Below are positions 1 to 37,561 of a DNA stretch of 37,561 bases, piece after piece. The position numbers were made by a program, and so were the translations under genes. Where the stretch lies: NCBI GenBank assembly GCA_029061225.1, contig JAIDSM010000264.1, forward strand, positions 1-37,561. The letters are read 5' to 3'. The notes under the pieces are model-generated. The model did no database searches and was not told the DNA's origin. It saw nothing but the letters and a program-made list of their open reading frames with translations. The DNA comes from Muribaculaceae bacterium (lineage in GTDB: Bacteria; Bacteroidota; Bacteroidia; Bacteroidales; Muribaculaceae). The first letter of the stretch is position 1; each line of letters starts with the position of its first letter.

Positions 1-981
1 TTTGCAGACTTTTGAAAAAAAACTTATAGAGTCTATAACCTTTCTGACTGTTTTTCTACTTAGCCTTTTAGATGACTTTCCGTAACAAACAGTTTGAACA
101 ATGCACTTTGTATTAGAAGTATCAAAATTTAAGGCAGTGTTTATTTTATTTAGTGAATTATTAATCAAGTTCGCTGAGTCTTCGATCTCAATCTGTTTGA
201 GATTATTCATAATCTCTGTAATAGTTTCTAAATCTTCAAAAGATAAATAAGGACGTACTCTGCCAAGCCATGTTGTATTCATAGCTTCTGGTCTGATAGA
301 AGGTATTAATATATCATTATTAATTAATGATATAAAGAAATCTTTTATTTCTGTTTCTTTGAAATCAAATCGTTTAGAAAGTAGTTCCAAAAGTTTTTTA
401 TAGCTAAATGATTTTATTTTTGACTGTAATAAATATTGTAAAATCGGATTTGATTCAAAAGAACTGAATATAACTCTTCCATTTTCTGTTTTTCGTAAGA
501 AAAAATAAAAAGAACCCTTTTTTATTATACTTCCATTTAAACAATAAGAAAATGATTGATTCTGTTTTAACAGATCTTTATTTCGAATTTTGATAAATAA
601 CAAATTCTCCAAGAGACTGTCAATATATATATATCTTTTATGAGGAGGAAAATCTTGAAGCTTGGATTCTTCGCCTATTTTACCGCTACTAATAGTTGCA
701 AATTCACCGAATGGAGTACTTCTAGTGCACATTCTAATGGCATACTTCATAAGAGTCATCCACATACGTTTAGAATCTTTTTCATTCAATTCATCATTTA
801 AGAATCTGGCGTATTCTGAATTAAGATTATTTGATACCCATAATAGAGCTCTATGAAAATCATTAGAGCTAATTAGACGAAATGCCTTGTTCTTATCGTT
901 AAGAATGTCAAAGAGAGAGTTATATGGAAGACAAGGTTGTCTTACAATAAACGAGTCTGTTGTTTTAAAAATAGTTTTCAT
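1..981 (-). CDS. lanB: LanB-like lantibiotic dehydratase, N-terminal part (continues off the left edge)
   Basis: Reading from the ATG at 981 down to base 1 gives 327 open codons without a stop, so the C-terminal part lies outside the window. The family dehydrates Ser and Thr of a precursor peptide, using glutamyl-tRNA, to make Dha and Dhb. Seen directly: an early 'FIVRQPCLPY' stretch and, about 80-105 residues in, 'KYAIRMCTRSTPFGEFA', which matches the conserved R-x-TPFG-x-FA segment of the lantibiotic dehydratase N-terminal domain. The start overlaps the LanC-like stop by ATGA (978-981), which suggests translational coupling in one operon. The gene is AT-rich like its two neighbours and unlike the rest of the window. 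It could be a full-length (about 1000 aa) or a split dehydratase; the visible part cannot tell. The family call is secure and the substrate is inferred. Confidence 0.88.
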   Translation of the reverse strand, partial: MKTIFKTTDSFIVRQPCLPYNSLFDILNDKNKAFRLISSNDFHRALLWVSNNLNSEYARFLNDELNEKDSKRMWMTLMKYAIRMCTRSTPFGEFATISSGKIGEESKLQDFPPHKRYIYIDSLLENLLFIKIRNKDLLKQNQSFSYCLNGSIIKKGSFYFFLRKTENGRVIFSSFESNPILQYLLQSKIKSFSYKKLLELLSKRFDFKETEIKDFFISLINNDILIPSIRPEAMNTTWLGRVRPYLSFEDLETITEIMNNLKQIEIEDSANLINNSLNKINTALNFDTSNTKCIVQTVCYGKSSKRLSRKTVRKVIDSISFFSKVCK

Positions 982-2153
982 TGTATGAAAATTAATCTAT
1001 TTAATGATTTTGACTGATCCAAAAGTCCTAAGCATATACCTGCAATACCTTCCAATATTCCATATTTGAGAACATATTTATTTTTAGTGTTGTCATAATA
1101 AGCCAATTTTTCTTTAAAAGAATATGGCTGTTCTAGAACATCTTTATAGGTAAAGTCATACCAGAAATTAACGGTCTTTGTTAATTCTCCATTGAATAGA
1201 TTAACATTGAAAAAATTAAATAAACTATATACTCCACAACTTCCATGACAAACACATCTATCATTTATAAGAGTATCTTCATTTAATCTTCTTTTTGAAG
1301 CATGAAGCACGACTTTTTGAGAGGCATATATGTAGCGTTCTGAATTTAAGTACATACCTAATTTGTATAAGGCTAGAGCAATCCCTAAATCTCCATAACA
1401 CCAAGCTAATCTGCTATTTCTTTTGTTTATTCTGTCGAGATAATAAAACGAAGGAAAACATGAAAAATTACGATGATTAAACTTAAGTATATTAATAAGG
1501 AATTCTCCAAATTCCTCAAGCATTCTTTTTGCGTTTGTATGAGTACTATTATCAATAAATTTTAAGGCATCAATTGTTGTTACGATTACTCCAGACAATC
1601 CATGGGATAAGGAGAGATTGTATGGTGATGGTCCGTTATATCTTTCAAATTTCATCGTCATTCCATCTTCTGTAAGAGATTTATTGATTGATAGGTATTC
1701 TAACCATTCCTTCAATACTATATTTGAGAAATAAGAATTATACTTACTTCTTTTCGAGAAATAATATAAAGCACCTACTGCACCGTGCAAGGGATCTATG
1801 TTGTGAATATTAAGGGACGTATGAAACCAATTGTATATTTCCTCGTCAAGTGTATACAAATTTTCGTGTACACCTCTGAGAACATTCTCTTCTTGTAAGA
1901 GTGTTAAAGTATAAGCCAATCCTGAAAGCCCGTTGCAATAAGAATGGACAATTGGATTGATTTGAATGCTCGAAATTATCTTCTCAAGATACTCATCACA
2001 GTTGATATTGATATTTTCTGTCTGCGACAATTTGGACAAGCAATAAACAATACCTAAATCTCCTCCTAAAAGACTATAAAGAGAAATATCTTTATTTTTC
2101 AAACTTTGTTCTAAACTAGATGCTATGAGTTTCAAAATGATTTTTCGTTTCAT
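978..2153 (-). CDS. lanC: LanC-like lanthionine cyclase
   Basis: This 391-residue protein has the usual length and motifs of LanC cyclases, zinc enzymes that add Cys thiols to Dha/Dhb to close (methyl)lanthionine rings. Zinc ligands are visible as Cys252 in 'WCYGDLG' and Cys302-His303 in 'CVCHGSCG'. The repeated helical-toroid motifs 'YCNGLSGLA' (about 72-80), 'PLHGAVGALYY' (121-131), 'SLSHGLSGV' (181-189) and 'GILEGIAGICLGLL' (365-378) are all present, and His184 sits in the conserved SHG segment. It is the first gene of a minus-strand operon and overlaps the LanB-like start by four bases. The divergent Cys-rich protein gene begins 92 bp away and is the obvious candidate substrate. The nucleotide sequence is AT-rich, consistent with acquisition by transfer. 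The enzyme family is well supported; the actual product is unknown. Confidence 0.92.
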   Translation of the reverse strand: MKRKIILKLIASSLEQSLKNKDISLYSLLGGDLGIVYCLSKLSQTENININCDEYLEKIISSIQINPIVHSYCNGLSGLAYTLTLLQEENVLRGVHENLYTLDEEIYNWFHTSLNIHNIDPLHGAVGALYYFSKRSKYNSYFSNIVLKEWLEYLSINKSLTEDGMTMKFERYNGPSPYNLSLSHGLSGVIVTTIDALKFIDNSTHTNAKRMLEEFGEFLINILKFNHRNFSCFPSFYYLDRINKRNSRLAWCYGDLGIALALYKLGMYLNSERYIYASQKVVLHASKRRLNEDTLINDRCVCHGSCGVYSLFNFFNVNLFNGELTKTVNFWYDFTYKDVLEQPYSFKEKLAYYDNTKNKYVLKYGILEGIAGICLGLLDQSKSLNRLIFIQ

Positions 2154-2199
2154 AATGTATAAGTAAATTTATTTTATATATATAGAACAAATTTGCAAT

Positions 2200-2207
2200 T
2201 AAGTTTG
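2200..2207 (+). promoter_or_regulatory. Possible Bacteroidota -7 box for the Cys-rich precursor gene
   Basis: TAAGTTTG fits the TAnnTTTG consensus and lies 38 bp before the ATG at 2246. The matching -33 TTTG is poor in the AT-rich upstream sequence, so support is moderate. I found no equally good box for the divergent lanC operon. Confidence 0.45.
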
Positions 2208-2245
2208 TTTAGTTAATGTGATAAATTTAAAATATTTATAATATC

Positions 2246-2971
2246 ATGAGAAAAATAACAAAAAAAGACTTGTCTCTTGCAATCAGAGATAGCGGATTTT
2301 CTTCGTCATCAAAAGAATTTAGTTATAGTAACCTAAACATTAAACGGGATGACTCTACAAAAGACACCGACGATTGCTCTACAAAAGACACCGACGATTG
2401 TGTTACTAAAAAAACATGCGATCAAACTGAAAACCTCTGCTATACTCATCATAAATGTACTGATCAAACTCAATATTTCTGTTATACTGAAAAAAAATGT
2501 TATACGCAGGATGATTGTGACACGGATAAAGATTGCGTTACCAACATTTATTGTGATACTGTAGATGGGTGTGGAACAGGTGTTTGTGACACAGTGTTAA
2601 CTAAATGTAGTCCATGTTTTCTATCCTCAAAATGTGAGGAAGAAACAGAGAAATGTCAAGATACCACACGAAAATGTGGGGATACTATAACCCAAGCTGT
2701 ATATTGTTGCGCACTTACGGAAGATGACAATCAATGTGTAGCTTATACTAAACAGTGTAAGGATACTGAACAGTGCCTAATAACTAGTGATAATAACTGT
2801 AATACAAATTCCCAATTTTGTATCAATACTCGTGACAATTGCGAGGCGACTTTAATCAATCAATGTATTGGAACCGATCAATGTATTGGAACCGATCAAT
2901 GTTTGGTAAGTGATGATTGTGAAGAAACGGTAACTTGTATAGCAACTTATCCAAATGGTGGATGTTTTTAA
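2246..2971 (+). CDS. Cys/Thr-rich repeat protein, candidate giant lanthipeptide precursor
   Basis: The 241-residue product has no Cys in residues 1-43 and 31 Cys in residues 44-240, about one every six or seven residues. From Cys79 to Cys109 the spacing is exactly six. A Thr or Ser sits three or four residues before most cysteines (for example T61/C65, T81/C85, T87/C91, T93/C97, T210/C213, T216/C219). I count 43 Ser/Thr after residue 36, enough to form rings with every Cys. The N-terminus 'MRKITKKDLSLAIRDSGF' is charged and helical-looking with no signal peptide, as expected of a leader, and 'YSNLNIKR' near 27-34 faintly resembles the FNLD-type box of class I leaders. Divergent neighbours are LanC- and LanB-like enzymes. 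No GG cleavage site is obvious. Alternatives are a metal-binding or structural repeat protein. The coding call is strong; the precursor role is inferred from composition and context. Confidence 0.8.
   Translation: MRKITKKDLSLAIRDSGFSSSSKEFSYSNLNIKRDDSTKDTDDCSTKDTDDCVTKKTCDQTENLCYTHHKCTDQTQYFCYTEKKCYTQDDCDTDKDCVTNIYCDTVDGCGTGVCDTVLTKCSPCFLSSKCEEETEKCQDTTRKCGDTITQAVYCCALTEDDNQCVAYTKQCKDTEQCLITSDNNCNTNSQFCINTRDNCEATLINQCIGTDQCIGTDQCLVSDDCEETVTCIATYPNGGCF
2353..2400 (+). repeat. Perfect 24-bp tandem duplication inside the Cys-rich gene
   Basis: Bases 2353-2376 and 2377-2400 are identical, and each encodes STKDTDDC, so the copy adds a complete Thr-x-x-Cys module in frame. Perfect DNA identity indicates a recent duplication. 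Confidence 0.95.
2861..2896 (+). repeat. Perfect 18-bp tandem duplication inside the Cys-rich gene
   Basis: Bases 2861-2878 and 2879-2896 are identical and encode the repeated QCIGTD module. This is the second independent in-frame expansion in the same gene. Confidence 0.95.
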
Positions 2972-3128
2972 TATTGGTAAGTTTAAACACACGTAAAGTG
3001 GGGATTTAGAGATATATAGGAATAAGATACCGTTTCTATCAATTGCATAGGATAATCTACATCAGTTGGCACGATTGTTTTAAATAACTGGCGCTGGAAA
3101 TATCTTCTATATACGTTATGGCATGATG

Positions 3129-3530
3129 TCAGCCTTCCGGCCTCGCATCTGACGAAGGTTTAAGGGCAAGGGTAATGTCATATGCATTGACGGCGATGAA
3201 AACAGAGGCGGCTCCAATCAGTATCCATGAAAGAGCCTGCGTATATCCGGGATTGATATTGTGTGCTGTCATTCCGGGGAATGTCGCTATGAGCGATTGG
3301 ATCATGTCCATTAGATAGGGGAGAAGGAGAGAAAAGAGTATACCGGAAAAGAAACCGGTGCAAGCGGCTACCGCTACGGCAATCCTGTTGCGTTTCATAA
3401 CTGCAGCGTTTTCGCGATGGATGAGTTCGACGGCGTCCAAGTTGCGTTCCAGCCGCTCCATAAACTCGAGGCTCGATGTCAGTTCAGGATCATAGCTGCT
3501 GAATATGTCTTTTATTTTATCTTCTTCCAT
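3129..3530 (-). CDS. Two-helix membrane protein of an ECF sigma operon, possible anti-sigma factor
   Basis: I do not recognise a named family for this 133-residue protein. It has a soluble, charged N-terminal part (about residues 1-48), a hydrophobic segment near 51-75, a short loop and a second hydrophobic segment near 98-118. The gene starts one base after the stop of the ECF sigma gene, so the two are almost certainly co-translated. A small membrane protein immediately downstream of an ECF sigma factor often acts as its anti-sigma factor, and the acidic cytoplasmic N-terminus would fit. No zinc-binding anti-sigma motif (H-x3-C-x2-C) is visible, so that role is inference from position only. 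Confidence 0.75.
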   Translation of the reverse strand: MEEDKIKDIFSSYDPELTSSLEFMERLERNLDAVELIHRENAAVMKRNRIAVAVAACTGFFSGILFSLLLPYLMDMIQSLIATFPGMTAHNINPGYTQALSWILIGAASVFIAVNAYDITLALKPSSDARPEG

Positions 3531-3531
3531 A

Positions 3532-4014
3532 TCATTCCTTTTCTAAAAGTTCTTTCAGAAGTTTCCTTCCACGTGTGAGGTGCTGACGCACTGCATCCTG
3601 GCTCGAATCTATGATTTCGGCTGTCTCTTTCACATTGTAACCCTCCATATAGTAGAGCAAAACCGAGGTTCTGACTTTGAAAGGGAGGCGTTCGAGTGCC
3701 TGATGGAGATGCTGATACCTGAAAGCCGAGTCTGACTCAGTCTCAGAGCATATTACGTTCGCCTCCTCATAGTCAACAGTCAGTTTATGAGATCTTCTAT
3801 GAGTCAGAAATGTATTGTGAGCAATGCGGAAAAGCCAGTATCTGAAACTGTCAGGGTTTTCAAGCGTAGCCATAGACATATATGCCTTCATGAATGATTC
3901 CTGAGCTATATCGTCGGCCAGCATGGAGTCTCCACAGCAGAGCGCCATGAGAAAACGCCTTAACGATTTCTCATGGTTCTTGACCTGGACTATGAACTGC
4001 TCTCTCGTCATCAT
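3532..4014 (-). CDS. ECF-family RNA polymerase sigma factor
   Basis: The 160-residue protein has the two domains of an extracytoplasmic-function sigma-70 factor. Region 2 spans about residues 12-75, with the core-binding 'DDIAQESFMKAY' and the -10-reading 'SFRYWLFRIAHNTFLTHRR'. Region 4 spans about 105-157, with a helix-turn-helix in 'VKETAEIIDSSQDAVRQHL'. It directs RNA polymerase to a specific promoter set. The ATG overlaps the stop of the upstream membrane protein by four bases (4011-4014), and the downstream membrane protein starts one base after its stop, giving a tight three-gene operon. The regulon cannot be read from the sequence. No SusC/FecI-type partner is adjacent, so an anti-sigma-coupled stress function is as likely as nutrient sensing. 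Confidence 0.93.
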   Translation of the reverse strand: MMTREQFIVQVKNHEKSLRRFLMALCCGDSMLADDIAQESFMKAYMSMATLENPDSFRYWLFRIAHNTFLTHRRSHKLTVDYEEANVICSETESDSAFRYQHLHQALERLPFKVRTSVLLYYMEGYNVKETAEIIDSSQDAVRQHLTRGRKLLKELLEKE

Positions 4015-4409
4015 TTCTTTCCGTCATGCACCTGATTGCGGGTCACAAAGTAGACTATAAGGTAAGCGAGTCCTACCGCGGTGGAAACTGCGCTCAAAAG
4101 AATTAATGAGTTAAGAGCGTCGGTATCTCCTGCGGGCCAAACAAAATATACAACCGAGAGGGCGATGCCTACGAGAGTATATATGCATCCACGGAGCAGT
4201 CGCGCGTTAAGGACCTCAAGTGGCGTGTGCTTTGGTTTGCCGAGAGCGTCAGCAAGTTTTTCGGCATCGATTTCCTCTCCTGATTCAATCGCCTTGATGA
4301 GGATCTCGGCTCGTTTGTCGTCGTTGTTTTTCTTTCTCATGCTGACGATAAGGACTATCGCGATAGGGAGAATGCATCCGCAGAAGATGGGAACTAAAGT
4401 TGCTGTCAT
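4011..4409 (-). CDS. Small membrane protein, DUF6249-like
   Basis: I place the start at the ATG of 'MTATLVPIFCGC' (4407-4409) rather than the upstream ATG at 4499. The extra 30 residues would come from low-complexity DNA next to a terminator, while the internal Met begins a clean membrane segment. The 132-residue protein has a hydrophobic helix at the N-terminus, a basic 'RKKNNDDKR' segment, an amphipathic middle with 'EEIDAEKLADALG', and two more hydrophobic helices in the C-terminal half. This resembles the DUF6249 proteins found beside ECF sigma genes in Bacteroidales, although that assignment is from memory. It is the first gene of the operon and is coupled to the sigma gene by an ATGA overlap. 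The function is unknown; control of sigma-factor activity at the membrane is possible. Confidence 0.75.
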   Translation of the reverse strand: MTATLVPIFCGCILPIAIVLIVSMRKKNNDDKRAEILIKAIESGEEIDAEKLADALGKPKHTPLEVLNARLLRGCIYTLVGIALSVVYFVWPAGDTDALNSLILLSAVSTAVGLAYLIVYFVTRNQVHDGKK

Positions 4410-4477
4410 GATAATTTTGTTTTTATTGGTTACATATATAGGATGCATTAGTGAGGGGAAATGTGACATTGGGATAG

Positions 4478-4520
4478 AAAAAAAACAGACATCCGACAAA
4501 AGGGATGTCTGAGTTTTTTT
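4478..4520 (-). terminator. Rho-independent terminator at the end of the pectin operon (bidirectional look)
   Basis: CAGACATCC (4486-4494) pairs perfectly with GGATGTCTG (4503-4511) around an 8-nt loop, flanked by an A-run on the left and a T-run on the right. On the minus strand the hairpin is followed by a U-tract, so it can end transcripts coming from the GH105 gene before the sigma operon. Confidence 0.85.
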
Positions 4521-4521
4521 G

Positions 4522-4552
4522 AGTCTTAAGTCTTAAGTCTTGAGTCTTAAGG
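4522..4552. repeat. Degenerate tandem AGTCTTA repeat
   Basis: About four copies of an AGTCTTA/AGTCTTG unit sit between the GH105 stop and the terminator. The array belongs to the same kind of junction-associated short tandem repeat seen elsewhere in this window. Confidence 0.7.
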
Positions 4553-4601
4553 GCTACGCAGTAAATGGTTAGGCTGATGGCGGTTAGGAATTGGCTACGC
4601 C

Positions 4602-4617
4602 CAAGCTAAAGCAAGTC
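4602..4617. repeat. Dispersed 16-bp element, copy 1
   Basis: CAAGCTAAAGCAAGTC occurs here and again at 29498-29513, each time in non-coding DNA after a glycosidase gene and preceded by a similar G-C-T-x-C-G-C segment. Confidence 0.75.
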
Positions 4618-4636
4618 GCCTACCCATATCTGATAT

Positions 4637-4655
4637 CGGAGGCTGGAAGCCTCCG
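4637..4655. other. 8-bp stem-loop just after the GH105 stop
   Basis: CGGAGGCT (4637-4644) and AGCCTCCG (4648-4655) pair around a three-base loop. No U-tract follows, so it is more likely a 3'-end stabilising or processing hairpin than a terminator. Confidence 0.55.
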
Positions 4656-4664
4656 TTCCATAAG

Positions 4665-5798
4665 TTAGAGTTTGTAGACTTCTACGCCGGCGAGGAGGAA
4701 GCAGCCAGTGCCGTAATCGTCGAAGTCAGGCACTGAGTCGTAGGCAACGGGCTGGCCGTCTTTCGGTTCCTTGCCTGTGCCCTGAACGTAGCCGAGATAG
4801 CCGTTCTCGTGTACTGCCTCGTTGACCATGGCGTTCCAAGCCTTGGTGATTACGGGCATGTATTTGGCCTTGTCAAGGATACCGTTGCGTACACCCCAGG
4901 CCATGCCATAGACGAAAAGGGCAGTGCCGGAGAGTTCTTTGCCTCCGAAATTATCGGGATCGTGGAGCGAAACATTCCAGAATCCGTCAGGACGCTGGCA
5001 CTTAACGAGTGCGGCGCACATGTCCTGAAGGTCCTTCACATAAGTAGCGCGGTGGGGATCATCCGCAGGTGTGTCCTCGAGAACACGCACAAGGGCAGCG
5101 ACAACCCAGCCGTTGCCACGGCTCCAGTAGCAGTTCTTGCCGTTGGGTTCCTTGTAAGGAGGCACGAAGTCAGCGTCGCGCCACCATAGACCTTCCTTCT
5201 GGTTGTAGAGGCCTCCGGCAAGAGTGTTGCGGCTCCACTCATACATGTCCCAAGCCTTCTCGGCATAACGTTTGTCACCGGTCACAGCACTCAGCTTTGT
5301 GAGCACAGGCATACCCATCTGGATGGCGTCGATCCAGGTCCAGTCATCGACCTGGGGGGTGTTGACAAGCATATTGCAAAGCGAAATGGTCTGGGTAAGC
5401 ATCTCCGGTTTCGGAGTCAGTTTATAGAGGTCAATGTAGGTCTGTCCGCACGCGTAGTTGTCGGCATTGCGGGTGGTGGTGTCGTCGCGACGCATGCCCC
5501 ACTTGAAGCCCTCGGCCCAATCGGTGGCATACTGCCAGTATTTCTTATCAGGATAGATCGAGTGGAGCGCCATGAGGCCCTCGAAATATATGGAGCGGGT
5601 CCAGATATTAGCCTCGTATACCTTCTTGCGGCTGTAGTAGGGGATACCAAGCAGGGGATCGGGATGCTTGCGCATGTAGAGATCGTTGACTTTGATCAGA
5701 GTCTTCAGTGTCTCCTGGCGGGGAGGCAGCTCTTCCTTCGCCATTATGGCAGGAATGGCCATCAGCACGGCGAGGATTGTTAAGATTGTCTTTTTCAT
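4665..5798 (-). CDS. GH105 unsaturated rhamnogalacturonyl hydrolase
   Basis: I use the ATG at 5798 ('MKKTILTILAVLMAI'), which begins a signal peptide ending near 'IMA'. The upstream ATG at 5831 would translate a low-complexity intergenic repeat. The 377-residue mature-type enzyme has the alpha6/alpha6-barrel pattern of GH105, which removes terminal 4,5-unsaturated galacturonate from pectic oligosaccharides. Visible are 'WTWIDAIQMGMPVL' with the likely catalytic Asp157, 'YWSRGNGWVVAAL' (about 224-236) and the C-terminal 'YGTGCFLLAG' near the end. It is the last gene of the pectin series, 140 bp after GH106, and precedes a strong terminator. Unsaturated substrate implies a pectate or rhamnogalacturonan lyase, and none is present in the window. 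The second GH105 copy is fused to GH28 at 10956-13508. Confidence 0.92.
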   Translation of the reverse strand: MKKTILTILAVLMAIPAIMAKEELPPRQETLKTLIKVNDLYMRKHPDPLLGIPYYSRKKVYEANIWTRSIYFEGLMALHSIYPDKKYWQYATDWAEGFKWGMRRDDTTTRNADNYACGQTYIDLYKLTPKPEMLTQTISLCNMLVNTPQVDDWTWIDAIQMGMPVLTKLSAVTGDKRYAEKAWDMYEWSRNTLAGGLYNQKEGLWWRDADFVPPYKEPNGKNCYWSRGNGWVVAALVRVLEDTPADDPHRATYVKDLQDMCAALVKCQRPDGFWNVSLHDPDNFGGKELSGTALFVYGMAWGVRNGILDKAKYMPVITKAWNAMVNEAVHENGYLGYVQGTGKEPKDGQPVAYDSVPDFDDYGTGCFLLAGVEVYKL

Positions 5799-5808
5799 AA
5801 TGTTTTTA

Positions 5809-5842
5809 TTAATGCATAATTCATAATGCATAATTCATAATC
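5809..5842. repeat. Tandem CATAATGCATAATT-type repeat
   Basis: Alternating CATAAT and GCATAATT words lie directly upstream of the GH105 start. The same words occur upstream of uxaC and downstream of the GH10 gene. Confidence 0.75.
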
Positions 5843-5938
5843 AGAAGATGCGGAACACATGAAGTATTACAGATGACTTCGGTCAGAAGAATGCATTTAT
5901 GAGACTATGCGTGGAGTTAAAAAGTATTATGTTGGTTA

Positions 5939-8680
5939 TTATTTTTTGATGAGGGGTATGAGGTTGACTTCGGAGTTGAGGCCGGAGGGTACAGTCTCCC
6001 AGTCGGAGTAGTCCACTACTTTCTTGCCGATGACGCTCGCGATATTGGCATCCTTAAAGATCTTCCATTTCATTCCCTGTCGGTCATAGTCAGCGATACG
6101 ATTGGCTGGAAGATTCGTAACGTCGATTTCCAATGTATTGACGCCAGGCTGCAGAAGTTCTCCAATTTCGATGCTGAAGGGAACGCTCCAGACCTTACCT
6201 GCATCCTTGCCGTTGACCTTGACCGACGCGCTTTCACGCAGGTCGCCGAGGTCAAGCAACCAGCTGTCTGCCGAAACTCCTTTCGGAAGCTCGAATGTGG
6301 TTTTGTAGCGGGCCGTGCCGGTGTTCACCTTGGCAGCGTCTACGTCCAGATTTGTCCAGGCTGTAACTGTATCGGTCTTGAATGTCCCCTCTATCGCAGG
6401 CTGGCTCTCAAGGAACGTTATGCTCCATCCCTTATCGATACCGACGGGATTTCCCTTGTCGTAGTATGTCCAGTCTTCAGCTTCTATATCGGAAGGGAAG
6501 GTTTTCAGCAGCAACGACTGCCCCGGCTCCATCTGAAGCATGATCTCCGTGGTTCCGTTCGGTGCCTTACGCGTTTTCGCCTTTCCTTTCTTACCGGTCA
6601 GCGGATCGAAAATCATCACGCTTTCAGCAGGGGTGGCGATTGTCTCCCATCCGTCGATACCGTTGTCGTTGAGAAGAGCGAGGAAATAGTTGCTGCCGCC
6701 AGCCTCGTTAGTGCGTCGGAGTACAGACACGCCTTTGCTGCGCAGGGGTTCCGGAGTAGCTCCGGTCATGCGTATTGCAGCCTGGATGTCCTTCACCGGA
6801 GAGGCCATGTCCTTTTTCAGCTCCGCAAGCTGAGCACGTCTTTTCTCGAGGTCGCCGAGTCCGGGAACGTCAGACGGGAGCTTCTCCGTGAAGATGACGT
6901 TAGCTCCCTGCGCTTTCAGTGCCTTTAGCGCTGCGAGGGTTTCCACCGGCATGAAGTTGACGGGGGGAACTATTATTGATTTATAACGGTTGCCGCCTTT
7001 CGACACTATGCTTCCATCAGCAGCAACGCTGAGATCGGCGATGAGGGCATCCGACAGATAGTCAGGGTCAAGACCTGCCTTCACAAGCTCATTGACCATG
7101 GCCTTCACATCGGGCATCTTCTTATCCATGCTGTGGATATCAAACATCATGTAGATACCGTCCTGACGCTGCCATATGTCGTCGATTGGGAAGTAGAGCA
7201 GAACATCGGAATCCGGATTCCCCGCAGTCAGGAATGCCTGACAACGTGCTATGTATTTAAAAAGCGCGTCTGCATCCTTCCATATCGTATTAGTCGGAGA
7301 CATGTTGACAGATGCGTAGAAGAGCCATCCCGGAAATTCCACTCCCTTGGGCGAATATGTCGCGCCATGGAAGAAGATGTGGTTGACTCCGGCTGCGAGC
7401 ATCTGGTCGATCTCTGGTTTTGCTACCGATAGCGATGTATGGAAATGCTCGGTAAGCCAAGTCAGTGTCTCGGCCGACACGAGTGGCTTCCCGGCTATAT
7501 GTGCGGCTGAAGATGCAAACTTGAGCACTGCCGGATCGGCGTCGCTGTGACGGGAGTCGCCCGTAGGATGGAGTCCGGGAATATTCAGGTCGGAACGTCC
7601 GAACGATTCGCACTCCGGAATGTCGACGATGGCGTATAGATCGATTATATTGGCGGGACTGCCATGGCTCTGGTTGCGGATCTGCGCTCCGTGGCTGTGG
7701 GCCCAACGGGTCCAGAGGTCGGTGAAGTTCTCACGCAAGACACGCGCCAATGTATATCGGTAGTCGCGAGTGATGCGTCCGCGCAGCTCGGTCTGGTTTT
7801 CCTTATCCGCAAACTCCGGAAGATATTGCTCGAGGCGGTAGCCATGGTCTTTGGCAAACTCCTCGAGGAGTCCCTTGGTCCAGTCGGAACCATACACCTC
7901 GTATGAATCATTGAACATCACTTTCGGGAAAGTATCTTCCTTTCCCTTGAACGCGCGGTCAAATCTGTCGAGGTATTTCTTCACAGCCACGCTGTCGTAG
8001 TGATTGACGACATATCCTTCTCCGCCCGGAGCCGCACGCTTCACTTTCTGGAAAGTCCTTCCGGCGAAAAGTGCGTACACCTCCCAGTTGCCTTTCTTAG
8101 GAGCAGTCCAGTTGAGGGTTCCGTCTTTCTTGAGTTTATCGGTTATGTCGATTCGCGTGTCACCGTCTACGGCCATGATTTTCTCAACAGTCGCGAACGG
8201 TCGCTGCTTCTCGTCCTGAGGCTCTATCTTTACGTTGAGCTTTTTTCCGGGCTCTACGTTCCACTTCTCGATGATGAGTTTCTGGGCGCTTTCCGCTTCT
8301 GTAACTTCCGGACCTCCGAAAGGCCATCCAGTGCCGTTGTTCATCTCAGGCTGCAGACCCAATCTACGGCTTTCGTCGGTCACGTGGCGTAGCATCTCCA
8401 TCCATTTGTCGGAGAGGTAGGGGATATCGTTGGCTTCATTGCCCTGTACTCCATAGATGGGAGTTATCTCGAATCCTCCCATTCCCTGGCGGGCGAATTC
8501 CTCCAGGTTGTAGGTGAGTCCTTCCTTGTCGACAGCGCTTCCCTGCCACCACCACCGCACGAACGGGCGGTTGACAGTGGTCTCGGCATACCAGTCGGTT
8601 TTGCTGTCTTCCGCATGGCAGAAGAAAGTCGCGCTTCCGAGCAGGCAGGCTGCCGCGAGAAATTTCAGTTTTGTCTTCAT
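5939..8680 (-). CDS. GH106 alpha-L-rhamnosidase
   Basis: The 913-residue protein starts with a signal peptide (about residues 1-23, ending 'FFCHA'). It continues into the characteristic GH106 opening 'RPFVRWWWQGSAV' (38-50), 'GMGGFEITPIYG' (66-77) and 'NNGTGWPFGGP' (114-124). The family releases alpha-linked L-rhamnose from rhamnogalacturonan, usually in the periplasm. A catalytic barrel fills the first two thirds. A C-terminal beta-sandwich segment of galactose-binding type, with 'SASVKVNGKDAGKVWSVPF' and 'GVNTLEIDVTNLPANRI', follows at about 790-870. It lies between the six-hairpin lipoprotein gene (125 bp upstream) and GH105 (140 bp downstream), so rhamnose removal would expose uronate ends for GH105. 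I could not map the catalytic Glu residues confidently. The length is typical and I see no truncation. Confidence 0.93.
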   Translation of the reverse strand: MKTKLKFLAAACLLGSATFFCHAEDSKTDWYAETTVNRPFVRWWWQGSAVDKEGLTYNLEEFARQGMGGFEITPIYGVQGNEANDIPYLSDKWMEMLRHVTDESRRLGLQPEMNNGTGWPFGGPEVTEAESAQKLIIEKWNVEPGKKLNVKIEPQDEKQRPFATVEKIMAVDGDTRIDITDKLKKDGTLNWTAPKKGNWEVYALFAGRTFQKVKRAAPGGEGYVVNHYDSVAVKKYLDRFDRAFKGKEDTFPKVMFNDSYEVYGSDWTKGLLEEFAKDHGYRLEQYLPEFADKENQTELRGRITRDYRYTLARVLRENFTDLWTRWAHSHGAQIRNQSHGSPANIIDLYAIVDIPECESFGRSDLNIPGLHPTGDSRHSDADPAVLKFASSAAHIAGKPLVSAETLTWLTEHFHTSLSVAKPEIDQMLAAGVNHIFFHGATYSPKGVEFPGWLFYASVNMSPTNTIWKDADALFKYIARCQAFLTAGNPDSDVLLYFPIDDIWQRQDGIYMMFDIHSMDKKMPDVKAMVNELVKAGLDPDYLSDALIADLSVAADGSIVSKGGNRYKSIIVPPVNFMPVETLAALKALKAQGANVIFTEKLPSDVPGLGDLEKRRAQLAELKKDMASPVKDIQAAIRMTGATPEPLRSKGVSVLRRTNEAGGSNYFLALLNDNGIDGWETIATPAESVMIFDPLTGKKGKAKTRKAPNGTTEIMLQMEPGQSLLLKTFPSDIEAEDWTYYDKGNPVGIDKGWSITFLESQPAIEGTFKTDTVTAWTNLDVDAAKVNTGTARYKTTFELPKGVSADSWLLDLGDLRESASVKVNGKDAGKVWSVPFSIEIGELLQPGVNTLEIDVTNLPANRIADYDRQGMKWKIFKDANIASVIGKKVVDYSDWETVPSGLNSEVNLIPLIKK

Positions 8681-8710
8681 GTATGTTGGATTTTTGGGTT
8701 TTTGGGGTTT

Positions 8711-8739
8711 TTAAGGTCTTTAAGGTCTTTAGGGCCTTT
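8711..8739. repeat. Short AAGGTCTTT repeat upstream of GH106
   Basis: Two and a half copies of a TAAGGTCTT unit are present. The same unit forms a longer array at 34851-34895 next to xylB, so this word is reused at distant junctions. Confidence 0.7.
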
Positions 8740-8750
8740 GGTTTTTGTGG

Positions 8751-8776
8751 ATAGCGAGGGGGTCAGGCCTCGCTAT
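8751..8776. other. 9-bp stem-loop between two operon genes
   Basis: ATAGCGAGG (8751-8759) pairs with CCTCGCTAT (8768-8776) around an 8-nt loop. There is no U-tract on the transcribed strand, so a segment-stabilising or processing role is more likely than termination. Confidence 0.55.
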
Positions 8777-8805
8777 CCTTTGATTTTCCTGTGGATTCTG
8801 TAGTG

Positions 8806-10944
8806 TCAGGGTAGTGGCTTGATGCCTTCCCATCGTACGTCCCAGGTTCCGTCTTTCGGGAAGCCCGGGTTCTCTATCTCACATCCGTCCCAACCTGCAG
8901 TCATCAGGGCGATAGCTGTCAGAAGTCCGCCGTTGCCTGGGAGGTAGCAGCGGAGGCGATTGTCCTGGAAATTATGTCCGTTGGGGAGATATGTGTTGGT
9001 GCGTTTGTCCATCAGAAGGGCGTTGACTGCCTTCTCTGGTTCACCGACACGAACTGCGCACATAGCGGTCGTAGGATAATCCCAGCCCCAAGTCTTGTCC
9101 CAGTTCCAGTTGTCGTAGATCCAGTCGAAGGTGTTGTTGAGGATCTTCGGGTCGGCGAGCGGAGAAGCCGGCAGTATTCCGAGGGATCCAAGCACCGCCA
9201 TATGGTCGGAAGTGAAGCGGATGTCCTCATACGTCTGCGGAGCGGTCTCAGCCGCAAGATAAAGGGAATCCTTGGCGGCAAGATGGGAGAGCTCTGAAGT
9301 GATCTTGTCCCACTCCGGATTTCTTTCGAGACCCATGCGTTCGCGCCATTTCTGGGCAGTGTTTAGACCAAAATGCCAGTATGAGAGCTCAAACGGAGGA
9401 TTGACAGTCTCCGATGCGCGAAGAGTCTCCTGAGCCGGTATTATACCCTTTAAGATATAGCGGTTGTTTTCCTCATCGCGGTCCGCGAAAGAAGCCATGA
9501 ACTGCGCGGTCTCCTCGATAAGCGGGTAATATTTCTTGAGCACGGCTGTGTCGGGATTGGCGCGGTAGAGGAGTTCGGCGAGGTAGATGAGATGAGGCTG
9601 CTGCCAGATGAGGAAAGAACCTACACCGGAGGGTGCCTCTATCGAGGAGGGATCAGTCATCTTCATCCAGCGTACACCTTCAAAGCCCTGACGCTCCGCG
9701 ATATTCTTCGCATTTGCTTCCGCCTTCTCATACCAAGGGAGTGTCCTGGCGAGGAGATCTTCATGACCGTAGAGCGCAAACTGAGCCTGATGCCACCAGA
9801 TCATCTCGAGATGGAACTTGCCGAACCATGAATTGTAGGTCAGGCCTGTTTCCTGCGGAGGGGTGGTGCCTGCGCAGTTTGTGGCGAGAAGATACTGGGA
9901 GAGCACAACGCGGCGTTCGAGTTCCTTGGCGCGGGGATCGGTGCAATGACTGAAATCGACAACGCCTCCCTTCTTCCAGAATTCCTGCCAGTAGTCGGAA
10001 GCTGCTGCGATGGTCGCGTCGGCCGACGGATTGTTGCCGTCTGTCATCTCCTCGGTAAACTGAGCGGTGATGTTCCATTTGTCGGCATCCGGGGTGATGA
10101 CCACTGTGTTGGCTGAATCAAGGTTTGCCTCACTCTTGCCGCTCCAGTTGAGCGTGATGAAGTAGGCTGTAGAGTCCAAGCTGTGCTTCACTACGGCCCT
10201 GCCCGCTTCAGAGAGTACGATTTCAGTAGTGTGCAGAGAATCCGCATTCCAGTCGCAGGCATCGTCGCTGTGCTTGCCGGTAGGGTAGGGAAGCCTGAGA
10301 GCGATGCTGTGGCGTCCCTCATCGTTTATCTCGGCGGCAACGAGGTCAAGGTTCGGATCTACGGAAGTCTTGACCTCCGCTTTCTTACCGTCGGCCTTGA
10401 AGCTGGAGCTGATCATTCCGTTCCACATGTCGAGTGTCTGGTCGATATCTGTAAGCGACTCCGGAGTCAGGCCGTGGAAGCCGAGGGCTCCCAGATGAAG
10501 ACGATGGGGATTGACGCGGTAATAGTTGGCGGCATCCTTCTGACGGCCGTCTTCCTTGAACTGAACGGAATATAGTTCCTGACGTCCTCGGCCGAAGTCG
10601 TATTCCTTAAGGGTCTCCTCAAAGCGGTAGTCCTCGGTATTAGGAAAGCTGTGCCATCCCCAGTCGCTCATAGTGCCGAGTGGCACGCCGTTGGTATAGG
10701 TCTCAGGGAAAGTCTGGAGGCCTGTCACGTCGGCTGTGAATGCGAAACGTCCGTTACCCACCGTAAGCGACGCCATCGTGTCGATGGCTGTCACGTGCGG
10801 ATTATTGCGCGTCACAAGCGCGTAGCGGTCGATCTTGCCGTTTTTGTCGCTGCATCCGGATGCTATTGCCGTCGCGACGAAAAGAGTCGTCGCGACGGTA
10901 GAGAATTTGATTCCGGAGCAGAATGTTCTGCCGAATGTATTCAT
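8806..10944 (-). CDS. Six-hairpin glycosidase-like lipoprotein (GH65/GH95-like fold)
   Basis: The 712-residue protein begins with a lipoprotein signal peptide whose lipobox is 'IASGC' with Cys31, so it is probably membrane-anchored. The N-terminal part to about residue 300 is beta-rich, and the C-terminal part looks like an alpha6/alpha6 barrel. The segments 'KFHLEMIWWHQAQFALYGHEDLL' (376-398, including Glu380), 'NWNWDKTWGWDYPTTAM' and 'LPGNGGLLTAIALM' resemble GH65/GH95-type six-hairpin enzymes. I cannot assign a family or substrate. The place in the operon, 11 bp after GH28-GH105 and before GH106, points to a pectic side-chain sugar such as fucose, arabinose or galactose, but that is inference. 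Beta-sandwich plus barrel and a length near 700 fit that fold class. Confidence 0.78.
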   Translation of the reverse strand: MNTFGRTFCSGIKFSTVATTLFVATAIASGCSDKNGKIDRYALVTRNNPHVTAIDTMASLTVGNGRFAFTADVTGLQTFPETYTNGVPLGTMSDWGWHSFPNTEDYRFEETLKEYDFGRGRQELYSVQFKEDGRQKDAANYYRVNPHRLHLGALGFHGLTPESLTDIDQTLDMWNGMISSSFKADGKKAEVKTSVDPNLDLVAAEINDEGRHSIALRLPYPTGKHSDDACDWNADSLHTTEIVLSEAGRAVVKHSLDSTAYFITLNWSGKSEANLDSANTVVITPDADKWNITAQFTEEMTDGNNPSADATIAAASDYWQEFWKKGGVVDFSHCTDPRAKELERRVVLSQYLLATNCAGTTPPQETGLTYNSWFGKFHLEMIWWHQAQFALYGHEDLLARTLPWYEKAEANAKNIAERQGFEGVRWMKMTDPSSIEAPSGVGSFLIWQQPHLIYLAELLYRANPDTAVLKKYYPLIEETAQFMASFADRDEENNRYILKGIIPAQETLRASETVNPPFELSYWHFGLNTAQKWRERMGLERNPEWDKITSELSHLAAKDSLYLAAETAPQTYEDIRFTSDHMAVLGSLGILPASPLADPKILNNTFDWIYDNWNWDKTWGWDYPTTAMCAVRVGEPEKAVNALLMDKRTNTYLPNGHNFQDNRLRCYLPGNGGLLTAIALMTAGWDGCEIENPGFPKDGTWDVRWEGIKPLP

Positions 10945-10955
10945 TTCAGGTCTCC

Positions 10956-13508
10956 TTATTTCAGGTTGTCATATTCAATACCAGCGAGGATGAATGGGCC
11001 GACGCCCTTGGCATCGTTGTCGCGGATAGGTTCGCTCAGGTAATACTCAAACGAACCGTCTCTCCTGCGCTTGTCGCCGCTGTCAAGGCCGGCGACGGCG
11101 CAGCAATTGGTCAGTGATATGGTGCCGTCGGGATTTTCCTTCACGAATGTCTCGACCATTCCCTCGTAGCCTTTCTTGGCAGGAGCGAGATAAGACTGGT
11201 CGAGGAGACCGAGTCGCACGGCGCGCAGGAGATTGTAGACGAACATCGCGGAAGCGGTAGCCTCAAGGTAGTTGCCTTCCTTGCCCGGCTCATCCATCAC
11301 CTGATACCATACGCCCGACGTCGGATCCTGATACTTAACGACTCCGTCGGCAACACTCTTAAGGAGCTTGAGCATTTCGGGACGCTTCGGATGGTCGGCG
11401 GGCATCTTTTCGAGGACATCGGTGATAGCCCAGATATACCAGCCCATGGCGCGGCCCCATGCATGCTGCGATTGACCGGTCTTCTTGTCGGCCCAGAACT
11501 GCTTCTTCTTCTCGTCCCAAGCGTGGCGGTAGAGGCCGGTAGCCGGGTCGTAGGTCTTCTTGCCTACTGTGATGAACTGGTTTGCGATATCGTTCCAGAG
11601 TTTCGGGTCGGAACCGAGGAAACGGTTGACGTACTCGGCATAGAACGGCTGTCCCATATAGAGACCGTCAAGCCATGCCTGCCAGGGATAGATCTTCTTG
11701 TGCCAGAAATTCTTCGATTTTGTTCTGGGCTGATCCTTGAGCTGAGCGTAGATGTTGTCGGCCGCCTTTTTGTATTTCTCGTCGCCTGTGATGTCGTAGG
11801 CCTGAAGAATCTCGATGCCGCCCTTGACGTTGTCGATATTGTAGGAGTCTTTCTTGAACGCCTTGATAGAGCCGTCAGGTTCTACAAAGAAGTCGGTATA
11901 GTTGAGCACGTAGTCGAGCATCTCCTTGTCGTTGTAGGCTCGTGCGGCGCCGAGAATGCCCTCGAGTTCCACAGCGGCAGCATAGCTCCATTTCACACCT
12001 GTCACGTCGAGAGTCTCGCTCTTGGGATTGCGGATCATTTCAGATCTTGCCATGCGATAGGCGAGAGGTCCGCCATTGATACATGTGACGCCGTTGATCT
12101 TGAGATTGTCGAATACTACGTCCTTCACCTGTCCGGTGATATTGTTGCCGTCGGCCACACCGTTGAAGTCGCAGTTCTTGAGCTCGATGTCGTAGACGTT
12201 GCATTTGTCGGCAAGTCCGATGATGTAGACACCATACTTGCTCTTCTGGCAGGTCACATTTTCGAGATAGACGTTGCGCACTGTCGGGGGATATGCGCGC
12301 TTGCAGCGTTCCTTTGGCTCGTAGTCGAGGTTGATCTTGAGGACCGCTTCCTTACACTGGCCGACCTCCACGTTGCGAACGTAGATGTCTTCGATCACAC
12401 CGCCGCGGCAAGTGTTGGTCTTGATGCGGATCACGCGGTCGAGCTCGGGGCTGTCCATCTTGCAGTTCTCCACGAAGAGAGTCTTGTAGCCGCCTGAAAT
12501 CTCACTGCCGACCACCACACCTCCGTGGCCATTCTTCATGTAGCAGTTGCGCACGATGATGTTCTCGCTCGGGATGGCACGCTTGAGGCCATCGCGGTTT
12601 CTACCGCTCTTGATTGCGATGCAGTCGTCGCCGGTATCAAAGAAGCAGTTTTCGATCAGCACGTCCTTACATGATTCGGGATCGCATCCGTCACCGTTAG
12701 GACCATCGTTCTGAACGTGCACGCCGCGAACAGTCACGTTGTTACATTTCAGGGGATGCATCACCCAGAAAGCAGAGCGGAGCATTGTTACGTCTTCGAT
12801 GAGGACGTTCTTGCACTCTACCGGGTTGACAAGCTGGGGACGCATACCCCAGTTCTGGCCGAGTCGGCGTTCGAAGAGATCGACGCCGTTCTCGTTCCAT
12901 TCCTGGAGGATGACGCGGCCCTTTCGCTGAGACTCCTGGCCTTCCTTCCAGCCCCAGCGTTCGTTGCCGACCATTCCCCACCAGTTGTCGCGGCTCGCAC
13001 CGCCGTCGATGGTGCCTTTGCCTGTGATTGCGATGTTCTCCTGCTTGTAGGCATAGACCATAGGACTATAGTTCCAGCAGTCCATACCCTCCCATGAAGT
13101 AAGCACCATGGGATAATACTGGTGAGTGTCTGTGGTGAAGAGCAATGTAGCTCCTTCCTCAAGATGCAGGTTGACATTGCTCTGCAGCTTTACGGGACCG
13201 GTCAGCCATGTTCCGGCCGGAACGATCACGCGTCCGCCGCCATCCTTGCTGCACTTCGCTATCGCGGAGTTGATGGCATCGGTATAGAGGACTTCGCCGA
13301 ACTTGTCCTTCTTGAGGCTCTTTTTGTTTTTCGGCATGAAATCCTTGATGTTGTAGTCCTTGTCTCGGAAGGTCGGGGCCTTGATACGGGCCTCTACCTG
13401 GGGATACACGTCGGTCCATGCCTTAGCGGCTCTTTCAGCGATGCCTTCGGCCATCGCCGAGCCCAGACATAGAAGGGCGGTAGCTAATGAAATCAGGGTT
13501 TTCTTCAT
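10956..13508 (-). CDS. Fused GH28 polygalacturonase and GH105 unsaturated glucuronyl hydrolase
   Basis: The 850-residue protein has a signal peptide (about 1-20, 'LCLGSAMA'). A GH28 beta-helix follows to about residue 475, then a GH105 barrel from about 485 to the end. GH28 catalytic motifs are complete: 'NGDGCDP' (271-277), 'DTGDDC' (291-296), 'GHG' (327-329) and 'RIK' (361-363). The second half carries 'WSYAAAVELEGIL', 'HAWGRAMGWYIWAI' and a C-terminal 'GPFILAGIEY', typical of GH105. One polypeptide can therefore hydrolyse galacturonan-type linkages and also trim unsaturated ends. The gene is 9 bp after CE12-GH28 and 11 bp before the six-hairpin gene. The fusion is in frame across a continuous ORF, so it is not a sequencing artefact of two adjacent genes. 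Confidence 0.93.
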   Translation of the reverse strand: MKKTLISLATALLCLGSAMAEGIAERAAKAWTDVYPQVEARIKAPTFRDKDYNIKDFMPKNKKSLKKDKFGEVLYTDAINSAIAKCSKDGGGRVIVPAGTWLTGPVKLQSNVNLHLEEGATLLFTTDTHQYYPMVLTSWEGMDCWNYSPMVYAYKQENIAITGKGTIDGGASRDNWWGMVGNERWGWKEGQESQRKGRVILQEWNENGVDLFERRLGQNWGMRPQLVNPVECKNVLIEDVTMLRSAFWVMHPLKCNNVTVRGVHVQNDGPNGDGCDPESCKDVLIENCFFDTGDDCIAIKSGRNRDGLKRAIPSENIIVRNCYMKNGHGGVVVGSEISGGYKTLFVENCKMDSPELDRVIRIKTNTCRGGVIEDIYVRNVEVGQCKEAVLKINLDYEPKERCKRAYPPTVRNVYLENVTCQKSKYGVYIIGLADKCNVYDIELKNCDFNGVADGNNITGQVKDVVFDNLKINGVTCINGGPLAYRMARSEMIRNPKSETLDVTGVKWSYAAAVELEGILGAARAYNDKEMLDYVLNYTDFFVEPDGSIKAFKKDSYNIDNVKGGIEILQAYDITGDEKYKKAADNIYAQLKDQPRTKSKNFWHKKIYPWQAWLDGLYMGQPFYAEYVNRFLGSDPKLWNDIANQFITVGKKTYDPATGLYRHAWDEKKKQFWADKKTGQSQHAWGRAMGWYIWAITDVLEKMPADHPKRPEMLKLLKSVADGVVKYQDPTSGVWYQVMDEPGKEGNYLEATASAMFVYNLLRAVRLGLLDQSYLAPAKKGYEGMVETFVKENPDGTISLTNCCAVAGLDSGDKRRRDGSFEYYLSEPIRDNDAKGVGPFILAGIEYDNLK

Positions 13509-13517
13509 GATGGATTA

Positions 13518-15611
13518 TTATAGTTTGTCGTATTCGTTTTCTTCCGGAAGGTCAAGACGCTCGGCATCCTGAGTGAATGTCTTGCCGTTCATCGTGACGT
13601 TCTTGAATTTCACCTCCGGGTATGCCACTACTGTAAGGGAAGGATCCTGAGCCTTCACCTTAACGTTCTCAAAGAGAATGTTGGATACCTGATCGGCAGG
13701 ATTGCCCTGGATATGGCAGAGTGTGTTGCAGTCGACGTCGACGTTCTTGATTGTGATGTCGCGCACGATTCCGTAGGGTTCCTCATTGCTTCCCTCGAGG
13801 GTGAAGAACTGTTTCCACGGCTTCATGTCCATGACTGTGCCGCAAGTGCCTGTGATGTTCTCGATAAGCACGTTCTCATAGATCTGATATGTGTCAGGAC
13901 GCATCTTGAGGCGGAGCACAGCCGCATTGATGTCGACCTTACAGTTGCGTACAGTCACGTTCTTAGCATGAATGCACTCGCTACCAAGGGTGAGGACGCC
14001 GTGGAGGTTACGTCCGAACTCGCAGTTCTCAACGAGGATATCCTCGCAGATGCCGTTGTCCATGGTGCGGTTGGAATATACACCCTTTCCGCCTTTGAGG
14101 CAGACACCGTCATCGTCGCAGTTGAGGTAGCAGTTCCTGACAACCACTCTTCTGCAGGCGTCGAGGTCGAGGGCGTCGCTGCTCGGTGCGCGCACTTCGC
14201 CGCGTGGAGCCGTGATACGGCAGTTTTCGATTACCACGTCGTCACACATATATAGGTGGGTGGTCCAGAAAGGAGAGTTCTGGAGGTTTACGCCCGAGAT
14301 CTTGAGGTCGTTGCAGCCCCAGAGGAAGACGAGACGGGGACGGTGGGCCTCAAGATTAGTCCATTTGCGGCCCGCTTCCTTCGCACGGTCACGGTTGTTC
14401 CAGAAGTCCATCCAATAATTGTAGCCGTTGCCGTCGATGGTGCCTTCGCCTGTGATCTGGAATCCCTTGACGAAGTAGGCGTTGATCAGAGCGGCGTAGT
14501 AGTAGATGCTCTTGCCTTCCATGCGGGAGGGGATGAGGGGGAAGTTTTCGATATCGTCCGATCCCTTGATCTTCGCACCCTTTTCAAGATGAAGGCGAGT
14601 GCCGGGCTTGAAGAAGAGCGCTCCGGTTAGGTAGGTTCCGGCAGGGAAGATAATCCGTCCGCCACCGTTGGCCTCCGCGATGTCGATGATGTCCTGGATA
14701 GCCCGGGTCTGAAGCTGAGTGCTGTCGCCGGCATAGACGCCGAGTTGCGTCACCACATATTCCATCTCACGAGCATTTTCCTGTGGTATTACGTATTTTG
14801 CGAGTTCAGGAACGCGCTTTGCCAGCGAGTCGGCAGCCAGGCGGGCGAGCACTGTGGCTCCGTATATGTTCAGATGAGTATTGTCTATCTTTCCTTTCGG
14901 ACAGAACTTATATTTGCCTGCGGGAATGTGCATGTAGAGGGCCTTGGACTTCTGCGGACCGAGATACTGCACGAGATTGTGGGTCGATGCGTTGAAGTCT
15001 ATGAAGGTGACTTTCTGTTTTTTAGCAACGTTACGGGGGCTTTCGAGATAAGCTCCGTGGGTGTCTACGAGTCTTGTGCCCTCTTCTTTGGGATCCACAT
15101 TGGTGGGACCTGCCTCATGGTCGCTTACGTCTTTGGTATTGTCAACCTTTTCGGAAGGGAAGTTGCGTCTGACTATCGAGTTCATTAGGATCGGAGTCGC
15201 ACCTTTCTTCTTCACGTCTTTCACCATCTTGGTGAGATTTGCGTCGAAGGTAGAGCCGGGAGCCGAGTAGCGTTCCGCACTCTTGATCTTCTCGTCGTTG
15301 TGTCCGAACTGGATGATTACGAAGTCGCCTTTCTTCACTCCCTCCATCATCTTGTCCCAGCGTCCGCTGTCGATGAAGCTCTTTGAGCTTTGTCCGTTGA
15401 CCGCGTGGTTGCTTACTTTGACAGGCCCCTGCAGCAACATGGGGAGCATCTGCCCCCAGCCGCGTTCCTGCTTTTCATCATCAATGGGCTTATTGGCCAT
15501 CGTGGAGTCGCCGGCCATCCATATGGTGACGGTATCGGTCGGTTCCTGTGCAAGTGCTCGCGCAGGCAGCATAGCTGCCAGCGCGAGCATCATTATAGAT
15601 AGTTTCTTCAT
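13518..15611 (-). CDS. Fused CE12 rhamnogalacturonan acetylesterase and GH28-like hydrolase
   Basis: The 697-residue protein has a signal peptide ending near 'ARALAQ'. Residues about 25-275 are an SGNH esterase of CE12 type: 'GDST' with Ser36, Asn72 in 'HAVNG', 'GHND' (103-106) and the Asp243/His246 pair in 'DNTHLN'. Residues about 290-680 form a GH28-like beta-helix. Its active-site motifs differ from textbook GH28: 'SSDALDLD' (477-484) instead of NTD, 'CDDDG' (498-502), 'LHG' (536-538) instead of GHG, and 'RLK' (567-569). Acidic residues are retained, so activity on a modified or branched substrate is plausible. Coupled deacetylation and backbone hydrolysis suits acetylated rhamnogalacturonan. 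It is 25 bp after exuT. Confidence 0.9.
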   Translation of the reverse strand: MKKLSIMMLALAAMLPARALAQEPTDTVTIWMAGDSTMANKPIDDEKQERGWGQMLPMLLQGPVKVSNHAVNGQSSKSFIDSGRWDKMMEGVKKGDFVIIQFGHNDEKIKSAERYSAPGSTFDANLTKMVKDVKKKGATPILMNSIVRRNFPSEKVDNTKDVSDHEAGPTNVDPKEEGTRLVDTHGAYLESPRNVAKKQKVTFIDFNASTHNLVQYLGPQKSKALYMHIPAGKYKFCPKGKIDNTHLNIYGATVLARLAADSLAKRVPELAKYVIPQENAREMEYVVTQLGVYAGDSTQLQTRAIQDIIDIAEANGGGRIIFPAGTYLTGALFFKPGTRLHLEKGAKIKGSDDIENFPLIPSRMEGKSIYYYAALINAYFVKGFQITGEGTIDGNGYNYWMDFWNNRDRAKEAGRKWTNLEAHRPRLVFLWGCNDLKISGVNLQNSPFWTTHLYMCDDVVIENCRITAPRGEVRAPSSDALDLDACRRVVVRNCYLNCDDDGVCLKGGKGVYSNRTMDNGICEDILVENCEFGRNLHGVLTLGSECIHAKNVTVRNCKVDINAAVLRLKMRPDTYQIYENVLIENITGTCGTVMDMKPWKQFFTLEGSNEEPYGIVRDITIKNVDVDCNTLCHIQGNPADQVSNILFENVKVKAQDPSLTVVAYPEVKFKNVTMNGKTFTQDAERLDLPEENEYDKL

Positions 15612-15636
15612 TATATGATATGAAATATTCTAAGGT

Positions 15637-17139
15637 TTATGCCACTTCGATTTTCTTGTAGCGCGGAACGAGGAGCTTCATGATGCACCATCCGAGCAGG
15701 TAGGCCACGCCGCAGATGCAGAATACGATGAAGTAGCCTGCGGGCTTGCCGGTGAAGCTGAAGAGCGACATTTGAGTCTGTGCGGCATAATCGAAAAGTA
15801 TGCCGGAGCCCTTATTGATGCAGAATGAGCCTATACCGCCGGCCATACCTCCGATACCGATGATTGTAGCGATGGTGCTCTTCGGGAACATATCGCCTAC
15901 AACGGAATAGATGTTGGCGCTCCAGGACTGATGAGCCGCACCCGCGATGCCTATGATGATAATTGGCATCCACTGTGATACTTCAGCAAGGGGCTGGGCG
16001 AAGAGTGCAAGCAGGGGGAAGAGTGCGAAGATAAACATCGCCTTCATTCTGGCGGAATAGGGATTTTCCTTTATTCCTTTCGCTGCAGCTCTGTTCATAA
16101 GTATAGTCGGGAGCTTACCACCGTAGATAGAGAGCATCGTGATCAGATAAAGCACGAAAATCATGAGCATGCCTGTGCCGGAAGAGGTGGAAAGCTGGAA
16201 GACGTCTGTAATATAGGCGGGAGTCCAGAAGAGGAAGAACCACCATACTCCGTCGGTGAGGAACTTTCCGAAGAACACCGCCCAAGTCTGAGGATACTTG
16301 AAGCACTGCCAGAAAGGAATGGTCGCAGTCTCGCTGTCTTCGATCTCAGCCTTTTCGCGGGGAGTCTCGTCGGCATCGTCGTTGTCCTGCTCGATATATG
16401 CGAGCTCAGCCTCATTGACGCGGGGATTCTGGGCGGGTTCCTGATAGAGGAAAATCCAGAACCCCATCCATATAAAGCCGAGGGCACCTATGACTATGAA
16501 TGCCATCTCCCAACCGTTGCCCCAGCCGATGCTCTGGAAGAACTTGGCGAGCGGGCCGATAGAGAAGGGAGCGATGAGGGCTCCGACGGCCGAACCTGCG
16601 TTGAAGATCGAGGTAGCGTAAGCACGGTCGCGCTTAGGGAAGTATTCTGCTGTCACCTTGATGGCAGCGGGGAAGTTTCCTGCCTCGCCGAGAGCAAGAA
16701 TGGTGCGTGCGGCAAGGAAGAAGTAGACAGAGACTGTAGAAATCATCAATGCCACATCTCCGGTAGCATTTAGAAGCTCGCCTGCAGTGTGAAGGCCGAG
16801 TGTGTGCTCAGTGGCCCATCCGCATGCAGCGTGAAGGCAGGCGCCTGCGCTCCACACGCCGATAGCCCAGAGGTAACCTTTCTTGGTGCCCATCCAGTCG
16901 ATGAACCGACCTGCAAGAAGATTGGCGATTGCATACACGATAGAGAAAACAGCCGTAATAGTACCGTAGTCGGAATCGGTCCAGTGGAATTCGGGAGAAA
17001 TAAACTCCTTCCAAGTCAGAGAAAGCACCTGACGGTCCATATAGTTGACCGTAGTGGCGAGGAAAAGCAGCAGACAGATGGTCCAACGAAAGTTGGTCAT
17101 CTTCTGGTTGGCTGCTGCCAATGGGGATGAGGCTGCCAT
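15637..17139 (-). CDS. exuT: MFS hexuronate transporter, ExuT-like
   Basis: This 500-residue protein has about twelve hydrophobic segments and the major-facilitator motif region 'GRFIDWMGTKKGYLWAIGVW' between the second and third helices. 'TVNYMDRQVLSLTWKEF' near the N-terminus is characteristic of the hexuronate branch of the anion:cation symporter family. It imports galacturonate and glucuronate across the inner membrane. The gene starts 2 bp after the uxaC stop and precedes the CE12-GH28 gene, which fits delivery of monosaccharides released in the periplasm. An alternative start at Met14 ('MTNFRWTICLL') would remove a soluble N-terminal extension. The substrate call rests on family resemblance and context. 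Confidence 0.9.
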   Translation of the reverse strand: MAASSPLAAANQKMTNFRWTICLLLFLATTVNYMDRQVLSLTWKEFISPEFHWTDSDYGTITAVFSIVYAIANLLAGRFIDWMGTKKGYLWAIGVWSAGACLHAACGWATEHTLGLHTAGELLNATGDVALMISTVSVYFFLAARTILALGEAGNFPAAIKVTAEYFPKRDRAYATSIFNAGSAVGALIAPFSIGPLAKFFQSIGWGNGWEMAFIVIGALGFIWMGFWIFLYQEPAQNPRVNEAELAYIEQDNDDADETPREKAEIEDSETATIPFWQCFKYPQTWAVFFGKFLTDGVWWFFLFWTPAYITDVFQLSTSSGTGMLMIFVLYLITMLSIYGGKLPTILMNRAAAKGIKENPYSARMKAMFIFALFPLLALFAQPLAEVSQWMPIIIIGIAGAAHQSWSANIYSVVGDMFPKSTIATIIGIGGMAGGIGSFCINKGSGILFDYAAQTQMSLFSFTGKPAGYFIVFCICGVAYLLGWCIMKLLVPRYKKIEVA

Positions 17140-17141
17140 GA

Positions 17142-18557
17142 TCAGAACTTGAAGTAGTTTTTAGCGTTGTTGTAGCAAATGTCTTCGATCATCTGGTTGA
17201 CACGCTTTTCTTCATATCCCGTGTAGGGTACCTCACCGTTTTCGATGTCGGTGCCGACGAGATTGCAGAGTGTGCGGCGGAAATATTCATGGCGGGGGTA
17301 GGAGAGGAACGAGCGGCTGTCGGTCAGCATACCTACGAAGCGGCTGAGAAGGCCGAGGAGTGAAAGGGCGTTCATCTGCTTCTGCATGCCGTCTTTCTGA
17401 TCGAGGAACCACCATCCGGAACCAAGCTGTATCTTACCTGCCACGCTGCCGTCCTGGAAGTTGCCGAGCATCGTCGCCATGACTTCGTTGGCGCAGGGGT
17501 TCAGGTTGTAAAGGATGGTCTTGGCGAGCTTGCCGCGGCTGTTGAGCTTATCAAGATATTTCGCACACTTCTTGGCTGTGTTGAACTCGCCGATCGAGTC
17601 GAAACCTGTGTCGGGACCGAGGAGCTTGAACATCTTGGAGTTGTTGTCGCGGATGGCTCCGTAGTGGAACTGCTGTGTCCAGCCGCTTTCGTAGTCCATC
17701 TCGCCGAATACGATCATCATGGCGCTCTTGAACTTCTCCACTTCCTCCGGAGTGAGCGAACCGCCGTCCATTACTTTGGTGAACATGGCGTCAATCTCAG
17801 GCTGTGTGTAATCCTCAGCGTAGAATTCCTCGATACCATGGTCAGACAGGCGGCAGCCCATTTCCTCGAAGAAGTCGTGGCGCTTCTGAAGCGCGTCAAC
17901 GAGGTCGCTGAAAGTACGGATCTCGATACCGGCAGCCTCTCCGAGTTTTGCGATGTATTCGCGGTATTCCTCGGGTTTGTCAACGGCCATAGCCTTGTCG
18001 GGGCGCCATGTGGGGAGCATCTTCACCTCGAAGCCGGAGTCCTTCACCTGCTTGTGGTATTCGAGAGAATCGGCGGGGTCGTCGGTGGTGCATACGGTCT
18101 CTACGTTGTAACGGCGCATCAGGCCGCGGGCAGTCATGTTGGGATCGTTGCGAAGCTTGTCGTTGCACTCGTCGAAGATCTCCTTGGCCGTCTCAGGATT
18201 GAGGAGTTTGTCGATGCCGAAAGCTGTCTTCAGCTCGAGATGAGTCCAGTGATAGAGAGGGTTGCGGAAAGTATATGGCACTGTCTCAGCCCATTTTTGG
18301 AATTTCTCCCAGTCTGTAGTGTCCTTGCCTGTGCAGAAACGCTCGTCAACACCGTTGCTGCGCATGGCGCGCCATTTATAGTGGTCGCCACCGAGCCAGA
18401 GCTCGGTTATGGAGTTGAATTTGTGGTCATCGGCCACCATCTTGGGGATAAGGTGGCAGTGATAGTCGATAATCGGCATTTTAGCCGCGTGCTCGTGATA
18501 GAGCTTCTGCGCAGTCTCGTTCTGCAGCAGAAAGTTTTCGTCCATGAAGGGTTTCAT
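17142..18557 (-). CDS. uxaC: Glucuronate/galacturonate isomerase UxaC
   Basis: The 471-residue protein aligns by eye with E. coli UxaC from the first residues: 'KPFMDENFLLQNETAQKLYH', 'PIIDYHCHLIP' (metal-binding HxH) and 'GDHYKWRAMRSNGVDE'. It converts D-galacturonate to D-tagaturonate and D-glucuronate to D-fructuronate in the cytoplasm, the first step after uptake by ExuT. Length is normal for the family. It is followed after 2 bp by exuT, so the two are co-transcribed. Upstream lies a 188-bp gap with an A/T-rich repeat and no clear TAnnTTTG box on this strand, so expression probably comes from the uxaB promoter or an unrecognised one. Confidence 0.97.
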   Translation of the reverse strand: MKPFMDENFLLQNETAQKLYHEHAAKMPIIDYHCHLIPKMVADDHKFNSITELWLGGDHYKWRAMRSNGVDERFCTGKDTTDWEKFQKWAETVPYTFRNPLYHWTHLELKTAFGIDKLLNPETAKEIFDECNDKLRNDPNMTARGLMRRYNVETVCTTDDPADSLEYHKQVKDSGFEVKMLPTWRPDKAMAVDKPEEYREYIAKLGEAAGIEIRTFSDLVDALQKRHDFFEEMGCRLSDHGIEEFYAEDYTQPEIDAMFTKVMDGGSLTPEEVEKFKSAMMIVFGEMDYESGWTQQFHYGAIRDNNSKMFKLLGPDTGFDSIGEFNTAKKCAKYLDKLNSRGKLAKTILYNLNPCANEVMATMLGNFQDGSVAGKIQLGSGWWFLDQKDGMQKQMNALSLLGLLSRFVGMLTDSRSFLSYPRHEYFRRTLCNLVGTDIENGEVPYTGYEEKRVNQMIEDICYNNAKNYFKF

Positions 18558-18576
18558 ATGCAGTTAGTTTTAGATA

Positions 18577-18607
18577 ATTCTTAATTCATAATGCATAATT
18601 CATAATT
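18577..18607. repeat. CATAATGCATAATT-type repeat upstream of uxaC
   Basis: The same words seen at 5809-5842 recur here in the uxaA-uxaC gap (18558-18745), which otherwise holds only A/T-rich sequence. Confidence 0.7.
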
Positions 18608-18745
18608 GTTTGTCGCTGAATTTCAGTTGAAAACATTTGATGATACTATACATCAAATTTGACCAATTACTTAATATTCTGTCGATTGAAAAGTCATTTA
18701 TGAATTATTCATTTAGAAATCGTCTATATTGATTATTCGTCCGGG

Positions 18746-20245
18746 TTAAAGAGTCACGCCATTTTTAAAGATGGCGATTTCGTGGATTCCGGACTTCTCG
18801 GAGTTGACCTTTCGGCCGCTTGCCACGTCGAGTACGAAGTCGGCGAATTTCCTCGCCACCTCCTTCATGTCAGCGTCTTCCACAAGCACGCCGGCGTTGA
18901 AGTCGATCCAGTCAGGTTTGCGACGGGCGAGGTTGCTGTTGGTAGATATCTTGGCGGTCGGCACGAATGTGCCGAAGGGGGTGCCGCGTCCGGTGGTGAA
19001 GAGCACGATCTGGCATCCTGAGGCTGCAAGCGCGGTAGAGGCCACGAGGTCGTTGCCGGGAGCCGACAGGAGGTTGAGGCCGTGGTTGTGGATGCGCTCG
19101 CCGTAAGCCAGCACTCCTTTCACCTCACTCTTTCCGCTCTTCTGTGTGCATCCGAGAGCTTTTTCCTCAAGAGTGGAGATACCTCCGGCTTTGTTTCCGG
19201 GAGAAGGATTCTCGCCAACAGGCTCGCCGTGGCTGAGGAAGTATTCCTTAAAATCGTTGATAAGTGTGACGGTCTGACCGAGAAGGTTGTCGTCGGCGCA
19301 ACGCTGCATAAGGATAGTCTCTGCTCCGAACATCTCAGGAACTTCAGTGAGCACAGTCGTGCCACCTTGGCAATCGCAGAGGAAATCGGAAAACTCTCCG
19401 AGCAGGGGATTTGCAGTGATTCCTGAAAAACCGTCGCTGCCACCGCACTTGAGGCCGATCCGCAGTTTTGAAGCAGGCAGGGTGGTACGCTTATCTTCCT
19501 TAGCCTTGTTGTAGAGGTCGCGGAGTATGTTGAGACCGTATTCCACTTCATCGCCCTCCACTTCCTGGCAGACCATGAATTTCACGCGGTCCTTGTTATA
19601 GTCGCCGCAGAACTCTTCGAATACCTTCGGCTGATTGTTCTCACATCCGAGACCAACCACCAGGATACCTCCGGCATTGGGGTGAAGCACCATGTCGCGC
19701 AGTATCTTCTTGGTGTTCTCATGATCGTCGCCAAGCTGCGAGCATCCGTAGTTGTGAGGGAAAGCGAAAATACCGTCGACTCCCTCGGCACCGGTCTCTG
19801 CATTAAGCCTGTCTACTATCTGCTTTGCAATGCCATTTACGCAACCTACCGTAGGGATGACCCATATCTCGTTTCTTACTCCGGCATCTCCGTTGGGACG
19901 GAGAAAGCCTTCAAAAGTACGTTCACCACCTTCACAGTGACACTTCTCGACCGGTTTGCGCTTTACGTCGGAATAGTCGAGCTGGCCAGCGAGATTGGTC
20001 TTTATGTCGTGATCATCGAGGAAAGTGCCCTGAGCGATGTCGTGTTTCGCATGACCGATCGGAAAACCGTATTTTATGACGTTCTCGCCTTCCTTGATGT
20101 CTGAAAGCGCGAACTTATGGCCGGCTGGGATATCGGACTTCAGAGTGAAAGATATTCCCTCCACAGTCACTTCGTTGCCTTTCTGCAAAGCTGAAATGGC
20201 AACCGCCACATTATCCGCCGGATTTATTTTGATGTATTCTTTCAT
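18746..20245 (-). CDS. uxaA: Altronate dehydratase UxaA
   Basis: The 499-residue protein dehydrates D-altronate to 2-keto-3-deoxygluconate, the last step of the galacturonate branch. The N-terminal SAF domain, with 'DNVAVAISALQKG' and 'GHKFALSDI' and 'NVIKYGFPIGHA' (about 10-70), closely resembles E. coli UxaA. The C-terminal catalytic domain follows after a linker, with 'HNYGCSQLGDDHENT', 'GLKCGGSDGFSGITANP' and 'TTGRGTPFG'. The Cys and His residues in these stretches are the likely iron-binding positions. The gene sits between uxaB (100 bp upstream) and uxaC (188 bp downstream). Both domains are complete and no truncation is visible. Confidence 0.97.
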   Translation of the reverse strand: MKEYIKINPADNVAVAISALQKGNEVTVEGISFTLKSDIPAGHKFALSDIKEGENVIKYGFPIGHAKHDIAQGTFLDDHDIKTNLAGQLDYSDVKRKPVEKCHCEGGERTFEGFLRPNGDAGVRNEIWVIPTVGCVNGIAKQIVDRLNAETGAEGVDGIFAFPHNYGCSQLGDDHENTKKILRDMVLHPNAGGILVVGLGCENNQPKVFEEFCGDYNKDRVKFMVCQEVEGDEVEYGLNILRDLYNKAKEDKRTTLPASKLRIGLKCGGSDGFSGITANPLLGEFSDFLCDCQGGTTVLTEVPEMFGAETILMQRCADDNLLGQTVTLINDFKEYFLSHGEPVGENPSPGNKAGGISTLEEKALGCTQKSGKSEVKGVLAYGERIHNHGLNLLSAPGNDLVASTALAASGCQIVLFTTGRGTPFGTFVPTAKISTNSNLARRKPDWIDFNAGVLVEDADMKEVARKFADFVLDVASGRKVNSEKSGIHEIAIFKNGVTL

Positions 20246-20299
20246 GTTGTGAGTCAGCTGAAAATATTGTCTGTATGCTTGTCAATGCAAGATACTCGT

Positions 20300-20331
20300 A
20301 TGCCCGGGAGGAAAATAATCCGCCCGGGCAT
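20300..20331. other. GC-rich 9-bp stem-loop between uxaB and uxaA
   Basis: ATGCCCGGG (20300-20308) pairs with CCCGGGCAT (20323-20331) around a 14-nt A/T-rich loop. No U-tract follows on the minus strand. It may stabilise the uxaB message or reduce read-through rather than act as a simple terminator. Confidence 0.65.
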
Positions 20332-20345
20332 GGGTATGGTTGAGA

Positions 20346-21827
20346 TCAAAGGATGCTTTCTACGGTAGCGAGCATACCCTTGTCACGGATGCTGTCGAGG
20401 TACTCAACTACAAGGTCGGTAAGACCGGGAATCTCGTTGAGGTTGCCGTGTTCCTTCCAGATGAGGTCGTCGGCTGCGAGCACTCCTTCAGCCACCTTGC
20501 GGGTGTCGCCTGTCGCCCAGAGTTCAGTCAGAAGGTCCATGATCTTCTGGTCGTCTTTCGGCTGGATGGGAGCGCCGTCTGCGCGCTTTCCACCTTTATA
20601 ATATGTGATGATGGCTGCCAGACCGAGCACAAGACCTTTCGGAAGCTCACCCTTACGCTCGAGGTAGGTCTTCACACCGGGAAGGTCGCGAGTCTGATAC
20701 TTCGGGAAGGAGTTGAGCATTATGGAGGTCACCTGATGGTCAACAAACGGGTTGTTGAAGCGTTCGAGCACGCTTTCGCCGTACTCGGTGAGTTCGTCCA
20801 TCGGGAGGTTGAGGGTCTGCATGAGTTCGTCAAACTGCACCTTGTGGATGAATTTGCCGATGACGGGATGGTTGCATGCGTCACGCACAATGTCAACGCC
20901 ACTGAGGTAGCTGACAGGTGAGAGCACGGTGTGGGGGCCGTTGAGGAGAGTCACCTTACGCTCGTGGTAGGGAGCCTCAGAGTCGGTGATGATTACATTG
21001 AGTCCGGCCTTCTCAGCAGGGAATTCGGCCTTAAGCTCCTCGATGCTCATGTTTTCAGGACGCTCGATCACCCATACGTGGAATGCTTCGCCCTGCACCA
21101 CAACATTGTCCTTATATCCAAGCTTTTCCTGGATGTTGCCGATCTCCTTGCGGGGGAAGCCCGGTACGATACGGTCTACAAGGGTAGCGCATACGTAGTT
21201 GTATGTGTTAAACCAATTCTTGAATCCCTCGTAGTCTTCGCCGAGTTCATCTTTCCAGAGGTCGATGTAGTCGTTTATGAATTTCTTGAGGTGATGGCCG
21301 TTTTCGAAGATGAGCTCGCAAGGCATGATGATGAGTCCCTTCTTGGGGTCACCGTTGAAAGCCTTGAAGCGAGTATAGAGGATCTGTGTAAGCTTGGCGG
21401 GGTATGAAGCCGGAGGCGCGTCATTGAGTTTGCATTCAGGATCCCATGCGATGCCGGCTTCCGTAGTGTTTGAGATTACGAATCTGATCTCAGGCTGCAC
21501 AGCGAGGCCGAGGACGGCATCATGCTGGGCCCACTGGTTAAGGCCGCGGCTGATCACGTCTATGCGCTTGAAGGAGTTGACGATCTCTCCGTTCAGACGA
21601 CCCTGAAGGTTGACGTTGTACATATAGTCCTGTGCCGAGAGAAGCTTCATCGCGAAGTCGTCGGGAGTTCCCTGAAGCACAACCACTGAAGCGTTGAAGT
21701 CGGTGGCTTCGTTCATGTTCTTTACGATCCAGTCAACGAATGCGCGAAGGAAGTTGCCCTCGCCAAACTGAATGATTCTCTCTGGTGCCGTCGCCTTGGG
21801 TGCGGTCTGTTTGTTAAGAACTTTCAT
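20346..21827 (-). CDS. uxaB: Tagaturonate reductase UxaB (altronate oxidoreductase)
   Basis: The 493-residue protein belongs to the long-chain mannitol dehydrogenase family. The N-terminal 'ERIIQFGEGNFLRAFVDW' (about 17-34) is nearly the same as in E. coli UxaB and forms the NAD-binding start. A C-terminal catalytic half contains 'KVTLLNGPHTVLSPVSYL' and a Lys/Asn/His cluster. It reduces D-tagaturonate to D-altronate between UxaC and UxaA. The sequence fits UxaB better than UxuB (fructuronate reductase), which matters because GH67 in this window releases glucuronate. It is the first gene of the series, behind a good promoter at 21871-21902. Confidence 0.95.
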   Translation of the reverse strand: MKVLNKQTAPKATAPERIIQFGEGNFLRAFVDWIVKNMNEATDFNASVVVLQGTPDDFAMKLLSAQDYMYNVNLQGRLNGEIVNSFKRIDVISRGLNQWAQHDAVLGLAVQPEIRFVISNTTEAGIAWDPECKLNDAPPASYPAKLTQILYTRFKAFNGDPKKGLIIMPCELIFENGHHLKKFINDYIDLWKDELGEDYEGFKNWFNTYNYVCATLVDRIVPGFPRKEIGNIQEKLGYKDNVVVQGEAFHVWVIERPENMSIEELKAEFPAEKAGLNVIITDSEAPYHERKVTLLNGPHTVLSPVSYLSGVDIVRDACNHPVIGKFIHKVQFDELMQTLNLPMDELTEYGESVLERFNNPFVDHQVTSIMLNSFPKYQTRDLPGVKTYLERKGELPKGLVLGLAAIITYYKGGKRADGAPIQPKDDQKIMDLLTELWATGDTRKVAEGVLAADDLIWKEHGNLNEIPGLTDLVVEYLDSIRDKGMLATVESIL

Positions 21828-21870
21828 GTGTTTAGATTGATTCTTAGATAGGTTGATTCTTTATGAAATG

Positions 21871-21902
21871 CAAAAATAACTAAAAATCCGCTTATATGCA
21901 AA
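21871..21902 (-). promoter_or_regulatory. Promoter of the uxaB-led pectin/hexuronate operon
   Basis: On the minus strand TTTG (21899-21902) is followed after 20 nt by TATTTTTG (21871-21878), an exact match to the Bacteroidota -33/-7 arrangement. It predicts a start site near 21865 and an approximately 38-nt leader before the uxaB ATG. Confidence 0.75.
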
Positions 21903-21903
21903 T

Positions 21904-21937
21904 AAAACGCCATTTAAATGACGTTTCATTTTTTTAA
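21904..21937. terminator. A/T-rich hairpin between the membrane-protein gene and the uxaB promoter
   Basis: AAACG-c-CATTTAAATG-a-CGTTT folds into an imperfect stem with a T-run on the plus side and A/T-rich sequence on the minus side. It is placed to end minus-strand transcripts from 21993-23636 just before the uxaB promoter. Confidence 0.5.
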
Positions 21938-21989
21938 GGGTTAAGGGTTAAGGGTTAAGGGTTAAGGGTTAAGGGTTAAGGGTTAAGGG
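21934..21989. repeat. (TTAAGGG)8 tandem array
   Basis: Eight perfect 7-bp copies lie directly downstream of the outer-membrane-protein stop codon at 21993. Four more copies occur at 23811-23838 behind the PurF-like gene. Confidence 0.95.
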
Positions 21990-21992
21990 TTG

Positions 21993-23027
21993 CTATATGG
22001 AGAAGGAGAGGAGGACCCTCTGGTAGAAATTGAAGTGAGAGGGAGCTACGTTGAAGTCGAGCGAAGCCTTTAGCTCCATGAATTTCCGCTTGAGAAACAC
22101 GATTCCGACGGAAGTGCGGTTGTAAAGAGAGGCAGCGTAGTAGGGTTCTCCCTGGTCGAGGATGAAGTTGTATCTGCCGTATAGCGGAAAGAGCTTTCCT
22201 CCCGCGTAGAAGGTGTTTTTAAGTTCGAGAAATCTCCATGAAGCGTCGATATCAACCCATAATCCTACCGGAGTCTTCCAATCCCCGTCGCCTCGGTCGC
22301 GGGTGAGGTCGCCCAATGCCCCGACCCTCAAGGCGCATGAGTCGAGCGGAAGTTGTGGAATGAGCCGGTCGATGTTTAGACCGACATAGGGATTATAAAG
22401 AAGATTGTCTACTACATGCTGGTCAGGTGTCGTCTTATCAAGTGCGAGATGATTCATCATCGCGAGGCCTCCCCATAGGAATTTCCCACCTGCATGATGG
22501 CGCTCGCCGCTCGCTATTATGTTGAAAGCCTCTCGCTGAGTGTCGGTCTGCATACCTCTCCAGTCGAGGAAGGCCTGGAAGTATCCCTTGTCGTTTCTGT
22601 ACCCGATCAATGCACCACGGATATTGCGCTGAGAGTATTTCACAGAGTCGTTCCATATGTAGTTGGGCATCTCGGCATAAAGCTGGTCTCTCCCGAACAT
22701 GCCCATCGCGAATCTCAGTCCTTTGTTCTGATAGCGGTAGTAGACGGTAGGTGAAAGTCTATGACCTTCCCATTCGCAACCTATCGGTTGGTTCCATACT
22801 ACGCCTGCCGCTATGCGGTGGCGGTCGTTGTAGAGACTGATTCCTATCTCGGGAGCGAGCTGAGTCTGGAAGAAAGTCTTGGCCGCTGCATGCTGAGTGT
22901 CGCCTTCACGGTTGTCGAAGATGGCCTTCATGCCTACGCTCCAATAAAGATCCGGCCTTTGTGCATAAAGGCCGGATGAAATCGTAAGAGCCATGAAGGC
23001 TCCCGTAAGAATGTTTCTAAGTTTCAT
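21993..23027 (-). CDS. Outer-membrane beta-barrel-like protein of unknown function
   Basis: I do not recognise a family. The 344-residue protein starts with a clear signal peptide ending 'SSGLYAQ'. It is rich in alternating hydrophobic/aromatic strands such as 'LRFAMGMFGR', 'KGYFQAFLDWRGM', 'NTFYAGGKLFPLYGRYNFIL' and 'RTSVGIVFLKRKFMEL'. It ends in a strand-like 'YQRVLLSFSI', all consistent with an outer-membrane barrel. The gene starts 6 bp after the PAP2 phosphatase stop, so the pair forms an operon and may act together in envelope lipid or glycan metabolism. No catalytic motif is visible. A porin-like or enzyme-like barrel are both possible. Confidence 0.75.
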   Translation of the reverse strand: MKLRNILTGAFMALTISSGLYAQRPDLYWSVGMKAIFDNREGDTQHAAAKTFFQTQLAPEIGISLYNDRHRIAAGVVWNQPIGCEWEGHRLSPTVYYRYQNKGLRFAMGMFGRDQLYAEMPNYIWNDSVKYSQRNIRGALIGYRNDKGYFQAFLDWRGMQTDTQREAFNIIASGERHHAGGKFLWGGLAMMNHLALDKTTPDQHVVDNLLYNPYVGLNIDRLIPQLPLDSCALRVGALGDLTRDRGDGDWKTPVGLWVDIDASWRFLELKNTFYAGGKLFPLYGRYNFILDQGEPYYAASLYNRTSVGIVFLKRKFMELKASLDFNVAPSHFNFYQRVLLSFSI

Positions 23028-23033
23028 AATCTG

Positions 23034-23636
23034 TCATGCTGCGTCTGGACGGCGAAAAGCCATGTACATTCTTGGCATGGCTGTATATATTCGGCTTACT
23101 GCCATGAGCGAGATATATCCGAACACACTTCCGAAAGCTGCTCCGCAAAGGATGTCGGTAGGATAGTGGACACCGCAATAGAGCCTTGAGATGCTCACGA
23201 CGGTGGCCCATATGAAGATCATCGCGGTGAATTTCCTTGATCTCATGACGCAAGAGAGTAGCGTGGCGAGTGCGAAGGTATTGGCGGCATGGCAGGAAGG
23301 CCAGCTGTAGCCTCCGGGATGGATATCCTTCACAAGAGTGATAGCAGAAAATATCGGGTTCTCAGGGTTGCATGGACGCAATCGTCCGATGTATGGTCGA
23401 ATCACGCTGGCACATATTTGGTCGGTCATCACTATTGCCACGACCACTGCAGCGAGGGTGAGGGCGGCGTATTTCGGTCCGAGTTTCTTGAAAAGCAAGT
23501 CGATAAGGATAAGATAAAATGGAATCCATATCCATTTGCCGGTGATGAGCGCCATGGTCTCGTCGAGAAAGGCCGTATGGTGTCCGTTGAAGAAAAGCAG
23601 AATCTGCTCGTCAAGCGAAGTCAGTGTCTCAATCAT
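23034..23636 (-). CDS. PAP2-family membrane phosphatase
   Basis: The 200-residue protein has about five hydrophobic segments and the three PAP2 motifs: 'RPYIGRLRP' with Arg80 and Arg87-Pro88, 'PSCH' (113-116) with His116, and 'SRLYCGVHYPTD' with Arg151, His157 and Asp161. The first basic residue is Arg instead of Lys, and motif 2 has Cys in place of the usual Gly (PSGH), both conservative departures. The family hydrolyses lipid phosphates such as undecaprenyl diphosphate, phosphatidate or phosphatidylglycerophosphate at the periplasmic face. The specific substrate cannot be read. It is the first gene of a two-gene operon with the barrel protein, behind a promoter at 23692-23722. Confidence 0.92.
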   Translation of the reverse strand: MIETLTSLDEQILLFFNGHHTAFLDETMALITGKWIWIPFYLILIDLLFKKLGPKYAALTLAAVVVAIVMTDQICASVIRPYIGRLRPCNPENPIFSAITLVKDIHPGGYSWPSCHAANTFALATLLSCVMRSRKFTAMIFIWATVVSISRLYCGVHYPTDILCGAAFGSVFGYISLMAVSRIYTAMPRMYMAFRRPDAA

Positions 23637-23691
23637 TTCTTTGGTCAGTTCTTATGATTAGTTGGTTTGTTCGTTATATGTTACTTTTTCG

Positions 23692-23722
23692 CAAAGATAG
23701 GTCATTTTTTCGGATAATCAAA
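23692..23722 (-). promoter_or_regulatory. Promoter of the PAP2/outer-membrane operon
   Basis: On the minus strand TTTG (23719-23722) and TATCTTTG (23692-23699) are separated by 19 nt and match the Bacteroidota consensus. Confidence 0.7.
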
Positions 23723-23774
23723 ACGTTTAGGCAATTTTTTTATCATTTTTAAGTAAGATTCACCTTCGGAAATA

Positions 23775-23812
23775 AAAACGGGGTCAGATTCATGCGAATC
23801 TGACCCCGTTTT
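23775..23812. terminator. Bidirectional terminator with a 17-bp perfect stem
   Basis: Bases 23775-23791 are the exact reverse complement of 23796-23812 around the 4-nt loop ATGC. The arms start with AAAACGGGG and end with CCCCGTTTT, giving a U-tract on both strands. It ends the PurF-like transcript before the PAP2 promoter. Confidence 0.93.
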
Positions 23813-23838
23813 AAGGGTTAAGGGTTAAGGGTTAAGGG
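23811..23838. repeat. (TTAAGGG)4 tandem array
   Basis: Four perfect 7-bp copies sit between the terminator and the PurF-like stop codon at 23846. The unit is identical to the eight-copy array at 21934-21989. Confidence 0.95.
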
Positions 23839-23845
23839 AGGAGGG

Positions 23846-25258
23846 TTAGAAGTGGGATGTGCCGTCGAAACAGTGGGTGCACACCTGGTCTTTGGGCAGC
23901 CCTATGGCTTCTATCAGATTTTCAAGCGTATTGAATTTCAGGGATGTGAGTCCATATCGCTCACGCATCTTCTCCACGAGCTTGCAGTAGCGGCAGCTGC
24001 CGGTCTTTGCATACTCATCGAGATGCGCGTTGGGGTCTCCTTCGAGTTCCTCGATAATGCGGCGCGTAAGCAGCTCCATCTCTGATTTAGATGACGTGAA
24101 GTTGAGGTAACGGCATCCGTAGATGAGGGGCGGACAGGCGATACGCATGTGCACTTCCTTCGCTCCGCAGTCGAACAGGACTTTCACGTTGTCGTTGAGC
24201 TGTGTTCCGCGAACGATGGAGTCGTCGCAGAAGAGTGCGCGTTTGCCCTTAAGCATGGCCTCGTTTGGCACGAGTTTCATTTTAGCGATGAAAGAGCGCA
24301 TCGACTGGTCGGAGGGGGTGAAGCTTCGTGGCCAAGTCGGGGTGTATTTCGAGATGCATCGCTGATAGGGAGTTCCATGTCCGGCGGCATAGCCGAGGGC
24401 CATTCCAACGCCTGAGTCAGGGATTCCGGCCACGCAATCGATCTCTGTCTCTGTATCCTGTTGGCCCAGCGCATAACCGGATTTGAACCGCACCTCCTCT
24501 ACATTACGGTTTTCATAAGTGGAGGTAGGAAAACCATAGTAGACCCACATGAAGGCGCAGATCTGCATTTCCTTATTGGGCTGGCGAAGCTGGCGGATAC
24601 CGTCCGGTTTGAGCTCTACTATCTCACCGGGGCCTACATCGCGGAGCAGTTTATAGTCAAGGTTGGGGAAGGATGTGGATTCGCTGCTTACAGCATATCC
24701 GTCTTCTTTCTCTCCGATGACGATAGATGTCCTGCCGAGTTTATCGCGACCTACGATCACTGAGTCTTCAGTGAGGATGAGCATGGAGCAGGAACCTTTT
24801 ACTTTATTATATACGTTTTCGATTCCTTCCACGAATGTCTTGCCCTGATTTATGAGCAGTGCGATGAGCTCCGTGGGATTTGTCACTCCCGAGCTTAATT
24901 CCGCGAAGTGAGCTCCGCTGTCGAGGAGTTCCTTTTCAAGCTCGTCGAGATTGTCGATCTTTGCGACCGTAACAATGGCGTAACGACCCAGATGCGAGTT
25001 GATGGTTATTGGTTGCGGGTCGGTGTCGCTGATAACTCCGATGCCCATGTTGCCCTTGTATTTGTGCAACTCCGATTCGAACTTGGTTCGGAAATATGAG
25101 CTTTCGAGTGAGTGGATGGATCTGCAGAAGCGTTTCTCTTCCGGATCATAAGTCACCATACCGCCGCGGCGTGTGCCGAGATGTGAGTTGTAGTCAACGC
25201 CGTAGAAAATGTCGTTGACACACTTGCGTTTTAAGGCTGCGCCAAAAAAACCTCCCAT
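23846..25258 (-). CDS. PurF-like phosphoribosyltransferase lacking the glutaminase nucleophile
   Basis: The 470-residue protein has the two-domain layout of glutamine PRPP amidotransferase. The C-terminal phosphoribosyltransferase part is intact, with the PRPP loop 'ALFCDDSIVRGTQ' (341-353) and 'GIPDSGVGMALGYA' (278-291). Cys234, Cys382, Cys460 and Cys463 ('CTHC') correspond by position to the iron-sulfur ligands of B. subtilis PurF. The N-terminus reads 'MGGFFG' where PurF has Met-Cys-Gly, so the catalytic Cys is absent, and the HNGN glutamine-site motif is replaced by 'AKIDN' near 99-103. The glutaminase half is therefore probably inactive. It may use free ammonia or have another role. A canonical PurF is presumably elsewhere in the genome. 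It is a single gene with its own terminator. Confidence 0.85.
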   Translation of the reverse strand: MGGFFGAALKRKCVNDIFYGVDYNSHLGTRRGGMVTYDPEEKRFCRSIHSLESSYFRTKFESELHKYKGNMGIGVISDTDPQPITINSHLGRYAIVTVAKIDNLDELEKELLDSGAHFAELSSGVTNPTELIALLINQGKTFVEGIENVYNKVKGSCSMLILTEDSVIVGRDKLGRTSIVIGEKEDGYAVSSESTSFPNLDYKLLRDVGPGEIVELKPDGIRQLRQPNKEMQICAFMWVYYGFPTSTYENRNVEEVRFKSGYALGQQDTETEIDCVAGIPDSGVGMALGYAAGHGTPYQRCISKYTPTWPRSFTPSDQSMRSFIAKMKLVPNEAMLKGKRALFCDDSIVRGTQLNDNVKVLFDCGAKEVHMRIACPPLIYGCRYLNFTSSKSEMELLTRRIIEELEGDPNAHLDEYAKTGSCRYCKLVEKMRERYGLTSLKFNTLENLIEAIGLPKDQVCTHCFDGTSHF

Positions 25259-25303
25259 AAGATTGTCAAGTTTAGCTTATTACCTGTATTTAGCCGACCC
25301 CTT

Positions 25304-25330
25304 CGGAAAGAGTGAAGACTCTTTACTCCG
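25304..25330 (-). other. Stem-loop in the PurF-like 5' leader
   Basis: AAAGAGT and ACTCTTT, extended by CGG/CCG, form a hairpin with a GAAG loop (CTTC on the transcribed strand) between the predicted start site and the ATG at 25258. It could affect translation or simply stabilise the leader. Confidence 0.4.
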
Positions 25331-25341
25331 GAATCACGATG

Positions 25342-25349
25342 CAAAATTA
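25342..25349 (-). promoter_or_regulatory. Possible -7 box of the PurF-like gene
   Basis: On the minus strand this reads TAATTTTG, matching TAnnTTTG, and predicts a leader of roughly 80 nt. The -33 element is not clear. Confidence 0.5.
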
Positions 25350-25515
25350 ATAAAAAGTCGGGAAAAATCTAATGTCACTGCGAAAAAAAATTTTTTAAAC
25401 TTATTGATGAAGTAAGAATATCAACAATTACGGGTGTGGCAGCTTGCTAAGAGAATCGAAAATATATACATATGTTGATAAATCGTATTCCAAAAGGAAA
25501 TTTTTGTCCTGTTGT

Positions 25516-25546
25516 TTTGACATTTCGTGATTTCTTAGTAATTTCG
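25516..25546 (+). promoter_or_regulatory. Possible promoter of the candidate RNA
   Basis: TTTG (25516-25519) and TAATTTCG (25539-25546) are 19 nt apart; the -7 box has one mismatch. Transcription would begin near 25553, just ahead of the structured segment. Confidence 0.4.
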
Positions 25547-25552
25547 GACTTT

Positions 25553-25740
25553 TAGCAACTTTAGATGTTGTATTTAGTTCGGCATCGGAAGCGGAGATGA
25601 GACGCCTTTAAATATAACGTCAGTACCGCTCTCTTACAGAGCATTTAAAGTTAGAACACCAACGCTGACGTAATGGCCGCTCAGACCATTGTCAGCACGG
25701 GTATATTTGAATCAGCAGTCGAGACTGTCAAGGTCAGCAG
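25553..25740 (+). ncRNA. Candidate structured RNA with pseudoknot and alternative pairing
   Basis: No convincing ORF covers this stretch. CTTTAAAT (25606-25613) pairs with ATTTAAAG (25643-25650), enclosing a GCTCT/AGAGC hairpin (25628-25642). ACGTCAG (25617-25623) can pair with CTGACGT (25665-25671) across the first stem, forming an H-type pseudoknot. CTGAC can instead join a hairpin GCTGAC-gt-AATGG (25664-25676) with CCATT-GTCAGC (25686-25696). The two pairings exclude each other, as in a regulatory switch. I recognise no known RNA family. It could be a small RNA, the leader of a lost gene, or chance complementarity. A 24-codon ORF starting at 25673 lies inside it and I do not call it a gene. 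Confidence 0.35.
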
Positions 25741-25939
25741 GTAAAAAGGAAGAAAATCATTAGACCGAAAGCCCTGTGCTTCGATTATTTGATTTTGAAG
25801 GACCCTTTTGGTATTGACCTTGAAACGGAAGTTACAAATGATGAAACAGTAGTTTGGAGTTGGATAAGGTTATTAAAGCCGGAATAAACATTACAAATAC
25901 CTCAAAAAAGTTAATCCAACACATTTTTTTGCCTGAATA

Positions 25940-25971
25940 TTTGTTTGGGAGGAATAAAAGTATTAACTTTG
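25940..25971 (+). promoter_or_regulatory. Promoter of the Abi-family gene
   Basis: TTTG (25940-25943) is followed after 20 nt by TAACTTTG (25964-25971), an exact consensus match. It lies downstream of the ATG at 25854, so that start cannot be the one used from this promoter; the ATG at 26040 fits. Confidence 0.75.
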
Positions 25972-26039
25972 TACCCATAGAACCTACCGCGCCTCTCAAC
26001 GATGCGAAACTGGTAGGTCATTTTTTTATAGAACCACAC

Positions 26040-26942
26040 ATGAAGAGTCAATACGACAAGAAGCCGATTCCAGTTAGCGAGCAAATAAATCTTCTTGAAA
26101 GCAAGGGAATGGAATTTTATGACCGTACCTTTGCTTCGCATATACTCTCGATTATCGGTTATTACCGCTTTAGCGGATATGCCTATCCCTTCAGAAATGA
26201 AAGTGATAATAGCGGATTTGTCGACGATACTTCTTTCGAGAAGGTTTATTCGATATATGAATTCGACCGTTCTCTGAAGTCTCTGCTCTTCTCATATTTA
26301 GGACGCATAGAGATCGCTTTCAGGACTCTAATCATCGACAAGTTCAGTGTGGGAACTGGAACGGCACTTTGGTATGCTGATTTAGGGAATTTCATCAACA
26401 AAGGAGAATGTGAGGAATTTCTTGCCAATCTGCAATATGATATGGCAGTTACAAGAGAAGACTTCATTAAGCATTTCATGGATACCTATAGTGATGAGTT
26501 CCCTCCTGCATGGATTGCGTTGCAAATAGTTTCTTTCGGTGCACTTATCAAACAGTTTCGGAACTTCAACAATAGGGATTTGCAGTTTCAAGTAGCAAGA
26601 TATTTCGGCTGTGACAGTGTAGATAGGTTTATATCGTGGATGAATACCTTGGTTTATCTGCGGAATATTTGCAGTCACCATGCAAGACTATGGAATCGAC
26701 CTTTAAAGAAGCGCCCCGAAGCCTATAATTTCGGAATGAGACATAAGCGTTGGAGCCAACAGGATCTTGCTAAGTTATATTATAGCGAATGTGTCATTGG
26801 CTCACTTTTAAAAAGTATATTGCCAGGAAATACATTTAAGCAGCAGCTTGTCAGTCTCTTCAACGCTTATCCATATGTAAATTCTACAAAATCAAAATTC
26901 TTAGGTTTTCCGAAAGATTGGCAGACAGAGTTCGCTTGGTAA
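26040..26942 (+). CDS. Abi-family (Abi_2, AbiD/F-like) HEPN protein, probable phage-defence abortive-infection factor
   Basis: I choose the ATG at 26040 ('MKSQYDKKPIPVSEQINLL') over the one at 25854 because the consensus promoter lies between them and the family usually begins with this segment. The 300-residue protein shows the Abi_2 pattern: 'EQINLLESKGM', 'IIGYYRFSGYAYPF' (about 38-51), 'YEFDRSLKSLLFSYLGRIEIAFR' (73-95) and 'FPPAWIALQIVSFGALIKQF'. It ends with the HEPN RxxxxH motif Arg208-Asn-Ile-Cys-Ser-His213, followed by 'ARLWNRP'. HEPN domains of this type are typically ribonucleases that stop growth on phage infection. No antitoxin or second gene is adjacent; the candidate RNA upstream could be a partner, but that is speculation. 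It is isolated among metabolic genes, as an acquired defence gene often is. Confidence 0.88.
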   Translation: MKSQYDKKPIPVSEQINLLESKGMEFYDRTFASHILSIIGYYRFSGYAYPFRNESDNSGFVDDTSFEKVYSIYEFDRSLKSLLFSYLGRIEIAFRTLIIDKFSVGTGTALWYADLGNFINKGECEEFLANLQYDMAVTREDFIKHFMDTYSDEFPPAWIALQIVSFGALIKQFRNFNNRDLQFQVARYFGCDSVDRFISWMNTLVYLRNICSHHARLWNRPLKKRPEAYNFGMRHKRWSQQDLAKLYYSECVIGSLLKSILPGNTFKQQLVSLFNAYPYVNSTKSKFLGFPKDWQTEFAW

Positions 26943-27072
26943 TTTTTCAGGCGTATATTCTTTCTGATGAAGAGGTAAAGAGCGCTTCTTAAGGTATAGT
27001 TAATATATCAGACTTGCAGAAAATGTATTGATCTTTTTTTATAAAAAATTCGGTTGTTATCGAAAATATTTA

Positions 27073-27080
27073 TAACTTTG
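27073..27080 (+). promoter_or_regulatory. -7 box of the GH10 xylanase gene
   Basis: TAACTTTG matches TAnnTTTG, with a TTG about 16 nt upstream (27054-27056). It predicts a short leader of about 25-30 nt before the ATG at 27113. Confidence 0.65.
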
Positions 27081-27112
27081 CAGAAGCAAAAGATTTTTCA
27101 ACTCTAACAACC

Positions 27113-29464
27113 ATGAAGAAGACCGTAATAACGACAATGACTGTCTTTTCGGTTCTCTTATCGTCGGCACAGTCCTTGAAGAACTATGAGCAGGGTAATC
27201 CCAATAATTCTGCCTACGACTATCTCAAAGACTTCGCGGCGCTGAAGAGCTATATCGATTACGACAAGTATCCTAATTTCAAGCTTGGCATAGGCACCAC
27301 CGTAGACCAGTATCTGAGCAATTCCACTGTTGCCGGCATGACCAACGACAACTTTACCGAGACTGTGGCAGGCAACGCTATGAAAATGTCGAGCTGCGTC
27401 AACAACAGTGGCGGCATGGATTTCACACGAGTCAGAAACTATGTGAATGCAGCCTCCGAAGCCGGCATCAACGTCTATGGCCATACTCTTGCCTGGCATT
27501 CTCAGCAACCCAACGGATGGCTTAGAGGATTGATAAAAGATAAACCGGCGATTCCTTTCGAGAATCCTGACACCATAGTATATGTTGTGATTGGTTCGAA
27601 GGATTTCCGTAGTCAGCAGAATGTAGGATGGACCGCAGATAAATCTCAATACGGTTTCTCCCTCAACTTCTCCTCAGCCGACGGCCTCAACATACACACG
27701 ACAAAGAAGAACAATTCATGGGAAGTGCAGTTTATAGGTTTCGACAACATCCCGACCGAGGCTGGCAAGACTTACAAGTTCACTTACGAGATAAGAGGTT
27801 CGAAGGCCGGAATAATGCATTCGAAGCTCGGAGACTGGGGAAGTGGCAGCAATACTGATTTTCCGTTCTCAACGGAATGGCAGGAAGTTGAGGTGACGTA
27901 TACCAGTCCCATCAATAATCCGTTCCTGCTTTTCCAATGCGGTGACTTTATCGGAGACATATATATCCGCAACATCAAGGTGGAAGATAAGATCGGAGCG
28001 ATGAAGATCGATGAGAAACGCCGCTATCTAAAGGTGGAAGCCACCGCAAGAAAATCTGAGACTTGGGACAATCAGTTCTGGATCGTCCCCTCGTCATCGT
28101 ATGCATCCGGTCAGAGTTATGTTTTTAAGGCTGATGTCCGCGCCGACAAGCCTGCCAAGGCTTCAACGCAGCTTCACAACGATCCCGGCAGCTATGTGGA
28201 CTGGAACGCCTTTGGCGACATTAACTTTTCTACCGACTGGAAGACTATAGAGATTTCCGGAAGATTCGCAAACGGAGGAAAGTCAATAGCTTTCAATCTC
28301 AGCGAACTTGCCGATGCGAATACTTATTATTTCGACAATGTAAGCCTCAAGATTGGAGGTGTGGAGAAAATCGTCAATGGCAGCATCGAAGGAGATGATC
28401 TCTCTTCATTCAGGATGAAGAAGAATTCCGGAGGTGTCAATGCTCCTGCGATCGAAAGCAGTGATTTCTCTCTTAAGATTCCGCAGAGCACTCCGCTTAC
28501 GAAGGCTGAGAAGCTTGAGGTCTTGAGTGGAGCTATGGAAAAGTGGATCAAGGGAATGATGAACGCCTGCGGCGGCAAGGTGAAGGCATGGGATGTAGTG
28601 AACGAGGCTATATCGGGCGGAGGCAACGACGGCCAGGGCAACTACACGCTGCAGCACTCGGAAGGCTTCAACGGCGATGCCACCTGGGATGTGGGTGGCG
28701 ACGCATTCTTCTGGCAGGACCACATGGGTGATCTCGAATACGTGCGCACCGCCATACGCTATGCTCGCCAGTACGGGCCTGAAGACATAAAGCTCTTCAT
28801 CAACGATTACAACCTCGAGAGCGACTGGGACGGCAACAAGAAACTGAAATCCCTTATCAACTGGATCGCCAAGTGGGAAGCTGACGGCGTCACTTTCGTC
28901 GACGGCATAGGAACGCAGATGCACATCTCTTATTATGAGAACACCGGAACTCAGAACAGTAAGAAGAACGCGATCACAAATATGTTCAGGCTGATGGCAG
29001 CGTCCGGAAAACTCGTGCGTGTTAGTGAGTTCGACATGGGTTATGTAAATGCCAGCGGCAGGGACGTTCCTACGGGAGAGATGACGGAGCAGCAGCATAA
29101 GAACATGGCCGACTACTATGAGTGGATAATCAAGGAGTATTTCCGTCTCATTCCTCCTGAACAGCAATGGGGTATATGCTTCTGGTGCCCGACCGACTCT
29201 CCGGCCAACAGCGGCTGGCGTGCGAATACCCCGGTCGGAATATGGACAAACGGCACATTCTACCGCAAGCATGCCTATGCAGGTGTTGTAAGAGGTCTTG
29301 GTGGCGTAATATACAGTGGAGTTGACGAGATTTCGTCCGAACCCGATACACGAGTCAAGGGTATCTATGACCTAAATGGTTTCCGCTATCCGGAGAGCGT
29401 CAGCTTCTCCGATCTTCCTGTCGGACTCTACATCATCGACGGCAAGGTGGTGAAAAAGAAATAA
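27113..29464 (+). CDS. GH10 endo-beta-1,4-xylanase with inserted carbohydrate-binding modules
   Basis: The 783-residue protein has a signal peptide (about 1-19, 'VFSVLLSSAQ'). The GH10 barrel starts with 'LGIGTTVDQY' and 'VYGHTLAWHSQQP' (121-133). It is then interrupted by roughly 300 residues (about 150-450) that look like two beta-sandwich CBM4/22-type modules, and resumes with 'KAWDVVNEAI' (Glu498, acid/base) and 'VRVSEFDMGY' (Glu639, nucleophile). The insertion inside the catalytic domain is a known Bacteroidota xylanase design. The C-terminus, with 'GIYDLNGFRYPESV' and 'LPVGLYIIDGKVVKKK', resembles a type IX secretion or surface-anchoring tail. It would make xylo-oligosaccharides for the GH67/XylAB block on the opposite strand. 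Confidence 0.93.
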   Translation: MKKTVITTMTVFSVLLSSAQSLKNYEQGNPNNSAYDYLKDFAALKSYIDYDKYPNFKLGIGTTVDQYLSNSTVAGMTNDNFTETVAGNAMKMSSCVNNSGGMDFTRVRNYVNAASEAGINVYGHTLAWHSQQPNGWLRGLIKDKPAIPFENPDTIVYVVIGSKDFRSQQNVGWTADKSQYGFSLNFSSADGLNIHTTKKNNSWEVQFIGFDNIPTEAGKTYKFTYEIRGSKAGIMHSKLGDWGSGSNTDFPFSTEWQEVEVTYTSPINNPFLLFQCGDFIGDIYIRNIKVEDKIGAMKIDEKRRYLKVEATARKSETWDNQFWIVPSSSYASGQSYVFKADVRADKPAKASTQLHNDPGSYVDWNAFGDINFSTDWKTIEISGRFANGGKSIAFNLSELADANTYYFDNVSLKIGGVEKIVNGSIEGDDLSSFRMKKNSGGVNAPAIESSDFSLKIPQSTPLTKAEKLEVLSGAMEKWIKGMMNACGGKVKAWDVVNEAISGGGNDGQGNYTLQHSEGFNGDATWDVGGDAFFWQDHMGDLEYVRTAIRYARQYGPEDIKLFINDYNLESDWDGNKKLKSLINWIAKWEADGVTFVDGIGTQMHISYYENTGTQNSKKNAITNMFRLMAASGKLVRVSEFDMGYVNASGRDVPTGEMTEQQHKNMADYYEWIIKEYFRLIPPEQQWGICFWCPTDSPANSGWRANTPVGIWTNGTFYRKHAYAGVVRGLGGVIYSGVDEISSEPDTRVKGIYDLNGFRYPESVSFSDLPVGLYIIDGKVVKKK

Positions 29465-29467
29465 TCT

Positions 29468-29535
29468 TCCAATGCATAATGCATAATTAGCTGCGCTCAA
29501 GCTAAAGCAAGTCATAATGCAAAATGCATAATTAC
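29468..29535. repeat. CATAATGCATAATT-type repeat and second copy of the dispersed 16-bp element
   Basis: Degenerate ATGCATAAT words flank CAAGCTAAAGCAAGTC at 29498-29513, the same 16 bases as at 4602-4617. The segment lies between the GH10 stop and its terminator. Confidence 0.75.
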
Positions 29536-29577
29536 ATATTTCAAGAGGTATCTGATAGTATTCAAATATGACAATTA

Positions 29578-29617
29578 AGAAGGGCCCCTCAACGCGAGGG
29601 ACCCTTCTGATTTTTTT
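29578..29617 (+). terminator. Rho-independent terminator of the GH10 gene
   Basis: AGAAGGG (29578-29584) pairs with CCCTTCT (29602-29608) and CCCTC (29586-29590) with GAGGG (29596-29600), with one internal mismatch and an AACGC loop. Seven T follow at 29611-29617. Confidence 0.92.
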
Positions 29618-29654
29618 GATCGATGATAGTTGACAATAGTCAATATCAAGAATC

Positions 29655-31301
29655 TCAGTAGCGGTAAAGCTTCACGTGGAGTGCTTTGTAGTCGTCCACT
29701 CCGATGCGCACGTGGCGTCCTTGATGTGTCTCGTCGCCGTTTAACCGGCGAATTACCCTGAAAGAACCGTCAGGATTGATATCCACTTCATCACAGCTCA
29801 GAATGCCGATACGTTGACGGCCCTTCCATTCCGAGGATTTTCCTTCTTCTCCTGACAGCAAGAATCCGTCTTCACCGAGCTTCTTTTCATCAGCGTTTTC
29901 ATCCAGACTTTCCCACTTCACCACTATTCCGGTGCCGGCAATCAGATATTCGTCTTTGTCGAGTTTGATTACCATACCTCCGCCGTCGGGCCAGCGGCTG
30001 CCGTCTGTAGCCCGGCTGTCCCATGGAAGTGTGAAGAAATGTGAGGCGACAGTCTTCATTCCGTCGATATCCATAATCTTGGACTCCTTGGCATTATCTG
30101 AGTCGAAAAGCAGACCATAGCTCTCATATCTGTCATTGCAGTATGGTTCAAGTTTTTTAAGGAGGGAATAGGCCTCTTTCAGCCGAGCCGCTTCCTGAGG
30201 AGAAGCATTCTCGATAGAAAACGGACTGAAGCCAAGTGCATTATGTTGTCCTATGGCGTAAAAGGCATGTGTGCCGCTGTCTGAGGATCTTCTTATTTCC
30301 GGTATGAACAACGGGTTTCCAGGAAAATCATATTGCAAGAACCAAGGTGCGAATGGAGGATCGTAGAGGTCGGGAGATATGAAGTCGATAGAAGGAGCTC
30401 CCTTTTTCCATATACCGCCAAGTCTGGCGATCGGTCCGGCAGAGGGATATTGCCCCGGTCGGCGTCCCCGGCTGTCGAGAGCCGCATTGACATAAAGAGG
30501 AGTATCCGGAAGCTTCTCTTTAGCAGCTTTTGCGAGATGCTCCACATATCGGGCATAGTTCCATGCCATGAACATCTCATCCGCATAGTCCGGATCAGCA
30601 GCTGTTTCTTTCCACGAAGATCCGGGTTTTACTCCTATCTCTGATGCCAGCTCATTCGGGACTCCTTTGGCGTATTCCTTATCCGCGAGTTTGGAATGGT
30701 CACGCGGTGATTCGAGCATTCCGATTTCGTTCTCAATCTGAATCATGCTCACGGTACCTTCTTGGTCGTATTTTTTCAGATGGTCAAGCATCGCGTTGAA
30801 GGCATTGAGGTCGGCCTGAAGGACATTGTCGCTGAATGAGCTTAGTATCTCAAGCGGTTTCCCTTCTTCCGTTACGGCTCTCGGAAAACGCCTGACATCC
30901 GTCTTTACCCATCCGGGAGCATAGCAGCTCATGGAATTCTTCCAGGCACCAAACCAGAGCAAGACAAGCTTAAGGTCGTTTTCCCTTGCCGTGGATAGGG
31001 CCTCGTCAAGAAGAGAGAAATCGAAATTTCCTTCCGTGGGCTCTGTCAGTTCCCAATAGACAGGCATGAGCACCGTGTTGAGTCCCATATCCTTCAGTCT
31101 AGGGAAAATGGACTGAATGTCTTCTTTGGATGATGCGGAGGAATTTCCGAGTTCTCCGCCAAGAATGAGGTAGTCAGGCACGCGAGGAGAGGATGCATGC
31201 ATGGAATGTGCTCCTAACATCAGGCCAAGTCCCAATAGCGGTATTGTCATCCATGCGCGCGGACGCACGGGCCGTGCGTCCCTACCTTTAAAACCAATCA
31301 T
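29655..31301 (-). CDS. GH35-like beta-galactosidase (DUF5597 type)
   Basis: The 548-residue protein has a TIM-barrel pattern of clan GH-A: 'LKDMGLNTVLMPVYWELTEP' near 69-88, 'QIENEIG' (188-194) with the likely acid/base Glu192, and 'LFIPEIRR' (331-338) with the likely nucleophile Glu335. A beta-rich C-terminal part follows from about 430, as in DUF5597 GH35 proteins. The N-terminus has a basic extension and a hydrophobic stretch 'TIPLLGLGLMLGAHSMHA' that would serve as a signal peptide; Met18 is an alternative start. It begins 21 bp after the GH67 stop and is last in the xylB-xylA-GH67 series. A galactosidase there would suit galactose-capped xylan side chains, though the substrate could be another sugar. 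Confidence 0.85.
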   Translation of the reverse strand: MIGFKGRDARPVRPRAWMTIPLLGLGLMLGAHSMHASSPRVPDYLILGGELGNSSASSKEDIQSIFPRLKDMGLNTVLMPVYWELTEPTEGNFDFSLLDEALSTARENDLKLVLLWFGAWKNSMSCYAPGWVKTDVRRFPRAVTEEGKPLEILSSFSDNVLQADLNAFNAMLDHLKKYDQEGTVSMIQIENEIGMLESPRDHSKLADKEYAKGVPNELASEIGVKPGSSWKETAADPDYADEMFMAWNYARYVEHLAKAAKEKLPDTPLYVNAALDSRGRRPGQYPSAGPIARLGGIWKKGAPSIDFISPDLYDPPFAPWFLQYDFPGNPLFIPEIRRSSDSGTHAFYAIGQHNALGFSPFSIENASPQEAARLKEAYSLLKKLEPYCNDRYESYGLLFDSDNAKESKIMDIDGMKTVASHFFTLPWDSRATDGSRWPDGGGMVIKLDKDEYLIAGTGIVVKWESLDENADEKKLGEDGFLLSGEEGKSSEWKGRQRIGILSCDEVDINPDGSFRVIRRLNGDETHQGRHVRIGVDDYKALHVKLYRY

Positions 31302-31322
31302 TTATCTAAAGTATTTAACCTT

Positions 31323-33347
31323 TTATCGTTTTGAGTCGAGGAGTGACGGCGAGGGATTGGTATAGTTGTCGATGCCGAGTTCCACCGGAATCATCTCCTC
31401 AAGAGAATGCATGGACAGACCTGTCGGTTTCTTTCCCGCCTTTTCTCCGAAATACTCAAGGCAGGCATCACGCCACCAAATGGCGTCCTTATGTTGGGTG
31501 AGGAGTCTATCCTTGATGTCGTTGTAGATTTCCGGTTCCATTGTGCCGTCAAGATCATTCCATGTCATACGCATATCGGCCACTCCTTCCACTCCCTGGT
31601 CGTAGTGACGGTTGAGCGCTTCCCACAGTGTCTCTCCAGATGGAAGCTGATGGTCCCAGCCAAGATGATGAAACCAGAGAAGGTATTTCTCAGGACAGGC
31701 ATTCACATCCTCGAGTGTCTCCGCAAGAGGCGAGGGGTATTGCGCCGTGGCTCCGCTTCCGCTCTTTACAGTGCGGTCGAAGCCGATTCCATCCCTATCG
31801 GCTCGGTGATAGTATTTCGGAAGCCAGTCGGGGCGTGCACCTGCAGGGTCGCACCAAGGTTGCGGCCCGTAATGATGTCCGAAGGCGAATAGGTGGTGGA
31901 GTCCCATAGGCATCATGTAGTCTACCACGTTCTCTCGGCTCCCGGCCATCATCTTCTTGAATTCCGGCATACGGCTATCGTCTATATTAAGCCATGGAGT
32001 CATTTCCGCCCATTCCTCGACTATGTCATCCGATTTAAGTGTCGGGTCCCATGCAAGTCGGCCGAAAGCATACCAGTTGGCCTGCGCGAGGGGATGGCCA
32101 GTCATATTCTCATTATTTCCGATATTGGCGACTCCGGCCACTCCCTTGATATTGCCGCCCGGGGCTTCATCGAAAAATTCCTCCCACATCGGGGCAAGAT
32201 AAGCGAGATGGTTGGCGTGTCCGAGATATTCCTGGGTGATTTGAAGTTCCGCGATGAGCGGAGTCTTCTTCATTCCATTGAAAAGGGGACTGTATGGCTC
32301 TCGGGGCTGGAAATCGACAGGTCCGTTTTTCACCTGCACCATTACGTTGGAGTCAAACTTGCCGTCGAGGGGATTGAACTCCACATATGCCTGTTTTGCA
32401 CGGTCAGGATCGGAAGGGGAATAGACGAAAGCGCGCCACATTACCAGTCCGCCATATGGTTTCAGGGCCTTTGCAAGCATATTTGCTCCCTCGGCGTGAG
32501 TACGTCCGAAATCGCAAGGTCCCGGCTGTCCCTCGCTGTTGGCCTTCACGAGAAAACCTCCGAAATCAGGAATGAGCGAATAAATCTCTTTCGCTTTGGC
32601 TTGCCACCATTTCGCTACGTCTTTGTCGAGGGGATCAGCTGTCGAAAGACCTCCGATTACGCTTGGCGAAGCGAAGTTTACCGAAAGATAGACCTTTATT
32701 CCGTAAGGCCGTAGAATGTCGGCTATTTCTGCCACTCTTTTCAGTATCTGCGGAGTCAGCATATTCGGAGAAGCGTTGACATTATTGAGTACTGTCCCGT
32801 TGATTCCCGCCATAGCGTTGGCGAGCGCGTATTTCTTATAAAGTGATATCTGCTGATCAGTCAGTGGAGAATCCCAGTTCCATATACTTTGACCGGCATA
32901 TCCTCGTTCGATGGTACCGTCAAGGTTGTCCCAGTGGTTGAGCACCCTCAAATCATGTTTAGGAGCGTCGGTCCTGTCGAAGCATGAGGCAGGTCGATAG
33001 AGCGACAGAGCGCCATAAAGAAGTCCCTGTGCTGTCGGAGCGGAGACTGTCACGGTATTAGTGGTGCTATCTGCAGAAATTACATAGGCTTCCTTTTTAG
33101 CAGCAGCTTTCTTATTTTCTACGAGCCTGATTTTCCTGAAGTAGCTGTCAGGAGCAGCCTCCGAAAGGATTTCGACCGCCTTAAGGGCGATAGGTTCGTT
33201 CCCGTTGTATTCTACGCTGACATTATCATCAGCGAGCGGGAGCCAGAGTCTGGAGTCGCTTCTCTCGGCGAAAAGCGGCAGTGATGCATAGGTAATGATG
33301 ACTGCGGAAGCAAATAGTCCTGAATAGAATCGGCCGAATGTCTTCAT
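31323..33347 (-). CDS. GH67 alpha-glucuronidase
   Basis: The 674-residue protein has a signal peptide (about 1-27, 'YASLPLFA'), a small N-terminal beta domain, and the GH67 TIM barrel. Typical segments are 'RVLNHWDNLDGTIERGYAG' (134-152), 'GINGTVLNNVN' and 'DFGGFLVKANSEGQPGP' (261-277), with the likely acid Glu272. The helical C-terminal domain includes 'MPMGLHHLFAFGHHYGPQPW'. GH67 removes (4-O-methyl-)glucuronic acid from the non-reducing end of xylo-oligosaccharides made by GH10 xylanases, which fits the GH10 gene next door. Released glucuronate could enter through ExuT and UxaC in the same window. It is 21 bp before the GH35-like gene and about 160 bp after xylA. Confidence 0.96.
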   Translation of the reverse strand: MKTFGRFYSGLFASAVIITYASLPLFAERSDSRLWLPLADDNVSVEYNGNEPIALKAVEILSEAAPDSYFRKIRLVENKKAAAKKEAYVISADSTTNTVTVSAPTAQGLLYGALSLYRPASCFDRTDAPKHDLRVLNHWDNLDGTIERGYAGQSIWNWDSPLTDQQISLYKKYALANAMAGINGTVLNNVNASPNMLTPQILKRVAEIADILRPYGIKVYLSVNFASPSVIGGLSTADPLDKDVAKWWQAKAKEIYSLIPDFGGFLVKANSEGQPGPCDFGRTHAEGANMLAKALKPYGGLVMWRAFVYSPSDPDRAKQAYVEFNPLDGKFDSNVMVQVKNGPVDFQPREPYSPLFNGMKKTPLIAELQITQEYLGHANHLAYLAPMWEEFFDEAPGGNIKGVAGVANIGNNENMTGHPLAQANWYAFGRLAWDPTLKSDDIVEEWAEMTPWLNIDDSRMPEFKKMMAGSRENVVDYMMPMGLHHLFAFGHHYGPQPWCDPAGARPDWLPKYYHRADRDGIGFDRTVKSGSGATAQYPSPLAETLEDVNACPEKYLLWFHHLGWDHQLPSGETLWEALNRHYDQGVEGVADMRMTWNDLDGTMEPEIYNDIKDRLLTQHKDAIWWRDACLEYFGEKAGKKPTGLSMHSLEEMIPVELGIDNYTNPSPSLLDSKR

Positions 33348-33403
33348 GGTAATGAGGCTTGATAAGAAAGAATATGGAAAATGAGTGAAATGTGTAGATA
33401 TTG

Positions 33404-33435
33404 ACTTGGGAAGACAGTTCTCTGCCTTCCCAAGT
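33404..33435. other. Long stem-loop between xylA and GH67
   Basis: ACTTGGGAAG-a-CAG (33404-33417) pairs with CTG-c-CTTCCCAAGT (33422-33435) around a 4-nt loop. There is only weak T-richness on either side, so attenuation or differential mRNA stability between xylA and GH67 is more likely than full termination. Confidence 0.6.
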
Positions 33436-33451
33436 ATATTTTGTAGTTACA

Positions 33452-33505
33452 TCAATGATTAAGATAATTATAATAGATCATTGATCATTAATCATTGATC
33501 ATTGA
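33452..33505. repeat. ATCATTGATCATTA-type repeat downstream of xylA
   Basis: Overlapping TGATCATT/AATGATCA words, largely palindromic, lie just after the xylA stop codon. The unit differs from the other junction repeats. Confidence 0.75.
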
Positions 33506-33506
33506 A

Positions 33507-34823
33507 TCAAGCGTACATGTTTACGATTGCCTCGTAGAGTTCCTGCTTGCCGGAAGTCTGGGCGGGTTCGTTGATCTCGCGGCCGATTTCTGCGAGCTGT
33601 TCGAGAGAAAGCTTGCCTTCCTCGAATTCCTTGCCCTTGCCGCTGTCGAAGGAAGCGTAACGGTCGGCGAGCATCTTCTTGTAAGGCGACTTCTCAAGCA
33701 CGTTTGCCGCACACTCGAGAGCACGTGCCATTGCGTCCATACCGGCGATGTGGGCGATGAAGATATCCTCGAGGTCGGTGGAATTGCGACGGGTCTTTGC
33801 GTCGAAGTTCGTACCGCCGTTGCCAAGGCCGCCGTTGCGGATAATCTGCATCATTGCCTGAGTGAGCTCATAGTTGTCGATGGGGAACTGGTCGGTATCC
33901 CAGCCGTTCTGGTAGTCACCGCGGTTAGCGTCGATGCTGCCGAGCATGCCGTTGTCTACAGCCACTGCGAGTTCATGCTCGAATGTGTGGCCTGCGAGAG
34001 TAGCGTGGTTAACCTCAATATTCACCTTGAAGTCCTTGTCAAGGCCATGAGCCTTAAGGAAGCCGATGACAGTCTCAGTGTCGACGTCATACTGGTGCTT
34101 GCTGGGCTCCATGGGCTTCGGCTCGATGAGGAATGTTCCTGTGAAGCCTTTGCTGCGGGCATAATCGCGTGCCATTGTAAGCATAGTTGCGAGATGCTCT
34201 TTCTCACGCTTCTGATCGGTATTGAGAAGGCTCATGTAGCCTTCGCGGCCACCCCAGAATACGTAGTTCTGACCGCCGAGTTCGATTGTTGCGTCGATAG
34301 CGTTCTTGATCTGAACGGCAGCGCGGGCTACCACGTCAAAGTCAGGGTTTGTAGCTGCTCCATTCATATAGCGGCTGTTGCCGAATACGTTGGCTGTGCC
34401 CCAGAGGTTCTTGATGTTAGTGCCCTGCATCTTCTCTTTGATGTAGGCTACGACAGCCTTGAGGTTTGCTTCGTATTCTTCAACTGAGTTGCCCTCGTCT
34501 ACGAGGTCAACGTCGTGGAAGCAGAAATATTCGATACCGAGCTTGTCCATGATCTCGAAGCCGGCGTCAACTTTGTTCTTAGCGCGTTCTACAGCTGTTT
34601 CACCCACGTTCCAAGGGAACTTCTTGGTGCCTCCGCCAAACTGGTCGCCTCCCTCTGCGCAGAGAGTGTGCCACCATGCCATGGCGAACTTGAGCCATTC
34701 CTTCATAGGTTTGCCGAGAACGAGTTTCTCAGCGTCATAGTAACGGTAGGCGAGGGGATTGTAGCTTGAAGTACCCTCGAACTTGATTTTCCCTATGCCG
34801 GGAAAGTATTCTTTCTGTGCCAT
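33507..34823 (-). CDS. xylA: Xylose isomerase
   Basis: The 438-residue protein is a class II xylose isomerase, converting D-xylose to D-xylulose in the cytoplasm. The class-typical N-terminus '[17 protein letters not shown]' is present, with '[17 protein letters not shown]' (48-63) and the catalytic 'YFCFHDVD' with His103 and Asp106. The metal-binding '[16 protein letters not shown]' and '[16 protein letters not shown]' stretches are also present. Length is standard. It is 70 bp downstream of xylB, in an interval dominated by an AAGGTCTTT array, and precedes GH67. The pair with xylB gives the full route to xylulose-5-phosphate. Confidence 0.98.
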
Positions 34824-34850
34824 TGTTGTGTTTTTATTTGTTTTTATTGT

Positions 34851-34895
34851 AAGGTCTTTAAGGTCTTTAAGGTCTTTAAGGTCTTTAAGGTCTTT
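34851..34895. repeat. (AAGGTCTTT)5 tandem array overlapping the xylB stop
   Basis: Five perfect 9-bp copies. The xylB stop codon (34894-34896) is built from the edge of the array, so the repeat borders the reading frame directly. The same unit occurs at 8711-8739. Confidence 0.93.
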
Positions 34896-36378
34896 AGGGA
34901 TTTATTTGATTTAGTCTTTCCTTCCAGAGCCTGTAAGCTGCGAGATAAGGCTCGCGGTCTTTGGGAGGCTGTATCTCGGTTATCTTTTTGAGCGTGGCGA
35001 AGGCCTCGTTGTTGTCTTTGTAGATTCCTGCGCCTATGCCTGCACCTTTAGCCGCTCCGACGCTTCCGTCGGTCTCATAGAGTTTGATGGTCGCTCCGCT
35101 CACGGCGGCGAGGGTCTCGCGGAAGAGGGGACTGAGGAACATATTAGCGTGTCCTGCATGTATGGTGTCTACCTTCAGCCCCATTGCCTCGGTAATCTCG
35201 ATTCCGTACATGAAGGAGAAGACGATGCCTTCCTGAGCCGCGCGCATGAGGTGGGCTTTGTTGTGGATGTTGAAGTTTATTCCAAAGATTGAGCAACCGA
35301 TTTCCTTGTTCTGCAGGATTCTCTCGGCACCGTTGCCGAAAGGTATGATGCTGAGACCTTCCGCTCCAACGGGTACGGATTCCGCCATACGGTTCATATC
35401 GTCGTAGCTCATGCCGGGGGAGGCGATGTTGCGCTTCATCCAGCTGTTGAGGATGCCGGTGCCGTTGATGCATGTAAGGACACCAACACGGGGTTCTTCA
35501 GCCGTGTGATTTACGTGGGCGAAACAGTTGACGCGGGATTTCGGATCGCAGTCTGTCTTACCGTTTACAGCGTATACCACTCCTGATGTGCCTCCGGTAG
35601 CGGCTATCTCACCCGGGTTGAACACGTTCAGGCTAAGCGCGTTGTTAGGCTGGTCTCCGGCGCGGTACGTCACCGGTGTTCCGGGTTCGAGACCAAGTTC
35701 TTTTGCCGGTTCCGGAAGAAGACGTCCCTGGATGCTGAAAGTGGGTTTCACTTCAGGCAATATCTCCATGTCGAAGCCGAAATAGTCCATGAGGAACTTA
35801 GCTGGAGCGTTCTCCTTGAAGTCCCATAGCACATAGTTGGAGATGCCTTCCGGTGTAGTGCAGATTTCGCCGGTCATCTTCATCGCGATGTAGTCGGCGG
35901 GAAGCATTATCTTGTAGATCTTTTCGAAGACTTCCGGTTCATTTTCCTTTACCCATGCGAGTTTGGCGGCGGTAAAGTTGCCGGGGGAGTTGAGAAGGTG
36001 TGTCAGGCAGAGTTCCTCTCCGAGTTCCTCGAATGCCTTCTGCCCATAAGGAACAGCCCTGGAGTCGCACCAGATTATAGCGTCACGGAGCAGGTTGCGG
36101 TCTTTGTCGATGCATACGAGGCCGTGCATCTGGAAAGAAAAACCTATTGCCTTGATGTCTGCCGGATTCACTTTGGAGCTGTCGAGTACACTCTTTGTAA
36201 CTTCCTTAATGTATTCCCACCAGTTTTCGGGATTCTGTTCGGCCCATCCGGGTTTCAGAGCCTTGATGGGAGCTTCGGATTTCGGGAAGAAATCAGTAGC
36301 CACGCATTTTCCGCTTTCTGCGTCAACGATACTTGCCTTTACAGAGGAAGTACCTATATCGTATCCTAATAAGTACAT
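34894..36378 (-). CDS. xylB: Xylulokinase
   Basis: The 494-residue protein is an FGGY-family sugar kinase that phosphorylates D-xylulose. The ATPase-fold start '[18 protein letters not shown]' is at residues 2-19, '[15 protein letters not shown]' near 80, and the catalytic Asp lies in '[14 protein letters not shown]' (about 240-255), followed by '[16 protein letters not shown]'. The FGGY C-terminal ATP-binding domain with '[21 protein letters not shown]' is intact. It is the first gene of the xylan minus-strand series, behind a consensus promoter at 36452-36481. Identification as a xylulokinase rather than another FGGY kinase is supported by adjacency to xylA. Confidence 0.96.
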
Positions 36379-36451
36379 CTGATGTCGTGTTTATGGTATA
36401 TTTATTACGGTTCGATCTTTTGCTATCGGCCAAGTAGGCCTCTTCTGTCTG

Positions 36452-36481
36452 CAAAGTTAATAAATAATTCAGACTTACAAA
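36452..36481 (-). promoter_or_regulatory. Promoter of the xylB-xylA operon
   Basis: On the minus strand TTTG (36478-36481) and TAACTTTG (36452-36459) are 18 nt apart. The predicted leader before the xylB ATG is about 70 nt. The rest of the 317-bp gap to 36695 is A/T-rich; its right half must hold the promoter of the Rpn gene, for which I see only a weak TAATTTAG near 36668. Confidence 0.7.
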
Positions 36482-36695
36482 AACTTTTCGCAAAAACTTT
36501 TCAACTTTATTCCAAATTAAGCTTCCGCAACTAATCGGATCCAAATTGTGGACAATGCGACTGAATGTATGAATTTCTCAAGCCGATACTATCTACCGAC
36601 GCAACATAAAAAATAATAAAGACTCATCTTTTCGGCATGTTGAGTTGTATCATAAGGAAATTTTTATTAATTTAGTAGTCTCAAATTAAATCAGG

Positions 36696-37561
36696 ATGAA
36701 AACAACGATAGAAGACCTTCTTAATAAAACATTCATAAAACTTCGTTCAGACTACGGATTTAAGCGGGCATTTGGCTCACAACAACATTCAGAGGTTTTA
36801 AAAAGATTCTTAAATGCCCTCTTCGAAGGAAAGATGGTTGTCACCGATGTGACGTTTCAGGATAAAGAAGTTCTGCCTCCGGATGCTGACGGGAAAAGAA
36901 TAGTGTATGATGCCTACTGTACAACGTCTACTGGCTATCATTTCGTTGTAGAAATGCAACGCAAACAGTCCGAATTGTTTGGCAAGAGAATGATTTTCTA
37001 TATATCATCTTGCGTATTCCGTCAAGGAGAGAGTGGTAAATCTTATAAATTTGAACCGATTTATCTTATTGTGATCACTGATTTTGACATGAAGCCTTTT
37101 CAAAAACGTCTTATCAATGAGATTGTCCTTATGGAGAGAAACACTAATGTCGTCTTCACCGAAGACTTTAAGATTTTCTTCTTATCGTTATCTCAGGTCA
37201 GCGAGGAATGGGAAGACTGCAAATCAGAAATAGAAAGAAGACTTTATCTCATAAAAAATATGGAAAAACTCAATAAGAATTCTAAACCGTATAAGACCGG
37301 TGAATATGATGAAATGTTTGAAGCATCTGAAATAGCATCTATGGCAGCTGAAGACATTGTAGCCTATAGAAACTCGATTATGATCGAGATGGAACGTGAA
37401 TCTGAATTAGAATTTGCAAAGGAAGAAGGTAAGGAAGAAGGAAGGGAAGAAGGAAGGGAAGAGGAAAGAATGATTATGGCCAGAAGGATGAAGGCAAATG
37501 GATTGCCGATTGGAGATATCCTTCTTTACACCGGATTGTCTGAAGAACAGGTAAGGTCACT
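36696..37561 (+). CDS. Rpn/PD-(D/E)XK family nuclease-transposase protein (continues off the right edge)
   Basis: From the ATG at 36696 the frame is open for 288 codons to the end of the window. The N-terminus 'LRSDYGFKRAFGSQQHSEVLKRFLNALF' is typical of Rpn-type proteins, formerly called PDDEXK-family transposases. The nuclease core is visible as an Asp in 'VYDAYCTT' and the E-x-Q pair in 'FVVEMQRKQ'. Near the C-terminus is an acidic 'EEGREEGREEE' run encoded by short purine repeats, a common feature of the family, followed by 'MKANGLPIGDILLYTGLS'. These proteins are linked to RecA-independent recombination and mobile DNA. Only a few residues should be missing. It lies alone beyond the xyl block. 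Confidence 0.9.
   Translation, partial: MKTTIEDLLNKTFIKLRSDYGFKRAFGSQQHSEVLKRFLNALFEGKMVVTDVTFQDKEVLPPDADGKRIVYDAYCTTSTGYHFVVEMQRKQSELFGKRMIFYISSCVFRQGESGKSYKFEPIYLIVITDFDMKPFQKRLINEIVLMERNTNVVFTEDFKIFFLSLSQVSEEWEDCKSEIERRLYLIKNMEKLNKNSKPYKTGEYDEMFEASEIASMAAEDIVAYRNSIMIEMERESELEFAKEEGKEEGREEGREEERMIMARRMKANGLPIGDILLYTGLSEEQVRS

Follow-up and report, generated by a model that had tools for sequence, protein, structure and literature searches.

A 241-residue, 31-cysteine open reading frame of a Muribaculaceae bacterium as the putative precursor of a class I lanthipeptide of new form

What is made from a long, cysteine-studded open reading frame (ORF) that diverges from genes for lanthipeptide-modifying enzymes? 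We addressed this question for a stretch of 37,561 nucleotides from a Muribaculaceae bacterium (the window), which comprises bases 1-37561 of the 42,986-base contig C184 in the draft genome G000 (287 contigs, 85.75% complete). The ORF occupies 2246..2971 on the forward strand, with the ATG at 2246 and the stop codon at 2969-2971, and its product has 241 residues and 31 Cys, as the first-pass annotation had reported. The Cys-free N-terminal stretch of 43 residues was likewise found as described, the Cys residues running from residue 44 to residue 240. The Cys spacing, described as near-regular, measures 5 to 10 residues in 28 of the 30 Cys-to-Cys steps; the other two steps, of 3 and 1, depart from that description. 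Residues 1-36 (2246..2353, +) are taken as the leader from their leader-profile score, with an approximate cleavage point. The core, residues 37-241 (2354..2968, +), carries 31 Cys, 43 Ser/Thr, 38 Asp/Glu and 16 Lys/Arg, and so at least one Ser/Thr per Cys (43 vs 31). It includes a CC pair, Cys154-Cys155 (2705..2710, +). A perfect 24-bp tandem repeat at 2353..2400 (+) doubles the unit STKDTDDC, and an 18-bp tandem repeat at 2859..2906 (+; 2.7 copies, 96% matches) duplicates a CIGTDQ unit. Ring units were probably gained through such in-frame tandem duplication.

Across a divergent intergenic region of 92 bp (2154..2245), which holds no other ORF of at least 60 residues, a gene on the reverse strand (978..2153) starts at 2153 and encodes a 391-residue LanC-type cyclase (PF05147, 2e-38). 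It has the WCYG and CHG motifs, which are conserved and zinc-ligand motifs of LanC (PMC3091789, as far as its accessible text goes), and its C252, C302 and H303, at the zinc-ligand positions, form a C-C-H triad that was invariant among 8 aligned LanCs. The 3′ end of this gene is overlapped by four bases by the frame of a LanB-type dehydratase (1..981, −; PF04738, 2.5e-25), which leaves the contig at base 1. The first-pass annotation had placed divergent LanB and LanC homologues 92 bp away; both families and the gap stood up, but LanB is represented by its first 327 residues only. Profiles built from alignments matched solved structures of both enzyme types: the LanC profile matched the cyclases NisC (1.3e-14) and 8byk (9.8e-28), and the LanB profile matched the dehydratases NisB (9.1e-49) and 9g04 (4.2e-65). 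The sequence TAAGTTTG at 2200-2207 (+), 38 bp 5′ of the precursor ATG, matches TAnnTTTG, which we take to be the Bacteroidetes −7 promoter consensus, and it was the sole match on both strands of 2101-2300.

We then searched the G000 assembly with the LanB profile for the rest of the dehydratase, and the window fragment was the only match. The elimination domain (PF14028) had one match in G000 (2.9e-46), located where the 5,001-base contig C4 ends. There, positions 1513-4999 on the reverse strand (locus L105) hold the elimination-domain frame, cut by the contig end, and then a gene whose 854-aa product carries an MG2 domain (PF01835, 4e-9). A comparison of the ends of C184 and C4 revealed no overlap. 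In the same-genus genome G199, a single contig carries LanC, LanB, the elimination protein and the MG2 protein in this order, while a separate contig begins with the precursor, which has 17 Cys, or 18 if counted from the earliest possible start. We infer that C184 and C4 are probably neighbours and that C4 continues the LanB operon of the window. A C39 peptidase (PF03412) was not found in the incomplete G000 assembly and was present in 2 of 8 genomes with multi-Cys loci.

The locus differs in base composition from the rest of the window: within 1-2971, GC amounts to 28% in the LanB part, 31% in LanC and 35% in the precursor gene, against 50% in 3129-37561, which suggests a recent acquisition or a special constraint. 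Such a step, in a draft genome of 287 contigs and with a relative (G082) whose LanB has shrunk to a 99-aa remnant, would also be expected if the locus were decayed or an assembly chimera from which no product is made. We give this explanation hardly any weight, since no stop interrupts the precursor frame, that of LanC or the visible stretch of LanB, the elimination-domain frame stays open until the end of C4, and GC is likewise low (36-43%) in the genes of four intact precursors from relatives.

Beyond the locus, the window continues with a 133-aa frame without a family above the cut-off (3129-3530), which follows the gene of an ECF-type sigma factor (3532-4014, −; PF04542, PF08281). Genes at 4665-20245 (−) encode glycoside hydrolases of families GH88, GH106 and GH28, with one GH28 in fusion with GH88 and another accompanied by a GDSL lipase; an MFS transporter and an altronate/galactarate dehydratase are encoded there too. 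Judged by these families, this region looks like a pectin-use locus. An abortive-infection-like protein (Abi_2, PF07751) is encoded at 25854-26942 (+), and GH10 xylanase-type and GH67 glucuronidase-type proteins, of xylan use, are encoded within 27113-33347.

The N-terminal region of the ORF product was compared with LxLxKx5L, the leader motif of Bacteroidetes class I precursors given in the available part of PMC7268733. The exact motif was not found in the precursor leader: residues 9-19 read L-S-L-A-I-R-D-S-G-F-S, in which the first two Leu are kept, Lys is replaced by Ile (with Arg next) and the last Leu by Ser. A GG site was sought before the first Cys and was absent. The AlphaFold model of the precursor showed no fold (mean pLDDT 40.9 over the whole protein) and a disordered core, with some confidence for residues 1-20 only, including a helix at residues 6-14. 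Because AlphaFold cannot include thioethers, we count this predicted disorder as neutral to mildly supportive.

We next considered whether the arrangement of Ser/Thr and Cys resembles that of a ring-forming substrate. It had been claimed that Thr/Ser precedes each Cys by three or four residues; this is true of 24 of the 31 Cys and fails for 7, and with positions −3 to −5 the count reaches 27 of 31. When −2 to −6 without an intervening Cys is allowed, 30 of 31 Cys have a Ser/Thr, the exception being Cys155 of the CC pair, whose own segment holds none. The 27 Cys with an own-segment Ser/Thr at −3 to −5 compare with 16.6 expected when the non-Cys residues are shuffled, and none of 3,000 shuffles reached 27. 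Single positions were less clear-cut, the Ser/Thr signal at +3 (14 Cys, 6.9 expected) being as strong as those at −3 (13) and −4 (12). We then applied the ring rule of PMC11251773, in which Cys residues are taken in turn from the C terminus and each is joined to the closest unused Ser/Thr at a distance of more than two residues upstream; according to the accessible text of that study, the rule is correct for 92 of 100 known patterns, and it was used here without its labionin step. All 31 Cys were bridged, and since every shuffle also bridged 31 of 31, the bridge total is no evidence. The kind of bridge was informative: 29 predicted bridges enclose no Cys and would form non-overlapping, tandem rings, 13 of four residues and 11 of five, whereas shuffled cores gave a mean of 13.5 and a maximum of 24 such rings (0 of 5,000 reached 29) and the reversed core gave 18. 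Therefore, the Ser/Thr-Cys pattern is tidy, non-random and directional under the ring rule.

The closest natural comparison came from P0001, the sole close homologue among about 5.8 billion proteins, a sequence of 178 residues that begins after the leader region and lies on a 2,159-base contig. P0001 has one unit less at the 18-bp tandem repeat of the precursor gene. Between the two proteins, Cys is identical at 27 of 27 aligned positions and Thr at 25 of 28, against 70 of 117 for the other residues. Taken as a class, Ser/Thr is kept at 31 of 34 positions (P 0.0003 against the same 70 of 117; P = 0.003 when conservative changes of the other residues are scored as kept). In this aligned pair, conservation is higher at Thr and Cys than elsewhere. 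Searches with the precursor alone yielded nothing convincing among the 246 other same-family genomes (one match, 0.0095), and the same held for 392 further genomes of the order, with four matches at 0.003-0.007, and for phage records.

The enzymes might still act on this protein and close only a few rings, leaving most Cys as thiols, in disulfides or as metal ligands and most Thr intact. Published lanthipeptides do not exceed seven bridges in the accessible text of PMC11251773, and the known examples from Bacteroidota in the literature consulted have few, such as the three of the Runella product (PMC9576775, available part). Set against these precedents, the tidy pattern spans the whole core with its 29 non-overlapping rings, and P0001 has kept every aligned Cys and all but three of the Thr; we regard a product of few rings as unlikely.

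Relatives were sought through the enzymes. The window LanC alone, used as the query, found no relative, whereas a LanC alignment gave 545 matches, the best 80 of which were kept. Among 247 same-family genomes, LanC was found in nine, G000 included, one of them (G142) being marginal and carrying stops. Stretches around LanC were examined in the seven other genomes, and in six of these between one and three Cys-rich ORFs were found, each of 92-180 aa and containing 11-22 Cys (in G040 a fourth, with 17 Cys, lies further out); in the seventh, G199, the precursor is on a different contig. Hence Cys-rich precursors beside LanB and LanC do occur, in related loci of the same family; the first-pass annotation had proposed a search for such homologues in other Bacteroidales. 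Many leaders of these multi-Cys precursors fit LxLxKx5L, an example being MKKISKEDLSLDKQEVSAL. From 60 sequences, duplicates among them, 22 representatives were drawn after a degenerate copy at L130 had been dropped. The CC pair is present in all 22, Cys counts range from 8 to 31, and the net charge of the core is negative in every one (−6 to −27; −22 for the window precursor). Ser/Thr stands at −3 to −5 of 237 of their 355 Cys, compared with 156 expected (0 of 3,000 shuffles). The strongest single position was +3 after Cys (133 vs 64.8 expected), and Ser/Thr was avoided at +1 (24 vs 73.6 expected); a core built of tandem six- to seven-residue units would yield both the before-Cys and the +3 signals.

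We also counted how often enzyme and precursor occur together. In the 247 same-family genomes, LanB was detected in nine (E <= 1e-5) and the precursor family in 11 (E <= 1e-3), and all nine LanB genomes are among the 11, a count that is partly circular in that the profiles were seeded mostly from multi-Cys loci. The only non-seeds of the precursor profile among the 11 genomes are G199, G082 and G135 (G098 was seeded via a near-identical protein), and the only non-seed of the LanB profile among the nine is G082. A Fisher test of LanB against precursor gave P 7e-15; both profiles were seeded from the same loci, and therefore no weight is placed on this value. What the count does show is how rarely a precursor occurs without LanB. 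There are two such cases: in G138 the contig ends inside an MG2 gene adjoining the precursor, and in G135 a degenerate precursor adjoins an MG2 gene, the 14 kb examined containing neither LanB nor LanC. Homologues consistently found apart from LanB and LanC, which the first-pass annotation had named as evidence against its reading, are thus not what we observed. In G082, one of the nine, the precursor and the MG2 gene are kept next to the 99-aa LanB remnant. A decayed locus is L131 (7110-10951), with LanB down to a 99-aa remnant and the precursor and MG2 gene remaining. In a wider sample of 295 Bacteroidales genomes, LanB matched in 23, G000 included, and the precursor family was found in G000 and as one borderline fragment with stops. 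The multi-Cys form is thus seen in one family within the sampled genomes, and LanB is not absent from Bacteroidales. At the LanC loci examined outside the group, precursors had up to 14 Cys by the Cys filter.

Does the window precursor belong to this group? A leader profile of 38 distinct leaders, built with the window precursor excluded, placed it at rank 35 of 6,076 LanC-locus ORFs with E 0.02, and the non-family ORFs at ranks 30-53 all resemble conventional LanA ORFs. Six duplicate loci were removed before the LanB tree and the 82-row LanC tree were built. The LanB tree (first 420 residues) separated the 15 LanBs of multi-Cys loci, that of the window included, from 50 others with support 100/96, the window LanB being on a very long branch. 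The long-branched window LanC fell outside the group, beside L029 (92/88), in the 82-row LanC tree and inside the group (99/98) in a tree of 39 rows that are a chosen subset of the 82. A core profile built without the window precursor and P0001 gave the window core 3.6 bits, a score equalled in 3 of 300 cases when Cys was preserved in shuffling and in 24 of 300 when the order of segments was shuffled; the best-domain score was equalled by 34 of 300 and 119 of 300, respectively. Core homology to the relatives was thus not established by this profile, some shuffled cores scoring as high. We treat the precursor as a divergent, oversized member of the group, a placement suggested by leader, LanB and context and not by core homology. 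The group is graded, with this precursor as its largest member seen and no one-off, the others with LanB and LanC having 11-22 Cys.

The weak core homology, together with a length far beyond that of described precursors and an orientation divergent from LanC and LanB, would also fit a protein that uses its many Cys for disulfides or metal binding and has no relation to LanB and LanC, whose true substrate would be encoded elsewhere. We consider this very improbable. The leader-profile score argues against it, as do the conservation of Thr besides Cys and the pairing of LanB and LanC with Cys-rich ORFs in related loci. In 2154-3128 no alternative ORF of at least 60 aa exists outside the precursor; the only other frame of that size is one of 71 aa inside it. 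Moreover, the 241-aa protein has no visible signal peptide and had no match in Pfam or NCBIfam at E <= 1.

Taken together, we put the probability at roughly 80% that the ORF encodes a class I lanthipeptide precursor, with a leader that would bring in LanB and LanC and a core predicted to carry about 29 to 31 tandem thioether rings. The lanthipeptide-precursor reading of the first-pass annotation is supported by the leader profile, by the conserved Thr and Cys and by the directional ring pattern; its figure of about 30 rings is a prediction. Several results count against the reading: the low core-profile score, the 82-row LanC tree, the partly kept leader motif, the strong +3 signal, the truncation of LanB, the lack of overlap between C184 and C4, and the absence of a GG site and, in the incomplete G000, of a C39 peptidase. 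In the proposed mechanism, the leader would bind LanB, which would glutamylate Thr and Ser of the predicted-disordered core. A separate elimination protein would then remove the glutamate to give dehydrobutyrine and dehydroalanine; the dehydratase would thus consist of two parts, the glutamylation part in the window and the elimination part on C4 of the same assembly. Each Cys would then be coupled by LanC to a dehydrated residue that in most cases lies three or four positions upstream, and the product would be an acidic chain with about 30 rings, mostly of four and five residues. These reactions follow the established chemistry of class I (PMC9993889), and split dehydratases are on record (PMC9486935), in the accessible parts of both articles.

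In the related loci, a further protein accompanies the precursors. Among the 80 LanC loci (the best 80 of 545 matches, some shortened by contig ends), the precursor family occurs at 12 and the MG2 protein at 7; the latter stands at 6 of the 12 precursor loci and at L031, which is the G199 locus, and at none of the other 67. Several of the 80 loci are the same contigs as in the same-family genomes, so that this count and that of the 247 genomes are not independent. The MG2 gene lies at most 30 bp from the precursor gene on the same strand in G138, G082, G098 and G040. MG2-domain proteins of about 900 aa adjoin multi-Cys precursors at L015, L129, L130, L131 and L133. Modelling the MG2 protein of a relative gave a poor result (pLDDT 53.8), and the best Foldseek matches of that model, complement and alpha-2-macroglobulin proteins with TM-scores of about 0.2, only back up the Pfam MG2 match at low confidence. 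The N terminus of the MG2 protein, judged by eye, resembles a signal peptide. It is our guess that this protein could be a surface partner of the ring product.

We then compared the window precursor with known systems. The accessible text of PMC11251773 gives up to seven bridges for known lanthipeptides (geobacillin I, elgicin). Both share many (methyl)lanthionine rings with the window precursor, and geobacillin I is also of class I, whereas 29-31 bridges are predicted here; geobacillin I has a nisin-like antimicrobial activity (PMC13343206, available part), and none is known for the window product. The largest lanthipeptide predicted in the consulted portion of PMC11251773, among ORFs of up to 100 residues, has eight bridges and comes from Tannerella forsythia. 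It resembles our case in belonging to Bacteroidales, in the modular tandem duplication noted there and in being a prediction only. Neither LanC tree placed L075, a T. forsythia LanC that may or may not belong to the locus of that study, within the multi-Cys group. The Bacteroidetes LxLxKx5L precursors of PMC7268733, whose survey, in its accessible text, covered ORFs of 30-120 residues, are alike in the adjacent LanB and LanC, the MKK..L-L-type leader and the Ser/Thr ahead of Cys; the window precursor differs in its 241 aa, 31 Cys, partial motif, missing GG and acidic core. The split LanB systems SapT and SptBa/SptBb (PMC9486935, same limits) likewise have glutamylation and elimination on separate proteins; they concern a Streptomyces morphogenetic peptide, whereas in the window genome each part has its own contig, and we infer that the two are linked. 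That LanB matched in 23 of 295 sampled Bacteroidales genomes is at odds with PMC10352776, according to whose accessible part 1,136 Bacteroidales genomes screened with BAGEL4 gave no LanB. Lanthipeptides of rumen Muribaculaceae MAGs have been noted in PMC8241843, the available text of which does not describe the precursors, and the Runella product of PMC9576775 is of class I, with three (methyl)lanthionines. No description of many-ring precursors of such size was found in the open-licence literature, seen mostly at the level of abstracts; one may exist elsewhere.

The reading of the ORF as a class I lanthipeptide precursor of a new form, the largest of a group for which we found no description, is well supported. 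If the rings form, one enzyme set would carry out about four times the cyclisations of any known case cited in the accessible text of PMC11251773, and a question left open there would become testable, namely whether the ceiling on bridges comes from chemistry or from usefulness. Genome mining would then have missed the group by construction, the surveys having been limited to 100 or 120 residues (PMC11251773, PMC7268733, available parts). As to function, a surface or structural role seems likelier than that of a nisin-like antibiotic because the core is acidic and relatives adjoin an MG2-domain protein; this is the weakest step of our reading. We can picture, tentatively and with the odds somewhat against it, a new functional class of acidic, thioether-stapled chains with about 10 to 31 tandem lanthionine rings, which would be lengthened and shortened through duplication of ring units, would be displayed at the cell surface with the alpha-2-macroglobulin-like MG2 protein and would serve structure or adhesion and not killing. 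An acidic many-ring product at loci with an MG2-domain protein suggests a non-antibiotic role.
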